This document shows, in pieces, positions 1 to 64,000 of a DNA stretch of 64,000 nt (positions within the stretch are counted from its first letter, which is position 1; each line of letters begins with the position of its first letter). Below the pieces are notes generated by a model. That model made no database searches and had not been told where the DNA came from. It saw only the letters and a list, made by a program, of their open reading frames with translations. Origin of the DNA: Sedimenticola selenatireducens DSM 17993 (GTDB taxonomy: Bacteria; Pseudomonadota; Gammaproteobacteria; Chromatiales; Chromatiaceae); assembly GCF_000428045.1 (NCBI RefSeq), contig NZ_ATZE01000026.1, positions 1 through 64,000 on the forward strand, read 5' to 3'. The position numbers and the translations under genes were made by a program.

Positions 1-290
1 TTTTATCAAAGGAAAAAGTGCAATCCACATAGCCCGCACCTATCAAGGTCGAAAGAGAAATTATGTGGGACAGCACTTCTGGGCTAGGGGTTACTTTGCC
101 TCGACGGTGGGCAGGGATGAGAAAGTAATCAGGGATTACATCCGACACCAAGAAGCAGAAGATCGCAGGATTGATCAGCTGAACTTGGTGTAGTGGCCCC
201 TTCGAGGGGCTCAAGGAGCCGTCAGGCTCCGTAATACAGGCCGCTTCGAGTGGCTCACAGATAAAGCCCCCGGCTTTGCCGGGGGATACT
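1..290 (+). mobile_element. 3' end of an IS200/IS605-family element
   Basis: The window opens inside a transposase frame (2-193), followed by three short hairpins: GCCCC/GGGGC at 196-210, GGAGCC/GGCTCC at 215-230, and CCCCCGGC-TTT-GCCGGGGG at 267-285. A subterminal hairpin just after tnpA is the usual right-end recognition structure of single-strand transposing IS200/IS605 elements, so I read this as the element's right end. The left end lies outside the window, so it cannot be judged whether the copy is intact. The exact terminal base is uncertain. Confidence 0.75.
2..193 (+). CDS. tnpA: IS200/IS605-family transposase TnpA, C-terminal part
   Basis: Sixty-three codons are open from the window edge to a TAG stop. 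The translation contains the segments GKSAIHIAR, VGQHFWARGYF and ending QLNLV, which match the C-terminal third of the small HUH-type (Y1) transposases of the IS200/IS605 group, including the conserved W-A-R-G-Y-F and the STVGRDE stretch before the helix that carries the catalytic tyrosine region. These enzymes excise and insert single-stranded DNA at hairpin ends. The N-terminal part with the HUH motif is cut off by the window edge. No tnpB accessory gene follows, which fits an IS200-type element with tnpA only. Confidence 0.85.
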   Translation, partial: FIKGKSAIHIARTYQGRKRNYVGQHFWARGYFASTVGRDEKVIRDYIRHQEAEDRRIDQLNLV

Positions 291-342
291 TACTTGGAAT
301 CTACCGACTGCACTTAGCGAGATAGGCGCCCAACCGGGCGAT

Positions 343-906
343 GTGGTACAAGTAATCACTCTCCGCCCTATAGAAAAGGTAGAAATTCCATGTCACATCG
401 TAGGGGAGTTTAGATGCTTTTACGCTTCAGGAGGTTCGCTAATTAATTCACGTATAACAACGAATCATATACAGGCTATACAGCATGCAAATCAAGAAAA
501 ATTTCTGCGCTCTATATTTATAGATTCAGTAATCTCCGAGTTATTTCGAATACAAGCAAAACGTCCATATGAATACAAGATTACAGCGACGTACGCCGAC
601 CTTATCTTAAAAGCTAAAGGCGGAATTATGTTTCCCAGTATTGAGAATGATCATGCGATAAATCTCGCATTACCTGCAGCAACGTTTGATTCTAAGTTTG
701 AAGTTTTATTTACAGAGGTTTATGAAATAAAAGAAACATATGGGTTTGGTTTATATAAGCTCAAAAAACTTCATTTCTCGAGTGAAGTATATGGAAATGG
801 TGATATTAATTGGGACTCGAAGAAGGCTCACAATTTCAATTGGCACCCTCGCGCTGGCCTAATGGCAAATCAACCTATAGCAGGATGGAGAAAGAGCAAA
901 TCTTAG
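343..906 (+). CDS. Hypothetical protein, probably 5'-truncated
   Basis: I do not recognise this 187-residue product. It is predicted soluble, with no signal peptide or membrane segment. A stretch near residues 92-160 (GGIMFPSIENDHAINLAL, then a beta-rich run ending GDINW) weakly recalls the C-terminal half of RES-domain proteins, but key residues cannot be confirmed. The start used is a GTG without a convincing ribosome binding site, and the frame stays open upstream to about 265, into the insertion-sequence right end. The gene is visibly more AT-rich than the housekeeping genes around it. It may be a fragment left after insertion of the adjacent element, or a small horizontally acquired gene. 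Confidence 0.45.
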   Translation: MVQVITLRPIEKVEIPCHIVGEFRCFYASGGSLINSRITTNHIQAIQHANQEKFLRSIFIDSVISELFRIQAKRPYEYKITATYADLILKAKGGIMFPSIENDHAINLALPAATFDSKFEVLFTEVYEIKETYGFGLYKLKKLHFSSEVYGNGDINWDSKKAHNFNWHPRAGLMANQPIAGWRKSKS

Positions 907-1108
907 CCTGTTCATAGGTAAAAATGGGACAGATAAAAAGGTGGATCTATTTTCCAGTAACGGACGTATGTCATTCATATGACAAACGGCAGCTTCATGT
1001 CGGGAGCTGCCTTCTAGAGGAAAAATTCGAATGGCTGCCAAAGTCGCACTGCAGGCCCTTTGATCTGATACTGACTGCCAGGTCGGGTGTGAATTAAATT
1101 ACTACACC

Positions 1109-1675
1109 TCAGGCGCGGGAGATAAATTTTCCGGTGCCGGTATTGATCTTGACTATTTCACCGGGCTCCAGGTATTCAGGTACCTGGATCTCCAGGCCGG
1201 TGGTCAGGAGGGCAGGTTTTGTCCGTCCGGTGGCGGTGGCGCCCTTGATGCCGGGAGCGGTATCGGTAATGGCGAGTGAGACCGACTGGGGTAACTCAAT
1301 GCCCAGCAGTTTGCCGTCCACGATTAACGCGGTGATGCCCTCCAATCCTTCGGTCAGGTAACCGACCTGATCCTCGATGTCCTCCCTGTTAATTGCATAC
1401 TGGCTGTAGTCCTCCATATCCATGAAGACATACTGCTCGCCGTCCAGATAGGAGTACTGAACCTGGGGACGCAGGCAGTCGATACCTTGTAGCAGGTCGT
1501 CCCCCTTGTAGGACTCGTCCAGCTTCTGACGGGTCTGCAGGTTGGTGAAGCGGATCTTGTACAGGGTGGCGGCTCCACGGGATGAAGGGCTTTTCGTTTC
1601 AACCTGTTTTACCACATGGGGTGCGCCATTGATCTCGACAATGACGCCTCGTTTTAAATCACACGCTTTCGGCAC
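1109..1675 (-). CDS. efpL: Elongation factor P-like protein EfpL (YeiP)
   Basis: The 188-residue product is an EF-P paralogue of the YeiP/EfpL group: an N-terminal KOW-like domain (residues about 1-60), a central OB domain and a C-terminal OB domain ending in KFISRA. The loop SPSSRGAATLYK carries arginine where canonical EF-P has its modified lysine, the mark of EfpL. The family binds ribosomes stalled at polyproline and related motifs. A longer frame begins at a TTG at 1690, but the GTG at 1675 is preferred: GGAG lies seven bases upstream and the N-terminus then reads MPKACDLKRG, in line with MPRANEIKKG of the E. coli protein. It is a single-gene unit, convergent with nothing nearby. Confidence 0.93.
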   Translation of the reverse strand: MPKACDLKRGVIVEINGAPHVVKQVETKSPSSRGAATLYKIRFTNLQTRQKLDESYKGDDLLQGIDCLRPQVQYSYLDGEQYVFMDMEDYSQYAINREDIEDQVGYLTEGLEGITALIVDGKLLGIELPQSVSLAITDTAPGIKGATATGRTKPALLTTGLEIQVPEYLEPGEIVKINTGTGKFISRA

Positions 1676-1784
1676 GACGATGCTCCGCAAATAGATTCGA
1701 GGCGGCGATTATAGCAGATGGCGCGTTGGTGGAATCGGTTTACCGCACAAGGTATTAACGCGGCTTTGGTTGGGAAACCTCAAC

Positions 1785-2222
1785 TCAGGCATGGCCGGAA
1801 AGCAGGTGATCGAGGGCACTGGCGTTGCCCATCAGGTCAGCCAGCGTGTACTTTTCCAGCACTTGATAGAATGCCTCCTGTGCCTCGGTCAAGACGCCTG
1901 CCAGGCGGCAGGCGGGCAGTATTCTGCACTGGCTGCTTTCGGGACTGAAGCACTCTACCAGAATACTGTTCTGCTCTGTCTGCCTGATCAGCAGACCGAT
2001 GTTGATCACATCCGGACTCAGTGCCAGGCGAATGCCACCTCCTTTGCCCCGAAGTGTTTCGATATAACCCTGTTGACCCAGGTAATGGACTACCTTGGTC
2101 AGGTGGTTATGGGATACCCCGTAGCTGGTCGCCAATTCACCCACGGTCGCCAGCTTTTCCCGATCAAGGGCGAGGAATATAAGCACCCGGATGGTGTAAT
2201 CTGTAAAGGTTGTCAGCCGCAT
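1785..2222 (-). CDS. nsrR: Rrf2-family nitric-oxide-sensing repressor NsrR
   Basis: The 145-residue product has a winged-helix DNA-binding domain (residues about 1-75, with the RGKGGGIRLA wing typical of Rrf2 proteins) and three cysteines at C91, C99 and C105 in the C-terminal half, close to the C91/C96/C102 iron-sulfur ligands of E. coli NsrR. The closing YTLADLM segment also matches NsrR. The family holds a 4Fe-4S cluster that reacts with nitric oxide, releasing DNA. The gene is divergent from a DUF59/DUF2249/NnrS-like operon, and an inverted repeat sits between them, so it likely represses that operon and perhaps itself. IscR is less likely because of the cysteine spacing and context. Confidence 0.85.
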   Translation of the reverse strand: MRLTTFTDYTIRVLIFLALDREKLATVGELATSYGVSHNHLTKVVHYLGQQGYIETLRGKGGGIRLALSPDVINIGLLIRQTEQNSILVECFSPESSQCRILPACRLAGVLTEAQEAFYQVLEKYTLADLMGNASALDHLLSGHA

Positions 2223-2236
2223 AATGAGGTGCCTTT

Positions 2237-2255
2237 AATATGTATTTAACATATT
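2237..2255. promoter_or_regulatory. Probable NsrR operator
   Basis: AATATGT-ATTTA-ACATATT is a perfect 7-base inverted repeat with a 5-base spacer. It resembles half-sites of the NsrR consensus (ATGYATTT and its mirror) and lies between nsrR and its divergent neighbour. Its right end overlaps the -35 box at 2254-2259, so bound repressor would block RNA polymerase. Assignment to NsrR rests on position and resemblance. Confidence 0.7.
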
Positions 2256-2282
2256 GATTATCTCAAATCGGCGTGCTAGATT
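2254..2282 (+). promoter_or_regulatory. Sigma-70-type promoter of the DUF59 operon
   Basis: TTGATT at 2254-2259 and TAGATT at 2277-2282 are separated by 17 bases and point towards the gene starting at 2307. The transcript would start near 2289. The -35 box shares two bases with the NsrR-type inverted repeat. Confidence 0.6.
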
Positions 2283-2306
2283 AAACATGCAAATCATATA
2301 TAGCTT

Positions 2307-2648
2307 ATGGAATCATCCAACATGAAAGACAACTCCACCGATACGGAGATTACCCGCGAGGCTGTTTATAACGCCCTGCGGGGAGTCATTGATCCCGAGG
2401 TCGGGATCAATATTGTTGAGCTGGGACTGGTATATGACGTGGTTGCCGATAGCGACAGGGTTGAAGTGTCCATGACCCTCACGTCCCCGGCCTGCCCGAT
2501 GGGCGCTCACCTCGCCGATGAGAGCAGACAGGCAATTCAGGCCATAGTGCCCGCTTCAGTGGTTGTGGATGTCAGGCTGGCCTGGGAGCCGCCCTGGAAT
2601 CCGGAGATGATGTCGGATGAGGCCAAACAGCTATTGGGTTGGAAATAG
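2307..2648 (+). CDS. DUF59 / MIP18-family iron-sulfur assembly-type protein
   Basis: The 113-residue product carries the DUF59 fold: ALRGVIDPEVGINIVELGLVY near residues 24-45, then the conserved SPACPMG with a cysteine at the end of the central strand. Members such as SufT, PaaD and eukaryotic MIP18 help mature iron-sulfur proteins. It is the first gene of an operon with a DUF2249 gene 30 bases downstream and an NnrS-like gene, all behind an NsrR-type operator, so a role in repairing or making iron-sulfur centres under nitrosative stress is a fair inference. An internal ATG at 2322 with GGAA upstream is an alternative start. Confidence 0.8.
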   Translation: MESSNMKDNSTDTEITREAVYNALRGVIDPEVGINIVELGLVYDVVADSDRVEVSMTLTSPACPMGAHLADESRQAIQAIVPASVVVDVRLAWEPPWNPEMMSDEAKQLLGWK

Positions 2649-2678
2649 TATTGTTTAATAGAACTGGAGACCGATGAT

Positions 2679-2924
2679 ATGAGCACGCCAACAGCAAAGA
2701 GCACCGTGGATGTCAGAACCATTGAGCCAAGATTTCGCCATCCGATTATTTTCAACACCTTTGAGGAACTGCAGCCGGGAGAGTTTTTGCTGCTGGTGAA
2801 TGACCATGATCCGGCACCGTTGCGCTACCAGTTTGAGGCGGAACGCGCTAATCAATTCGCCTGGGAGTATATTGAGCAGGGGCCTGAGGTGTGGCAGGTG
2901 CATATCACCAAAAAGGCCGCCTGA
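2679..2924 (+). CDS. DUF2249 domain protein
   Basis: This 81-residue soluble protein matches the DUF2249 family: an N-terminal VDVRTIEPRFRHPIIFNTFE segment and the signature LLVNDHDPAPLRYQFE near residues 46-61, with the family's conserved HDP. The domain is TusA/SirA-like in fold. Members are very often next to hemerythrin, NnrS and NO-response genes, as here, but the biochemical function is not established. It sits as the second gene of the presumed NsrR operon, with 33 bases to the next gene. Confidence 0.85.
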   Translation: MSTPTAKSTVDVRTIEPRFRHPIIFNTFEELQPGEFLLLVNDHDPAPLRYQFEAERANQFAWEYIEQGPEVWQVHITKKAA

Positions 2925-2957
2925 TTAACCTCAGCAACTGTTTGCAGGGTGATGTTT

Positions 2958-4100
2958 ATGTGGAGTGATCTCAAACCCGTTTACCGGTATCCGATTCTGA
3001 TACTCGGTATGTTGTCCCTGGTTTTCGGTGTGCTTGCCGGCCTGGCCAGGTTGGGGTTGGCCGTTCCACACATCGCCCTGCAGCAGGCGGCCCAGCACGG
3101 TGTGCTGATGATTCCCGCCTTCTTCGGTACGGTAATCGGACTGGAGCGGGCGGTGGCGATCGGCCAGCGTTGGGCCTATCTTGCCCCGTTGTCGACTGGT
3201 GCTGCGGGTATTGCGCTGTTGCTGGGTGCGCCGCCGGTTATCACTCTCGCTCTGTTAACGCTGGGTAGCCTGCTGTTTCTGATCGCCTCGATCAAGGTGC
3301 TGCGCATCCAGCAGGCGGTGCATAACTGGATCCTGCTCGGCGGAGCCAGTGGACTGTTTATCGGTAATTTTTTGCTTTTGAATGGCCAGACGGTGAGTCA
3401 GGTGCTCTACTGGTGGATCGCATTTCTGGTGCTGACCATTGCGGGTGAGCGACTGGAGCTGAGTCGCCTGGTGATCCGGGATCAGCGCAAGCGCATGGGG
3501 CTCGCCCTGTTGTCGGTGATGCCGTTGGCCGGTACAGCCATTGGGATGTTCAACCCGTCCTTGGGCTTGACCCTGTTTGCCCTGGGACTGGCGGGTATCG
3601 GCACCTGGCTGCTGCTGTTCGATATTGCCAGGCGGACAGTCCGTTTGACTGGACTGACCCGCTTTACCGCAGTCTGTATGCTGGCCGGTTACGGCTGGTT
3701 GTTGCTGTCCGCGCTGCTGTTCCTGGGAATGGCCCTGGAGTGGGGCGGTATCAGTCGGGATGCCGCTCTGCATGCCATCTTTCTCGGTTTCGTCTTTTCC
3801 ATGGTGATAGGCCACGCCCTGATCATCTTTCCGGCGGTGACCCGGCTGAAGATTCCCTATTCGCCAGCTTTCTACTTCCCCCTGCTGCTGCTGCAACTAT
3901 CGCTGCTGCTACGCATCGTCGGTGGCCTCGGCGGCAATGCCGACTTCCTGATCCAGGGCAGCATCCTGAATGCCGTAACACTGGCGCTGTTTATACTGAC
4001 ACTGGTCTGGAGTATTCTGCGTGGACAATTGGGACAGGCCGGCAGGGCGCCTGATCCCGCAGCAAGCCGGACACCACCGGATACAGAACGATTTAGCTGA
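2958..4100 (+). CDS. NnrS-like polytopic membrane protein
   Basis: The product (about 380 residues) is almost entirely hydrophobic, with roughly twelve predicted membrane segments. It has histidines in QQAAQHGVLMIP near the N-terminus and in ALHAIFLGFVFSMVIGHAL near residues 268-288, positions reminiscent of the haem-binding histidines of NnrS. NnrS proteins protect against nitric-oxide stress during denitrification. The similarity is partial, so this may be a distinct NnrS-related family. The ATG at 2958 is chosen because AGGG lies eight bases upstream; GTG at 2949 and ATG at 2952 are in frame. It is the last gene of the DUF59-DUF2249 operon and stops 17 bases from the oppositely oriented tRNA-Val. 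Confidence 0.7.
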   Translation: MWSDLKPVYRYPILILGMLSLVFGVLAGLARLGLAVPHIALQQAAQHGVLMIPAFFGTVIGLERAVAIGQRWAYLAPLSTGAAGIALLLGAPPVITLALLTLGSLLFLIASIKVLRIQQAVHNWILLGGASGLFIGNFLLLNGQTVSQVLYWWIAFLVLTIAGERLELSRLVIRDQRKRMGLALLSVMPLAGTAIGMFNPSLGLTLFALGLAGIGTWLLLFDIARRTVRLTGLTRFTAVCMLAGYGWLLLSALLFLGMALEWGGISRDAALHAIFLGFVFSMVIGHALIIFPAVTRLKIPYSPAFYFPLLLLQLSLLLRIVGGLGGNADFLIQGSILNAVTLALFILTLVWSILRGQLGQAGRAPDPAASRTPPDTERFS

Positions 4101-4116
4101 GTGGTGCGGATTGAAT

Positions 4117-4191
4117 TGGTGGGCGCGCCTGGGATCGAACCAGGGACCCCTACCGTGTGAAGGTAGTGCTCTCCCGCTGAGCTACGCGCCC
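4117..4191 (-). tRNA. tRNA-Val (CAC)
   Basis: The minus strand folds as a complete cloverleaf with CCA encoded: acceptor GGGCGCG/CGCGCCC, D arm with AGCTCAGCGGGAGAGC, anticodon stem CTACC/GGTAG around loop TTCACAC, and T arm CCTGG-TTCGATC-CCAGG. The anticodon is CAC, which reads GUG valine codons. It lies between the NnrS-like gene and gltX, in the opposite orientation to both. Confidence 0.95.
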
Positions 4192-4312
4192 CCTGAGTGG
4201 AGGTGCGCAATTCTAGTGATTTGTCACCGTCAGGTCAAATGCTCCATACGCAGATCCATACACATCTGCTAGAATGCGCCTCTTTCCGATATTGGCTGCC
4301 TGGTAGTGAGTT

Positions 4313-5725
4313 ATGACGACCATCCGTACCCGTTTTGCCCCCAGTCCGACCGGCTACCTCCATGTGGGAGGCGCCCGCACCGCACTCTTCTCCTGGCTCT
4401 ATGCCAGACGTCACGGTGGCGCCTTCGTATTGCGCATCGAAGATACCGACCTGGAGCGCTCAACGGAGGAGGCAGTCAATGCCATTCTGGAAGGAATGAC
4501 CTGGCTGGGGCTGGAGTACGAAGAGGGGCCTTTTTACCAGACCCATCGATTCGAACGCTATAACGAGGTGATAGACGAGCTGCTGGCGGGTGGTCACGCC
4601 TATCGCTGCAACTGTTCCAAGGAGCGGCTGGATACCCTGCGGGCCGAGGCCGAGAAGAGTGGCGGCATGCGTGGCTACGACGGTCACTGCCGGGATAAGT
4701 TCGTTAATCCCGACGAACCCCATGTGGTCCGTTTCCGCAATCCGGAGATCGGTGTGGTGGTATTTGATGACCAGGTGCATGGCAAGGTGGTGGTGAATAA
4801 TTCGGAGCTGGATGACCTGATCATCCGTCGCACCGACGGTGCCCCCACCTATAACCTGACCGTGGTGGTGGATGATCATGACATGGGTATAACCCATGTG
4901 ATCCGTGGTGATGACCACAAGCGCAACGCCTCCCGGCAGATCAACATCTTCAAGGCGCTGGGTTGGGATATTCCCCGTTATGCCCACGTGGCGCTGATCA
5001 TGGGCGACGACGGCGCCAAACTCTCCAAGCGGCATGGTGCGGTCAGCGTCATGCAGTACAAGGAGGACGGCTTTCTGCCGGAGGCCCTGCTCAACTACCT
5101 GGTGCGCCTGGGCTGGTCCCATGGTGATCAGGAGATCTTCAGCGTGGATGAGCTGATCCAGCTGTTTGATATCGAGGATGTGAACAAGGCGGCGTCCACT
5201 TTCAATACTGAAAAGCTGCTGTGGCTGAACCAACACTACATCAAGGCGGGCGATCCGGCCCATCTGGCCCACCTGCTCAGCTACCATATGGGGAAACTGG
5301 AGATCGACCCGTCCCAGGGTCCGGATCTGATTGAGGTGGTCAAGGCCCAGCAGGAGCGGGCGCGAACCCTGGTGGAGATGGCCGAGATCAGCGCTTTCTT
5401 TTACCGTGATTTTGAAGCTTTCGATGAGGATGCGGCGAAAAAGCACCTGCGTCCGGTGGCGCGTGAGTCGCTCGAACGGATGCGCACCGCTCTGGAGTCG
5501 CAAGCAGACTGGTCCCCCGAGGCGCTGCACCAGCTGGTGATGGATGTCTCGGCCGCGATGGATCTGAAAATGGGCAAGGTGGCTCAGCCGTTGCGCGTGG
5601 CCGTAGTGGGACGTGCGGCCTCACCCGGCATTGATATCACTCTCAGCCTGGTGGGGCAGGCGGCTTGTCTGCGCCGCATCGACCAGGCCTTGGATTACAT
5701 CAGCAAGCGGGAAGCGAACGCCTGA
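4313..5725 (+). CDS. gltX: Glutamate--tRNA ligase
   Basis: The 470-residue protein has the class I synthetase signature [17 protein letters not shown] near residues 8-25 (HIGH-type) and KLSKRHG near residues 237-243 (KMSKS-type), the usual length for bacterial GluRS, and the C-terminal helical anticodon-binding domain. It charges tRNA-Glu in the cytoplasm for translation. glnS follows 51 bases later, and two tRNA-Glu genes lie just beyond, so enzyme and substrate genes are clustered. The full-length discriminating form is expected since a separate GlnRS is present. Confidence 0.97.
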
Positions 5726-5776
5726 TCCGGGCGCTATGATCAACAGAACAACAGCAACTCTTTGGCGCAACAGGCT

Positions 5777-7465
5777 ATGAGCAACAACGAAACCACGGCA
5801 CCGACACATTTCATCCGCCAGATCATCGAGCGTGACCTGGCGGCTGGCAAGAATGATGGAAGGGTACATACCCGATTTCCGCCCGAACCCAACGGCTATC
5901 TGCATATCGGACATGCCAAGTCGATCTGTCTCAACTTCGGTATCGCCCGGGACTATGCTGGGTTGTGTAATCTGCGATTCGATGACACCAACCCGCACAA
6001 GGAAAATGAAGACTACGTCAACGCCATCCAGGAGGATGTGCGCTGGCTCGGCTTTGATTGGCAGGATCGACTCTTTTACGCCTCTAACTATTTCGAGAAA
6101 CTTTACGGCTATGCCGTGGAGTTGATTGAGGCCGGCAAGGCCTATGTGTGTGATCTAAATGCCGAACAGATCCGCGACTATCGTGGCACCCTGACCGAGC
6201 CAGGTCGGGAGAGCCCTTATCGCAACCGTTCGGTGGAGGAGAATCTGGACCTGTTCCGGCGTATCCGTGCCGGCGAGTTCGCCGACGGCAGCCGGGTGCT
6301 GCGGGCCAAAATCGACATGGCCTCGCCCAATATGAATATGCGTGACCCCACTCTTTACCGTATCCGTCACGGGGTGATCCATCACCAGACCGGGGAGGAG
6401 TGGTGTATCTACCCGATGTATGACTTCACCCACCCGATATCGGACGCCCTGGAGGGGATTACCCACTCCCTCTGCACCCTGGAGTTCGAGGATCATCGCC
6501 CGCTGTATGATTGGGTGCTGGACAATATCAGTATCGACTGCCATCCGCAGCAGATCGAGTTTTCCCGGCTCAATCTCGAATACACCGTGATGAGCAAACG
6601 CAAGCTGACCCAGCTGGTGGATGAGGGGCTGATGACGGGCTGGGATGACCCGCGCATGCCGACCATCGCCGGGCTGCGCCGCAGAGGCTATACGCCGGCG
6701 TCAATCCGTACCTTCTGTGAGCGTATCGGGGTGACCAAATCCGCCAACTCGGTGGAGATGGGCATGCTGGAGGCCTGTATCCGGGAAGACCTGGATCAAC
6801 ATGCCCGCCGTGCCCTGGCGGTGCTGAATCCCCTGAAGGTGGTGATCGAAAACTATCCGGAGGAACAGGTGGAGATGCTGGACGCCCCCTATCATCCCAA
6901 AGATGAGAGCATGGGCAGCCGCCAGCTTGCCTTCACCCGCGAGCTCTATATTGATCGCGACGATTTCCGCGAGGAGGCCAACAAGAAGTACAAGCGCCTG
7001 GTGAGCGGTGGCGAGGTGCGGTTGCGCAACGCCTACGTAATCAAGTGCGAGCAGGTGATCAAGGATGGAGCGGGCGAGATCACCGAGCTGCGTTGCAGCT
7101 ACGATCCCGATACTCTGGGCGCCAACCCGGTCGGGCGCAAGGTGCGCGGGGTGATCCACTGGGCTTCCGCCAGCCACGGGGTGCGCGCACAAGTGCGTCT
7201 CTATGACCGGCTGTTCAACCATCCGGCCCCCGACAGCGACAAGTCGGTCGCATCGTTCCTGGAACACCTTAACCCTGAATCGCTGAGGGTGGTGGAGGCG
7301 GTGGTCGAACCGAGCCTGGGGCAGGCGGTTGAAGGCGACCGCTTCCAGTTTGAGCGGGAAGGCTATTTCTGTGTCGACAAGGAGAGCAGTGGCGAGCGGA
7401 TGATCTTCAATCGTACCGTCACCCTGCGCGATACCTGGGCCAAGATCGCGGAGCAGAATAACTGA
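5777..7465 (+). CDS. glnS: Glutamine--tRNA ligase
   Basis: The protein (562 residues from this start) matches GlnRS over its whole length: [33 protein letters not shown] (HIGH motif), [10 protein letters not shown], and VMSKRKL as the KMSKS counterpart, followed by the two beta-barrel anticodon-binding domains. It attaches glutamine directly to tRNA-Gln. The frame extends to a TTG at 5762, but the ATG at 5777 gives an N-terminus ([15 protein letters not shown]) close to E. coli GlnS; no strong ribosome binding site decides between them. It is probably cotranscribed with gltX. Confidence 0.96.
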
Positions 7466-7489
7466 ACGGCAAAAATTGTCTGGTTGGTC

Positions 7490-7518
7490 TGGACAAACGC
7501 CATCGCTTACCTTAATAT
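7490..7518 (+). promoter_or_regulatory. Promoter of the first tRNA-Ala/tRNA-Glu unit
   Basis: TGGACA at 7490-7495 and TAATAT at 7513-7518 are spaced by 17 bases, 13 bases ahead of the tRNA-Ala. The following GC-rich CGCGCC is the kind of discriminator found at stringently controlled stable-RNA promoters. Confidence 0.65.
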
Positions 7519-7531
7519 TCGCGCCTCGTTT

Positions 7532-7607
7532 GGGGCCATAGCTCAGCTGGGAGAGCGCTACACTGGCAGTGTCGAGGTCGGCGGTTCGATCCCGCCTGGC
7601 TCCACCA
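7532..7607 (+). tRNA. tRNA-Ala (GGC), copy 1
   Basis: A 76-base cloverleaf with encoded CCA: acceptor GGGGCCA/TGGCTCC, D arm AGCTCAGCTGGGAGAGC and T arm GGCGG-TTCGATC-CCGCC. The anticodon loop CTGGCAG gives GGC. The anticodon stem is CTACA/TGTCG, leaving a T28-C42 mismatch where TGTAG would pair fully. The second copy at 8012 has the same mismatch. Confidence 0.95.
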
Positions 7608-7677
7608 AACAACACAGGGCAGGAAGCCCGCCTGACCGGAAAACCTGCTGACCGGTCATTCAATGGAGGCGATTCAA

Positions 7678-7753
7678 GTCCCCTTCGTCTAGAGGCCTAG
7701 GACACCGCCCTTTCACGGCGGTAACAGGGGTTCGAACCCCCTAGGGGACGCCA
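7678..7753 (+). tRNA. tRNA-Glu (TTC), copy 1
   Basis: A 76-base cloverleaf with encoded CCA: acceptor GTCCCCT/AGGGGAC, anticodon stem CCGCC/GGCGG with loop CTTTCAC (anticodon TTC), and T arm GGGGG-type pairing around TTCGAAC. It lies 70 bases after tRNA-Ala copy 1 and ahead of a strong terminator, so the two tRNAs form one transcript. Confidence 0.96.
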
Positions 7754-7761
7754 TCTGAAAA

Positions 7762-7792
7762 CCCGATTGCAATAACAGCAATCGGGTTTTTT
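7762..7792 (+). terminator. Rho-independent terminator of tRNA unit 1
   Basis: CCCGATTGC at 7762-7770 pairs with GCAATCGGG at 7778-7786 across a 7-base loop and is followed by six T residues. It lies 8 bases after tRNA-Glu copy 1. Confidence 0.92.
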
Positions 7793-7968
7793 ATTTTCCG
7801 CTTTTGCTCTGTCCGGGGCGCGGTTTCGTGTAGCTGCAGCGATGGTTTCGTAAGCGCCGTTATCGTTATCCAGGTGAGAATTATCACGGCTTGGGATGGC
7901 ATTTAACGGAGGCACTTCTATACCCTTGCCAGGTAATCGACAGAACCCCGGAAATTGCCAAAGCCAAC

Positions 7969-7997
7969 TAGACAAACCGTGCAGGATACCTTACCAT
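7969..7997 (+). promoter_or_regulatory. Promoter of the second tRNA-Ala/tRNA-Glu unit
   Basis: TAGACA at 7969-7974 and TACCAT at 7992-7997 are spaced by 17 bases, followed by a GCGCGCC discriminator, 14 bases ahead of tRNA-Ala copy 2. The arrangement mirrors the promoter of copy 1, with a weaker -10 box. Confidence 0.55.
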
Positions 7998-8011
7998 GCG
8001 CGCCTTGTTAC

Positions 8012-8087
8012 GGGGCCATAGCTCAGCTGGGAGAGCGCTACACTGGCAGTGTCGAGGTCGGCGGTTCGATCCCGCCTGGCTCCACCA
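8012..8087 (+). tRNA. tRNA-Ala (GGC), copy 2
   Basis: Identical over all 76 bases to copy 1, including the encoded CCA and the T28-C42 mismatch in the anticodon stem. Confidence 0.95.
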
Positions 8088-8158
8088 AACAAACTCAGGG
8101 CAGGATGCCCGACTGACCGGAAAACCTGCTGACCGGTCATTCAATGGAGGCGATTCAA

Positions 8159-8234
8159 GTCCCCTTCGTCTAGAGGCCTAGGACACCGCCCTTTCACGGC
8201 GGTAACAGGGGTTCGAACCCCCTAGGGGACGCCA
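8159..8234 (+). tRNA. tRNA-Glu (TTC), copy 2
   Basis: Identical over all 76 bases to copy 1. It follows tRNA-Ala copy 2 by 71 bases and precedes a terminator at 8305-8334. Confidence 0.96.
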
Positions 8235-8304
8235 TTTCAAGTTCATCATAGTGTTCGGAGTCAGATAACCGATGGTTACCGGGTAGTGTGAGAATTGTCC
8301 TGTT

Positions 8305-8334
8305 AAAAAAGCGGTCATCAGACCGCTTTTTTTT
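8305..8334 (+). terminator. Rho-independent terminator of tRNA unit 2
   Basis: GCGGTC at 8311-8316 pairs with GACCGC at 8321-8326 around ATCA. The stem is extended by flanking A and T runs, with eight T residues from 8327. Confidence 0.92.
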
Positions 8335-8764
8335 GTCATTGCCTCTCAGTCCATCTCCAGCTTGGGCTTCCATTATAACCTTGTGGACTCCGCGTTAATT
8401 AGACATTAGCATATTAGGAGCTTTGCGGTTATTTACTATAACTCCATAAGAAATAAAGTGATTTAGTGACCGGCATGAATGGCTGGTGATAATGGTGTAA
8501 TTAAGAATAATAATTCTTTTCGGACTTCCCGGTTTAGCTTGATTTTTATCATGGATGATTTTTTCCAGAGTGCGATCCTGAACGCAGGATTGGTAATAAT
8601 ATAAAAAAAAGGTTCCATGGCAGTGTTAACTGGAAACCAACAATCAAAATCCGCACTCATGCAAGGTAGCGATCCTCGTTTGCTTCCCGCGTTATATTCA
8701 TCTGTTCTGTTCCTGCAACTGACACTGTCATCTCCCCATAACAATATATTGCCGGTAGGTCGAT
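8335..8764. other. AT-rich intergenic region before the envelope gene block
   Basis: No convincing gene is seen in these 430 bases; a 93-codon frame on the minus strand (8463-8744) lacks coding character. The region is distinctly AT-rich. It contains a perfect inverted repeat AAGAAT-AATA-ATTCTT at 8503-8518 and ends in GGTAGG, eight or so bases before the ATG at 8765. It presumably holds the promoter and controls of the downstream gene block, but I cannot point to confident -35/-10 boxes. Confidence 0.6.
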
Positions 8765-10687
8765 ATGAACAAATATACTAAACAGTTGCTCGTTATCTGT
8801 TTCTGGTTACTCCCTGCATGGGTATGTGCGGAATTGCCAACCGAATGGAAACAAATAACTCATGGTGGATTGTCATTTTCTGTACCGGCTGATTGGGCTG
8901 TGATAAAGGAACGGGAGTTCGAGGGGCAGTGGGGTATCAGGGATGATGAGAAACATCAGGCCATCGCCTTCGCCATCTCTCGCGAGCGGCGACCCGAGGG
9001 CATGCTCAAGGGGGCGGAAAAGGATGGTATGGAGGTGAAGGCATTGGGACCGGCATCCTTCGGCTCCTTGTCCGGTGAAAAACATCAGATTTCAGGCCAA
9101 ATGAAAGGCGCGGATCTGTTTGTCAGCGTCGCGATTCTCGACGGTCTGCTTCCCGATGGAGACAAAATCACTTTTAGCACCTCACTGATTGATATGTCCC
9201 TGGACAAGTGGCAGCCGGTGATCGAGCAAGTGATGGCGAGTGTGGCGCCCACGCCTGAGCTGGTGGCGCTGCTGCAAGGGTACAGCCGGCATGAGCTGTT
9301 CGACGGGCTGATCAGCCTGGAGGTGCGCAATAACTGGGAGAAAACCGACTACTCAGACAATGTCTCCTGGGAACCACCCCTAGTCTCGATCTACGGAGGG
9401 AGAATGATCCGCTTTGCCCATGGTTACCATCTTACCGGTGGCAACGGGCTGTTGAGCAAGATGAAGGATCCGATCATTGAGAAGTCGGAGATGTACGGAA
9501 TCCCGGCCTGGAAGATTGTCGGTACCGGGGTGGGTGTCACCTACACCTCCCCAATGCGTAACAAAACCATTCCGGCCACCACCGTCCTCTATCTATCGGA
9601 TATCTGCCTTGCCAAGGGTGATCGCTTCGGCTATGCCATCACCGCTTCCGAGGAACAGTTGGCCGAACATAAGGTAGAGCTGGACAAACTGTTGGCCAGC
9701 GTCAAGCTGAACCTACCGGAACAGGCCGGTCCCTGTGATGACCTGGTGACCTATGACTGGAATGAGGGACTGAAGGTCGGTGTGCCACGCAGCTGGCGGA
9801 AAAATCAGGATTCCAAGTTCCAGCTCTCCTGGTATGACAGGGTGCTCACCACCGGTGCGGATATCAAGGCCTACATCAACCATAACACCACGGATGTGCA
9901 TCCGATAACCGCTTACGATCACCCGGCCGAGACCCTGGAGCAACTGACCATAGACGGTTACCCGGCAACCCATTATCGAAAAAAGCATACCGATTCCAAA
10001 AAGGTGGAGTCGATCCACGACTATTACATCATCGATAGCCGGATGCGTTTCAAGGCGGCCAGTCAGCAAAACAAACCCTCATTTTTTATCGTGCATTTTA
10101 CAACCAGCCCCGCCGCGGCGGCTGAGCCGGATACGGCCACCCATAACCGGGTGCTCGACTCCATCGTGTTCGGCCCTGAGTGGGCGAGTGAAACACCGGT
10201 TGCAAGGGTCGAGCGCCCGGTAGCTGTGATCCATTCAACAGAAGGGCAGCCTGTACAGCCTACCGCAGTCGCAGTGGACGAGGCAGCGGCTCAGTCGGAG
10301 AGAGTCGAGGCTCCGCCGGCAGCCGATGATGTGGCTCCCGCGGATGCCGGGGAAGAGGCAATCGAACCAGTACAGGAAGAGCAAGAGGTAATCGAACCGT
10401 TACAGGCGGAGCGAGAGACGGAGCCCACCGTCAACAAGCATCAGGCTGTCGATACGGTTGATGCCCCCGTTAGCGCGGCGCCGGACAACACAATGGCAGT
10501 TGATACAGCACGCCAGCGCTATGACCAGGCCAGAGACTTGCGTACCGAGGGGGCGGCGCTGCAACAGCAGGGTAAGCTGACCGAGGCGGTCGAGAGGTAC
10601 CGCCGCTCCCTGTCACTGTATCCGGATGACCAGTTGGAAGCCCATGTACGACTGATCGAACAGATGTTGAGCAACGGCAGGAAGTAG
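8765..10687 (+). CDS. Exported protein with three PsbP/Mog1-like repeats and a C-terminal TPR tail
   Basis: The 640-residue product begins with a signal peptide (hydrophobic LLVICFWLLPAWVCA, cleavage likely before ELPTE). Three spaced segments look related: LSFSVPADWAVIKE (about 35-48), LISLEVRNNWEKT (about 182-194) and LKVGVPRSWRKNQ (about 345-357). Each resembles the first strand of PsbP/Mog1-like domains, so I infer three such domains. A Pro/Glu/Ala-rich acidic linker covers about 475-580. Residues 583-640 form a TPR-like tail nearly identical in design to the end of the 2103-residue protein encoded at 15787. First gene of the thirteen-gene block; 19 bases to the next. Function unknown; location periplasm or cell surface. 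Confidence 0.75.
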   Translation: MNKYTKQLLVICFWLLPAWVCAELPTEWKQITHGGLSFSVPADWAVIKEREFEGQWGIRDDEKHQAIAFAISRERRPEGMLKGAEKDGMEVKALGPASFGSLSGEKHQISGQMKGADLFVSVAILDGLLPDGDKITFSTSLIDMSLDKWQPVIEQVMASVAPTPELVALLQGYSRHELFDGLISLEVRNNWEKTDYSDNVSWEPPLVSIYGGRMIRFAHGYHLTGGNGLLSKMKDPIIEKSEMYGIPAWKIVGTGVGVTYTSPMRNKTIPATTVLYLSDICLAKGDRFGYAITASEEQLAEHKVELDKLLASVKLNLPEQAGPCDDLVTYDWNEGLKVGVPRSWRKNQDSKFQLSWYDRVLTTGADIKAYINHNTTDVHPITAYDHPAETLEQLTIDGYPATHYRKKHTDSKKVESIHDYYIIDSRMRFKAASQQNKPSFFIVHFTTSPAAAAEPDTATHNRVLDSIVFGPEWASETPVARVERPVAVIHSTEGQPVQPTAVAVDEAAAQSERVEAPPAADDVAPADAGEEAIEPVQEEQEVIEPLQAERETEPTVNKHQAVDTVDAPVSAAPDNTMAVDTARQRYDQARDLRTEGAALQQQGKLTEAVERYRRSLSLYPDDQLEAHVRLIEQMLSNGRK

Positions 10688-10706
10688 TGGCGATAAGGGG
10701 TGAAAA

Positions 10707-12005
10707 ATGACAAGGGCCAATTTGTATCGATCAATATTGGCAGCACTGCTGCTTTTATCCGCGACCGCCAACTTGCAGGCGGATCAAAGCGGCGTAATTT
10801 TTGACAATAGTATCCCCGCTCCGGTGGAAAGTGTGCCACTGAAGCCGACCCGGTTTACCCTCTATGACAGTCGAACCATTACCAGTATTACGACCTTTCA
10901 CTGGAATGGAGGCAAGGGTGCATTGCCCGGTTCTATAGCCCTGCAGGGAAAAAATAAACGCCTGATCGGACCCTGGCAGGCGAGCGCTATCGATGATGGT
11001 CAGGGGCTGGCTAACGCCTACTGGGAAGTGAAACCGAACATCATGCTGGAGGCCGGCACCTATACAGTGCTGGACTCTGAACCGGGGACCTGGTCCCGTA
11101 ATCCCGCGAAGGGTGATATGGGGATTGTGCGCATTCTCGGGCAACGGGGTGACGCGACAAAAGCACAACAGCACCCCAGTGAAGGCACTGAAGTCGAGCA
11201 AGTACCTTTACTGACGCTGGAGCAGCAGCAGGCGCGTGCAACGGAGCTGTTTCAACAGATACGGCAGGCTGATAAATATGACTATGCACAAATCGAACAG
11301 CTCTACCTGCAGCTGATAAGTGAATGTCCCGATACCGAGCAGGCTGAAGAGTCTTATTTCAGACTCTCAAATCTTTATCGCATGGGTATGGATCCACCGG
11401 AATATCGCAAGCTCAGGGAACTACTGGAAGCGTACCTGGAACGCTACCCGGCCTCAGAAATGGCACCAGAGATGGGTAAGCGCTTGCGGCGTGCCTATGA
11501 AGATACGGGCCAGTGGCCGCGGGTGGTGGAGCTTTACCATGCAGAGGTGTCCGCACTCACCGAGGCGAATCCGCACTATCTGGTGACACTGCTTGATTAT
11601 GCCAGGGCACTGGAGGGTAGTGGCGAGCGCGATAAATCGCTCGCGATTTACCGGCAAGTGGAGAGCGTGGCCAGTGGTGAAAAGGCCGGTAACTACGATA
11701 TGAGTGATCTGTGGTTACGGGTAGCGCGGAAACGTATCGAGATTATTGAACTGCTTCATGCGGAAAAGTGGCACGAACTGGTTGAAGCATACCGGAAGCA
11801 GTTCGCCAACATGGGCTTTGCGGAGATGCCACAGATTCAGGAACTGCTGGAGTATGCGCAGGCGCTGGAGAAGAGTGGTGACCAATCCGGGGCGATCAAG
11901 CAATATCGCCAGGTGATGCGCACCGATCAAGGCAACCAAACATTGCAGGCACAACAGGCCAGCGCCCGTTTGACGACGCTGGTCGGAACGGACTTGTACG
12001 AGTAA
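10707..12005 (+). CDS. Exported TPR-repeat protein
   Basis: The 432-residue product has a signal peptide (LAALLLLSATANLQA, then DQSG). Residues about 30-150 form a beta-rich domain of unknown type with the segments ESVPLKPTRFTLYD and EAGTYTVLDSEPGTWS. From about 165 the chain is helical with TPR or Sel1-like repeats, including EESYFRLSNLYRMG and LLEYAQALEKSGDQSGAIKQY near the end. Such repeats mediate protein-protein contacts. A good ribosome binding site (AAGGGG) precedes the ATG. It lies 25 bases ahead of another TPR gene. No family name can be given. Confidence 0.75.
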   Translation: MTRANLYRSILAALLLLSATANLQADQSGVIFDNSIPAPVESVPLKPTRFTLYDSRTITSITTFHWNGGKGALPGSIALQGKNKRLIGPWQASAIDDGQGLANAYWEVKPNIMLEAGTYTVLDSEPGTWSRNPAKGDMGIVRILGQRGDATKAQQHPSEGTEVEQVPLLTLEQQQARATELFQQIRQADKYDYAQIEQLYLQLISECPDTEQAEESYFRLSNLYRMGMDPPEYRKLRELLEAYLERYPASEMAPEMGKRLRRAYEDTGQWPRVVELYHAEVSALTEANPHYLVTLLDYARALEGSGERDKSLAIYRQVESVASGEKAGNYDMSDLWLRVARKRIEIIELLHAEKWHELVEAYRKQFANMGFAEMPQIQELLEYAQALEKSGDQSGAIKQYRQVMRTDQGNQTLQAQQASARLTTLVGTDLYE

Positions 12006-12030
12006 TTCGGGGAGCAAAGGAGAGGGTTTC

Positions 12031-12927
12031 ATGCAAACCACACCATCGAGGAAAGAGCGTCTGTTTTGCCGCTTCAGGCGATTGATACCCGGAGTCCTGA
12101 TTATCGCCGTTTTGGGCGTACCATTCAGTTTGCACAGTGGGGAGCCAACCGTGGATGAGAGATTCAAACTGGCAGAGCAGGCGTTGAATGACGGCAATAT
12201 AGAGCAGGGAAGGGCACAGCTTGAATCCATTCTGAAGACCAATCCCGATGATAAGGAAGCCTGTAACCTGCTGGGCAATATCGCCTTGGCCCAGGGTCAG
12301 TTTGAGCAGGCGAAAAGCTATTACGACTGTGCGCTGAATGCAGATCCACTGTTTGCTGAAACCTACAATAATCTGGGCGTTCTGGCGTTGAAACAGGGAA
12401 ACGTAGAGGAGGCGATGACCAATTTTCATGCGGCGGTCAAGATCGATCCCAAGCGTGCAGATGCCTGGTACAACATGGGGCAAATACTGATGGCGGCCGG
12501 CCAGACGAAACCGGCAGGGGAGTACTTGCACAGGGCCATCAAGGCTGATCCCACGCATTCGGCGGCCATCCATCGTCTGGCGATTCTGCTTATTAGTCAG
12601 CGCCGCGGTGATGAGGCGGTAAAGCTGTTGGAAGAGTCGATGGGAGCCGTCTCTGAAAATCCTCAAATACTGTTCCTGCTGGCGACCCTATTGGATGACA
12701 TGGGGCGGAACAAGGAAGCGGCGGAAAGGTATCTGCAAGCACGAGCAGCCGGTGATCGTACTCCGGAACTCCCCCTCTACCTGGCCGGGGTACAGATCAA
12801 ACTGGGTCAGGAAAAGGCTGCGGATAAGGAGTTGCGAGGCATCCTCAGCAACGGCAAGGCCGATGCAGTGTTAAAGGAGAAAGCGTCTGCCCTGCTGAAG
12901 AAATTGGGTGACAAAGGTGCGCGCTGA
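12031..12927 (+). CDS. Membrane-anchored or exported TPR protein
   Basis: The 298-residue product has a basic N-terminus, then one hydrophobic segment (LIPGVLIIAVLGVPFSL, residues about 21-37), which is either a signal anchor or a signal peptide. The rest is a regular TPR array of about six or seven repeats; AETYNNLGVLALKQGNVEEA and AWYNMGQILMAAGQTKPA are textbook examples. AAGGAG precedes the ATG. It overlaps the following gene by 20 bases, which implies translational coupling. Tandem TPR proteins of this sort often act as scaffolds for envelope complexes; the partner here is not known. Confidence 0.82.
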   Translation: MQTTPSRKERLFCRFRRLIPGVLIIAVLGVPFSLHSGEPTVDERFKLAEQALNDGNIEQGRAQLESILKTNPDDKEACNLLGNIALAQGQFEQAKSYYDCALNADPLFAETYNNLGVLALKQGNVEEAMTNFHAAVKIDPKRADAWYNMGQILMAAGQTKPAGEYLHRAIKADPTHSAAIHRLAILLISQRRGDEAVKLLEESMGAVSENPQILFLLATLLDDMGRNKEAAERYLQARAAGDRTPELPLYLAGVQIKLGQEKAADKELRGILSNGKADAVLKEKASALLKKLGDKGAR

Positions 12928-15787
12928 TCTGTCAATCCCGCTGCCCGCCACCAGGCTGTTTGGCTTGTACCGATGGCTGTTTATAGTCCTTCTACTGCTA
13001 ACGGGGCTGCCGATCAGTGCCGTTGCCAGTGACAGCATCAATGATCTCCGGATACGCCAACAGAATGCACTGAATGTGCTTGAAAGCAGTTACCACACCA
13101 GGGTTCGCAGCAATCCGAATTTGATCAGGGCGGATGGAACTGTCGATACCGATCACCCTGAATACAAGCAGATTCTCAGTGATTACAGCAAGGATAAGTC
13201 AGAAATCCAGTCTCAGTTCAATAACCTGGATACGCGGGGTGATGAGCTTGAAAACTTGCAGGAGCGCTATGGTTCGAGTCTGAAAACCACCGGCAGCTCA
13301 CCGAAAGATGTGCGTGCAGATGTTGATATTAGTGCCAACAATAGTGATGTGGCCGCGAAAATCGCCGATGAGTGGCGAGCGAACGGGGACGTTGTTAAAT
13401 ACGATAAAAAGCTGGGTATCTATATCAATGAATCGAAAGATACGACCCTGTGGCAACCACCCACAGCCGACCAGCTCAGTGAACGACAAAAATACCACGA
13501 TGCCTTTTCTACACCAGGTGGCAAGCAGGCGACCAATGTAAAAGGCAATGAGTCGGTCAGGGATCCTGAAGGCAATGTTCTGGATAACGAGAAAAAGTTT
13601 ATCCACGGTGCAGAAGATCTCGAAAATACCGATATCAACAGCAAATCGCCCGACGACCAGCTGAAGCGGGACATGGCACTGAAAACCATGGGTAAAAGTG
13701 TCAGTAAGTCGGCCGATGAAGTGGATCATGATTCAGAAGTCATTAAACAAGCCAACAAGCTGAGGAACTACGGCGATAAATACGAGACCGGTATCACACC
13801 CCTGGGCGCGACTCCGCAACAGCAGAAGGAAGATGAGAAAAAATGGATTCGTCAGGCTGACCAGGAGATACAAAATACCAAGCCTGTTGCCGCCAAAAAG
13901 TCTGAGAACATCAAGAAGATCCGTGAACAGGTAGCAAAAACGGTAGACAAGAGCGCCAGGGGCACAGCTGATAAAGATGCCGAGGATACGGCTGCCAATA
14001 TTCGTGGTCGCAACAGGCTGGTTAATAACGCTAACGAGGATGCTCGGGCGGCTAATGAAGCGGCGCGAAAAAAGGCCAACCTGCCTGCTGCTCCGACACC
14101 GGATGAAAAAGAAATAACCAGACAGTCCGAAAGAAAGGCCAGCAAGAGTGCTGCTGACAAGGACTCCAAGACAACAATCTCAGAGCGTTCGGGCTCTGCC
14201 AAGAACAGTAAATGGAAGATCACCGAAGAGCGGGATGGTGACAAGCGCACCCAGACCCGGACATCGACCACGCAAAATGCGGATGGTAGCACGACCCAAC
14301 GCGATTCCCGGACCGACACCCAAAGTACCCCGGGTGGGGGTAAAACCACCCGTCAGACAAAGACAACCCTCGAAACGGGTGCTGATGGTTCAGTTAAACA
14401 GACCGATTCAACTAAAACCACCAACACACGCACCACCAAGGATGGCAAGCGTACCAGTACCTACGAAAACTCAACCACTAAGCAGGACTACAAGGGGTGG
14501 ATGCCGGGTAGCACGGGTTCCACGACCACGGATACCAGCCAACAGACTACGGAGCACGAACAGGGCGGGGTTAAAAGGAGAACTGACAGTTCGACAACCA
14601 CCACAACTGATGATCGGACCGGTAAGCGAACCACCACCCATACGGATAGCCGCAGCACGACAAGAACCCATGATGACGGCAGAAAAACGACCTCAAACGT
14701 TACCACCACGACAACCGACAAGCCCTGGCAAAAATCCAGAACCACCACCGGGGGCTATGAAAAGGACCTGAAACCGGGCGGTGATCCCAACCAGCCCAAG
14801 GAGGGCGAGGGGATTGGGGACCCCACTAAAGTTAATGTCAAAATTGCCGGGGGAAAACTTTTCGAGCCGATCGATGAGGCTAGTAAAACCCTATCCACCA
14901 GCGGCGCCGGTCAGAATGACTCCGGTGGTGACTATGAATACGATGCCAAAATACAGACCGGCCAGCATAGCGCAGCAGGTAGTTGGGAGGTTACCGCCAA
15001 CAAGCGCGGTCTGCATGCCAAGGCGGATATCAATGCGGAAGCCAACGCGGTCAAGATGACGGCCACGGGTAGTGCGGAACAAAAAGTCGGTGATGCAACC
15101 CTGGGCGTCAAGGGTTCAGGTACAGCCAAGCTCGGAGCGGAAGGGAAAACCTCGGCAGAGGCGCATCTGGGTTCGGATCGCATAGCCGGCTCCCTGGAAG
15201 CCAAGGTTTTCGTGGGCGGCAAGGCGGAGGCCGCTGCGGAGGCCTCGTTGTCGCTCTGGGGATTGAAATTGACAGGCAAGGCGCAGGGCGAGGTATCGGC
15301 GGGTGCCGGTGCAGAGGCGAAAGTCGATGCCGAACTCTCCTGGACCCGGATCCGCCTGGGCGCCAAGCTGTCTGCCACGCTTGGGCTGGGTGCCGGTGGT
15401 GGTACCTCGGTTGAACTGGATGGCAGGGAACTTATAACCGGTTATGACCACGATGCACTCGACCGCCAGTACAAGGCCGGTGACAGTATTGTCAATATCT
15501 GTCGCAATCTCCGTTCAGGCCGTCTGCGTCTGCCCCCGGGCGTGGAGTTCTCGGACATCCGTGAGAGGTTGCAGAAGCGGGCGGATTTCTACGCCAAGCA
15601 TCCACAGAAAGGCAAGGACGGAAAACCGATCAGCCTGATCGACTCCCTGGTGAATGAACTGGGCCTGGTCAAAGGGAAGGGTGGTGCCTATATCACTGCC
15701 CACCACAAGCAGAAAGACTGGTACTGCACCAACCGCCCGCAGATCGAGGCCAAGGTTGTTCTGCCAGCTATCGTGGAGCGCAGATAA
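12908..15787 (+). CDS. Large exported threonine-rich repetitive protein
   Basis: I do not recognise a family. The 959-residue product starts at a GTG inside the preceding gene (a second GTG at 12917 is possible) and has a signal peptide ending near PISAVASDS. Residues about 40-420 are charged, helical and partly coiled-coil. Residues about 430-615 are an extraordinary Thr/Ser/Asp/Lys-rich tract with loosely repeated units such as DGKRTST and TGKRTTTHTDSRS. Residues about 680-840 alternate Ala/Gly-rich strands (for example AEAAAEASLSLWG), suggesting a beta-helix or beta-barrel-like region. The last 100 residues form a more ordinary domain with CRNLRSG and WYCTNRP. It could be a surface filament, adhesin or secreted effector. 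Its stop overlaps the next start by one base. Confidence 0.7.
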   Translation: MTKVRADLSIPLPATRLFGLYRWLFIVLLLLTGLPISAVASDSINDLRIRQQNALNVLESSYHTRVRSNPNLIRADGTVDTDHPEYKQILSDYSKDKSEIQSQFNNLDTRGDELENLQERYGSSLKTTGSSPKDVRADVDISANNSDVAAKIADEWRANGDVVKYDKKLGIYINESKDTTLWQPPTADQLSERQKYHDAFSTPGGKQATNVKGNESVRDPEGNVLDNEKKFIHGAEDLENTDINSKSPDDQLKRDMALKTMGKSVSKSADEVDHDSEVIKQANKLRNYGDKYETGITPLGATPQQQKEDEKKWIRQADQEIQNTKPVAAKKSENIKKIREQVAKTVDKSARGTADKDAEDTAANIRGRNRLVNNANEDARAANEAARKKANLPAAPTPDEKEITRQSERKASKSAADKDSKTTISERSGSAKNSKWKITEERDGDKRTQTRTSTTQNADGSTTQRDSRTDTQSTPGGGKTTRQTKTTLETGADGSVKQTDSTKTTNTRTTKDGKRTSTYENSTTKQDYKGWMPGSTGSTTTDTSQQTTEHEQGGVKRRTDSSTTTTTDDRTGKRTTTHTDSRSTTRTHDDGRKTTSNVTTTTTDKPWQKSRTTTGGYEKDLKPGGDPNQPKEGEGIGDPTKVNVKIAGGKLFEPIDEASKTLSTSGAGQNDSGGDYEYDAKIQTGQHSAAGSWEVTANKRGLHAKADINAEANAVKMTATGSAEQKVGDATLGVKGSGTAKLGAEGKTSAEAHLGSDRIAGSLEAKVFVGGKAEAAAEASLSLWGLKLTGKAQGEVSAGAGAEAKVDAELSWTRIRLGAKLSATLGLGAGGGTSVELDGRELITGYDHDALDRQYKAGDSIVNICRNLRSGRLRLPPGVEFSDIRERLQKRADFYAKHPQKGKDGKPISLIDSLVNELGLVKGKGGAYITAHHKQKDWYCTNRPQIEAKVVLPAIVERR

Positions 15788-18700
15788 TGAAGTCACTAAC
15801 TGCCCGGTTACTCCATGGCTTATTGCTCCTGACCCTTCTTGTTACCGTTGCCCATGCCGAGGCTCCGGGGCCCTTGGGTGTGAAAGTGTTCGAGCAAGCC
15901 GCTGACGCTACACGAAAGCCTATGGCCAATGTTCGGGTGCATATCGGTAACCGGCATGCTGCCACTGACGCCCGTGGGATGGCTGTCTTCGAGGGCCTGC
16001 CAGGTGGTGAGTATAAGCTGAGTGTGGAGCAGGCGGATTACCAGACCCTGACCCAGCAGGTTAGTCTGGCAAATGGCGCCCGCCAGGCCATCGAGCTGAC
16101 CCTGACGCCGGCAGCTGTGGTCCGGTGGGGTGGTCGGGTTGTCATTGAGGGTGGGGGGCAGCCGATTGCCGGGGTGATGGTGGTCCTGGATCCGATCGAG
16201 GTGAAATCGTCTCTTTCCGGACAGGCCCATTCGGTCACTACCTGGGATGGACGCTTTGAATTTATCGACCTGCCTGTTGGCCGCTATCAACTCAGCGCCA
16301 ATGCCCCCGGCTATGGATCAATCAGCCAGGCGGTGGATGTGGTTGCCCCGGATATGACCAAACAGGTCGAGATCGATGGGCCGATGATCGACGGCGTAGC
16401 GCTGGATCTCTGTCGTGAGTGGGGCAAGAACTGTAACAAGCCGGCAGCCGACCTGTTTTGTCAGCAGCAGAACTATTTCGAAGCGGGGGACTTCCGGGTA
16501 GAAAATGATAAGCCACCGACGCGAATCATCACCTCTGGAAAATTATGTGAAGCGGATAGCTGTGATCGTATCAGCTGGATAAAGTGTGTTGGTGATCAAC
16601 AGGAGCCGCTGCTGCTGAAGTTGAGGGCGGAATCAAAAGCCATCAGTCAGCCGGTGAAGGTGGCTGACCGGGTGACGGGTAAACCGATCTCCGGTGCCAC
16701 TATAGCGTTAGCCGAGACCTGGCCCAGCGGCGCCATTGCGGAGATGAAGAGTGATAGATCGGGACTGGCCCATTTCAAGGGATTGCAGATTGGTGCGGCC
16801 AACCACCAGGACGTTAATGGACGGGTGAGCCTGTCGCGGCGGCAGATTACCGCCCATGTTGCGGCAGAGGGTTATGTCTCTACCGTTGTTCCGCTGGTGC
16901 TCTCCGAGAGTGCCTCCCAGCTGGATGTCTCTTTATCACCGCTGACCGAGCAGCAGGAGCTGGAGCCCAACAATGATCTTGAGCACGGCCAGGAAGTGCT
17001 CGTGGGCGCATCCATCCGCTTCAAGATTGCCGAGCGGGGAGATCGTGACTTCTTTAAATTCAGGCTGCCCGAAGCGGCAAAGCTGACGGTAACGATTGAA
17101 GCTGCTCACCTTGAGACACTGTTACATCTGCGGGATAGCGATGGTAACTCGATCAGGCAGCAGGGGGCTCATGTCGGCAAACCGAATATTCTTGAGCAGC
17201 GCCTGGTCAGTGGCAGTTACTCAATCGAGGCGTCCGAATGGGGTAATAATGCCAGCGACCCGGAAGCCAGTCTGACATTGACCATTGCCGCAGAGCCGGC
17301 CGTTGATCCCAATGAACCGAACCAGGATGCTGAATCAGCCCGCACCATCAATCTGAATCAGCAGGTCTCCGGGCTGATCTGGCCGGTGGGTGATCGTGAT
17401 TTCTATCGTCTCGAAGTCAAGCAGGCCGGTATTCTTCGACTCAGCGATATGCATACTAGCCTGCAGCGTCACGTAAAGATCTACTCCAGTCTGGGTAAGC
17501 AGCTGGCAGCGCAGGGTGGTTACGCTGGCAAACCACTCGCTCTGGAGCATGCGGTAACCCCGGGTGTCTACCTGGTCGAGATGCAGGAGTGGGGAAATAA
17601 TGATGCCTCGCTGGAACCCTACCGCCTTTCAGTAGAGATGATGCCCGATGACGGTGTGGTCGATCCGGTACAGGTGCCAGGGGAGATGCGCGCCGCACGT
17701 TCACTGCCCTCCCATATCTGGTTTGCCAGTACCCTGCTGCCTGTCGGAGACCGGGATCTGTTCAGCGTCAATATTCCCGGTGCCGGCGTACTGCGCATGC
17801 AGAGCAAGGGGCCGATGCAGCGTCATCTCAAGGTGTTCGATGCTAAAGGTAAACTGCTGCAGGAGGTAGGTGGCTACGAGAACAAATCGGTGGAACTCAA
17901 CTGGCACGCCAACGGACCCGGGACGGTGTTCGTGTCGATCGAGGAGTGGGGCAACAACAGTTACTCTGCACTGCCCTACACGATGCGGGTCTGGTTTGAA
18001 CGGGCGGACGAGATCGATTATCAACAGCGCAACGAAAACTTTGACCAGGCGACGCCACTGGTGTCGGGGGATACCGTTTACGGCAGTTACCTGCCGATCG
18101 GGGATCAGGACTTCTATGCCGTGGATATCGACTTTCCCGGTATGTTGGAGGTGAGTGCAACTTCTGCTCAGCAGACCCACCTGCGAATATTCGACAGTCA
18201 GCGGAAGATGATTGCCGAGCGAGGAGCGTATGGGAATAAGACCGCCGAGTTGCGGCCTGAGGTGAACAAGGGCATCTACTATATCCAGCTCAGTGAGTGG
18301 GGCAATAACACCGCCTCGACCGAACCCTATGAGCTGAAGCTGGCACTGCAGCGAGCTGAACCGACGGAAACAGAGCCCCTGGCCGAAGACCCGCCGCGGC
18401 GGTTGCTGGATGGTGAGGCGCAGTCCTTCTCGATTGACCAGAACGGGGACCGCGACCGCTTCCTGTTTGAAATGGCCAAGGCCGGCGAGGTCAAACTGAG
18501 TATCGCCAGCCAGGTACAGACTCTGGTCAAGGTATACAACGACCAGACTGGCAAGCTGATTCACGAATCCGGTCACTACGATCCGGTTAGATGGTCTCGG
18601 TCGCTGAAGTTGGATGAGCCGGTTCGCCTCCGTATAGAACTGAGCGAATGGGGTAACAACGCGACCTCAAGGGAACCGGGGTTTATCATGGTCGACAGCC

Positions 18701-21700
18701 GGGGTCGTACTCTCCAGGCCGAGCATATCGAATCCACCCCCGATGGCTCTTTCCCCGAACAGGTCTCATTCAAGCGGCTGGTCCTCAAGCATGCTGACCC
18801 GGCGACCCGTTGTGAGCTCGACCTTGATGGTGATGGGAAGGCCGAGATCACACTCAACAGCGACCAGGCCAAAAGCGCACGCTTCCCCGGTGAAGGGCGT
18901 TATGTGGTTGAGTCAAAGTGTGTTGGTGCTGATGGCCAGGTTGCATGGCAGAAATTCTGGGTGCAGGCGACCGGCAATCGCGCCCGTGAAGGGATTGCCT
19001 TGTTCCTCAATTCACCGAGGGAAGGGCAGACCATCGATCAGCCCGTCAAGCTGGCGGCCCAGGCGATCAATTATAACGGTCGACCAGTTGCCGGTGTGCG
19101 CTACAAACTGGATGGCACCGTCCTGGCAACGGACTATTCGGCCCCTTACGATGTTGATGTGAATTGGCAGGCGCTGGCTGCGGGAAAACATACCGTGGAG
19201 GTTACAGCCTACGATGGTACAGGTGTCGAGGCGAGCGTCACCCGGCAATTTTACCTGTCAGAGTATTTTGATATCTCTCCTCCCAACGGGGCCGTGCTCA
19301 CTGGCGAATCGATACGGGTCAGCTGGCTTGCACCCAGGCATGGCGAGTCGCTGTTGCGTTACCGGAAACAGGGCAGCACGGAGTGGAAGACCGAGCGTGG
19401 ACAGAGTGGCCGGTTGCGCGTGGTCGAGCTGAAGGATCTGGAAGCCGCCGTGCCTTACGAGATACAACCGATGGGCGGCAGTCAGGATGGTCCGGTACAG
19501 ACCCTGACCCGAGTCAAGGGGTTGGCCTTTGGGCGCAGCCGTTACGGCGCCAATATCCGCCGGGATTATAATCAACGGGTGGGTATCAGCGTGCGCAACA
19601 ACGGTGATGAACCGCTGAGTGTTCGCCTCGAGTGCGGTAAACCGAAGGACCCCAGCATGCTGGTCGGTTTTGTCGGTGAAGGTTCGGAGGATAAACCAAT
19701 CAACCTGGCACCGGGAGAGGTGCGGGAGTTCCTTCTCGGCATTAGCGCCCAGGATGTGAACACTGCTGATCATACAATTCCTGTCCGGATCGTGTCCGAT
19801 AACGGATTGAGTGACGAGTCAGAGGTGGCAGTTCATGTTAGATTGCCGCATGTCGAACTGCAGTGGAAGGACCGGGGGGCGCTCCCGCTTGGTCATGGTC
19901 GTACTCTGCGGCTGACCAACCTGGGTGATACCATCACCGATCTTCAGGTGACCAGTGACAATAGCCAGGCCGTGACCATCTCCCCCACCGTTCAGCATGG
20001 GTTGCTAGCCCGTAACCAGTACCTGGACTTTACGGTTACGCCGCGATTTTATGAGGGCTTCAATGGCGTCAAAACCCGGATCGTGGCACGCGGTCTGAAG
20101 AAGGAGTTCAGTTACGATTATGAAATGAAGCTGGCAGCGGGCGAAAGCGCGCGGAAAATCTGGCTGTTTCCGGGTATTGATCCGACGGACGAATCCCTGC
20201 AAGAAAAGGAACCCGGGTTGATTCATAACGCCAACCTGGCGGAAAGGCTCGACCCTTCGAACATTGACTGGAGCCGGCGTGATAACCCGGAAGATCTCGA
20301 TCGGGATGGGGTGGCGGATCGCTGGTCGATGAACATCGGTGATGTACGCTGGGTTGGTGACGATACCAATGCGGATAGTGAAGTCGATTTTGTTCACGCC
20401 GATGTGGGCGATGACGGGATTTTTGAATACTCCGCGCTGCTTGAACAGGAGCAGTGGCATAAGACCAACCTGGTAGAGGCCTGGCTTGAGATGGGATTCA
20501 GCCTGCCCTGGAGTCGAAAAAGCTACCATCCCCACGATACCGATATTGTGCTGAATGGTCAGATTATTGGCGGATTGCGGGATACCATACCCGAGGGTAA
20601 CTACAGCTTCCGCATACCACCAGCTGCATTGCGGTTTGATAAAAACGGACATCCGGCGGACAACCGCATCGGTATCAACTCCAAGCATCTGCGCGGTGGC
20701 CACTATGTGGTTAATAGCGATTTTCGTTTCAAGTTCAGGTTAACCGCGACGCCTGTCTGGACAGTTGCCAAATCCGAGACAGAAGCGCGCCAGTCGGTAT
20801 CGCAGGTGGGGGGACTCTCTATCAATGCAGCGGACCTGAGTCTCTCTTCATCCGAAATCTGGCTGGACGCCCCCGCTGAAACAAAGACGGGCGACGAGGT
20901 GACGGTTGAGGTTCCGGTTCATAATCTGGGATCTGTTGCCGTACCCCAGGTGGACGTCGCGCTGCTTCGCAAGACGCAGGGGCGTGATCGTGAAGAGATC
21001 GGTCGTGTCACTGTCAGCGATATTACCCTGCATGGTGGCGCGATTGCGAAATTCAGCTGGAAGGCCACAGCCGGGTCCAGTGCCTTCTATCTGGTGGCTG
21101 ATCCGGAAAAACAGGTCAACGATCTGGATAGAGTCAATAACGAGGCAAACTTTTTCCTACCCGTCAAAGGCGAAGAGAAGCCGATTGTTATCACCTTCAA
21201 CCAGCCGAAGCCTGGCCGTGCTGTCGAGGGTCCAATTCAACGTCTTGAGGCGACCATAAACAAGGAAGCCGGGACGGTAGAACCTGCGCTTTCCATCGAT
21301 GGCGGACTCTGGACCGAATTTCCACCCGTCAAGGGCAAGTTGTCTACCGAACTGTTACTTCAACCGGGAGAACATCGCCTTGAACTGCGGGTGGTGGATG
21401 CTGCCGGGAATACGGCCATCAACGTGCTCCCTGTCAAGGTGAAAGCGGCACAACCCCAGGCCCAGGTCATGCAACCCAAACCCGGTGAATCGATCGCAGA
21501 ACGTCACGCGCACGTGGTAACTGCCATACCGAAGGAGACCGAACTGGTCGGTGTACGCACGGCGGGTGGGCCCTGGCATAAAGCCGTATTGACCGGTGAT
21601 GAGGCCCACGTCGACCTGCCATTGCAGTTTGGCCAGCAAACGATCGAGGTGATGGTGGCCAGCCAGTCCGGCGTGGTCAGGCACCTGTCTCTGGATGTTA

Positions 21701-22098
21701 ACTGTTCCGCGCAACCCGGGGAGCGAGATGAGCGGGTGGCTGCCGGAGCTGAGCTGCAGGGCTTGTTGTGGCCGATCCGTGACAGCGACCTCGCCATCGA
21801 CCTGTTTCAGGGCAGCAGTGGTGTCATGCAACCGGTGAAACCTGAAGAGCAGACAGCGGCACTACAGGCTGCAACTGAAAAACCGGCCAATACGGCCGCC
21901 ATGGATCCCAAGATGCGCCAGCGTTATGAAAAGGCTAAACGTTTGCGTACTGAAGGGGGAAAACTTCAGGCACAAGGGCGATTGCGCGAGGCCTTGGACA
22001 AGTATCAAGAGAGCCTCAGGTTCTATCCGGATTACCGCCTGGAAGCGCACATGCAATTGGTCGAGGGTGTACTCAACAAAACTGCACCCGCGAGATAA
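15787..22098 (+). CDS. Giant exported multidomain protein with five EWGNN repeats
   Basis: The 2103-residue product has a signal peptide (LLHGLLLLTLLVTVAHA). Residues about 25-100, 110-200 and 290-390 resemble carboxypeptidase-regulatory-like beta domains (for example GVKVFEQ...GLPGGEYKLSV). Five repeats of about 117 residues follow, similar to PPC-type domains (EPNN, GDRDFF/Y), each ending in EWGNN at residues 484, 601, 720, 837 and 954. Next come Ig-like and fibronectin-like segments, calcium-loop-like DLDGDGKAE and DLDRDGVADRW, and a CARDB-like domain near 1680-1800. Residues 2044-2103 form a TPR-like tail shared with the protein at 8765. GGAGCG precedes the ATG. I infer a periplasmic or surface binding scaffold; no catalytic motif is seen. 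Confidence 0.8.
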   Translation: MKSLTARLLHGLLLLTLLVTVAHAEAPGPLGVKVFEQAADATRKPMANVRVHIGNRHAATDARGMAVFEGLPGGEYKLSVEQADYQTLTQQVSLANGARQAIELTLTPAAVVRWGGRVVIEGGGQPIAGVMVVLDPIEVKSSLSGQAHSVTTWDGRFEFIDLPVGRYQLSANAPGYGSISQAVDVVAPDMTKQVEIDGPMIDGVALDLCREWGKNCNKPAADLFCQQQNYFEAGDFRVENDKPPTRIITSGKLCEADSCDRISWIKCVGDQQEPLLLKLRAESKAISQPVKVADRVTGKPISGATIALAETWPSGAIAEMKSDRSGLAHFKGLQIGAANHQDVNGRVSLSRRQITAHVAAEGYVSTVVPLVLSESASQLDVSLSPLTEQQELEPNNDLEHGQEVLVGASIRFKIAERGDRDFFKFRLPEAAKLTVTIEAAHLETLLHLRDSDGNSIRQQGAHVGKPNILEQRLVSGSYSIEASEWGNNASDPEASLTLTIAAEPAVDPNEPNQDAESARTINLNQQVSGLIWPVGDRDFYRLEVKQAGILRLSDMHTSLQRHVKIYSSLGKQLAAQGGYAGKPLALEHAVTPGVYLVEMQEWGNNDASLEPYRLSVEMMPDDGVVDPVQVPGEMRAARSLPSHIWFASTLLPVGDRDLFSVNIPGAGVLRMQSKGPMQRHLKVFDAKGKLLQEVGGYENKSVELNWHANGPGTVFVSIEEWGNNSYSALPYTMRVWFERADEIDYQQRNENFDQATPLVSGDTVYGSYLPIGDQDFYAVDIDFPGMLEVSATSAQQTHLRIFDSQRKMIAERGAYGNKTAELRPEVNKGIYYIQLSEWGNNTASTEPYELKLALQRAEPTETEPLAEDPPRRLLDGEAQSFSIDQNGDRDRFLFEMAKAGEVKLSIASQVQTLVKVYNDQTGKLIHESGHYDPVRWSRSLKLDEPVRLRIELSEWGNNATSREPGFIMVDSRGRTLQAEHIESTPDGSFPEQVSFKRLVLKHADPATRCELDLDGDGKAEITLNSDQAKSARFPGEGRYVVESKCVGADGQVAWQKFWVQATGNRAREGIALFLNSPREGQTIDQPVKLAAQAINYNGRPVAGVRYKLDGTVLATDYSAPYDVDVNWQALAAGKHTVEVTAYDGTGVEASVTRQFYLSEYFDISPPNGAVLTGESIRVSWLAPRHGESLLRYRKQGSTEWKTERGQSGRLRVVELKDLEAAVPYEIQPMGGSQDGPVQTLTRVKGLAFGRSRYGANIRRDYNQRVGISVRNNGDEPLSVRLECGKPKDPSMLVGFVGEGSEDKPINLAPGEVREFLLGISAQDVNTADHTIPVRIVSDNGLSDESEVAVHVRLPHVELQWKDRGALPLGHGRTLRLTNLGDTITDLQVTSDNSQAVTISPTVQHGLLARNQYLDFTVTPRFYEGFNGVKTRIVARGLKKEFSYDYEMKLAAGESARKIWLFPGIDPTDESLQEKEPGLIHNANLAERLDPSNIDWSRRDNPEDLDRDGVADRWSMNIGDVRWVGDDTNADSEVDFVHADVGDDGIFEYSALLEQEQWHKTNLVEAWLEMGFSLPWSRKSYHPHDTDIVLNGQIIGGLRDTIPEGNYSFRIPPAALRFDKNGHPADNRIGINSKHLRGGHYVVNSDFRFKFRLTATPVWTVAKSETEARQSVSQVGGLSINAADLSLSSSEIWLDAPAETKTGDEVTVEVPVHNLGSVAVPQVDVALLRKTQGRDREEIGRVTVSDITLHGGAIAKFSWKATAGSSAFYLVADPEKQVNDLDRVNNEANFFLPVKGEEKPIVITFNQPKPGRAVEGPIQRLEATINKEAGTVEPALSIDGGLWTEFPPVKGKLSTELLLQPGEHRLELRVVDAAGNTAINVLPVKVKAAQPQAQVMQPKPGESIAERHAHVVTAIPKETELVGVRTAGGPWHKAVLTGDEAHVDLPLQFGQQTIEVMVASQSGVVRHLSLDVNCSAQPGERDERVAAGAELQGLLWPIRDSDLAIDLFQGSSGVMQPVKPEEQTAALQAATEKPANTAAMDPKMRQRYEKAKRLRTEGGKLQAQGRLREALDKYQESLRFYPDYRLEAHMQLVEGVLNKTAPAR

Positions 22099-22183
22099 AA
22101 ATGAATGACAGCACCGAAAAGAGACAACTATTTTTGGGTTCAGGCAGCGCTAGGGGCCTGGCCTACAACTGGGAGGAAAGGTT

Positions 22184-24322
22184 GTGAAAAGGCATGAATG
22201 GCTCAGACAATTAATATCCACTCTACTGTGCAGTCTGCTATTGGTCAGCACGGTATACGCAAGTACCGGCGCCGACGCGCTGGAAGGGAACAACGCAACC
22301 GGCGCGGATGCTCTGGAAGGTGGAGCGGTGTCGGCCGATGCCCTGGAAGGTGGCATCAGTGCCTCACCGGTAACCTGTGATGGGCAATCACCCTGTATCG
22401 AAACCGCTACCGGATTACCGCTGCAGGTGCTGCCTCGACCCTTTGCCAATGTCTACCTGGAGCAGCAGGCAAATCCCGATGCGGTGGCGCAGGCCAATGT
22501 TCAGGCCTTCCGGCCTTTGTATGTATTTGCGCGCGAGGGTATCGATTTAAGCAATCCCTCTGATCCACAGGGTTGGTATCAGGTGGGTAGCAATAAAAAG
22601 CAGACCACGGGCTGGATTCAGGCGAAAGATGCCCTGGAATGGCGACAGGCACTGGTGGTCGCTTATACCCATCCCGGAGGGATCGCAGAAGGGCGTAAAC
22701 CGGTTTTGATGTTCAAGGATGTGGAATCGCTGCAAGCCATCGTCGATGCTGAGGATATGACGGGCAAGGCTGCGGAGATCTACAACGCCATCGATAACGC
22801 GACGCCACCTGACACGGTGGTCAGCATGGAGCCAAAAAGGTACATCGATATCAACCGTCAATTTTATATTTTGCCCATTCTGGATTGGGAACAGCTGGAT
22901 ATCTATGGTGACGAGGTGCGGCTGCTTCAACTAGCTGCGGCTGTACCCGGGCAGCGTGGCGCCGACACCCTGGACGACAGTGGCTACAGGGACCAGGCCA
23001 GTACTGGTCGCGAGGTGGATCAGGGGGCCGGACTCGCTGACCTCTCGATCGATGTGGTGTTTGTCATGGATACGACACGCAGCATGCAGCCTTATATCGA
23101 TATGACGCGGGATGCCGTCAGGCGCATGGTCCAGACCACGGGTGATCGCCTGAAGGATAAGGTGAAGTTCGGGCTGGTCGGCTATCGTGACGCGGTCGCC
23201 GCCGTCCCGGCTGTGGAGTACACCAGCCGCAATTTCACCCCGGAACTGGTGGATGCCAACAGCTTGATCGAGGTACTTACCAACGAAGCCAGGGCCACAC
23301 CAGCCGGCAGTCTGGATTATGCTGAAGAGGTTTTTTCCGGTGTGGATATGGCGTTGCGCTCGCAATGGCGTCCCGGTGCATTGCGTTTTATTGTCCTGGT
23401 GGGTGATGCCAGTTCCCATCCCCGTGGACATCCGCAGAACACTACCGGCAAGGACGAGACCGACTTGCGACGTGAGCTGGATGATGCCGGTGTGCATCTG
23501 ATCTCGTTACATCTCCAGGATGAGCGTGCCGCCGAGGATCATGACCGTGCTGCCACCCAGTTTGGCCACTTGGCGCAGGTTCGGGGTAGTGATGGCCAAC
23601 AGGCACTGGTACAGGTCAATGCCTTTAAAGAGGGTGATTTTCAGGCCGCTGTTGACAGCGTGGTAGGCGGGGTTGTGAGCCGGTTTGAACAGTCCCTGGC
23701 CATGCGCAGTCTGCCACCACCACCTCCCATGCCGGAATACGGAGCCGACCTGGATGTCGCAACACAAGGTCAGATGGCGATGGACAAGGTCTGGGAAGCG
23801 GCGTTGATCGAATATCTTGGCAAGGGTGCACGGCCACCCAAAGATATCGTTGCCTGGGTAATGGATCGTGACCTGCTGAATCCCGCTGATACCGCCCTGG
23901 AAGTGCGGGTTTTGGTGACGCGCGAACAGTTAAGCAGCCTGGTACAGGCCCTTGATCGTGTCCTAAAGGCTTTTGATCAGGCGAAGATCAGCCAGGGACA
24001 GTTTTTCGAGGCGTTGCAGAGTGTCTCGGGCCAGACCCTCAAGCGCCCCGAGGATCTGGGCAGGGCGCAGAGTCTGGCGGAGACCGGGCTGCTTCCCGCT
24101 TTTATCCAGAGTCTGCCATACCGTAGCGATATTCTCTCGCTGAGCAATGAGATGTTTGCCAGCCTCACTGCCGAGCAGCGGGTTCAACTGGAGTGGGGTT
24201 TGAAGGCCAAACTGGCCCAGTATCTGGCGATTAATTCGCAGGTCGATGCCTGGCATCGACTGAATGAATCCGACCCAGCCAGTGAACTGGTGCATCCGTT
24301 GCATATCGATTATTTGCCTTAA
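22184..24322 (+). CDS. Secreted vWA protein resembling the periplasmic half of T6SS kinase PpkA
   Basis: The 712-residue product begins at GTG behind GGGAGGAAAGG and has a signal peptide. Just after it come three ADALEG motifs (residues 30-35, 41-46, 51-56). Residues about 75-180 form an SH3-like segment (RPLYVFARE, GWYQVG, GWIQAKDA, WRQALVVAYTH) and residues about 288-495 a vWA domain with MIDAS-type DTTRS (D296, S300) and GDAS (D408). This order, and the closing HPLHIDYLP, recall the periplasmic region of PpkA, the kinase upstream of which TagQRST acts in Pseudomonas. No kinase domain is present here. The following genes look like TagT, TagS, TagR and TagQ, which supports the reading. Likely a periplasmic sensor or adaptor. 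Confidence 0.75.
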   Translation: MKRHEWLRQLISTLLCSLLLVSTVYASTGADALEGNNATGADALEGGAVSADALEGGISASPVTCDGQSPCIETATGLPLQVLPRPFANVYLEQQANPDAVAQANVQAFRPLYVFAREGIDLSNPSDPQGWYQVGSNKKQTTGWIQAKDALEWRQALVVAYTHPGGIAEGRKPVLMFKDVESLQAIVDAEDMTGKAAEIYNAIDNATPPDTVVSMEPKRYIDINRQFYILPILDWEQLDIYGDEVRLLQLAAAVPGQRGADTLDDSGYRDQASTGREVDQGAGLADLSIDVVFVMDTTRSMQPYIDMTRDAVRRMVQTTGDRLKDKVKFGLVGYRDAVAAVPAVEYTSRNFTPELVDANSLIEVLTNEARATPAGSLDYAEEVFSGVDMALRSQWRPGALRFIVLVGDASSHPRGHPQNTTGKDETDLRRELDDAGVHLISLHLQDERAAEDHDRAATQFGHLAQVRGSDGQQALVQVNAFKEGDFQAAVDSVVGGVVSRFEQSLAMRSLPPPPPMPEYGADLDVATQGQMAMDKVWEAALIEYLGKGARPPKDIVAWVMDRDLLNPADTALEVRVLVTREQLSSLVQALDRVLKAFDQAKISQGQFFEALQSVSGQTLKRPEDLGRAQSLAETGLLPAFIQSLPYRSDILSLSNEMFASLTAEQRVQLEWGLKAKLAQYLAINSQVDAWHRLNESDPASELVHPLHIDYLP

Positions 24323-24327
24323 ATGCT

Positions 24328-25125
24328 ATGAACGTTCGTGAATCTGTAGAAGCTGTCAGGCAGCAACATCCGGAGGCTGATAAGAATCTATCGGCACCAG
24401 TGTTAATGCTGCAACAGGTGGTGAAGACGCGACAACATGCCACGAACAGTTTTCAGCTTGTGATTCCGGAATTGACTGTCCGTGCAGGGGAATTTGTGGC
24501 GGTGGTGGGTGAGAGTGGTTGTGGCAAAAGCACCTTGCTTGACCTGTTGGCGCTGATATCAAAGCCGAACGAGGTTTCCCGCTTTCGGCTGGCCTTCACG
24601 GAGCAGGATCAAACTGATGTGGCCAGCTTGTGGGCGCGTAACGATGAGAACGCGTTGGCCTCCGTCCGACGACGACACCTGGGTTATGTATTGCAGACGG
24701 GTGGGTTATTACCCTATCTGAGCGTGCAGGACAATCTGTTGCTACCCATGCGCATGAACAGACTGCCGGGTGCCAATCAGCGCGTGCTTGCCATGGCTGA
24801 ACGTATGGGGGTCACTGACTGTTTGAAGCGCAAACCGGATGCGCTTTCTGGGGGACAGCGCCAGCGGGTCGCCATCCTGCGTGCCCTGTCCCATGCCCCA
24901 CGGCTGGTACTGGCGGACGAACCGACCGCTGCTGTTGACAAACGACGCGCCCGACTGATCGTGGATGATTTCAGGTCGTTGGCAAGGGATGAAGGTCTCT
25001 CCATTATCATGGTTACGCATGATTTGGATCTGGTGAAATCGCTGGCCGATGCGACTTATGGTTTTGAAGTGACCCAAGTTGCGGAGAACCAGGTGCGTTC
25101 CATCTGTCGCAGGGAGCCTGCCTGA
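24328..25125 (+). CDS. ABC transporter ATP-binding protein, TagT/LolD-like
   Basis: The 265-residue protein has a full set of ABC ATPase motifs: Walker A GESGCGKST near residues 62-70, Q-loop LQTGG, signature LSGGQRQRV near 172-180, Walker B LVLADEPT and switch histidine VTHD. It belongs to the LolD/MacB/FtsE type that drives mechanotransmission permeases. It begins five bases after the vWA gene and its stop overlaps the permease start by one base. Next to the vWA, FGE-like and lipoprotein genes, the best parallel is TagT of the type VI posttranslational pathway rather than LolD itself, but sequence alone cannot separate them fully. Confidence 0.88.
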   Translation: MNVRESVEAVRQQHPEADKNLSAPVLMLQQVVKTRQHATNSFQLVIPELTVRAGEFVAVVGESGCGKSTLLDLLALISKPNEVSRFRLAFTEQDQTDVASLWARNDENALASVRRRHLGYVLQTGGLLPYLSVQDNLLLPMRMNRLPGANQRVLAMAERMGVTDCLKRKPDALSGGQRQRVAILRALSHAPRLVLADEPTAAVDKRRARLIVDDFRSLARDEGLSIIMVTHDLDLVKSLADATYGFEVTQVAENQVRSICRREPA

Positions 25126-26957
25126 TGATTAATAGCGGCAGCCAAAGGATGCGCGTTTTCAACCTGGCCGCGGCCCACCTCCGGCATGAATGGGTATTAA
25201 CCCTGTGCCTGGTTTCCGCGCTGGCCGCGGTGCTCGCACCGCTACTGATATTGATGGGGCTTAAAGAGGGGACAATAGAAACGCTACGCGATCGACTGGT
25301 GCAGGACCCGGTCTACAGGGAGATCCGGCCCGCGATAACACGCAACTTTGACGAACAGTGGCTGCGGCAGTTGCAGGGCAAGCCCGGCGTGGCCTTCATG
25401 ACCCCCACAATCCTGCCAGCCTCATCAATGATTCATCTCAGCTCGGGCGACAGTGACAGTGAACTGATGGACCTGGTTCCGACGGACAGTGGTGATCCGC
25501 TTTTGTTGGAAAATGGCGCTGCCATTCCACAGAATGGTGAATGCGTGCTGAGCAGTGAAGCGGCCAGACGTCTGGGGACAAAGGCCGGCGAAACCATCGT
25601 GGCCCGGGTGACCCGGAGCCGTGCGGGAAGATTGGAAACCGCGGAAGAGCGGCTGCGGGTGATAGCCGTTTTATCAACCCGGGCCGGTAATCTGGCCAGG
25701 GTCTATACCCCTCTGGACTTTGTTGTCGATGTCGAGTCCTACAAAGAGGGGCGTGGGATTGCCAGGCGTGGTTGGAACGGGGAGTCAGCCCGCCCCTATA
25801 TGAGTTTTGATGGGGTTGTGGTGCTATCCGAGACCCCGCTTGATCCGGTGACCCGTACCGGCCTGGTGGTGAATACCGGCCTGCTGAAGGCAGATAGCAT
25901 GACTGCCGTGTCGTTTAAATCACTGACCGGCCTGGGTTTGCCGGATGGCTGGCATGCGTACGATCTGAACATCCCCGCCGGAGCGGTCAACTTCTCCAGT
26001 ATCAAAGCACTGCAGCGGAAATTGCGGGGTAGAGGCGCGGTGGTGTTCCCCTATGCCAGGGAAATGGAACTTGAACTGCCGAATGGCCAGCTTGCGGTGA
26101 TGGGACTCTCGATCAGTGCTGAATTGGCCAGAAAGCTCGATTGGCCGGTTCCACCTTGGGGGCAGTTGTCAGACCGGGCTCTGGATTCTGGTCGGTTATT
26201 GCAGGCCGTACTGCCAAATGACATGTTCGATCAATCCTCTGAACTGCAGGTCGTCTTTACCGGTGTCGCCAGGTTGGAGCTGCCTTTAAAGGTTGCCGGG
26301 GCGTCCAGTTTAAAGACGGCGCTAATACCGGCTGAACTGATGGGTATGTTGCGCACAGGTGTTGAGCGCAAGGTGAGTTATCAGCCAGAGTCCGGCGGCC
26401 TGGTTCTGGAACGTGCCGGCTATCGTGGTTTTCGACTCTATGGCGAAACTATCGATGATATCCCCGCTCTGGTAGAACATCTCCGATCCGGTGGACTGGA
26501 AGTGGTCGCGGAGGTCGACGCGATTGAACGCATCCAGGTTTTGGATAGAGGCTTGAGTCGACTCTTCTGGTTGATCGCCGTGCTGGGCGTGGTGGGTGCC
26601 GGTGCCGTACTGGTGGCCAGTTTGTATGCGGCCGTTGAACGTGAGCGAAAGGATTTGGGTGTCTTGCGATTGATCGGTCTGGCACGTACCGATGTATTTC
26701 TGTTTCCGGTCTTTCAGGGAGCGCTGATTGCCATCCTCGGCGTGGCCATTGGCTGGCTTGGCTATTGGTGTCTGGCACAGGTGATCAATAGTGCATTTGG
26801 CCATGAACTTGCCGTTGGACAGGCCATCTGTCGTCTGCCCGCGGGGTATTCCTGGCTGGCCCTGGCGGCCACGCTAGCGCTGGCTGTATGCAGTTCTCTG
26901 ATCGCAGCCTGGAAGGCAACATTAATCGATCCAGCGGAGGCAATTCGTGAAGAGTAG
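25125..26957 (+). CDS. ABC transporter permease, TagS/MacB-LolCE-like
   Basis: The 610-residue protein has the type VII ABC layout: one N-terminal membrane segment (LTLCLVSALAAVLAPLLILMG), a large periplasmic domain of about 430 residues, and three C-terminal segments in the FtsX/MacB core (for example LFWLIAVLGVVGAGAVLVAS), with the cytoplasmic loop RERKDLGVLRLIGL that couples to the ATPase. Such permeases transmit force to periplasmic partners or extract lipoproteins. It is coupled to the ATPase gene by a one-base overlap and overlaps the FGE-like gene by 11 bases. TagS of Pseudomonas has this position in its pathway; homology beyond the fold needs a search. Confidence 0.85.
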   Translation: MINSGSQRMRVFNLAAAHLRHEWVLTLCLVSALAAVLAPLLILMGLKEGTIETLRDRLVQDPVYREIRPAITRNFDEQWLRQLQGKPGVAFMTPTILPASSMIHLSSGDSDSELMDLVPTDSGDPLLLENGAAIPQNGECVLSSEAARRLGTKAGETIVARVTRSRAGRLETAEERLRVIAVLSTRAGNLARVYTPLDFVVDVESYKEGRGIARRGWNGESARPYMSFDGVVVLSETPLDPVTRTGLVVNTGLLKADSMTAVSFKSLTGLGLPDGWHAYDLNIPAGAVNFSSIKALQRKLRGRGAVVFPYAREMELELPNGQLAVMGLSISAELARKLDWPVPPWGQLSDRALDSGRLLQAVLPNDMFDQSSELQVVFTGVARLELPLKVAGASSLKTALIPAELMGMLRTGVERKVSYQPESGGLVLERAGYRGFRLYGETIDDIPALVEHLRSGGLEVVAEVDAIERIQVLDRGLSRLFWLIAVLGVVGAGAVLVASLYAAVERERKDLGVLRLIGLARTDVFLFPVFQGALIAILGVAIGWLGYWCLAQVINSAFGHELAVGQAICRLPAGYSWLALAATLALAVCSSLIAAWKATLIDPAEAIREE

Positions 26958-28596
26958 ATGTCTGTGGCTGTTGGGTGCTCTATTGGTAACACTACAGGTT
27001 TGGGGGGCGGTGCCGCCAAAGAGCATCTATAACCCCAGCCCGGCCGACGGTGACTTGGTATTGCCGATGCCTAACGGGGCCGAGATGGTACTGCGTCCGG
27101 TTGAAGTCCCGGGTAAGGGGTTCTGGGGTGCCCGTGAGCGATTCGTGCAAATGGGCGATGCCAGTGGAGGTGCGTTCGAAGGTATACAGCGGAGCATGGT
27201 GGCCGGGTCGTTTCAGGATGCCCAGAACGAGCGTTGGATAATCTGGATCGGCAAATATGAACTGACCAAGGGGCAGTTTGTTGCAGTGATGGGCAGTGAT
27301 GCCCTGGCCGCTGCCAGCGGTAATTCCGCCGATCAGAAATTTGACGATCTGCAGGGGCGGAAACTGAAACAGGCGCAGGCGATGCCCCTTGCGTGGATAG
27401 ATTATCAGGTGATTGAAGATTTCATCCGGGCGTACAATCGCTGGCTGTTTGATCCGGCACACCCGGAGCGACAGGCTGGACTCCCTGCAGTGGATGGTGT
27501 GCCGGGCTTTTTTCGCCTGGCCACGGAGGATGAATGGGAATATTCCGCCAGAGATGGACTGGAGGCAATAAAGGACGGGAGCTTCAACGATCGAGTACCC
27601 TTTGCAGCTCGCCAGTTGAATGAGTACGCCTGGCATCTGGGCAACGCAAAAAACAAGCCACGACCAGTCGGCATGCGCAAACCCAATCGACTGGGCATTC
27701 ACGATCTCTATGGCAATGTTCATGAAATGACTGCTGGCATATTTCGGCCCGAAGTCTGGCAAGGCAAGCCGGGCGGTGTGCCTGTGCGTGGTGCGAGTGT
27801 TTCCAGTCCCGCCGGTAAGGTGCGATCAAGCTACAGAACAGAGTTTGACGCTTATGCCTGGGATGCGGAAAACAAGCAGATGGTTTTGCGCAGAACCTTC
27901 AATATAGGTGCCCGACTCGCCTTCGGTTCCAATGTTGTGGTCAGTTCTGCCACGCGCAGTGCGCTGGAGAAAGAGTATGCAGAATACCGTAAAACCCTGC
28001 GCCGCGAGACGCCGGTAGGCCGCACACTGGATAACTTGGTCAGTCAGGCATCCAGTCAATTGGATACCGTGGACACGGTGCTTCAGCAATTGCTGGACCG
28101 CTATCCGGACGCGCAAGGACAGGTGCAGTCAATTCAGAGCTATGTGGATACGGCACGAGGTCAATTGGATCAGGCGCAGCGGGAGAGTGCCCGGAGCCTG
28201 TTGCAGGACGCATCGCGCAACGGGACCAATCTGAGTGTGTTGGTAAGCAAGCGCGCCACGCTTGAAACAGCCAAAAAGACAGCGGAAAAATTATTGGCTA
28301 TGTCCACACGCTACCAGGCTCAGGTTGATGCCGTACAGAAGTCTCTGGATGAGAACAGGGCCGCAGCCGAAGAACAGTATAAGGCTTACTTGGAAAAGGT
28401 GGCATTGATTGGTGACTATCAGAATGAATTCAGGACGCATGCATTCAAGATGCTGCAGAAGAAGACGTTAAGTTCGAGAGAGGCGCGTGTGCTGGAGTTA
28501 CTGGATCTCCATGTGCAGAAATATAACGAGAATCGGATGGTGGATAAAGCTGTCTGGTTGGAAGAGTTCAACAAAATTTTCAGTGAATTTAGATGA
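26947..28596 (+). CDS. Exported formylglycine-generating-enzyme-like protein, TagR-like, with coiled-coil C-terminus
   Basis: The 549-residue product starts at a GTG with GGAGG six bases upstream and has a signal peptide (LLGALLVTLQVWG). Residues about 60-320 follow the FGE/SUMF1 fold: KYELTKGQFVAVMG, RLATEDEWEYSARDG, LYGNVHEMTAG, RGAS and the final IGARLAF. The mature chain contains no cysteine at all, so the oxidase chemistry of true formylglycine-generating enzymes is excluded. Residues about 335-549 are helical and probably coiled-coil, an extension not typical of simple FGE-like proteins. TagR, an FGE-like periplasmic protein acting with TagQST on PpkA, is the closest functional parallel I know. 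It probably binds other envelope components. Confidence 0.82.
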   Translation: MKSRCLWLLGALLVTLQVWGAVPPKSIYNPSPADGDLVLPMPNGAEMVLRPVEVPGKGFWGARERFVQMGDASGGAFEGIQRSMVAGSFQDAQNERWIIWIGKYELTKGQFVAVMGSDALAAASGNSADQKFDDLQGRKLKQAQAMPLAWIDYQVIEDFIRAYNRWLFDPAHPERQAGLPAVDGVPGFFRLATEDEWEYSARDGLEAIKDGSFNDRVPFAARQLNEYAWHLGNAKNKPRPVGMRKPNRLGIHDLYGNVHEMTAGIFRPEVWQGKPGGVPVRGASVSSPAGKVRSSYRTEFDAYAWDAENKQMVLRRTFNIGARLAFGSNVVVSSATRSALEKEYAEYRKTLRRETPVGRTLDNLVSQASSQLDTVDTVLQQLLDRYPDAQGQVQSIQSYVDTARGQLDQAQRESARSLLQDASRNGTNLSVLVSKRATLETAKKTAEKLLAMSTRYQAQVDAVQKSLDENRAAAEEQYKAYLEKVALIGDYQNEFRTHAFKMLQKKTLSSREARVLELLDLHVQKYNENRMVDKAVWLEEFNKIFSEFR

Positions 28597-28609
28597 TAAG
28601 AGGTGATGT

Positions 28610-29299
28610 ATGAAAACCTTGGCAGTTAAAGTTGTACCGGTGATTCTGGTCGGTACCATGCTTACCGGTTGTGTCACTAATCAACCAAGAAACGATACCG
28701 AAAGTTCCACGGCATCAAGTCAGTCAGATTCGCAGCGAACAAAAACCGAAGGTGCAGTATTTGGCGCCTTACTGGGTGGACTGATTGGGCTGGCTGCTGG
28801 CGATGAAAAAGGCGCCGTTATTGGAGCGGCAGTAGGTGCGGGGGCGGGCTACTTGATTGGTAACGAAATCGCCAAGCGCAAGGAGGCTTATGCCACCAAT
28901 GAAGATTTCCTTGACGCGGAAACTGCACGCACCGCCGAATTCAATCAGACCGCGAAAGCACAGCACCAGCGTCTGCGTACGGAAATAGCCGCACTTGATA
29001 CCGAGACTGCTGCATTGAGAAAACAGTACAAGTCTGGCAAGGCGAATCGGGATCAACTGCTGGCGAAGCAGAAACAGCTCAACGAGAAGATAGCAAAGAA
29101 TCAGGAGTTTGAATCTACATTACAGAAAGAGTATGAGATCAATTCCGAAATTCTTGCCGAAGAGCGCAAGACACGTCCGGCATCCGATCCCTACCTGGCC
29201 AAACTGGAGAAGGAAAACAACGACCTGAAGGCCCAGATTGAACAGTTGCGAGATGACAGCACACAGCTTGCACAGATAAACGAGAGGTTATCGGTATGA
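28610..29299 (+). CDS. Glycine-zipper lipoprotein, TagQ-like
   Basis: The 229-residue product has a lipoprotein signal with lipobox LTGC, so residue 22 or thereabouts becomes the lipidated cysteine. Residues about 45-85 form a glycine zipper (GALLGGLIGLAAG, then GAVIGAAVGAGAGYLIG). The rest is charged and coiled-coil. Residue +2 is valine, which favours sorting to the outer membrane. TagQ of the Pseudomonas type VI signalling pathway is likewise an outer-membrane lipoprotein, and the gene order here matches. The gene overlaps the next by four bases. Confidence 0.75.
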   Translation: MKTLAVKVVPVILVGTMLTGCVTNQPRNDTESSTASSQSDSQRTKTEGAVFGALLGGLIGLAAGDEKGAVIGAAVGAGAGYLIGNEIAKRKEAYATNEDFLDAETARTAEFNQTAKAQHQRLRTEIAALDTETAALRKQYKSGKANRDQLLAKQKQLNEKIAKNQEFESTLQKEYEINSEILAEERKTRPASDPYLAKLEKENNDLKAQIEQLRDDSTQLAQINERLSV

Positions 29300-29865
29300 A
29301 GACGCAACAGACGCTGGTGATTCTTGCCACTTTGCTGCTGACGGGTTGCGTGACCACCGACGATCCGCGGGAAGGAGGATTTTTTGGAGGGGTTCACGGT
29401 ATTTCCAGTGGTTCCTACGAACGTCGCGCCCAGGAGCGTGAGGAAAATCTGGCGAAAGTGAGGGCCATGCAGAAAGAACTGGAAGCGGAAACAGAGAGCC
29501 TTGATGCACAGAAGCATCAACGTCAGTTGGTGTTAGAACAGGAACAGAGCAAGCTGGCTACTCTGAACAGGGATGTGAAGGCCCTGGAGGCGAGATTGAT
29601 GACGCTGGGTAAGGAGCAGGGTGCCTCGGATAAGCGGGTGGCGGACCTTCAGCGTCGGCTCGACGTGTTGAAGGGGCAGTTATCCAAGCAGCAGACTAGC
29701 CTCGATGCGCTTGAAGGTGGCGGTACCGGGGGCGCCGATGCGCTGGAGGGAACTGGCACCGGGGCGCTCGGTGACACGCGTCGGCAACAATTGGAGGCAC
29801 AACGGCTGGAGTTGCAAAAGGAGTATGACTCGTTGCTCAGCTTGACATTGATGCTGGCAGAGTGA
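29296..29865 (+). CDS. Coiled-coil lipoprotein with ADALEG motif
   Basis: The 189-residue product has a lipobox LTGC after a short hydrophobic segment. Residues about 40-135 form a long predicted coiled coil rich in Glu, Lys, Gln and Leu. Then comes a glycine-rich stretch with LDALEGGGTGGADALEG (about residues 138-155), the same ADALEG motif found three times at the start of the mature vWA protein encoded at 22184. A short second coiled coil ends the chain. No family is recognised. The overlap of four bases on both sides (ATGA and GTGA) marks it as part of the same transcript. The shared motif suggests a common binding partner. Confidence 0.75.
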   Translation: MKTQQTLVILATLLLTGCVTTDDPREGGFFGGVHGISSGSYERRAQEREENLAKVRAMQKELEAETESLDAQKHQRQLVLEQEQSKLATLNRDVKALEARLMTLGKEQGASDKRVADLQRRLDVLKGQLSKQQTSLDALEGGGTGGADALEGTGTGALGDTRRQQLEAQRLELQKEYDSLLSLTLMLAE

Positions 29866-30941
29866 AATCCCGTTTGCGTTACCTGGTTACCCTTCTGGGC
29901 CTAGTGTGGAGTTTGCCCCTGGTCGCGACGGAAGCCCGGGTTGTGGAAGAGGTGCGGGCAATTTTACTGAGCCAGGCCTTGAATGTGCCGAATGAATCCC
30001 AGCTGCAGTCGTTGGCTCAGGAGGACCTGGGATCGAGTGTAAAGACCATCGATCCCTGGGCACACCTTGTCCCGCCCGGAAATGTGGCCGAGAGCAGGGC
30101 AGGAATAGGCGCCGAGTTATATAAAATCGGGCAGCGAACCTGGCTCATGCCCTATATGAACGGGCCGCTTGCTCGTGCCGGTATCAGGGATCGGGTCGAA
30201 CTCTACAAGGTCAATAGTAAAGAGGTTGCAGTGTTGTCTCTACCCGATATTGCACGAATGCTCACGGGTAGTACGGGGGATGTGTTACAGATTGAGATTT
30301 GCGAGTCCGCATGCAGATCGCCCTCGACCCTGACCTTAGTATTGGAAGATACCCCGGTTCCAGCGGTCGAAGCGGTGGAGTTGGCGGGGCAACGCATCAT
30401 TCGAGTACGCAGTTTCAGGCAGCAGGAGACAAAAATATTTCTCGCCACTTTGGTGAGCGCAACAACCGACTCCTCCCCGTTAATCCTGGATCTGCGTGAT
30501 TGCCAGGGGGGCGACCTGTTTGAGGCGATGGATAGTGCCGCTTTGTTCCTCCCGGCCGGACAGGAGCTGGCAGTGACCTATGATCGGCATGGCCTAAAAC
30601 GGCGTTTTTATTCACCACAGACTCCACCCAAGTTCGCCCGCCCGCTAACTATCTGGATAAGTGAGGTGACCGCGAGTGCAGGAGAGATATTCGCCGGTAT
30701 TCTTCAGCAGCAGGGGCGTGCCAGGCTGGCTGGCATGCGAAGTCGCGGTAAATGTGTCTCGCAGACAAAAAAACGGCTCTCCGATGGATCGCTGTTTTAT
30801 TTTACTAACCTGGAAATCCGCTTGCCCGGGGGTGTTGGTTGTAAGGATGTAGGGATAGAACCGGATATTACGCTCGGCGTTGAGGAGTTGCGCAGCAGCC
30901 GGTTGATTCTGGATCGCCTTCAACCAAGCGGAGTGCAGTAA
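29862..30941 (+). CDS. Exported S41-family (C-terminal-processing-type) serine protease
   Basis: The 359-residue product starts at GTG, overlapping the upstream stop, and has a signal peptide. Residues about 80-150 form a PDZ-like domain (GPLARAGIRDRVELYKVN). The S41 domain follows: LILDLRDCQGG near 207-217, TIWISEVTASAGEIFAGIL with presumed nucleophile S272, and K297 exactly 25 residues later in RSRGKC, the same Ser-Lys spacing as in Prc/CtpA proteases. It therefore looks catalytically competent. GVGCKDVGIEPDI matches the usual end of the domain. It is shorter than Prc and lacks its N-terminal extension. As the last tightly coupled gene of the block it may process one of the large exported proteins; that is inference. 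Confidence 0.85.
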   Translation: MKSRLRYLVTLLGLVWSLPLVATEARVVEEVRAILLSQALNVPNESQLQSLAQEDLGSSVKTIDPWAHLVPPGNVAESRAGIGAELYKIGQRTWLMPYMNGPLARAGIRDRVELYKVNSKEVAVLSLPDIARMLTGSTGDVLQIEICESACRSPSTLTLVLEDTPVPAVEAVELAGQRIIRVRSFRQQETKIFLATLVSATTDSSPLILDLRDCQGGDLFEAMDSAALFLPAGQELAVTYDRHGLKRRFYSPQTPPKFARPLTIWISEVTASAGEIFAGILQQQGRARLAGMRSRGKCVSQTKKRLSDGSLFYFTNLEIRLPGGVGCKDVGIEPDITLGVEELRSSRLILDRLQPSGVQ

Positions 30942-31036
30942 TACCTGGTATGCCTGACCGAAATGGTGACTGCATTTTCAAACGGTTTATAGCGAATATT
31001 TTTCAACCAGTTTTTCACGAGGATCAGGAGTAGGAA

Positions 31037-32074
31037 ATGGAATACTTTCGTATAATCTCAGGGGCCATTCTGATCGTTTTTCTGGTCCAGTCGCCGGTTC
31101 TGGCACAAACTCTCGAGGAACTGCAGCAGGAGCATGCGCTGCTTACACAGGCAGTCAACGATCCTGATCTCATTTGGATTCCGAAATCTTTTTTATGGCC
31201 GGAAAAGTTCATGACTCGACAGCAGTTGGAAGAGAGGGTAATGACAATCCTGATATCAAAAAAAATCTATTCTCATGAAAAATATTTCAAGACCATTCTT
31301 ACCGCTGTAGAGTTGTCAAAGGAGACCAAGAAGCTGGTGCTTTTACAGACTATTCCTGAGTTGGAAGCCGATATACGGGTGCTTACCCAACAACAAAATG
31401 ATCATCTCGATCCAGATGGTGGATCTCAACAGTTGCAAAACGCTGATAATGCCATTGCAAGTTCTTCATCTTTTGCAAATACGCTGAATGAAATAACCAG
31501 TTCTGACCATCTTGAACAGCTGTCTTTAGACAATATTTTAAATAATACATCTGTCAATAATGATGCTTCGGATTTGGGTGATTGTGCCATGAAAAACCCT
31601 GAAGGTGATAAACGCGGGAACATCCGTTTTTATCCAAATCGTGAGGATGCCAGAGGAACATATTTGCTGTGTAAATATGATAATACCGGGCATCTCTCCA
31701 GCGAGCAGCGGTTTTTGAACAATGTGAAAGTCGGGTTGCAGACTAATTATCGGTATGACTCAATATTCTCCACACATTATCCAACACGTAGAACGCAGTA
31801 TGCCGATGGTAAAATGAACGGTCTTGATGAGGCTTATCGGATAAGTAAATCCGGAGCAGTGTACCGGGCTTATCAAACAGCCTATGCGGATGGACAAAAG
31901 CATGGTGACAGTGTGCAGTACTATGAGTCAGGCCGTGAGCGTAGTAGTACAAGCTATTTCATGGGGGCTCCCCAAAAGAAATATCAATACAGAAAAGATG
32001 GCTCCTTAAGTCTATGCACTAAATATGATCCCGATGGACGGCCTGTGGACTGTAGAACTGGTCGTACTCACTAA
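31037..32074 (+). CDS. Exported protein with MORN-variant-like repeats
   Basis: The 345-residue product has AGGAGTAGG before its ATG and a signal peptide (SGAILIVFLVQSPVLA). Residues about 25-190 are helical and charged. The C-terminal third has repeated beta pieces such as YADGKMNGLDEAYR, YADGQKHGDSVQYYESG and YRKDGSLSLCTKYDPDG, which resemble the toxin-antitoxin-like/MORN-variant repeats (G-x-x-x-G-x-W/Y-x-x-Y). The gene is more AT-rich than its neighbours and is separated from the protease gene by 95 bases, so it may have its own promoter. It ends before a terminator shared with the opposing gene. Function unknown. Confidence 0.65.
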   Translation: MEYFRIISGAILIVFLVQSPVLAQTLEELQQEHALLTQAVNDPDLIWIPKSFLWPEKFMTRQQLEERVMTILISKKIYSHEKYFKTILTAVELSKETKKLVLLQTIPELEADIRVLTQQQNDHLDPDGGSQQLQNADNAIASSSSFANTLNEITSSDHLEQLSLDNILNNTSVNNDASDLGDCAMKNPEGDKRGNIRFYPNREDARGTYLLCKYDNTGHLSSEQRFLNNVKVGLQTNYRYDSIFSTHYPTRRTQYADGKMNGLDEAYRISKSGAVYRAYQTAYADGQKHGDSVQYYESGRERSSTSYFMGAPQKKYQYRKDGSLSLCTKYDPDGRPVDCRTGRTH

Positions 32075-32135
32075 TCTGAGTAAGATGCCGTAGGGGGCAC
32101 CACCCAGAGGCAGCCGTTGCTGCTGGAATATAATA

Positions 32136-32164
32136 GAAACAGCCCGGCAACGCCGGGCTGTTTC
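32136..32164. terminator. Bidirectional hairpin terminator
   Basis: GAAACAGCCCGGC pairs perfectly with GCCGGGCTGTTTC around AAC. It lies between two convergent genes (ending at 32074 and 32215) and can serve both strands. The following T run is short. Confidence 0.8.
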
Positions 32165-32214
32165 TGATGGTTATGGATTGGATATGTACTCCATTATCCA
32201 TGTAATGGGGTGTG

Positions 32215-33222
32215 TTAACGGCCCTGAAGATACTTTTCAATGGCTGCAATAAAGACGTTTGCGGGTTGTGCGCCAGAGATCAGTTCGCCCTCCAGGGAGC
32301 CGTTATCAGGATTGTAATAACCGATAATAAAACCCGGAGTCCCGGAAATTCCCACGGCCTGTCCGGCGGCCATATCATTTGCGACACGATCGGCGTACTG
32401 ATCTTTATCGAGGCAACTGTTGAACTGTTCCAGGTCTTTCAGATTGATCTGCTTGGCGATCTCTTTCAAGTTGGACCTGGATAGATCGGATTGATCGAAA
32501 AGTATTTCGTGCATGGCTTCAAAACCGCCCTGATCGCGCGCGCATTCAACGGCGAATGCCGCATCATCGGCCTCTTTATGGAAGGCCAGCGGGAAGTGGC
32601 GATAACCGAAGGCAACCCGGTCTCCATACTGTTCAATCAGATCTTTGATGGTGCTCTGGGCGCGTTTGCAGAACGGACATTGATAGTCGGAAAATTCCAT
32701 CACCATGACATCCGCCTTCTGATTACCCCTTACAAAGGCACTGGCTACCGGCAGATTGAGCAGCATCTCTTTCGGTTTTATCAACCGGGTGGTGATATCC
32801 CCCTTGATCGCCGCACGTTGGTATATCTGGATATCACTCCTGGCTTTGGCCATGCCCTCCATATATTCCCTGATCATGGGGCCCAGTTGTTCCAGGGAGC
32901 CGCGACTCTGCAGATTATTTTTCTGGTAGAAGGTTGTTACCTGCTCGTCGGTAATCTGTGCGGGTGCAGCAGGTTTATAGTCGGCTGAATTGGCGCCAAG
33001 TTGTGTGACGGCATGCTGGATGAATGCTTCCTGCAGGGCGTTATGCAGTTGGATGCGCAGTTCATTGATCTTCTGGTCCTCGATATCCGACAGACGGATC
33101 TCTTTTCCGCTCACCGTACCAATGACACTCTCCTCGGTCAGCAGGGCATCTGTGGCGGCATGAAGAGGTGTGCTGCCTGCGAACAGGGCCAGAGTGAGTG
33201 TAACTATCTTGATTGGCTTCAT
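32215..33222 (-). CDS. DsbA-family thiol oxidoreductase with N-terminal SurA/PpiC-like extension
   Basis: The 335-residue product begins at the ATG at 33222, behind AAGGA, and has a signal peptide (TLALFAGSTPLHA). Residues about 30-140 (VIGTVSGKEIRLSDIED and following helices) resemble the N-terminal chaperone part of SurA/PpiC-type proteins. Residues about 165-335 are a DsbA-type thioredoxin fold with active site CPFC in FSDYQCPFCKRAQ and the cis-proline stretch SGTPGFI. Such proteins oxidise or isomerise disulfides in periplasmic proteins. A longer open frame to 33321 lacks a signal and is not used. It is convergent with the envelope gene block and shares its terminator. Confidence 0.87.
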   Translation of the reverse strand: MKPIKIVTLTLALFAGSTPLHAATDALLTEESVIGTVSGKEIRLSDIEDQKINELRIQLHNALQEAFIQHAVTQLGANSADYKPAAPAQITDEQVTTFYQKNNLQSRGSLEQLGPMIREYMEGMAKARSDIQIYQRAAIKGDITTRLIKPKEMLLNLPVASAFVRGNQKADVMVMEFSDYQCPFCKRAQSTIKDLIEQYGDRVAFGYRHFPLAFHKEADDAAFAVECARDQGGFEAMHEILFDQSDLSRSNLKEIAKQINLKDLEQFNSCLDKDQYADRVANDMAAGQAVGISGTPGFIIGYYNPDNGSLEGELISGAQPANVFIAAIEKYLQGR

Positions 33223-33360
33223 CGAATATCCTTGCTGATTAGTTTGCCCGGCGGGCGTTGTCGTCAGTAAAGCTGGGACAGCAGATCCTGGAGCGAGTTC
33301 CGGAATGATGCTGTCCAACAAGTATGGTTGTGCATTGATTGTGCATGATTACACAGGATC

Positions 33361-34290
33361 CTACCCGGCAGTAGTCCTTGCCAGCCTGGCAGCCAACATG
33401 GAGTCGACCAGCAGTTGCATAAAATGGAACAGGATGCAGGCCACCAGCGCCACGCCAATGGGTTGATTGAGTGCGGCCAATACGCCAACGGCGACCGGCA
33501 GGGTTTTTTGCGATGCAGTGAACAGCAGGGCAATCCATTCACCGCGCTGCGGTTGATACAGGTGGCGCGAACCGAGACAGAGCAGAAGGAGTGCGCCATG
33601 CAGCAGCAGTGCTGCCACAATCATGCCGCCGATCAGCGGCAGGCTGATCTCCTTGAGGGTTTCACTGGATGCCGAGACGGACATCCAGACCGTGACGACC
33701 ACGCAACTGGAGGGCAGGTAGCGGATCAGCCAGTGGCGTGGTGACAACTGCAGGATCCGGCGGCCCAGCATCCCCAGGACAAAGGGGAGTAATACGATGA
33801 TCAGCAGTTGCTTGAGCAGCGGCCAGGGAGAGAGATCGAGGGTGCCGGCGTTTTCCAGCACCACCGGAAGCAGGAAGGGGATGGTGAATACCCCCAACAG
33901 ATTCAGCAGGATCGTCAGAAACAGCGCCTTGATGCCGTCGCCCTCGGCCAGTTGGGTCATGACAATCCCCGAGGAGAGGGTGGACGGTACCGTCGCGGTG
34001 ACTATCAGGCCGATGGCGGCGGCACTTGGCAGTGCCAGCAGACTGGCAGCTGCCAGACCCAGAAAGGGGCTGATCAGCAGATTGATCAGGACGGCAATCA
34101 GTGCGGTGGTCCAGAGTTTTCCCGACAGGGGCATCTGGCTCAGTACCGTCTGATAACCATTAATCAGGAAAATGGTCACGACCATCCAGGGGACCAGTCC
34201 CGCTTGCTGGAGCAGCCTGCCCGGTTCCGGGGCAAGCCAGGCCGTGAGAAATGCCAGTAACAGACCGACCGGGAGAAAATATCCGCTCAT
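33361..34290 (-). CDS. Bile acid:sodium symporter-family membrane protein
   Basis: The 309-residue protein has about nine or ten predicted membrane segments covering the whole chain. It matches the BASS/SBF-like family related to YfeH: TATVPSTLSSGIVMTQLAEG near residues 98-117 and the conserved FTASQKTLPVAVGVL near 255-269, which holds the family's conserved polar residues in a discontinuous helix. Substrates in bacteria are mostly unknown organic anions or vitamins. It lies 24 bases ahead of nothing co-oriented except the DsbA-like gene further downstream, so it may be a separate unit. Confidence 0.85.
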   Translation of the reverse strand: MSGYFLPVGLLLAFLTAWLAPEPGRLLQQAGLVPWMVVTIFLINGYQTVLSQMPLSGKLWTTALIAVLINLLISPFLGLAAASLLALPSAAAIGLIVTATVPSTLSSGIVMTQLAEGDGIKALFLTILLNLLGVFTIPFLLPVVLENAGTLDLSPWPLLKQLLIIVLLPFVLGMLGRRILQLSPRHWLIRYLPSSCVVVTVWMSVSASSETLKEISLPLIGGMIVAALLLHGALLLLCLGSRHLYQPQRGEWIALLFTASQKTLPVAVGVLAALNQPIGVALVACILFHFMQLLVDSMLAARLARTTAG

Positions 34291-34314
34291 GTTTCCGGTT
34301 AACCAGTGCTCGAA

Positions 34315-35073
34315 TCAGTTCGTTGCCGGGGTTGGCGTTGGTTTTTCCGGCGCTTGAGGGGATGTCTCGGGAATCGGTGCCGAGGTACCTGGTGCAACGT
34401 CCTCCGGGGGCGGCAGCGGTTCCGGTTCAGGGAGTTCCACCCGGCTGATCAGGATCAGTGCTCCTATCCTTGGGTGGTCGATGTAGTGCAGTTCTCCACT
34501 GCGCATGCGCCGGTTGGCATGAAACCGGATGCTGCCCCGGGTCGGGCTGGATAGCGTGTCTAGGGTGTTGAAGGGGAGGTTGTTGTTAGCACCCCTCAGC
34601 AAAACATCCAGCTCGACATGCAGATAACGGCTGACGCTGATTTTGATCAGACCCTCGAACGGCGGCGGAGGTGCGCCGTTCTTCTTGACCAGGTCCGGGC
34701 CCAGGTAAATGTTCTCCGCTGCTCTGCTGGCGGCCACCGGCTGGCGCCAAGCCTGATGAAACAGCGGCTCCATCCCGGCACGGGTTCGTTGCAAGGCATT
34801 AAACTGTGCATTCAGTTGCCAGTTTGCCTTGGGTAGCAAGGTGTAAGGCTGTAGTATCTCTTCGGACGAAGGGGGTAGCAGGGTCACCGCGTCCGTCCAG
34901 TCCGGGCTACCCGGATCTTCCGGCCAGTTTTCCGTGGCTTCACTACCGGAAGCGTCCTGTTTGAACAGAATCAATTCAATATCGTACCAGGGGGCCTCAT
35001 CTGCGGCCTGTACGGGATGCGTCAGGGCGAACAGACCCAGTACTATCGCAACAAAAAATCGGAACAGTTTCAT
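34315..35073 (-). CDS. csiV: CsiV-family periplasmic protein
   Basis: The 252-residue product has a signal peptide (VAIVLGLFALTHPVQA) followed by DEAPWYDIELILFKQ, the characteristic opening of the CsiV family. The conserved core continues with GLIKISVSRYLHVELDVLL and RRMRSGELHYIDHPRIGALI. The C-terminus is a proline-rich tail. CsiV is described in Vibrio cholerae as a peptidoglycan-binding protein that supports the SOS response and beta-lactam survival. The gene lies directly after mfd on the same strand, an arrangement conserved in gammaproteobacteria, which supports the call. Confidence 0.85.
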   Translation of the reverse strand: MKLFRFFVAIVLGLFALTHPVQAADEAPWYDIELILFKQDASGSEATENWPEDPGSPDWTDAVTLLPPSSEEILQPYTLLPKANWQLNAQFNALQRTRAGMEPLFHQAWRQPVAASRAAENIYLGPDLVKKNGAPPPPFEGLIKISVSRYLHVELDVLLRGANNNLPFNTLDTLSSPTRGSIRFHANRRMRSGELHYIDHPRIGALILISRVELPEPEPLPPPEDVAPGTSAPIPETSPQAPEKPTPTPATN

Positions 35074-35187
35074 ATGGATGGCGTTTGCGGATCGGCTATT
35101 GTTTTGGATAACAGGCGATGATTGTCCCTTTCAAAGGAAAAAATGTATAGGGGTAATTAAGATTCGGTTGCGTCACCGGGCGCATCA

Positions 35188-38100
35188 CTACCCACATACC
35201 TCATCCAGGATATCCCCCACCTGTTGGATACGCCTCTGCTGGTCGCTAAGATCCTTGAAGAATCGCAGTTTTTCGCCGCCGTCCAGTTTGTACTCCTTGG
35301 GGCGTGTCTGAATCAGTCGGATAATCTGTCCCGGGTCGACCTTTGGCTGACCGTCAAACAGGATGCGGCCGCCGGCAGGCCCGGCCTCGATTTTGCGGAT
35401 TCCCAGGGGATTGGCCTTCAGTTTTAATCCGGTAATGCCAAACAGGTTTTGGGTCGGCTCCGGCAGCAGGCCGAAACGATCGATCATCTCCACCTGCAGT
35501 TCACGCAACTCGGCATTGGAACCGGCACTGGCGATCCGCTTATAGAGCACCAGGCGTGAATGGACATCGGGCAGATAGTCCTCCGGCAGCAGGGCGGGAA
35601 GTTGCAGATCGATCTCGGCACCGTGATCCAGTGGACGGTCCAGACTCGGGTGCTCCCCGGCTTTCAGCGCCTTGACGGCACGCTCCAACAGGTCGCTGTA
35701 GAGGGTAAAACCGACTTCATGTATCTGGCCGCTTTGGCCCTCACCCAACAATTCGCCTGCACCCCTGATCTCAAGATCGTGTGTGGCCAGGGTGAATCCA
35801 GCTCCAAGATCTTCTAAAGATTCAATCGCTTCCAATCGTTTCTTTGCGTCTGATGTGAGGGTCTTCGGTGGTGGTGTGATCAGGTAGGCATAGGCCCGGT
35901 GATGGGACCGGCCAACCCGGCCCCGCAACTGATGTAACTGGGCCAGCCCCAGCTTGTCGGCCCGATTGATAATCATGGTGTTGGCGCTGGGGACATCGAT
36001 GCCGCTCTCAATAATGGTGGTGCAGACCAGGATATTGAACCGCTGGTGATAGAAATCCCGCATGATCTCTTCCAGCTGCCGCTCGCGCATCTGTCCATGG
36101 GCCACCTGAACCCGAATTCCGGGCAACAGCGTCTCCAGCTTATTCGCGGTGTTCTCTATGGTGCTGACTTCGTTGTGCAGAAAATAGACCTGACCGCCGC
36201 GTTTGATCTCACGCTGACACGCCTCGACGATCAGTGCATCACTCCACTGACTGGTAAAGGTCTTGATCGGGTGCCTGGCCGCTGGCGGGGTGGCGATGAT
36301 AGAGAGATCGCGCATCCCCGACATGGCCATGTTCAGGGTCCGAGGTATAGGCGTGGCGGTCAGGGTCAGCATATCCACCTCGCTGCGCAGCGCCTTGAGT
36401 CGCTCCTTGTGCCGCACACCGAAGCGATGCTCCTCGTCAATCACCACCAGGCCAAGGTTTTTATAGCGAATACTCTCCTGCAGCAGTTTATGGGTGCCCA
36501 CCACAATGTCCACGGTGCCCGCCGCCAGACCGTCGGTAATCGCCTTCTGCTGTTTGGCGGTGCGAAAGCGCGAGAGGCTTTCTACCTTCACCGGCCAATC
36601 GGCAAACCGGTCGGAAAAATTCTCGAAATGCTGCTGAGCGAGCAGGGTGGTGGGGACCAGTACCGCCACCTGCTTCCCCCCCTGAACCGCCATGAAGGCG
36701 GCGCGCATGGCTACTTCGGTCTTGCCGAAACCCACATCACCGCACACCACCCGGTCCATGGGTTGGGGGGCGGCCATGTCAGCTATCACCGACTCAATGG
36801 TCTGCAGTTGATCGGGCGTCTCCTCAAATTCGAAAGAGGCGGCAAAAGCGGCGTATTCCTCCCCGGGTGGTGGAAAGGCATAGCCTTTGTGTGCAGCACG
36901 ACGGGCATAAATTTCCAACAGTTCTGCCGCCACGTCGCGTGCCTTCTCCGCCGCCTTGCGTTTCACCCGTTCCCACTGGTCGCCTCCGAGACGATGCAGT
37001 GGAGCACTTTCCGGAGAAGCCCCGGCATAGCGGCTGATAAGGTGCAGTGATGAGACCGGGACGTAGAGTTTGTCACCCCGGGCATACTCCAGGGTCAGGA
37101 ACTCAGTGGTCATGCCGCCCACTTCCAGCACCTGCAGGCCGAGATAACGGCCGACACCATGGTCTTCGTGGACGACAGGCGCGCCGATATGCAATTCCGT
37201 CAGGTTACGGACAATCTGGTCGGCATCCCGCTGTTTGGTCTTTCTTCGCCGGTCCTGCCGAACCCGCTCACCGAGCAGCTGGCTCTCCGTGATAATGATC
37301 AGTCCGGCCCGGTCCAGCCAGATTCCCTGTTCCAGTGGGGCAACCGTCAGCATCAGGGGGTTGTCGGCATCGACAAACGCCTGCCAGCCTTCCGCCTGGC
37401 TTGGACGGATGTTATATCCGGCCAGGGTCTCTTTCAGCATCTCCCGGCGTCCGGCGCTCTCGGCGACAAACAGGATTCTCCCCGGGGAGCGGGCGATGAA
37501 TGCCTGCAGCGCGGCCGCGGGACGTTCCGCCCGTGCCTGGAAGCTGAGCGGTTCGGGAGTGCGGGTGGCAAAGTTGTAAAAGTTGCTGTAGCCCTTGCTG
37601 CGTGTCTCAATCTCTGTCCGTTGTGTACAGATCGACATGCCACGATTCAGATTCGCCAGTAGATGTTCGGTATCGAGATAGAGTTGATCGGGGGGCAGCA
37701 ATGGTCGTTCCGGGTCATATCGGCGCTGCTCATAACGTGTCTGGACCTGCTGCAGAAACTGGTCGGCATAATCCCGGGTCTCTGTCGTGCGAATAGTCAG
37801 TAGCTGATCAGGCAGAAAATCAAACAAGGTGGCGGTCTGTTCAAAAAAGAGCGGCAGATAGTATTCCAGGCCACCTGGAGCATTGCCGTTGGACACCTCC
37901 CGGTATATCAGGCTGCGTTGCGGATCACCCTCGAAGGTGTTGCGAAATGACTGTCTGAAATGGGTAATGCCGGCTTCATCCAGGGGATACTCCCTTGCCG
38001 GAAGCATTTCGATCGCCTCGACATGATTCAGCGTTCTCTGGGTCTCCGGATCGAATGTCCTTATGCTCTCGACATCCTCATCAAAAAGGTCGACCCGGTA

Positions 38101-38679
38101 GGGGATACTGCTTCCCATTGGGAAGATATCCAGCAAAGAACCGCGGATAGTGTATTCGCCATGCTCCACGACTTGCGACACACACTGATAACCGGCCTGT
38201 TCCAGTTGCCGGCGCATTTTCTCCAGTGACAGCGTGTCGCCTGGTTTCAGCAGCAAGGTATTGGCCTGCAGATAACTTTTGGGCGGGAGTCGTTGCAGCA
38301 GGGTACTGACTGGAAGGATCAGTACCGCACGATTCATCTGGTCCAGGCGATAGAGCGTCAATAGACGCTGGGATACCAGTTCGGGTAGAGGCGAGAAAAT
38401 ATCGTATGGGAGAGTCTCCCAGTCGGGAAAGCCAAAGACCGGTATCTCTGCATCCTTTAGAAAAAACCTTAGCCCGTCCTCCAGTTTTGCCGCAGTCTGG
38501 GCATCATCGGCGATTACCATGGTAATGCCCTGGAACTCCCGGGCGACCGATGCGATCGCCAGCGCATCACTCAAGCCATAGAGTCGTCCCCACTGGATGC
38601 GTTCATCCTGCTTGCCGGGAATTGGCGGATGCATTGGCTCATGCAGCACTACGGAGTCAGTTATTTGTGAATCGGACAT
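35188..38679 (-). CDS. mfd: Transcription-repair coupling factor Mfd
   Basis: The protein (1163 residues from the ATG at 38679) has the full Mfd layout: UvrB-like N-terminal modules, the RNA polymerase interaction domain around HEDHGVGRYLGL, the RecG-like motor with GDVGFGKTEVAMRA, DEEHRFGV and the TLTATPIPRTL motif, and the C-terminal autoinhibitory domain. Mfd removes stalled RNA polymerase and recruits UvrA. The frame extends 30 codons further upstream, but MSDSQITD fits the family length better (E. coli 1148). The gene is divergent from the nap operon, so their promoters share the 38680-38915 interval. Confidence 0.96.
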   Translation of the reverse strand: MSDSQITDSVVLHEPMHPPIPGKQDERIQWGRLYGLSDALAIASVAREFQGITMVIADDAQTAAKLEDGLRFFLKDAEIPVFGFPDWETLPYDIFSPLPELVSQRLLTLYRLDQMNRAVLILPVSTLLQRLPPKSYLQANTLLLKPGDTLSLEKMRRQLEQAGYQCVSQVVEHGEYTIRGSLLDIFPMGSSIPYRVDLFDEDVESIRTFDPETQRTLNHVEAIEMLPAREYPLDEAGITHFRQSFRNTFEGDPQRSLIYREVSNGNAPGGLEYYLPLFFEQTATLFDFLPDQLLTIRTTETRDYADQFLQQVQTRYEQRRYDPERPLLPPDQLYLDTEHLLANLNRGMSICTQRTEIETRSKGYSNFYNFATRTPEPLSFQARAERPAAALQAFIARSPGRILFVAESAGRREMLKETLAGYNIRPSQAEGWQAFVDADNPLMLTVAPLEQGIWLDRAGLIIITESQLLGERVRQDRRRKTKQRDADQIVRNLTELHIGAPVVHEDHGVGRYLGLQVLEVGGMTTEFLTLEYARGDKLYVPVSSLHLISRYAGASPESAPLHRLGGDQWERVKRKAAEKARDVAAELLEIYARRAAHKGYAFPPPGEEYAAFAASFEFEETPDQLQTIESVIADMAAPQPMDRVVCGDVGFGKTEVAMRAAFMAVQGGKQVAVLVPTTLLAQQHFENFSDRFADWPVKVESLSRFRTAKQQKAITDGLAAGTVDIVVGTHKLLQESIRYKNLGLVVIDEEHRFGVRHKERLKALRSEVDMLTLTATPIPRTLNMAMSGMRDLSIIATPPAARHPIKTFTSQWSDALIVEACQREIKRGGQVYFLHNEVSTIENTANKLETLLPGIRVQVAHGQMRERQLEEIMRDFYHQRFNILVCTTIIESGIDVPSANTMIINRADKLGLAQLHQLRGRVGRSHHRAYAYLITPPPKTLTSDAKKRLEAIESLEDLGAGFTLATHDLEIRGAGELLGEGQSGQIHEVGFTLYSDLLERAVKALKAGEHPSLDRPLDHGAEIDLQLPALLPEDYLPDVHSRLVLYKRIASAGSNAELRELQVEMIDRFGLLPEPTQNLFGITGLKLKANPLGIRKIEAGPAGGRILFDGQPKVDPGQIIRLIQTRPKEYKLDGGEKLRFFKDLSDQQRRIQQVGDILDEVCG

Positions 38680-38793
38680 GTCACCAGTCGTTCGGGTAAG
38701 ACAGGCGGGTGATTTTCGCACAGCTGACGAGCGTATCGAAGGCATATTTCCAGACGCACATAAAGTCATTAATTTCCCTGATGAAGCTATTCA

Positions 38794-38807
38794 TTGACGT
38801 AGGTCAA
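38794..38807. promoter_or_regulatory. Upstream FNR/CRP-family site
   Basis: TTGAC-GTAG-GTCAA is a perfect inverted repeat with the 5-4-5 arrangement of FNR-family sites. It is centred 39 bases upstream of the second site at 38833, between mfd and napF. It could be a second activator site for nap or a site for Dnr/NnrR-type regulators. Confidence 0.6.
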
Positions 38808-38832
38808 CAATACCGGTGGGCGTCGGGGAAAC

Positions 38833-38846
38833 TTGATTTAGGTCAA
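38833..38846 (+). promoter_or_regulatory. FNR-type box of the nap promoter
   Basis: TTGAT-TTAG-GTCAA differs from the FNR consensus TTGATNNNNATCAA at one position. It is centred at 38839.5; a TATAAA box at 38869-38874 follows. A start near 38881 would place the FNR centre at -41.5, the standard class II activation position, 35 bases before napF. Confidence 0.75.
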
Positions 38847-38868
38847 CGATGGTCATGGGGTGCAGGTC

Positions 38869-38874
38869 TATAAA
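38869..38874 (+). promoter_or_regulatory. -10 box of the nap operon
   Basis: TATAAA, with no good -35 hexamer but an FNR-type box in its place 22 bases upstream. This is the expected layout of an anaerobically activated promoter. Confidence 0.6.
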
Positions 38875-38915
38875 GCCCACTTATTAAGTGTGTATATTTT
38901 TTAAACTTCAAGCTT

Positions 38916-39434
38916 ATGGAACATAACGTCAGCCGCGCGCAACTATTAAGTGGGGATGTGAAAGGGGAGAAACAACCGTTTCGGCCTCCCTGGGCGGTTG
39001 CTGAGGTTGATTTCGTCGAAGTATGTAACGGTTGTGGTGATTGCGTCACTGCCTGCCCCGATAAGCTGATTATTGTCGGGCGCGGCAAGCTGCCCCGGAT
39101 GGACTTTTCCCGGGGAGGGTGTAATTTCTGCGAGGACTGTCTGTCCGCCTGCAAGACCGGAGCGCTGGTCCAGGACCCTGAATCCGCCGAGCCTCCCTGG
39201 AAAATCAAGGCATCCATCCAGCCTGCCTGCCTCTCTCTGAATGCCGTCATCTGCAGATCCTGTGGTGAGGTATGCGACGAACGGGCCATCCGATTCAAGC
39301 TGGAGCTTGGCGGTGTAGCCAAACCACTACTGGATACTGATTTATGTACGGGCTGCGGTGCCTGTTTTACCGTCTGCCCCATCCGAGTAGTAACCCTTTG
39401 TTCAATAAACGAACCGTGCGTCCAAGCCGCATAA
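38916..39434 (+). CDS. napF: Ferredoxin-type protein NapF
   Basis: The 172-residue cytoplasmic protein has four cysteine clusters: CNGCGDCVTACP (about 42-53), CNFCEDCLSACK (about 77-88), CRSCGEVC and CTGCGACFTVCP (about 150-161). This is the NapF pattern of several 4Fe-4S centres. NapF interacts with cytoplasmic NapA precursor and is thought to help its maturation. It is the first gene of a napFDAGHBC operon, the same order as in E. coli, with NapD 21 bases downstream. Confidence 0.92.
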   Translation: MEHNVSRAQLLSGDVKGEKQPFRPPWAVAEVDFVEVCNGCGDCVTACPDKLIIVGRGKLPRMDFSRGGCNFCEDCLSACKTGALVQDPESAEPPWKIKASIQPACLSLNAVICRSCGEVCDERAIRFKLELGGVAKPLLDTDLCTGCGACFTVCPIRVVTLCSINEPCVQAA

Positions 39435-39455
39435 ATTAAGGAGCGAATTACGACA

Positions 39456-39713
39456 ATGAATATTTGCAGCGCCATTGTACATGCCAAGCCTGAAGTGGCG
39501 GGTGTCGTGCAGTCACGTTTAGAAGCATTCGAGGGAGTCGAAGTTCATGGTGGGGCCGAAGTGGGCAAGCTGATCGTTACCCTGGAAGGGGAAGGCGATG
39601 ATGCATTGGCGGATACCATGGCCAAATTCAATGATGTAACCGGTGTAATCAATACGGTGATGATTTATCACTATTGCGGGGAAGAACCTGCTGATAAGGA
39701 GGTAATGAAGTGA
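39456..39713 (+). CDS. napD: NapA maturation chaperone NapD
   Basis: The 85-residue protein matches NapD: N-terminal [12 protein letters not shown], then the ferredoxin-like beta-alpha-beta fold with [12 protein letters not shown] and TVMIYHYC. NapD binds the twin-arginine signal peptide of NapA and holds it back until the molybdenum cofactor is inserted. Its stop overlaps the napA start (GTGA), consistent with coupled synthesis of chaperone and client. Confidence 0.92.
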
Positions 39714-42271
39714 AATTAACCAGGCGTGATTTCGTAAAGAGCAATGCGGCTGCAGCAGCGGCCGTGGCAGCGGGTGTAACACTGCCAGCCATCCAGGTGG
39801 CCAATGCCGCAACCGCCGACGGCGTGGATGCCGACGGTATTCGTTGGGATAAAATAGCCTGCCGCTTCTGCGGTACCGGCTGTTCTGTTCTGGTCGGCAC
39901 CAAGGGCGGCAAGATGGTTGCCAGCCAGGGCGACCCGGACGCACCCGTAAACAAGGGTCTGAACTGTATCAAGGGGTACTTCCTGCCCAAGATCCTGTAT
40001 GGAGAGGATCGTCTAACCCAGCCGTTGTTGCGCAAAAAGGGCGGGCAGTTTGCCAAAGATGGCAAGTTTGAACCGGTCTCCTGGGATGAGGCCTTCGATG
40101 TGATGGCGGAGAAATGGAAAGTCGCACTGAAGAAGGATATGGAGAAAAATGCCGGTCAGCCGGTTGATAAGATGACCTCCTCGGTCGGCATGTTCGGTTC
40201 CGGTCAGTGGACGGTATGGGAAGGTTATGCCGCATCCAAGCTGATGAAGGCCGGCTTCCGCTCCAACAACCTGGACCCCAATGCCCGCCACTGTATGGCG
40301 TCGGCGGTGGGAGCCTTTATTCGTGCCTTTGGTATTGATGAGCCCATGGGTTGCTACGATGACCTCGAGCATGCCGATGTATTCGTGCTCTGGGGTGCCA
40401 ACATGGCGGAGATGCACCCGATTCTCTGGTCACGTCTGACGGATACCCGTCTGACCAAGCCGGACTGTGAAGTGCACGTGCTTTCCACCTACGAGCATCG
40501 CTGTTTTGAATTGGCCGACAACGGCATAGTGTTCCATCCACAATCGGATCTGGCAATCGCCAACTATATTGCCAACTACATTATTCAGAACAAGGCCTAC
40601 AACGAAGACTTCATTGGTAAACACGTCAATTTCACCAAGACTCCAACCGATATCGGTTATGGCCTGCGCCCGGAACACCCGCTTGAGAAGGCGGCCAAGA
40701 ATGCGGGTAAGGGCAAACTGGACAAGATCAGTTTTGAAGAGTATGCCGCTTCGGTCGCACCCTACACCGTAGAGAAGGCGTCGGAGATTTCCGGTGTGCC
40801 GGTGAAGAACCTGGAGCAGCTGGCCAAGGTCTATGCCGATCCCAACAAGAAGGTCTCTTCCTACTGGACCATGGGCATGAACCAGCACACCCGCGGCGTC
40901 TGGATCAACGGCCTGGTTTATAACATTCACCTGCTGATGGGTAAGATATCAGAGCCCGGCAATAGCCCGTTCTCGCTGACTGGTCAGCCTTCCGCCTGCG
41001 GTACCGCCCGTGAAGTGGGTACCTTCTGTCATCGTCTGCCGGCGGATCTGGTGGTGGCTAATCCGGCCCATCGCAAGTTCTCCGAACAGGTCTGGAAACT
41101 GCCGGAAGAGACCCTGAACGGAAAGGTCGGCTTTCACGCGGTACTGATGCATCGCATGCTGAAAGACAGCAAGTTGAATACCTTCTGGGTGATGTGTAAC
41201 AACAACATGCAGGCAGCCGCCAACCTGAACGAAGAGTCCTATCCCGGCTGGCGTAATCCGGATAACTTCATCACGGTTTCCGATCCCTATCCCACGGTCT
41301 CCGCCATGGCGGCGGATCTGATTCTGCCAACCGCCATGTGGGCGGAAAAAGAGGGCGCCTACGGTAACGCGGAACGGCGCACCCAGTTCTGGCGTCAACA
41401 AGTGAAGGCGCCGGGCGAAGCCAAATCGGATCTCTGGCAGTTGATGGAGTTCTCGAAACGCTTCCAGATGGAAGAGATTTGGCCGGCTGAACTGCTGGAC
41501 AAGGCACCTGAGTACAAGGGCAAAACATTGTTTGATGTGCTGTATGCCAATGGTCAGGTGAACAAGTTCGAAGTTCAGGAAGTCAAGGACAGCCAGGGTA
41601 ACGTCTACGAGAACGATGAGATGGTGCACTTCGGCTTCTATCCGCAGAAGGGCCTGTTTGAAGAGTATCGGATGTTCAACTCTGCAGACAATATCATCAA
41701 GAAGGGTCATGAAATGGCACCCTTCGAGGCCTACCATCAGGCAAGGGGTCTGCGCTGGCCGGTGATTGATGGCAAGGAGACCCTGTGGCGTTTCCGTGAG
41801 GGTTATGATCCGCATGTGGCCAAGGGTGAAGGTGTCAAGTTCTATGGCAAGCCTGACGGCAGGGCCAATATCATTACCGCACCTTACGAGCCGGCCGCGG
41901 AAAGCCCGGATAAAGAGTTCGATCTCTGGCTCTGTACCGGTCGCGTACTGGAGCATTGGCACTCCGGCTCCATGACGCAGCGTGTGCCTGAACTGCATCG
42001 CGCGGTACCCGATGCCGTGGTGTTCATGCACAAGAAAGACGCCAAGGCGCGGAAGCTGCGTGATGGCCAGATGGCCAAACTGCAGACCCGTCGGGGCGAA
42101 CTGCTTGCACGCGTGGAAACGCGCGGCCGTAACCGTCCTCCCGAGGGGCTGGTGTTTATCCCCTGGTTTGATGCGAGCCGTCTGGTTAACAAGTTGACCC
42201 TGGATGCAACCGATCCGCTGTCCAAAGAGACGGACTATAAGAAGTGTGCGGTGAAGATCGTCAAGGCGTAA
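39710..42271 (+). CDS. napA: Periplasmic nitrate reductase catalytic subunit NapA
   Basis: The 853-residue precursor starts at GTG with AAGGAGG seven bases upstream. It has a twin-arginine signal ([10 protein letters not shown]) and a cleavage region around QVANA. The 4Fe-4S ligands are C51, C54, C58 and C86, and the molybdenum ligand is C195 in [10 protein letters not shown]. The rest follows the Mo-bis-MGD oxidoreductase fold through to the C-terminal cofactor-binding domain with [14 protein letters not shown]. NapA reduces nitrate to nitrite in the periplasm with electrons from NapB. Length is slightly above E. coli NapA (828). Confidence 0.97.
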
Positions 42272-42283
42272 TGGGTGGTTGAT

Positions 42284-42311
42284 GGTTCAACCGGTGAAAA
42301 TCGGTTGAACC
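42284..42311 (+). other. Stem-loop between napA and napG
   Basis: GGTTCAACCG at 42284-42293 pairs perfectly with CGGTTGAACC at 42302-42311 across an 8-base loop. No T run follows, so it is not a standard terminator. An RNA-processing or stability element that separates expression of napFDA from napGHBC is plausible. Confidence 0.55.
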
Positions 42312-42360
42312 GGCAAACTGGAATGGTGAAATACCGGATCGATAGCAGAGTAGTAATGAG

Positions 42361-43227
42361 ATGTCAGATTCAGGTAATGGTACAGGCAAAGGCATCAACC
42401 GCCGGCAGTTTTTGAGTCAAACGCTCAAGACTGCATGTGGAGTGGGCCTTATGGGTATGGGACTCGGCTTTTATGCAAAACAGGCCGAGTCACTGCCGGC
42501 GATGGCAATCAGGCCACCGGGGGCACTACCGGAAGAGGAGTTTCTGGGTGCCTGCATTCGGTGTGGCTTGTGTGTGCGGGATTGTCCGTACGACATGCTG
42601 TCGCTGGGGCAGTTGGGGGATCAGGTGGCTACTGGCACGCCTTACTTTTATGCGCGGACCGATCCGTGTGAAATGTGTGAGGATATCCCCTGTGTTGTGG
42701 CCTGCCCGACCAATGCGCTGGACCATGGATTGACCAACATAAATGACGCCAGGATGGGTCTTGCAGTGTTGGTTGATCAGGAAACCTGTATTGCCTTTCA
42801 GGGATTGCGCTGTGAAGTCTGTTTCAATATCTGTCCGATTCGGGGTAAGGCGATTTCTTTGGAGTACGAGCACAACGTGCGTTCAGGAAAGCATGCGAGG
42901 TTTTTGCCTGTCGTGCATTCCGACGCTTGTACCGGCTGTGGACTCTGTGAAAAAGCCTGCATCCTCGAAGAGGCGGCAATCAAGGTTTTCCCAACCCATC
43001 TGGCGAAGGGAGAACTGGGCAGACATTATCGACTCGGTTGGAAAGAGAAGGAGAAAGCAGGAAAGTCGCTGGTAACACCGGACGTAGAGCACAAGTACAA
43101 CCTTCCTGAAGGAGTGCGCTACGACCTGCAAGGTAAGGGCCTGATAGTGGAACCCGAGGGACAACAGACAAAGCCGTTTCCCTCAAATCCGCTGGATCGG
43201 CTTAACCGTGGACTGGAGGATCAATAA
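42361..43227 (+). CDS. napG: Ferredoxin-type protein NapG
   Basis: The 288-residue protein has a twin-arginine signal (NRRQFLSQTL) and four 4Fe-4S motifs: CIRCGLCVRDCP, CEMCEDIPCVVACP, CEVCFNICP and CTGCGLCEKAC. NapG is a periplasmic electron carrier that works with membrane-bound NapH to pass electrons from quinol, especially ubiquinol, to NapC and NapAB. The stop overlaps the napH start by one base (TAATG). The C-terminal tail after residue 250 is charged and variable. Confidence 0.94.
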   Translation: MSDSGNGTGKGINRRQFLSQTLKTACGVGLMGMGLGFYAKQAESLPAMAIRPPGALPEEEFLGACIRCGLCVRDCPYDMLSLGQLGDQVATGTPYFYARTDPCEMCEDIPCVVACPTNALDHGLTNINDARMGLAVLVDQETCIAFQGLRCEVCFNICPIRGKAISLEYEHNVRSGKHARFLPVVHSDACTGCGLCEKACILEEAAIKVFPTHLAKGELGRHYRLGWKEKEKAGKSLVTPDVEHKYNLPEGVRYDLQGKGLIVEPEGQQTKPFPSNPLDRLNRGLEDQ

Positions 43228-44135
43228 TGGCTGACAAGTTAGTAGCAGGTACCGATGCCATTGCCGCCAAGGGCTGGTTCAAGGCCCATCAGTGGTTGAT
43301 TCTTCGTCGTGCAAGCCAGTTGTCTATATTGGTTCTGTTCCTGCTGGGCCCATTGGCAGGTTTGTGGATAGTAAAAGGTAATCTGGCAGCCAGTATGACT
43401 CTGGATGTATTGCCGCTGACTGATCCACATGTCCTGTTGCAGTCGGTGCTGTCGGGTGTGGTACCGGAGTTGTCGGCTATTGTCGGCGTTGTCATTGTGA
43501 TTGCCTTCTATCTGCTGGTGGGAGGAAGGGTCTACTGCTCCTGGGTATGCCCGGTAAACATAGTGACGGACGCTGCTGCCTGGTTACGTCGAAAACTCGG
43601 TATCAAAACCACTTCACAGATGGCGAAGTCGACGCGTTACTGGATGTTGGGACTGACGTTGGTCCTGCCTATTGTAACCGGCTCGCTGGTCTGGGAGTTG
43701 TTCAATCCGGTATCAATGTTGTTCCGCGGCATTGTGTTCGGGATGGGCATGGCATGGATTCTGATTGTAGGAATCTTCCTGTTTGATCTGTTCATTGCCA
43801 AGAATGGATGGTGTGGAAGGCTCTGTCCGGTAGGCGCGTTTTACAGCCTGCTGGGTGCCGGGAGTGCAATCAGAATCGTTGCGGCTGAGAGGGAGAGCTG
43901 TAACGACTGCATGGATTGCTTTGTGGTCTGTCCGGAGAAGCAGGTAATCAAACCTGCCTTGAAAGGGGCGGACAAGGGGATTGGGCCGGTTATCCTCTCT
44001 GCCAACTGCACAAATTGTGGACGCTGTATTGATGTATGTGCAAAAGATGTATTCCAGTTTGGGACCCGTTTTAACAACCTGATGGTGAACGCATCCGGAA
44101 AACAGCGAGACGACGGAGCGCAACATTCTGTCTGA
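43227..44135 (+). CDS. napH: Membrane ferredoxin-type protein NapH
   Basis: The 302-residue protein has four predicted membrane segments (for example LSILVLFLLGPLAGLW), two cytoplasmic CxxxCP motifs (CSWVCP and CGRLCP), and two C-terminal 4Fe-4S motifs (CNDCMDCFVVCP and CTNCGRCIDVC). This is the NapH/MauN/CcoG-related layout. It forms a quinol-oxidising route with NapG. Confidence 0.94.
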   Translation: MADKLVAGTDAIAAKGWFKAHQWLILRRASQLSILVLFLLGPLAGLWIVKGNLAASMTLDVLPLTDPHVLLQSVLSGVVPELSAIVGVVIVIAFYLLVGGRVYCSWVCPVNIVTDAAAWLRRKLGIKTTSQMAKSTRYWMLGLTLVLPIVTGSLVWELFNPVSMLFRGIVFGMGMAWILIVGIFLFDLFIAKNGWCGRLCPVGAFYSLLGAGSAIRIVAAERESCNDCMDCFVVCPEKQVIKPALKGADKGIGPVILSANCTNCGRCIDVCAKDVFQFGTRFNNLMVNASGKQRDDGAQHSV

Positions 44136-44198
44136 TCCTGGTTGATCAAGACCGTCAAATATCCGGATATCATGATTTAGAGCTTTATGGAGATCGAG

Positions 44199-44627
44199 AT
44201 GAAAAAAGTAATCGTAACCCTAATGGTTGCCATGGTGACACTCATGTTCACCGGGGGCGCCTTCTCTGGTGTCACCTCGCTTCGGGGTGATAAGGATCTG
44301 ACTGCAGGAGCGGACGAAAATCCGATGCGTAAGCAGGTCATCACCCAGGGTGCTGTAGAGCGCAGCTACAAGATCCAGCCACCAATGATCCCGCATAAGA
44401 TTGACAAGGAGACCATCAATCTTAAAACGAACACCTGCATGAAGTGCCATTCTGAAAAGACCTATGAACAGAAAAAAGCGCCAAAGGCGGGTGATTCTCA
44501 CTATGTGTCACGGGACGGTAAGGTTCTGGAGACCATTTCTACCCGTCGATACTTTTGTAACCAGTGCCATGCGCCTCAGCTAAATGCTGAGCCAATTGTT
44601 AACAATCAGTTCGAAGGTGCGAAGTAG
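44199..44627 (+). CDS. napB: Dihaem cytochrome c subunit NapB
   Basis: The 142-residue precursor has a signal peptide (VTLMVAMVTLMFTGGAFS) and two haem motifs, CMKCH and CNQCH, with the family's conserved ENPMRK near the mature N-terminus and VDNxF-like VNNQF near the end. NapB passes electrons from NapC to NapA in the periplasm. The ATG at 44199 is used because GGAG lies six bases upstream; an ATG at 44187 is in frame but would add four codons and lacks a site. Confidence 0.95.
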   Translation: MKKVIVTLMVAMVTLMFTGGAFSGVTSLRGDKDLTAGADENPMRKQVITQGAVERSYKIQPPMIPHKIDKETINLKTNTCMKCHSEKTYEQKKAPKAGDSHYVSRDGKVLETISTRRYFCNQCHAPQLNAEPIVNNQFEGAK

Positions 44628-44651
44628 GTACTAGTTGTAGGTGTTGAGCTT

Positions 44652-44682
44652 ACCCCCGATTCAACCAGGGTGAGTCGGGGGT
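44652..44682 (+). other. Hairpin between napB and napC
   Basis: ACCCCCGA pairs with TCGGGGGT across a 15-base loop, followed by TATTTGTT. It may be a weak terminator or attenuator that lowers napC expression, or a processing signal within the operon transcript. Confidence 0.5.
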
Positions 44683-44768
44683 TATTTGTTGATCGAAAGC
44701 AATTACCTAAATGTCCTGGGTCGGTATGATTCCGAGCAGAGATAATAAAGAAGATATGGGGTCGTAAA

Positions 44769-45332
44769 ATGAATAAGGGTGCTAAGCGTGGCGTATTAAG
44801 TTTGTTGGTAGTCGGCATCGTGCTGGGTATTGTTCTTTGGGGTGGTTTCAACACCGCCATGGAGGCGACCAATACCGAACAGTTCTGCATCTCCTGTCAT
44901 GAGATGGAAGAGAATGTTTACCAGGAATTGCAGGATACCATTCACTTTACTAACCGAACCGGGGTGCGCGCTACTTGCCCTGACTGTCACGTACCCAAGG
45001 ATTGGGTGCATAAGGTGGTGCGTAAAATCAAGGCCAGTAATGAGCTCTATCACAAGTTTATGGGCACCATTGATACACCCGAAAAGTTCGAGGCCAAGCG
45101 GCTGCAACTGGCGCAGAATGTCTGGAAGGCGATGAAGGATACCGATTCCCGTGAGTGTCGAAACTGCCACAACTTTGATTCCATGGACTTCACCCGCCAG
45201 GAGAGTCGTAGTGCTGATTCCCATGATGAAGCGATTGAGAAGGGCTACACCTGTATCGATTGTCACAAGGGTATCGCGCACTCACTGCCGGAGGGTTATG
45301 ACCCGGCGGAAGACATGCCTGGTGAAGGTTGA
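44769..45332 (+). CDS. napC: Tetrahaem cytochrome c NapC
   Basis: The 187-residue protein has an uncleaved N-terminal membrane anchor (LSLLVVGIVLGIVLWGG) and four CxxCH haem motifs: CISCH, CPDCH, CRNCH and CIDCH. This is the NapC/NirT layout of quinol dehydrogenases on the outer face of the cytoplasmic membrane. It feeds electrons to NapB. It ends the nap operon and is followed by a terminator. Confidence 0.96.
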   Translation: MNKGAKRGVLSLLVVGIVLGIVLWGGFNTAMEATNTEQFCISCHEMEENVYQELQDTIHFTNRTGVRATCPDCHVPKDWVHKVVRKIKASNELYHKFMGTIDTPEKFEAKRLQLAQNVWKAMKDTDSRECRNCHNFDSMDFTRQESRSADSHDEAIEKGYTCIDCHKGIAHSLPEGYDPAEDMPGEG

Positions 45333-45382
45333 TCCCGATACAGTAAGTAAATGCCTGGCATGAAATGGTCCGGGCCGATTTG

Positions 45383-45424
45383 AACAATAGCCTGCTGGAT
45401 TTGTCCAACGGGCTATTGTTTTTT
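45383..45424 (+). terminator. Rho-independent terminator of the nap operon
   Basis: AACAATAGCC at 45383-45392 pairs with GGCTATTGTT at 45411-45420, extended through the loop region, and is followed by TTTT. Confidence 0.85.
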
Positions 45425-45472
45425 AACTGATAACAGGAAACAATTGCATTTCACACGCCGGGATGAGAAACC

Positions 45473-46453
45473 ATGACTGCACTCATTGATCGTTTTAATC
45501 GAAAGATAGAGTATCTGCGGCTCTCAGTGACGGATCGCTGCGATTTTCGTTGTTTCTATTGTATCCCGAAGGGATTTAAAGGCTTTACCGAAGTAGAGGA
45601 TCGGCTGAAGCTGGATGAGTTTATCCGGCTGATCCGGGTGTTTAGTGAAATGGGTGTCAGCAAGGTACGGCTGACGGGTGGTGAACCGCTGATCCATAAG
45701 GACATCGAGGTGATGGTTCGGGGGATTGCCGCGCTACCGGATATCGAGGACTTCTCGATGAGTACCAACGCCTCCCATCTCGCGCAACACGCCCGGATGC
45801 TCAAGGATACCGGGGTAGGGCGTATCAATGTCAGTCTTGATTCCCTGAATTCGGAAGTATTTCGTCAGATTACCCAAGGGGACCTGAACAAGGTAATCGA
45901 TGGGTTGATGGAGGCGAAGCGGGTCGATCTCTACCCGATCAAGATCAATATGGTGGTGATGCGGGACCTGAATCTCCATGAAGTGGGCGATATGGTGGAT
46001 TTCTGTATTAAAAACCGGTTTACCCTGAGATTCATTGAAACCATGCCGGTGGGCGCTGCCGGCCAAGAGGCCCGGGATCGCTATGTGCCGATGGACGAGG
46101 TTCGACAGATTCTGGAACAACGCTTCAAGCTGGAGCCGGCACGCATGAAGGGGGCCGGACCTGCCAAATATTTCAAGATAGTTGATAAACGCATCAAGAT
46201 CGGATTTATCACCCCCATGTCTCAGCATTTCTGTGAGGATTGTAATCGGGTGCGCCTCTCGTCCGAAGGTACGCTCTATCTCTGTCTGGGACAACAGGAC
46301 AAACTGGAACTGAAACCGTTATTGCGCAAGGGACTCTCTGATGATCAACTGAAGGACGAGATCCTGGCGGCGATCCAGAGAAAACCGGAGAAACACGAGT
46401 TTAATACCAATCCTGACCAGGTGGTGCGTGTCATGTCCATGACCGGCGGCTGA
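45473..46453 (+). CDS. moaA: GTP 3',8-cyclase MoaA
   Basis: The 326-residue protein has the radical SAM motif CDFRCFYC near residues 23-30, RLTGGEPL, and the second 4Fe-4S site formed by CEDC and a third cysteine in LYLCLG near the C-terminus. It ends in GG, as required for its catalytic tail. MoaA starts molybdenum cofactor synthesis from GTP. Its place directly behind the nap operon makes sense because NapA needs this cofactor. No other moa gene is in the window. Confidence 0.96.
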   Translation: MTALIDRFNRKIEYLRLSVTDRCDFRCFYCIPKGFKGFTEVEDRLKLDEFIRLIRVFSEMGVSKVRLTGGEPLIHKDIEVMVRGIAALPDIEDFSMSTNASHLAQHARMLKDTGVGRINVSLDSLNSEVFRQITQGDLNKVIDGLMEAKRVDLYPIKINMVVMRDLNLHEVGDMVDFCIKNRFTLRFIETMPVGAAGQEARDRYVPMDEVRQILEQRFKLEPARMKGAGPAKYFKIVDKRIKIGFITPMSQHFCEDCNRVRLSSEGTLYLCLGQQDKLELKPLLRKGLSDDQLKDEILAAIQRKPEKHEFNTNPDQVVRVMSMTGG

Positions 46454-46474
46454 AAATACAGATCACCCGCGCCA

Positions 46475-47119
46475 ATGAGTGAACCAAAGACCATTGAGTG
46501 GTTTTACGATTTCATCTCCCCTTACGCCTACCTGGCGAGTCAGACCCTGGACCGGTTTCCCGCTGACGTGCGCATTATGCGCCGGCCAATTTTATTCGCT
46601 GGCATCCTGAAACAGTGGGAGACGCGGGGGCCGGGTGAGATTGCACCCATGCGCAAATTCACTTATCGGCAGATTGCCTGGTTGGCGGAAAAAAATACCA
46701 TCCCGCTTAAATTTCCGCCGCTTCACCCGTTTAATCCACTGAAGCTGTTACGCCTGAATATTGCCCTGGGGGACGATCCGTCTATTGCAGACCGCCTGTT
46801 CAGGTTTGTCTGGGCTGAAGGAAAGAGTAGTGACAACCCAGCCGATTGGGCCTCATTACTCGATGATTTGGGATTGGACAGCAAACAGGCGGCGGATTTG
46901 GTGAGCGCACCCGATGTCAAGTCCCGGCTGATCGCAAACACCCAACAGGCGATCTCTCGGGATATATTTGGTGTGCCGGGATTTATCCTTGATGAGGAAG
47001 TGTTCTGGGGTTTTGATTCCATGCCGCTCATCAACGACTATCTGCAGGACCCCGCGCTTTTCAATCGACCTGCCATGCGGCAGGCCGATGGGGTGGGTGA
47101 GGGTATCAAAAGGGGCTGA
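46475..47119 (+). CDS. 2-hydroxychromene-2-carboxylate isomerase-family protein
   Basis: The 214-residue protein has the DsbA-like kappa-GST fold of this family: EWFYDFISPYAYLA at the N-terminus with the conserved serine that replaces the thiol active site, an inserted helical domain, and FGVPGFILDEEVFWGFD near residues 166-182. Family members isomerise glutathione-linked aromatic intermediates. No aromatic degradation genes are nearby, so the substrate is unclear. It follows moaA by 21 bases and may be cotranscribed with it. Confidence 0.88.
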   Translation: MSEPKTIEWFYDFISPYAYLASQTLDRFPADVRIMRRPILFAGILKQWETRGPGEIAPMRKFTYRQIAWLAEKNTIPLKFPPLHPFNPLKLLRLNIALGDDPSIADRLFRFVWAEGKSSDNPADWASLLDDLGLDSKQAADLVSAPDVKSRLIANTQQAISRDIFGVPGFILDEEVFWGFDSMPLINDYLQDPALFNRPAMRQADGVGEGIKRG

Positions 47120-47136
47120 TGCCGCTGTCTGTCAGT

Positions 47137-47436
47137 TCAGGGAAGCGTCTTCCTGAATGGTTTGACCGATATTTGCGAAAAGACACCTGTTTGAGTGTAG
47201 GGGTCGTCATCGGCCCAGGCCTTGGCCTCTTCCAGGCTGGCGAATTCAGCAATAATCAGACTTCCGCTGAAGCCCGCTGGTCCCGGGTCTTCACTATCGA
47301 TTGCCGGGTGGGGGCCTGCCAATAGCAGCCGGCCTTCATTCTGTAGCTGCTTGAGTCGCTCCACGTGCTCGGGACGTGCCTGCAGGCGGGCCTCCAGGCT
47401 GTCTTCTCGATCCGTACCCATGATTGCGTAAAACAC
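47137..47436 (-). CDS. YciI-family protein
   Basis: The 99-residue protein has the YciI dimeric alpha-beta fold: FYAIMGTDREDSLEARL, ARPEHVERLKQLQNEG with the conserved histidine, GRLLLAGPHP, and EAKAWADDDPY with the conserved Asp near the end. Structures of the family suggest an enzyme pocket, but the reaction is unknown. Its start is directly adjacent to the end of yciB, the gene pair found together in many gammaproteobacteria. Confidence 0.92.
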   Translation of the reverse strand: MFYAIMGTDREDSLEARLQARPEHVERLKQLQNEGRLLLAGPHPAIDSEDPGPAGFSGSLIIAEFASLEEAKAWADDDPYTQTGVFSQISVKPFRKTLP

Positions 47437-47994
47437 TCAACTCTCCTCCGGGGTTGTTTTCTGCTCTGGCTCGGTAATGAACTTTGCCAGATAGAAGGCT
47501 TGCAGGATGATAAACAGTATGGTCATTCCCATCATGCCAAAGAGCTTGAAGTTGACCCACGCTGCTTCGGAAAAATTGAAAGCCACGTATAGATTGACCA
47601 CCCCCATGGCGACAAAGAACAGGGTCCAGGCCAGGTTGAGCCTGCTCCAGACAGGAGGAGGCAACGCAACGCTTTTGCTCATCATCCTCTCAACCAGCGG
47701 TTTGTTTCCGATGAACTGGCTGCCGAGAAACACGATGGCGAACAGCCAGTTAACCACCGTCGGCTTCCATTTGAGGAATAACGGATCCTGCAGATAGAGG
47801 GTCAGGCCACCAAACAGCAACACCAGCAGCAGCGTGACCAGGTGCATCTTCTCAACCTTGTGATGCCGGAACCAGTTAAAACCCACCTGAGCGATAGTGG
47901 CGACAATGATGACCGCTGTCGCCACGTAGAAGTCATACATTTTATAGGCGATGAAGAAAAGTATGACGGGAAACAGATCGCTGAGAAACTTCAT
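47437..47994 (-). CDS. yciB: Inner-membrane septation-type protein YciB
   Basis: The 185-residue protein has five predicted membrane segments and the family motifs MKFLSDLFPVILFFIAY at the start and WKPTVVNWLFAIVF in the middle. YciB (also called IspZ or intracellular septation protein A) affects envelope integrity and cell division. It lies upstream of the yciI-like gene with no gap, and is divergent from rnm. Confidence 0.94.
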   Translation of the reverse strand: MKFLSDLFPVILFFIAYKMYDFYVATAVIIVATIAQVGFNWFRHHKVEKMHLVTLLLVLLFGGLTLYLQDPLFLKWKPTVVNWLFAIVFLGSQFIGNKPLVERMMSKSVALPPPVWSRLNLAWTLFFVAMGVVNLYVAFNFSEAAWVNFKLFGMMGMTILFIILQAFYLAKFITEPEQKTTPEES

Positions 47995-48147
47995 GATTTT
48001 ATAATAAGGCCCGGCCGTTGATTGTGGCAGGATAACATAAATTGCCCAGACCCCAGCAGCAGAACGGCGCTTTTCGGTCTTGCACCCGCTTGGCGGTGTT
48101 GCAGCGGTAGTGAATCAATCTGTGACTCTTTAGGTTACAATGCGCGG

Positions 48148-49005
48148 ATGAATGTCTGCTACGATCTCCATACCCACACCACTGCCTCTGACGGAACTCT
48201 GCCTCCCTCTGTGCTGGTGGCTCGCGCCGTGGCGGCAGGCGTTGATGTGTTGGCTGTGACTGATCACGACACCACCGAAGGGTTACTGGAAGCCTCGACA
48301 GCCGCCAAAGGCAGCGGGATCTGCCTGGTCACCGGTGTGGAGATCTCGGTAACCTGGAGTGGCCAGGTGGTACACATAGTGGGGCTGGGCTTCGATCCGG
48401 AGAATAAAACCCTGCAGGCGGGGCTTGCGGAACTGCGCCGTTTCCGTGGCTGGCGTGCGGAAGAGATAGGTAGGCGGTTGGAAAAACATGGGATTTCGGG
48501 TGCTTATGAAGGAGCAAAGGGATATTCCAATGGGCACCTGATCAGCCGTACCCATTTCGCCCGGTTCCTGGTCGAGCAGGGTTACGCTCCTGATATGCGC
48601 AAGGTGTTCAAGCAGTTTCTGACTCAAGGGAAACCTGGCCATGTGGCCGGCGAATGGGCTGATCTGGGCAAGGCTGTGGGCTGGATACACGGTGCGGGTG
48701 GTGAAGCGGTCATTGCCCATCCGGCTCGATATGGCATGACCAGAACCAAGCTACGACGCCTGATTGGCGAGTTTCAGGAGGCCGGTGGTGCTGCACTGGA
48801 AGTGGTCTCTGGAAGCCATAGCAGGGATGAGGCGTTCACCATGGCGAAGCATAGTCGTGATTTCTCCCTGCGGGCTTCCGTCGGCTCGGACTATCATGGA
48901 CCCGAAACGCCCTGGGCCGACCTGGGTAAGCTATCCGCGTTACCGGATAACGCGGTTCCTATCTGGCGTGGCTGGCCCGATTTAGCAGTGTCGATTCCGG
49001 CCTGA
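48148..49005 (+). CDS. rnm: RNase AM / PHP-domain phosphoesterase
   Basis: The 285-residue protein has the PHP motifs: DLHTHTTASDG, VTDHDTTEG, IAHPARY and SDYHGPETPW. This pattern matches the YciV/TrpH group, known in E. coli as RNase AM, a 5'-to-3' exonuclease that trims 5' ends of ribosomal and other RNAs using three divalent metal ions. The frame extends to 48022, but MNVCYDLHTH is the natural start. It heads the conserved rnm-yciO run. Confidence 0.92.
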   Translation: MNVCYDLHTHTTASDGTLPPSVLVARAVAAGVDVLAVTDHDTTEGLLEASTAAKGSGICLVTGVEISVTWSGQVVHIVGLGFDPENKTLQAGLAELRRFRGWRAEEIGRRLEKHGISGAYEGAKGYSNGHLISRTHFARFLVEQGYAPDMRKVFKQFLTQGKPGHVAGEWADLGKAVGWIHGAGGEAVIAHPARYGMTRTKLRRLIGEFQEAGGAALEVVSGSHSRDEAFTMAKHSRDFSLRASVGSDYHGPETPWADLGKLSALPDNAVPIWRGWPDLAVSIPA

Positions 49006-49046
49006 TTCTCTCCCATTTACTCACCTATCTTTTTGATTCATAACTC

Positions 49047-49670
49047 ATGGCACAGTTTTTTCAGATACATCCCGAAAATCCACAGTTGCGGCTCATACGC
49101 AGTGCGGTAGAGATCATTCGCCAGGGCGGTGTGGTGGTTTATCCCACTGATTCAAGCTACGCATTGGGTTGCCACATTGGCGACAAGGCGGCGATGGAAC
49201 GGATCCGCACCATTCGTAAGCTGGACGACAAGCACAATTTCACCCTGGTCTGTCGCGATCTTTCGGAAATAGCCATCTATGCCAAAATTGAGAACCAGCA
49301 CTACCGGATGTTGAAGAATCTGACGCCCGGTCCCTACACTTTTATTCACATGGCAACCAAGCAGGTCCCCCGGCGATTGCAGCACCCGAAAAGAAAGACT
49401 ATCGGTATTCGTGTGCCGGATAATGCCATCGCCCAGGCACTGCTGGCAGAACTGGATGAGCCCCTGATGAGTTCTACGTTGATTCTGCCGGGTGAAGAGA
49501 TGCCGCTGACCGACCCTTATGAAATGCGGGATATCCTCAGTCATCAGGTGGATCTGGTGATTGACGGCGGCTACTGCGGTTTTGAAGATACCACGGTGGT
49601 CGATATGGAAGGGGATGCACCGGTGGTGGTTCGTGCCGGAAAAGGCGATATCTCCCTGTTCGAATCCTGA
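49047..49670 (+). CDS. yciO: YciO-type YrdC/Sua5-domain protein
   Basis: The 207-residue protein follows E. coli YciO closely: SQFF-like AQFFQIHPENPQLRL, VVYPTDSSYALGC, KRKTIGIRVP and TTVVDMEGDAPVVVR. It is related to TsaC, which makes threonylcarbamoyl-AMP for tRNA t6A, but YciO itself has weak or uncertain activity in that step. It lies 41 bases after rnm, as in other gammaproteobacteria. Confidence 0.93.
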   Translation: MAQFFQIHPENPQLRLIRSAVEIIRQGGVVVYPTDSSYALGCHIGDKAAMERIRTIRKLDDKHNFTLVCRDLSEIAIYAKIENQHYRMLKNLTPGPYTFIHMATKQVPRRLQHPKRKTIGIRVPDNAIAQALLAELDEPLMSSTLILPGEEMPLTDPYEMRDILSHQVDLVIDGGYCGFEDTTVVDMEGDAPVVVRAGKGDISLFES

Positions 49671-49708
49671 GCAGATGTCAGTCGAAATGAGACGGGTATA
49701 ATCGATCG

Positions 49709-50365
49709 ATGGAAGGTTTAACTACAACGCAACAACTCGCCGTGCTGTTTCTTCCGGTGCTGTTTGCCATTACCGTACATGAAGCGGCACATGGTTGGAT
49801 GGCGAAAAAACTGGGAGATCAGACTGCGAGTCTGCTGGGGCGCGTCACTCTTAATCCGCTGCGTCATATCGACCCTATCGGCACTATACTGGTGCCCCTG
49901 GCCATGTTCGCCCTCACCGGTTTTCTGTTCGGTTGGGCCAAGCCGGTACCGGTGGATGGCAGAAAACTCAGACAACCCAGGCGGGATATGGCTCTGGTGG
50001 CGATTGCCGGCCCCGGTGCAAACCTGATCATGGCAATTTTCTGGGCTGGCATGATTCACCTGGGAATAATCCTTGGCGATGATTATGCCTGGTTTGCTCT
50101 GCCCATGGTCTATATGGGCTCTGCCGGGATACTCATCAACGCCTTTCTGATGGTGTTGAACCTGATCCCGATTCTGCCGCTGGATGGGGGGCGTGTGGTC
50201 GCTTCCCTGTTGCCTCCACGTCTGGCCATGCAGTATGCGCGGCTGGAACCGTGGGGATTAATGATTGTGGTGGCCCTCTTGTTCAGCGGCTTGCTTGGCA
50301 GTGTTGTTCAACCGGGTGTGGGTCTGGTGCAGAGTTTCAGCACTTGGATAGTGGGTTTGAGCTGA
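49709..50365 (+). CDS. M50-family site-2-type intramembrane protease
   Basis: The 218-residue membrane protein has the zinc motif HEAAH near residues 24-28 in the first membrane segment and NLIPILPLDGGR with the third ligand aspartate near residues 149-160. It is a compact site-2 protease without a PDZ domain or CBS domains. Members cleave membrane proteins within the bilayer, but the substrate here is unknown. It follows yciO by 38 bases and precedes trpS, a conserved arrangement. Confidence 0.92.
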   Translation: MEGLTTTQQLAVLFLPVLFAITVHEAAHGWMAKKLGDQTASLLGRVTLNPLRHIDPIGTILVPLAMFALTGFLFGWAKPVPVDGRKLRQPRRDMALVAIAGPGANLIMAIFWAGMIHLGIILGDDYAWFALPMVYMGSAGILINAFLMVLNLIPILPLDGGRVVASLLPPRLAMQYARLEPWGLMIVVALLFSGLLGSVVQPGVGLVQSFSTWIVGLS

Positions 50366-50464
50366 ACACTTTGCTAACCTGAATCGAATACCCGGCGGGG
50401 CGTGGGTATTTTTAGTTTTTATGACCGTTTTGTAATAAAAAAACATTAACTTGAGGTAAAAATC

Positions 50465-51682
50465 TTGAACTCTGTTCCTGCGCAACATGCCCGTATACTT
50501 TCCGGCATGCGACCGACCGGCCGTCTTCACCTGGGTCATTATCATGGTGTCTTGAAAAACTGGGTAGAACTCCAGCACGAATATGAGTGCTTCTTCTTCG
50601 TGGCCGACTGGCATGCCCTGACGACCCTCTATGACGATCCCAGTTCCATTCCCGAGAGCGTCTTGGAAATGGTGATCGACTGGCTGGCGGTAGGGGTGAA
50701 CCAGGGAGAAGCGAAGATCTTTATCCAGTCCCAGGTGCCGGAGCACGCGGAACTTCATCTGCTACTCTCCATGATTACCCCGCTCGGTTGGCTCGAACGG
50801 GTGCCGACCTATAAGGACCAACAGGAGAAACTGAAGGAGAAGGACCTGGCTACCTACGGTTTTCTCGGTTACCCGCTGCTGCAGGCGGCCGATATCCTGA
50901 TCTACAAGGCGGGTTTGGTGCCGGTGGGCGAAGACCAGGTGTCCCACGTTGAGTTTACCCGGGAGGTCGCCAGGCGCTTCAACCATATCTATGGCCGGGA
51001 GACGGGGTTCGAAGCGATGGCCGAGCAGGCCATTAAAAAGATGGGTAAAAAGAGTGCCAAGCTGTACAGTCGCTATCGCAAGTCCTACCAGGAGCAGGGC
51101 GATCAGGCGGCGCTTGATGCGGCTCGGGCACTGCTGGACAGTCAACAGAATATCACGGTCAATGATCGGGACCGGCTGTTTGGTTACCTGGAGGGGAGTG
51201 GTCGCGTGATTCTGCCGGAACCCCAGCCGCTGTTGACCAAGGCCTCTAAAATGCCCGGGCTGGATGGACAGAAGATGTCCAAATCCTATGGCAACACGAT
51301 TGCCCTGCGGGATGATCCAGAGGTGATCGAAAAGGCGCTTCGCACCATGCCCACAGACACAAACCGGGTGCGTCGCACAGATCCGGGCGACCCGGATCGT
51401 TGCCCGGTATGGCAATTTCACCTCGTCTATTCGAATGACGGTGTCAAGACCTGGGTGCAGGAGGGGTGCCGCAGTGCCGGCATCGGTTGCGTGGAGTGCA
51501 AGCAGCCGGTTATCGATGCCGTGTTGCAAGAGCTGAAGCCGATCCAGGAGCGCGCACGGTCATTCGAGGCCCAACCGGACCTGGTTCGGTCGATCCTGGC
51601 GGAAGGGTGTGAAGCGGCGCGGGACATGGCCCAGTCCACCATGGTTGAGGTGCGCCACGCCATGAGCATGAATTATCGCTAG
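50465..51682 (+). CDS. trpS: Tryptophan--tRNA ligase
   Basis: The 405-residue protein has the HIGH-type motif GRLHLGHYHG and KMSKS in GQKMSKSYGN. It charges tRNA-Trp. It belongs to the longer TrpRS type found in some proteobacteria (E. coli has 334), with an inserted stretch rich in KKMGKKSAKLY-type residues near 190-215. The start is TTG: GAGG lies eight bases upstream, and the first strand RILSGMRPTG needs residues before the next ATG. Confidence 0.95.
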   Translation: MNSVPAQHARILSGMRPTGRLHLGHYHGVLKNWVELQHEYECFFFVADWHALTTLYDDPSSIPESVLEMVIDWLAVGVNQGEAKIFIQSQVPEHAELHLLLSMITPLGWLERVPTYKDQQEKLKEKDLATYGFLGYPLLQAADILIYKAGLVPVGEDQVSHVEFTREVARRFNHIYGRETGFEAMAEQAIKKMGKKSAKLYSRYRKSYQEQGDQAALDAARALLDSQQNITVNDRDRLFGYLEGSGRVILPEPQPLLTKASKMPGLDGQKMSKSYGNTIALRDDPEVIEKALRTMPTDTNRVRRTDPGDPDRCPVWQFHLVYSNDGVKTWVQEGCRSAGIGCVECKQPVIDAVLQELKPIQERARSFEAQPDLVRSILAEGCEAARDMAQSTMVEVRHAMSMNYR

Positions 51683-51773
51683 CCAAGGTTATTTGGATGG
51701 TTCAACGGATATGTTTCGGTGCAAATGATCGGAGTATCATGGACCACTGGATAACATTGTCGTCAGGAATATA

Positions 51774-52607
51774 ATGCCAGATAAGGAACTGAATCTGCCG
51801 CTGCATCCCCATCCCGCACAGGAAGAGATGCCCTTTGCCGTGGTGCAGGGAGCCCCCTGGACCACAATTCCGAAGGACCTCTATATCCCGCCGGATGCGC
51901 TGGAGGTGTTCCTTGACGCCTTTGAGGGGCCGCTGGATCTGTTGCTCTACCTGATCAAGCGACAGAATCTGGATATTCTGGATATTCCGATTGCCCAGAT
52001 CACCTCCCAGTACATGGAGTATGTTGATCTGATGAAAGATATCCGCCTGGAACTGGCGGCGGAATATCTGGTGATGGCGGCCATGCTGGCGGAGATCAAA
52101 TCCCGCATGCTACTGCCCCGGCAGGAAGAGCTGGAAGACGAGGAGGGTGATCCGCGTGCCGAGCTGATCAGGCGATTACAGGAGTACGAACGCTACAAGC
52201 AGGCGGCCGAGGATATCGATAATCTTCCCCGAATGGGCCGTGACCTGTTTCAGGCAGAAGCCGAGGTGCCGGACCGGATCATTCAGCGGCGGCCGCCCGA
52301 TGTGGACCTGCGGGAGATTCTGTTTGCCCTGAAAGAGGTCATGCACCGGGTCGATATGTTCAGTCATCACCATGTACAGATGGAGGCGCTCTCGGTGCGG
52401 GAAAAGATGTCCGGCATCCTGGAGCGTATTAATGCCGAGAGTTTCACTGAGTTCACCCAGCTGTTTGATCCCACTGAAGGCCGCCTCGGGGTGGTGGTAA
52501 CCTTTCTGGCGGTATTGGAACTGATCAAGGGGGCCTTGATTGATCTCATTCAGGCAGAAAGCTTTGGTCCCATTCATGTTAAGGCGGTATCCAAGGCGGA
52601 ACATTAA
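51774..52607 (+). CDS. scpA: Segregation and condensation protein A
   Basis: The 277-residue protein has the ScpA/kleisin pattern: FEGPLDLLLYLIKRQNLDILDIPIAQI near residues 50-76, AAEYLVMAAMLAEIKSRMLLP, and a C-terminal winged helix with FLAVLELIKG. It bridges SMC heads and partners ScpB for chromosome organisation. An N-terminal extension of about 40 residues precedes the usual start. scpB follows. Confidence 0.94.
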   Translation: MPDKELNLPLHPHPAQEEMPFAVVQGAPWTTIPKDLYIPPDALEVFLDAFEGPLDLLLYLIKRQNLDILDIPIAQITSQYMEYVDLMKDIRLELAAEYLVMAAMLAEIKSRMLLPRQEELEDEEGDPRAELIRRLQEYERYKQAAEDIDNLPRMGRDLFQAEAEVPDRIIQRRPPDVDLREILFALKEVMHRVDMFSHHHVQMEALSVREKMSGILERINAESFTEFTQLFDPTEGRLGVVVTFLAVLELIKGALIDLIQAESFGPIHVKAVSKAEH

Positions 52608-52700
52608 ACCGGGATGTGATGCGAAGTTGCCTGGCAGCTTGTTATAAAAATTAACCGGGTGCCACACCCGGAGGGTAAAATCGGACGGACCGAAATATCA

Positions 52701-53537
52701 ATGATGGATAAACTGACACAGATAGTAGAAGCAGCCTTGCTGGCCGCCGGTGGTCCGTTAACGGTTGAGCGACTGCAGGAGCTGTTCCTGGAGGACGAGC
52801 GGCCGGAGAAAAAGGATCTGCGTGAGGCAGTAGCCGCGTTGACTGAAGATTATTCCGGACGCGGTATCGAGATCGTTGAGGTGGCTGGTGGGTTTCGGAT
52901 CAATGTGCGCGAGGAGTATGCACCCTGGGTGTCCCGCCTATGGGAAGAGCGTGCACCTCGTTACTCCCGGGCGTTGATGGAAACCCTGGCACTGATTGCC
53001 TATCGGCAGCCGATAACCCGGGGGGAAATTGAAGATATCCGCGGGGTCAGCGTCAGCAGCAACATAGTGAAAACCCTGCTGGAACGTGAGTGGGTCCGTG
53101 TTGTGGGGACACGAGATGTGCCTGGGAAGCCGTCACTCTATGCCACTACGCGGGAGTTCCTGAACTATTTTGGCCTGAAAAGCCTGGACGAGCTGCCAAC
53201 TCTTCAGCAGATACGTGATCTGGACTCCATCAACCGGGAGCTGGAACTGGCTGAGCCGGGGAGTGAGATGGCCGGCGAGGCATCGATAGCCAATCTGGCG
53301 GAGTCTGCTGCATCAGCGTTGGGAGAAACATTCGATGACGAGAGTGCGGATGATGCCGCATTGTCAGTTGATCACCTGGCGGATGTCATCTCATTGCATA
53401 CCGATGCCGCGCCTGTTGAGACAACGGACAAAAAGCCGGACTCGACCATTGATTTGAATGACGAGATCGGCGCTGAATCTGATCCAGGCGATACGTTAGA
53501 ATCGCCTGCTTTGGATGAGAAAAAACATGAAGAATAA
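52701..53537 (+). CDS. scpB: Segregation and condensation protein B
   Basis: The 278-residue protein has two winged-helix domains: [18 protein letters not shown] at the start, then [21 protein letters not shown] near residues 93-113 and [16 protein letters not shown]. It dimerises and binds ScpA. Residues after about 190 form an acidic low-complexity tail. The frame is open from a GTG at 52659, but the ATG at 52701 gives the usual N-terminus. It overlaps rluB by 11 bases. Confidence 0.93.
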
Positions 53538-54366
53538 ATCTCAACCTACTGATTCAGGGGAGCGTTTGCAAAAGGTATTGGCCAATGCGGGATTCGGTTC
53601 ACGCCGTGAACTCGAACGTCAAATTGAGGCGGGCGAGGTGTCGGTCAACGGTAAGACGGCCAAGCTCGGGGATCGGGTTACGCCTGAAGATACCATCTAT
53701 ATCGGCAGGACCAAGGTGGGGGCATGGCGGCTCAAGAAACAAGAGGCCCAGATCATTATCTATAACAAGCCGGAAGGTGAACTGGTGACCCGGGATGATC
53801 CCGGTGGGCGTCCAACGGTATTTTCCCGTCTTCCGAAATTGGTCGGTAGTCGATGGATTGCAGTTGGACGACTGGATCTGAATACCAGTGGCTTGATGAT
53901 CTTCACTACGGATGGCGAACTGGCCAACAAGTTAATGCATCCCTCACAGCAGATTGAGCGGGAGTATGCCGTGCGGGTCAATGGCGAGGTCACCAGCGAA
54001 AAGCTGCAGCAGTTGGTGAATGGCGTGGAACTGGATGATGGATTTGCCCGTTTCGAGGATATCGTCGAATCGGGGGGAGAGGGACGCAATCGCTGGTTTC
54101 ACGTGGTGATCATGGAGGGACGCAATCGGGAGGTTCGGCGTTTGTGGGAGTCGGTCGATCTCAAGGTTAACCGCCTGAAAAGAGTACGCTTTGGCCCCCT
54201 GTTTCTGGATAGCAGTCTGGCCGTTGGGCGGCATAGAGAACTGACTGAGCAGGAGTTGAGTGATCTGCTGATGGCTACCAGTGCCGCACCGGAACCCGAG
54301 CCGAAAAAACGCGGTCGGGGCAGAAAAGGCAAAACCCCGCGGAATAAGACAGCATCCCGGCGATGA
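53527..54366 (+). CDS. rluB: 23S rRNA pseudouridine synthase B
   Basis: The product (279 residues from this start) has an S4 domain ([18 protein letters not shown]) and the RsuA-type catalytic domain with [11 protein letters not shown], where the aspartate is the nucleophile. It modifies the peptidyl transferase region of 23S rRNA. The C-terminal tail is basic ([10 protein letters not shown]). The ATG at 53515 is in frame, but 53527 has better context. Its position after scpAB is conserved in gammaproteobacteria. Confidence 0.92.
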
Positions 54367-55028
54367 GTGCCGGCGTCGCTTCCCCCGAATGCCAATTCAA
54401 CCAAGTCTACCGTAGCCTGCTGGATCACTACGGTCCACAGCACTGGTGGCCGGGCGATACGGCGTTTGAGGTGATGGTTGGCGCGATCCTGACCCAGAAT
54501 ACCGCCTGGCGCAATGTGGAGGCAGCGATCAATAACCTGAAGCGTGCAGACCTGCTCGCTGCCGACGGGATAATCAACTGTCCTGATGCCGAATTGGCAC
54601 AACTGCTGCGACCGGCCGGTTATTTCAACATCAAGACCACGCGCCTGAAAAATCTCTGCATGCTACTGCATAACGCCGGTTTTAAGCGGCTTCAGGAGAT
54701 GCCCACCAGAGAATTGCGGCAACAACTGCTGGCGGTGAACGGTGTAGGGCTGGAAACCGCGGACGCGATTCTGCTCTATGCCTTTCAACGACCGGTATTC
54801 GTAATTGATGCCTATACCCGGCGAATATTTTCAAGATTTGGACTAGTGTCCGGTAATGAAGACTATGAAGCGCTGAGAGCCCGGTTTGAGGGAGCACTTG
54901 ATGCATCTGCAGCAATTTATAATGAATATCATGCCTTGATCGTGCAGCATGCAAAGCAGGCTTGCCGAGTTAAACCGGAGTGCGACCGCTGCATTCTATG
55001 CCCGGACTGTGAATACGTAACTAAATAG
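54363..55028 (+). CDS. Endonuclease III-like HhH-GPD DNA glycosylase
   Basis: The 221-residue protein has the HhH-GPD fold: [19 protein letters not shown] near residues 35-53, the hairpin [10 protein letters not shown] near 130-139, and [10 protein letters not shown] with the catalytic aspartate. A 4Fe-4S site is formed by C-x5-C-x2-C-x5-C at the end. The residue that is the lysine nucleophile in endonuclease III (GRKTAN) is a glutamate here, so a monofunctional glycosylase such as the 3-methyladenine type is more likely than a lyase. It overlaps rluB by four bases. Confidence 0.88.
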
Positions 55029-55119
55029 TATGAGTATCCTATAAAAAAACAAAAAAAATTTCGCCTAACCCCGGGGCCGATGCTAGAATTATTTTTTTTG
55101 GACAACGATGGAAACGCGC

Positions 55120-56376
55120 ATGGCATACGATAAGATTAAAGTTCCGGCCGACGGCGACAAAATTACCGTTAATCCCGATTTCTCCCTCAGTGTTCCCAAT
55201 CGCCCAATCATTCCCTATATAGAAGGCGATGGTATCGGTATCGACATCACCCCGGTGATGATTAAGGTGATCGATGCTGCGGTAGATAAGGCATATGGTG
55301 GCGAGCGCAGTATTGCCTGGATGGAGATCTTTGCCGGTGAAAAGGCCAACAATCTTTATGGTGGCGATACCTGGCTGCCGGAAGAGACCTATGAGGCTGT
55401 CAAGGAGTTCACCGTGTCCATCAAAGGACCACTGACCACACCGGTTGGCGGTGGCATGCGATCACTGAATGTGGCGTTGCGTCAGGTGCTGGATCTGTTT
55501 GTCTGTCTGCGTCCTGTCCGCTACTACGAAGGGACTCCTAGTCCGCTGAAGCGTCCCGACCTGACGGATATGGTGATCTTCCGGGAGAACTCGGAAGATA
55601 TCTATGCCGGAATCGAGTGGGAAGAAGGCACCGATGATGTCAAGAAAGTGATCGATTTCCTGCAGGGTCAAATGGGCGTCACCAAGATCCGCTTCCCGGA
55701 ATGCTCCGGTATCGGTATCAAGCCGGTTTCACGTGATGGCACCCGTCGCCTGGTCCGCAAAGCGTTGCAGTATGCCATCGACAACGATCGTAGCTCGGTT
55801 ACCCTGGTGCACAAGGGTAATATCATGAAGTTTACCGAAGGCGCCTTTAAAAACTGGGGTTATGAAATTGCCAAGGAGGAGTTCGGCGCAGTCGAAATCG
55901 ATGGAGGCCCCTGGTGCAGCTTCAAGAATCCCAAGACCGGTAATGAGATCATCGTCAAGGACTCGATCGCGGATGCCTTCCTGCAGCAGATCCTGCTGCG
56001 TCCTGCCGAGTATGATGTGATTGCGACCTTGAACCTGAACGGTGACTACATCTCTGATGCGCTGGCGGCCCAGGTGGGCGGTATCGGTATTGCACCGGGC
56101 GCCAACCTGTCCGACACCGTGGCCATGTTCGAGGCAACCCATGGCACCGCGCCAAAATATGCGGGCCTGGACAAGGTGAATCCCGGATCACTGATCCTCT
56201 CTGCCGAGATGATGTTGCGGCATATGGGTTGGGTCGAGGCGGCGGACCTGGTGGTCAAGGCGATGTCCGGAGCGATCAAGGCAAAAACCGTGACCTATGA
56301 TTTCGAGCGTCTGATGGAGGGTTCCACCCTGCTAAGTTGCTCGGCATTCGGTGACGCGATGATCGCGAATATGTAA
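55120..56376 (+). CDS. icd: NADP-dependent isocitrate dehydrogenase
   Basis: The protein (418 residues from this start, E. coli 416) opens [18 protein letters not shown], close to E. coli Icd, and has [34 protein letters not shown] with the regulatory serine environment, and the nucleotide-binding [11 protein letters not shown] region. It converts isocitrate to 2-oxoglutarate in the TCA cycle. An ATG at 55108 is in frame. The gene stands alone with its own terminator. Confidence 0.96.
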
Positions 56377-56393
56377 CTTGTCGTTTTTGTGTT

Positions 56394-56431
56394 AAAAAAA
56401 GCCCGTGGCGAATAACGTCACGGGCTTTTTT
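56394..56431 (+). terminator. Rho-independent terminator of icd
   Basis: GCCCGTG at 56401-56407 pairs with CACGGGC at 56419-56425, flanked by an A run and a T run of six. Confidence 0.92.
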
Positions 56432-56577
56432 GTTTCTTTCAATTTGCTGGCCTGAAGGGCAGGGCCTAACACCAGCACCACCAACGAGCGGGTGTCTGGT
56501 AAAGCGGCGCCCTTAGACCATCTGCACCACCTACCACCTGGATGAGTACAGGTGATGCAGCGTGTTATGAAAGCTTG

Positions 56578-56790
56578 TCAGGCTTCAGCAATAGACTGCA
56601 GATTGGCAGCGTGCAGGCCCTTGGGACCCTCTTCAAGTTCGAACTGAACTTTCTGGCCCTCTTTGAGTGTTTTATAGCCATCCATACTGATGGCTGAAAA
56701 GTGAATGAAGATGTCCTGCTCGCCTTGATCAGGCGTTACAAACCCATAACCTTTTGCGTTGTTGAACCATTTAACAGTGCCAGTTGCCAT
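56578..56790 (-). CDS. Cold-shock-domain protein
   Basis: The 70-residue protein is a single cold-shock domain with both RNA-binding motifs: KGYGFV and DIFIHF. The start [17 protein letters not shown] and the position beside clpS suggest the CspD type of Pseudomonas and E. coli, where cspD is next to clpS. GGAGGAG precedes the ATG. CspD-type proteins act on single-stranded nucleic acid in slow growth. The symbol is left blank since CspA-group proteins are hard to separate by eye. Confidence 0.95.
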
Positions 56791-57155
56791 GACGCGTACT
56801 CCTCCAGTACTCCAAGTACAGACTTAATTCATCACTGCATAGGTGGCAGGGCTGTTGTTATTGAATTAATGCCCGTTGAATTATGCAGATCACGAATACA
56901 AAGCGGGTAGAAAATCCCACGGCGATCATAAATTAAATTTCTACCCCCCTCAATCTAATTAGTATAGCGATTCGGAACGGTTGGTCAAATATTAGACATT
57001 TCACGGCATAATAACAGGGTAGTTGAGATGGATTAATTTGTCTTGAAATAGGGGATAATCGGAGTCTGGGCAAGGATGATGAAGGGAATGAAAATTCCCT
57101 CTCTTGCTAACGCCCGGGATGTTTACGGAAAGTTTATTTTTACTAGAATTAGGCT
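56791..57155. other. Intergenic leader region between the cold-shock gene and clpS
   Basis: These 365 bases hold the divergent leaders of the cold-shock gene and clpS. Cold-shock genes often have long structured 5' leaders, so part of this may be transcribed. I see no further gene, no clear riboswitch and no convincing promoter pair. Confidence 0.5.
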
Positions 57156-57476
57156 ATGACGGATAAAACCAATCCATATGATGATGGCGGCCTGGCGGTT
57201 GAGACTTCCAAACCGAAGCTCAAGCGGCCGCCTATGTTTAAGGTCCTGTTATTGAATGATGACTACACACCGATGGAATTTGTGGTTCTGGTGCTGGAGT
57301 CTTTTTTCAAAATGGACCGTGAAAAAGCTACCCAGATCATGCTGAATGTACATACACGTGGCGTTGGCGTTTGTGGGGTCTACACTAAGGATGTGGCGGA
57401 GACAAAAGTGGCCCAGGTTAACGAGTTTTCCCGAAGTCACCAACACCCGCTACTCTGTGCGCTGGAGGAAGCCTGA
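57156..57476 (+). CDS. clpS: ClpA adaptor protein ClpS
   Basis: The 106-residue protein has the ClpS core: [20 protein letters not shown] near residues 26-45 with the asparagine-aspartate that bind N-terminal residues, and [19 protein letters not shown]. ClpS presents N-degron proteins to ClpAP. It is followed by clpA 92 bases downstream, and the N-degron transferases bpt and aat are in the same neighbourhood. Confidence 0.96.
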
Positions 57477-57568
57477 TGCCCTGTGTTCGAACTGTCGGAT
57501 CGGTAAGTAGTCAATAGGTTGTAGCACCCATTTCAGTCACTCTTGTTACCAGGAAGCCAAGGTCAGCC

Positions 57569-59827
57569 ATGTTAAGTAAAGAGCTAGAATTCACCCTGAA
57601 CCAGGCCTTCATGGAGGCGAGGGACAGGCATCACGAATATATGACGGTAGAGCATCTGCTGTTGGCCTTGTTGGATAACCCGACCGCCGTGAATGTCCTG
57701 CGTGCGTGCGGTGCGGACACTGAGGTATTGCGACGCGATATTGACCAGTTCATTGAGGAGACCACTCCGCTGTTGCCGGATGATACGGAACATGAGACTC
57801 AGCCGACCCTCGGCTTTCAACGGGTGCTTCAGCGCGCCGTCTACCATGTCCAGTCTTCTGGCCGGGATGAGGTGACCGGCGCCAATGTCCTGGTCGCCAT
57901 TTTCAGTGAGCAGGAGTCACAGGCGGTTTTCTTTCTGCATCAGCAGGATATAGCGCGCCTTGATGTGGTTAACTATATCTCCCACGGTATCTCCAAGGTG
58001 CATGGGGAGTCTGAGCAGCGGGATGAAATCAGTCGGAGCAGTGAAGAGATTGAAGTGGATTCACCTTCCTCCAATCCACTGGATAACTTTTCCACCAATC
58101 TGAACGAGCAGGCACGGCAGGGCAAGATTGACCCATTGATTGGTCGTGGCCATGAGATCGAGCGCACCGTTCAGATTCTTTGCCGGCGCAGGAAAAACAA
58201 TCCACTGCTGGTGGGTGAGGCCGGTGTCGGTAAAACGGCTATTGCCGAAGGACTGGCGAAGAAGATTGTTGACAAGGAGGTGCCGGAGATCCTGGCAAAA
58301 TGCACCATCTACTCCCTTGATCTGGGCAGTCTGGTTGCAGGCACCAAGTATCGTGGAGACTTCGAAAAGCGACTTAAGGCGGTTTTGGCACAGCTCAAGA
58401 AGGAGCCGGATACCATACTCTTTATCGATGAAATCCATACGGTTATTGGTGCCGGTGCGGCATCCGGCGGGGTCATGGATGCCTCAAATCTGATCAAGCC
58501 GGTACTGGCTTCGGGTGAGCTTCGTTGCATTGGTTCGACAACTTATCAGGAGTTTCGCGGCATCTTTGAGAAAGACCGGGCACTGGCCCGCCGCTTCCAG
58601 AAGATCGATGTAGAGGAGCCATCCGTTGAAGAGACCATTGAAATCCTGAGGGGATTAAAGAGCCGATTCGAGGAGCATCATCACGTCAGCTACTCCAATG
58701 AGGCCTTGCGGACGGCTGCGGAGCTTGCGGAGCGTTATATCAATGACCGACATCTTCCGGATAAGGCGATTGATGTGATTGACGAGGCAGGCGCCAGTGT
58801 ACAGTTACAGGATGCCGGCAATCGTAAACAGTCCATCGAGGTGGAGGACATCGAGAATATTGTCGCCAAAATGGCGCGCATACCGCCAAAGAGTGTCTCG
58901 GTGTCTGACGTCGAGGCGCTGAAAAACCTGGATCGTGATCTCAAGATGGTGGTGTATGGCCAGGACGAGGCGATTTCTACCCTGACCGCGGCCATTCGTA
59001 TGAGCCGTTCGGGGCTTGGAACTGAACAAAAACCGGTGGGGTCTTTCCTGTTTGCCGGACCGACCGGCGTGGGTAAAACCGAGGTTACCCGACAACTGGC
59101 GCGAATTCTGGGTATTGAGCTGATTCGCTTCGATATGTCCGAGTACATGGAGCGGCACACGGTTTCCCGTCTGATCGGCGCACCTCCCGGGTATGTCGGT
59201 TTTGATCAGGGAGGGCTGTTGACCGAGGAGATTAGTAAACATCCGCATTCCGTGCTGTTGCTGGATGAGGTCGAGAAGGCACATCCGGATGTATTTAATC
59301 TGCTTCTGCAGGTGATGGACCACGGCACACTCACCGACAACAACGGTCGCAAGGCTGACTTCAGGAATGTGGTTATTGTTATGACCACGAATGCCGGCGC
59401 CGGTGAGATGGCCAGGGCTTCAATCGGCTTTACCTCCCAGGATCACACCAGTGATGGTATGGAGTCGATCAAGAAAATGTTCTCACCCGAATTCCGCAAC
59501 CGGCTGGACGCAATCATCCAGTTCAAGTCATTGCCGCTGGACGTGATCAGCAATGTGGTGGACAAGTTTATCTTCGAGCTCGAAGGTCAACTGGAAGAGA
59601 AGCATGTGACTCTGACGCTGGATGATGAGGCCAAGGCCTGGCTGGCAACACACGGCTATGATTCAACCATGGGTGCCCGCCCGATGGCGCGCCTGATCCA
59701 GGAGAAGATCAAGAAGCCAATGGCAGAAGAGCTGCTGTTTGGCTCCTTGTCGGAAGGCGGTCACATCAGAGTGACGGTAGTCGAAGGAGAGCTTACGCTG
59801 GAGATGGAGGGCTGCGCCATACATTGA
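57569..59827 (+). CDS. clpA: ATP-dependent Clp protease ATP-binding subunit ClpA
   Basis: The 752-residue protein has the N-domain that binds ClpS (residues about 1-145), two AAA+ modules with GEAGVGKTA and GPTGVGKTE Walker A motifs, FIDEIHT and [13 protein letters not shown] Walker B motifs, and the C-terminal domain that contacts ClpP. It unfolds substrates for ClpP. Length matches E. coli ClpA (758). clpP is not in this window. Confidence 0.97.
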
Positions 59828-59849
59828 CCCAGCGCATCGAACATTTCGG

Positions 59850-60068
59850 TTAGCGCGCGCGGTAGGTGATGCGGCCTTTGCTCAAATCGTAAGGGGTCAA
59901 CTGAACAGTGACAGTGTCTCCGGTGAGAATGCGGATATAGTGTTTACGCATCTTGCCGGAGATATGGGCTGTAACGACATGGCCGTTTTCCAGCTCAACG
60001 CGGAACATGGTGTTGGGGAGGGTCTCAATGACCGTGCCGTCCATCTCAATAAAATCTTCTTTTGCCAT
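59850..60068 (-). CDS. infA: Translation initiation factor IF-1
   Basis: The 72-residue protein is a single OB fold with [19 protein letters not shown] and [28 protein letters not shown], typical IF-1. It assists start-codon selection on the 30S subunit. It lies convergent to clpA and downstream of bpt on the same strand, an order conserved with Pseudomonas. Confidence 0.98.
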
Positions 60069-60222
60069 TCGGTTTCCTGGTTACCCTGAGTTGCTGGCGG
60101 CGGATTATAGCACATTGCCAGCCGAAATAAGCGGGCAATTATGAGTGAAAATCAGTATAAGGCAAGTGATTTGTTCATATTTTTACTTGTCTACTCATGC
60201 AATATACGGTGCTTCTTTCACT

Positions 60223-60954
60223 TTATTTACGCTTCGAAACCCTGACCCACTCATCATCAATGAACACCTCGTGGGGAAGGTATTGACTCTTGTATGACAT
60301 TTTCCGGCAATCCGGTACCCAATAGCCGAGATAAAGCCAGGGGAGTCGGCGTCTTTTACACTCCTGTATCTGCCAAAGCAGGCAGAAAACGCCCGGGCTG
60401 TGCCGTTCAAGCTCCGGATCAAAAAAGGTATAGACGGCAGATAGACCGTTCTGAAGTATATCGGTGACCGCGACGGCGATCAGTTTTGTGTCCTGGTAGA
60501 ATGCGAAGCTGCTGCTGAGAGCCCAATTACTGGATATGAACTGCTGATAACCCTCCTCGGTTGTGGCCGCCATCTCGCCATCGGGGTGGCGGGACCGCAT
60601 GTAGCGTTGAAACAGCTCGAAATGGGCGGGGTCAAATTCAGCCGGTTGTTCGGTTACCTGGTAAGCCGTCTGCTGTCTGTTCCAGATGCGCCGTTGAAAG
60701 CGGCGCGGTCTGAACTCCTCCACCGGTATGCGTAGCGGAATACACTGTTTACAGTCACGACAATCCGGGCGATAGATCATGTCTCCACTGCGTCGGAATC
60801 CCTGGTCGATCAGCGCTTCGTAGAGCGGCATCGATTTAGCCCGGTACGGGTCGACAAACAGACTCCTTGCCTGTCTTTCGTCGAGGTAGGCGCAGTCATG
60901 TTCCGGTGTCTGGTAGAGCTGTACCATTCTTGAACGTCTGGTTTCACGATTCAT
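60223..60954 (-). CDS. bpt: Aspartate/glutamate leucyltransferase (Ate/Bpt family)
   Basis: The 243-residue protein has the ATE-type N-terminal cysteine cluster (HDCAYLD, DCRDCKQC) and the C-terminal GNAT-like core with YLGYWVPDCRKMSYKSQY. In bacteria this family (Bpt) transfers leucine to proteins that start with Asp or Glu, creating N-degrons for ClpS. It overlaps aat by 11 bases, and clpS and clpA are close by, giving a complete bacterial N-degron set. Confidence 0.94.
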   Translation of the reverse strand: MNRETRRSRMVQLYQTPEHDCAYLDERQARSLFVDPYRAKSMPLYEALIDQGFRRSGDMIYRPDCRDCKQCIPLRIPVEEFRPRRFQRRIWNRQQTAYQVTEQPAEFDPAHFELFQRYMRSRHPDGEMAATTEEGYQQFISSNWALSSSFAFYQDTKLIAVAVTDILQNGLSAVYTFFDPELERHSPGVFCLLWQIQECKRRRLPWLYLGYWVPDCRKMSYKSQYLPHEVFIDDEWVRVSKRK

Positions 60955-61648
60955 CTATACCCTCGGTCCAACTCCCGATAAATCCTGGTTGATTGCAGAA
61001 GCGCTGCAGAAGATCGCAGAAGTGTCTGCGCTCAATCTCCTCGGCTCCCAGAGAAATCAGATGTGAGGTGTAGACCTGGCAATCAATCAGCCCGAACTCT
61101 TTGTCAGCCAGGCTATGGGCCAAATGTACCAGGGCAATTTTAGACGCATCGCGTTCCAGACTGAACATCGATTCACCAAAGAACACCCGGCCGATGGCGA
61201 TTCCATAGAGCCCGCCGACCAACCGGTTATTTTCCCTGATCTCCGCAGAGTGGGCGAATCCCAGTTGGTGAAGTTGGATATATGCCTGTTTCATTTCCTC
61301 GGTAATCCAGGTCTCCTCCCGGCCGGGTTGCGGCATGGCACAGGCGTTGATCACCTCGCTAAATGCAGTGTCAAAGGTGAACTGGTAGTTGCGGTTGCGT
61401 AAGGTTTTCGCCAGACTCCGGGAGATCTTGATGCTCTCCGGAAAGAGCACTGTTCTGGGATCAGGCGCCCACCAGAGTATCGGTTGTTCAGATGAATACC
61501 AGGGGAAGATGCCGTGCCGGTAGGCATTCAGCAGGCGGGTGGGTGAAAGGTCACCGCCCACCGCCAGAAGGCCGTCCGGTTCCTGTTCTGCATTTTCTAC
61601 CGGTGGAAAGTGCTCTTCCGGATTGTCTGGATCAAGCAATGAAATCAT
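60944..61648 (-). CDS. aat: Leucyl/phenylalanyl-tRNA--protein transferase
   Basis: The 234-residue protein has FPWYSSEQPILWWAPDPR near residues 48-65, the Aat signature, plus GGLYGIAIGRVFFGESMFS and CQVYTSHLISLGAEEI. Aat adds Leu or Phe to proteins that start with Lys or Arg so that ClpS-ClpAP can degrade them. It is cotranscribed with bpt and divergent from the PilZ gene. Confidence 0.97.
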   Translation of the reverse strand: MISLLDPDNPEEHFPPVENAEQEPDGLLAVGGDLSPTRLLNAYRHGIFPWYSSEQPILWWAPDPRTVLFPESIKISRSLAKTLRNRNYQFTFDTAFSEVINACAMPQPGREETWITEEMKQAYIQLHQLGFAHSAEIRENNRLVGGLYGIAIGRVFFGESMFSLERDASKIALVHLAHSLADKEFGLIDCQVYTSHLISLGAEEIERRHFCDLLQRFCNQPGFIGSWTEGIDES

Positions 61649-61718
61649 AATTACCAGCGCTTGCCTTTTTGATGAATCTCTGCGATATGAACATTATAGG
61701 TATCTTGAAATAAATTCC

Positions 61719-62387
61719 ATGCCCGAAAATATTCTGAATCTACATGTTGGAAAGTTGCTCCAGTTACAGCGAATCTCGCCGGAGTTTCATGATCGCTACA
61801 CCGTCACGTTAATCGGTTCGCTGCCGGGTAAGGGGGTGATTGTAACCACGCCCACGATCCACGATAAAATACAGTTTATAAAAGAGGGTGTGCGCTTTGC
61901 GGTGCGTCTATTGCACGGCAGCAAGGTGCTGGGGTTTGTTACGACCGTAACCCACTCGGCCAGCAAGCCATATCCCCATCTTCATATGAGCTATCCGTCA
62001 GAGATAGAGAGTCTCGCCGTACGGAATGCGGAAAGGGTCAACACCAATCTGCCCGCGCTGGTCAGAAATACCAGGCACGCGGACGACGACAATGCGTGGC
62101 AACCGGTGTTGGTGAAGGATCTCAGCATGACGGGCGCAAGGTTGGAGAGTCTTGATCCACTGGGTCGCAAGGGCGAACGGCTGGTCATGAAACTGGATAT
62201 AGATGTGTGTGGAGAGAGTGAGCAGATAATGGTGCTGACAGAGATCTGCAATCGTTCAGTCGTCAGCGACAAGCAGGATCAGGAAGATGCGAGATACTGT
62301 TGCGGTATCTCGTTTCTAAAGGTCAACCGGCTTCAGGAAGTGTTGCTCAATAATTGTGTACTGCAACTGAAAAATGGCGAAAACTGA
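61719..62387 (+). CDS. PilZ-domain protein with YcgR-like N-terminal domain
   Basis: The product (222 residues from the ATG at 61719) has an N-terminal beta domain of the YcgR-N type (residues about 1-100) and a PilZ domain with RNAER (RxxxR) followed by DLSMTGA (DxSxxG), the two motifs that bind cyclic di-GMP. It lacks a membrane segment. YcgR-type proteins slow flagella or regulate pili and surface matters when cyclic di-GMP is high. No flagellar genes are nearby. The reading frame extends upstream over the aat start, but that part has no coding character. Confidence 0.88.
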   Translation: MPENILNLHVGKLLQLQRISPEFHDRYTVTLIGSLPGKGVIVTTPTIHDKIQFIKEGVRFAVRLLHGSKVLGFVTTVTHSASKPYPHLHMSYPSEIESLAVRNAERVNTNLPALVRNTRHADDDNAWQPVLVKDLSMTGARLESLDPLGRKGERLVMKLDIDVCGESEQIMVLTEICNRSVVSDKQDQEDARYCCGISFLKVNRLQEVLLNNCVLQLKNGEN

Positions 62388-62433
62388 ATAGCGGACACCG
62401 GACGGATGCGTTTGCCCGGTGCCCGGCATCTGC

Positions 62434-63712
<1,279 letters not shown>

Positions 63713-63721
63713 GTGAATACC

Positions 63722-64000
63722 TTGGCACAAGCCAGTCAAACAGAACAGTTGCAGAATGACCGGGGAAGCGTTGCCGGACAGCGGCTTAGAGAGGGGGCGC
63801 TGGTACTGCTGGTGGCTATTTCGGCTTACCTGATGCTTTCGCTGGTGACTTATGCTCCCAATGATCCCGGGTGGTCCTATGCCGGCGCGCGCGAGGCTGC
63901 GGAAAATGCGGGCGGACTGGTTGGCGCCTGGCTGGCCGATGTGCTGCTGAATCTGTTTGGGCTGTGGGGATATCTGTTCCCGCTGATGATCGGCTGGAGC
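63722..64000 (+). CDS. ftsK: DNA translocase FtsK, N-terminal part
   Basis: Ninety-three codons run off the window edge. They encode a short polar start and two membrane segments (ALVLLVAISAYLMLSLVTY and the region around LLNLFGLWGYLFPLMIG), with YAPNDPGWSYAG between, the periplasmic loop typical of FtsK. FtsK anchors at the division septum and pumps DNA. The TTG at 63722 has GGTGA upstream; a GTG at 63713 is in frame and cannot be excluded. The position beside trxB supports the call. Confidence 0.92.
   Translation, partial: MAQASQTEQLQNDRGSVAGQRLREGALVLLVAISAYLMLSLVTYAPNDPGWSYAGAREAAENAGGLVGAWLADVLLNLFGLWGYLFPLMIGWS

Follow-up and report, generated by a model that had tools for sequence, protein, structure and literature searches.

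In Pseudomonas aeruginosa, TagQRST-PpkA is the envelope pathway that triggers type VI firing. It is treated as a type VI accessory. TagS and TagT are reported to activate the assembly of type VI (PMC6657622), and an Srf-linked form has been on record since 2013, being a tag/ppkA-like neighbourhood associated with SrfABC in host-associated Deltaproteobacteria (PMC3608642). We have observed that the SrfABC-associated form also occurs on Klebsiella plasmids. Here we analyze a third, kinase-free form, hereafter designated the free form, for which no description was found in the literature.

Gene organization and kinship to TagQRST-PpkA

The window under study is a stretch of 64,000 nucleotides from Sedimenticola selenatireducens DSM 17993 (GTDB lineage Pseudomonadota; Gammaproteobacteria; Chromatiales; Chromatiaceae), corresponding to positions 1–64,000 of the forward strand of contig NZ_ATZE01000026.1 (GCF_000428045.1). 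The initial annotation had recognized in it a set of five genes, encoding a vWA protein, an ABC ATPase, a MacB/LolCE-type permease, an FGE-like protein and a glycine-zipper lipoprotein. This set is borne out by Pfam and by the positions of the ORFs, all five being found on the + strand between 22184 and 29299. Comparison of gene neighbourhoods evidences, however, that the conserved unit comprises seven genes in a recurrent order and not five, the two further ones encoding a lipoprotein of coiled-coil type and an S41 peptidase. With the gene order found again in about 40 related loci, a chance meeting of the genes is excluded. The module is composed of:

22184..24322, + strand, free exported vWA protein corresponding to the periplasmic part of PpkA (712 aa, GTG start)
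24328..25125, + strand, ABC ATPase, TagT counterpart (265 aa; Walker A GESGCGKST, LSGGQ and Walker B LVLADEPT in the translation)
25125..26957, + strand, LolCE/MacB-type permease, TagS counterpart (610 aa; Pfam FtsX and TagS match)
26947..28596, + strand, exported pseudo-FGE with a C-terminal helical region, TagR counterpart (549 aa, GTG start; Pfam FGE-sulfatase 8e-19)
28610..29299, + strand, glycine-zipper lipoprotein, equated with TagQ from its position and from the profile match (229 aa; Pfam Gly-zipper_Omp 1e-9)
29296..29865, + strand, coiled-coil lipoprotein whose conservation goes with the free form (ORF and neighbourhoods of related loci)
29862..30941, + strand, exported S41 (CtpA-type) peptidase with a PDZ domain (Pfam and related loci)

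The vWA protein consists of a signal peptide, an N-terminal β domain (residues ~80–255), a vWA domain (~288–500; Pfam vWA 4.7e-06) and a C-terminal mixed domain (~525–712). With its own signal peptide and no kinase domain, it is a free exported protein, as had been proposed, and its likeness to the periplasmic half of PpkA extends over that whole half. Indeed, sequence searches align it to the C-terminal part of PpkA with 28% identity (E 3e-62) and profile-profile comparison gives E 1.4e-115 over 617 columns, the alignment spanning from the N-terminal β domain to the last residues, far past the generic vWA fold. In structure searches the vWA domain is integrin-I-like and fills the match list, none of the matches being informative on the N-terminal β or the C-terminal domain, and a search of PDB sequences with the profile of the protein returned no match. 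A kinase fused to the vWA part, which defines the type VI TPP pathway in the strict sense, is absent from the product of the gene at 22184.

The ATPase (Pfam ABC_tran 9e-27) has 42–44% identity to TagT, and the permease (Pfam FtsX 1e-11, MacB_PCD weak) has 34–40% identity to TagS in two blocks flanking an insert, with an extra periplasmic segment of ~130–210 residues. The pseudo-FGE matches TagR with E values from 1e-20 to 1e-27, and when plasmids are searched with TagR it is the FGEs of such modules that head the matches. In the RGGS region, where the catalytic cysteine pair was sought (RGASVSSPAGKVRSSYR), the alignment has no cysteine in free-form, Srf or TagR sequences, and with the catalytic cysteines missing FGE activity is ruled out for this protein. 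The glycine-zipper lipoprotein is a distant kin of TagQ, matched in profile-profile comparison with 99% probability (E 5e-18) over the glycine-zipper half. The NCBIfam TagQ model (NF041250) gives it 16 bits against a curated cut-off of 300, a cut-off which the TagQ references from the family-wide search do exceed; the model is too narrow to serve as a marker of the module, being found in 1 of 369 genomes of the class. TagQ was also sought in three Pseudomonas/Azotobacter genomes with Srf-type modules, and none was found.

At the level of sequence, the kinship to TagQRST-PpkA that had been proposed is thus confirmed, the Sedimenticola genes matching PpkA(C-terminal part)-TagT-TagS-TagR-TagQ one to one and collinearly, with TagQ matched remotely. 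The five homologous proteins are encoded in the same order as in the Pseudomonas H1-type system; in contrast to it, the Sedimenticola vWA protein has neither kinase domain nor membrane segment, the genome has no TssC, the permease is longer, and the coiled-coil lipoprotein, the S41 peptidase, the LEG motif (see below) and a separate clade are particular to the Sedimenticola form. To call the Sedimenticola module a "sensor" would be to borrow the label from P. aeruginosa.

Upstream exported proteins and the LEG motif

The module is preceded by a co-directional run of genes, and the vWA gene starts 85 bp past the end of the last of these:

8765..10687, + strand, exported protein of 640 aa with which the run begins
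10526..10675, + strand, TPR-like tail domain, first of the only two copies that the genome has (profile search)
10707..12005, + strand, exported protein, likewise part of the run
12031..12927, + strand, TPR protein of the run, retained in other Sedimenticola
12908..15787, + strand, exported low-complexity (T/S/D/K-rich) protein, retained in other Sedimenticola
15787..22098, + strand, exported protein of 2103 aa (domains: CarboxypepD_reg, PPC, Ig-like, CARDB)
21931..22083, + strand, TPR-like tail domain, second of the only two copies that the genome has (profile search)

The tail, of about 50 residues, thus has its two genome-wide matches in large exported proteins of the module's own gene run. 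Among relatives, and setting one Nitrospinia genome aside, 20 of 22 tail matches lie on the contig of the module, within ~18 kb of it, a count biased upwards by the fact that the profile was built from module neighbours. The remaining genes of the window are, by reading, housekeeping or redox genes. An anti-phage defence system was considered and rejected, the PADLOC match (LmuB, 0.002) being a chance coiled-coil one only.

A second feature, the LEG motif, is found both in the coiled-coil lipoprotein and in the vWA protein, there at the mature N-terminus:

22262..22357, + strand, three DALEG repeats (LEG motif) of the vWA protein, placed at its mature N-terminus and disordered in the model
29701..29763, + strand, copies of the LEG motif in the coiled-coil lipoprotein, LDALEGGGTGGADALEGTG

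Across loci, its presence or absence is coupled in the two proteins (co-occurrence 22/2/1/10, p 4e-6; background 0.08 per 1000 residues).

Proposed mechanism

We consider that there is an even chance that the kinase-free envelope module is an ATP-driven device acting on co-encoded surface proteins, and not via a kinase. In such a device the TagT/TagS-like ABC pair would work as a MacB/Lol-type machine, converting cytoplasmic ATP hydrolysis into movement of the enlarged periplasmic domain, and this movement would act on an assembly of the periplasmic vWA protein and pseudo-FGE, which the two lipoproteins would tether to the outer membrane. As to the LEG repeats, those of the vWA protein and those of the coiled-coil lipoprotein might bind the same partner, one displacing the other, or else bind to one another. 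Fusion of the vWA part through the membrane to a kinase would, in the type VI form, allow the state of the assembly to be reported inwards; in the free form, because the vWA protein has neither membrane anchor nor kinase, the effect would be delivered inside the envelope. The likeliest target would be the presentation, or with the S41 peptidase the maturation, of the large tail-bearing exported proteins encoded together with the module. That the module may act on the upstream exported proteins, as first suggested in the initial annotation, is indirectly supported by the common gene run and by the genome-unique tail. Against this reading it must be counted that the upstream exported proteins vary between lineages, that the tail has no match in 12 of 28 tested module-bearing genomes, and that the distribution of the LEG motif on the tree corresponds to one gain and not to several independent ones.

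The ABC pair and known exporters

The module could alternatively be a dedicated LolCDE/MacAB-like exporter or lipoprotein-trafficking machine, having the co-encoded lipoproteins or the tail-bearing proteins as substrates and the vWA protein and pseudo-FGE as periplasmic chaperones. Permease topology and ATPase class are indeed those of LolCDE and MacAB (MacB-type, type VII ABC), structure comparison places the permease fold nearest LolCDE and MacB, the periplasmic domain is enlarged, and the neighbouring exported proteins have a tail in common. Nevertheless, the tail proteins bear, by eye, ordinary-looking Sec signal peptides, so that an inner-membrane exporter would be unneeded, and the operon has no MacA- or TolC-like gene, the partners being vWA, pseudo-FGE and lipoproteins instead of LolA/LolB or MacA/TolC. 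Sequence similarity of the permease to LolCE is confined to the FtsX C-terminal part, and with the LolC/LolE/LolD equivalog models the permease scores 35 bits against a cut-off of 362 and the ATPase 135 against 308. As, moreover, the closest characterized relatives, TagS and TagT, are the type VI assembly activators cited above, we regard an exporter as unlikely.

Kinase genes and a possible split sensor

As the initial annotation had stated, there is no kinase, Fha or Tss gene in the window: whole-genome searches place none of the six Hanks kinases (Pkinase) and neither of the two FHA proteins there, and yield no TssC/VipB in the genome (TssC being the sole genome-wide Tss marker, with a positive E. 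coli control). The six kinases elsewhere are still possible partners, which counts against the preferred reading and leads to a different one, in which the vWA protein would contact the periplasmic portion of a transmembrane kinase encoded elsewhere and report as PpkA does. Some neighbourhoods are suggestive in this respect. Two Azospirillum loci have the free-form module divergent from a TerY-like vWA, PP2C and kinase-like set, which we take to be the TerY-PP2C-kinase set, and in Chromatium weissei, which belongs to the other clade, a separate kinase gene directly precedes the vWA gene. On the other hand, the TerY-like set adjoins no other sampled free-form module and is absent from the window, and of about 45 free-clade loci surveyed, only four, the Azospirillum ones included, have a kinase at a distance of up to 10 kb, none being co-directional with the module. 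A split sensor therefore appears rather improbable.

Distribution and phylogeny

In the tree, the kinase-free form constitutes its own clade (45 rows, support 100), occurring in several phyla and sister to a group of Srf and PpkA sequences, within which PpkA is a single derived twig. The Srf form resembles the free one in having a free vWA protein, an ABC pair, a pseudo-FGE and a glycine-zipper lipoprotein, and in occurring without type VI machinery, but differs in its short permease (~405 aa), in the SrfA-SrfB-SrfC genes upstream and in belonging to the other clade. In the Sedimenticola genome under study no SrfABC genes lie beside the module and no SrfB was found, by a search that was positive in no control genome, SrfABC baits nonetheless finding the genes in related loci.

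These relationships bear on the notion that the module is the remnant of a type VI cluster after loss of the kinase and secretion genes. TssC is present somewhere in 13 of 40 free-form genomes and absent from the other 27, but the module genes are all intact and widely conserved, and the tree disfavours a remnant, as the free form is a supported clade outside PpkA; we consider such an origin very improbable. Finally, although each of the families vWA, ABC, FtsX and FGE is common, a chance meeting of generic domains is practically negligible, being excluded by the sequence and profile matches to TagQRST-PpkA, which are full-length and multi-domain for the vWA and pseudo-FGE proteins, by the identical gene order and by the TagR plasmid search: similarity limited to generic folds, or confinement of the module to systems such as LolCDE, had been named at the outset as grounds for abandoning the kinship, and neither was found.

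Implications

That the five-protein device is found whole where type VI and a kinase are both missing, and as a clade of its own, means that it serves a function outside type VI, and the type VI pathway has probably recruited it. Going further, and only tentatively, the free form may be a distinct ATP-driven system that assembles, displays or matures surface proteins, its clients being marked by the C-terminal TPR-like tail (and, in other lineages, by a 'RAL' N-terminal domain) and the LEG motif acting as a switch, in which case the type VI TagQRST-PpkA would be a late conversion into a sensor by kinase fusion. The free form is a simpler system for finding out what the ABC pair, the pseudo-FGE and the vWA parts do, and the LEG motif and the tail are two concrete handles for testing it.

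Kinship with the TagQRST-PpkA pathway

The initial annotation had placed at 22184-29299 genes for a vWA protein, an ABC ATPase, a permease, an FGE-like protein and a glycine-zipper lipoprotein, read as counterparts of PpkA (periplasmic part), TagT, TagS, TagR and TagQ. An ORF check and domain searches returned the same positions and protein types, and the correspondence is borne out, for TagQ by profile only, by alignment to reference loci taken from the family to which a Pseudomonas genome with a TagQ above the curated cut-off belongs. These share the window gene order, PpkA-TagT-TagS-TagR-TagQ. The window vWA protein aligns end to end with the post-kinase part of PpkA (28%, E 3e-62) and, in profile comparison, over 617 columns reaching the common C-terminal Leu-Pro (E 1.4e-115), while the ATPase is 42-44% identical to TagT. 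The permease matches TagS in two blocks, but is longer, with 130-210 additional residues in between. The match of the FGE-like protein to TagR takes in the helical C-terminal region, and the top matches of a TagR query against plasmids are module FGEs. The glycine-zipper lipoprotein falls below the TagQ family cut-off and is a remote relative (profile E 5e-18); elsewhere, one genome carries two TagQ-family genes in tandem and a third weak relative (L012:1981-4132). Catalytic cysteines are absent from every aligned FGE-like protein and thus, as judged from sequence, TagR and related proteins seem to be pseudo-enzymes.

Operon and surroundings

The window is part of contig 15 of a 4.59-Mb genome, and the closest relatives of its vWA protein are from Sedimenticola (82-85% identity). 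The order vWA-ATPase-permease-FGE-glycine-zipper lipoprotein-coiled-coil lipoprotein-S41 is shared by the majority of some 40 related loci, and because this seven-gene order recurs two further genes are counted in the conserved unit:

29296-29865, coiled-coil lipoprotein gene
29862-30941, S41 peptidase gene

Five co-directional genes at 8765-22098, most with exported products, join the module from its 5' side through 20-85 bp gaps or overlaps. A terminator-like hairpin lies at 8305-8332, 5' of the first gene of this run, and none was found directly 5' of the vWA gene, where a weak promoter-like match (22105-22134) makes an internal transcription start possible. Just 5' of the operon, at 7532-8234, a tRNA-Ala(ggc)/tRNA-Glu(ttc) pair occurs twice in succession, as if duplicated.

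Phylogeny and distribution

The vWA family has members in 23 of 276 sampled Gammaproteobacteria genomes. A quick IQ-TREE of 88 vWA proteins, with SH-aLRT support only, contains two deep groups, the order of free and Srf/PpkA forms not being set by its midpoint root. The free-form group, which includes the window (45 rows, support 100), spans Gammaproteobacteria, Alphaproteobacteria, Thermodesulfobacteriota, Myxococcota, Nitrospinota and Verrucomicrobiota. In the second, PpkA is a single monophyletic twig, alongside a smaller form that includes a Sel1 protein and the form linked to SrfABC, which comes from Klebsiella plasmids, Pasteurellaceae, Methylococcaceae and others. A type VI cluster (L064:1778-19980) encodes the kinase-vWA fusion together with TagT/S/R-like genes and an additional coiled-coil lipoprotein, and in Chromatium weissei (L090:8274-11932) a separate kinase gene lies directly 5' of a free vWA gene, possibly the split state of PpkA. 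From this placement, the fusion and the separate kinase, PpkA therefore looks like a fusion that arose within the second group. In the Srf/PpkA clade, the reduced form (L061, L077, L079, L080, L084, L089) consists of a Sel1-repeat membrane protein, vWA, ATPase and permease, with FGE and glycine-zipper genes absent alongside. Two tandem vWA genes precede the ATPase gene in L037, L038, L043 and L044, as lineage-specific duplications.

In host-associated Deltaproteobacteria, srfABC has been described with tagQ, ppkA and tagRST, type VI machinery being mostly absent (PMC3608642, 2013); this arrangement is the Srf form. No description of the free form was found in the open-access papers searched.

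Kinases and type VI genes

Genome-wide searches (genome rated 100% complete) found neither TssC nor SrfB, and TssC is missing from 27 of 40 genomes that carry the free module. The proposed lack of kinase and Fha genes in the window holds: of the Hanks kinases (six) and FHA proteins (two) found genome-wide, none is encoded there. An unlinked kinase might nevertheless be the module's partner. Within 10 kb of free-clade modules, kinases occur only at L038 and L043, where they are not co-directional with the module, and at two Azospirillum loci. In the latter (L007:7967-11302 and L046), a TerY-like vWA protein, PP2C and a kinase-like protein whose C-terminal part is SH3-like are encoded divergently from the adjoining free-form module. 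Elsewhere in the organism's own genome (C17, L108:1243-2952), a single 569-aa protein combines a Ser/Thr kinase with a PP2C-like phosphatase region.

LEG motif and exported proteins

The LEG motif is a new feature. In one subclade, vWA proteins carry one to three copies (e.g. ALEGTxGH) directly after the signal peptide, in a region disordered in the structure model; the window protein has three DALEG copies. In the coiled-coil lipoprotein from the same locus the motif reads LDALEGSGLGD, present twice in the window. Presence is concordant between both proteins in 32 of 35 loci (Fisher p 4e-6), against a background of 0.08 per 1000 residues. The three discordant loci appear to stem from a truncated gene call, a split gene and a variant residue outside the search pattern, which missed DALEGVG in L028. 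On the vWA tree the motif maps to about one gain, retained in roughly 27 loci.

Also new is the tail, a 50-residue TPR-like C-terminal domain common to the 640-aa and 2103-aa upstream proteins, with no further copies in the genome (profile search, E 0.01). Its profile gave 30 matches in 28 free-module genomes, eight of them in one Nitrospinia genome. Of the 22 matches outside that genome, 20 are on the same contig as the module, no more than about 18 kb away, a count inflated by profile sources that are mostly module neighbours; the informative part is that matches elsewhere are almost absent. In a Chromatiaceae genome, a tail-bearing homologue (1990 aa) of the 15787 window protein is encoded on a contig other than the module's (L115:3619-9591).

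Large exported proteins flanking LEG-clade modules share a different domain, N-terminal and about 110 residues long, RAL (ATGPDGLLxMEQQGKVTVRALxxWxxLP), absent from the window. It occurs in L016, L017, L018, L020, L023, L025, L028, L029, L030, L034, L113 and L117 (by profile in all except L016), often as several paralogues, several without any Pfam match, and in L032 overlaps the S41 ORF.

Structure models and proposed mechanism

The modelled permease, with four helices and about 400 periplasmic residues, groups with LolCDE and MacB; the module might alternatively have an exporter role. The vWA domain model groups with integrin I domains (Z 18), and its invariant D296, S300 and D408 are likely metal-site residues. 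In the proposed mechanism, the machine would couple ATP use in the cytoplasm to an assembly of the vWA protein and the pseudo-FGE in the periplasm, which would be tethered through two outer-membrane lipoproteins. With the kinase absent, its effect would be confined to the envelope; as its output, the tail proteins and the S41 peptidase, all encoded with the module, are the likeliest candidates.
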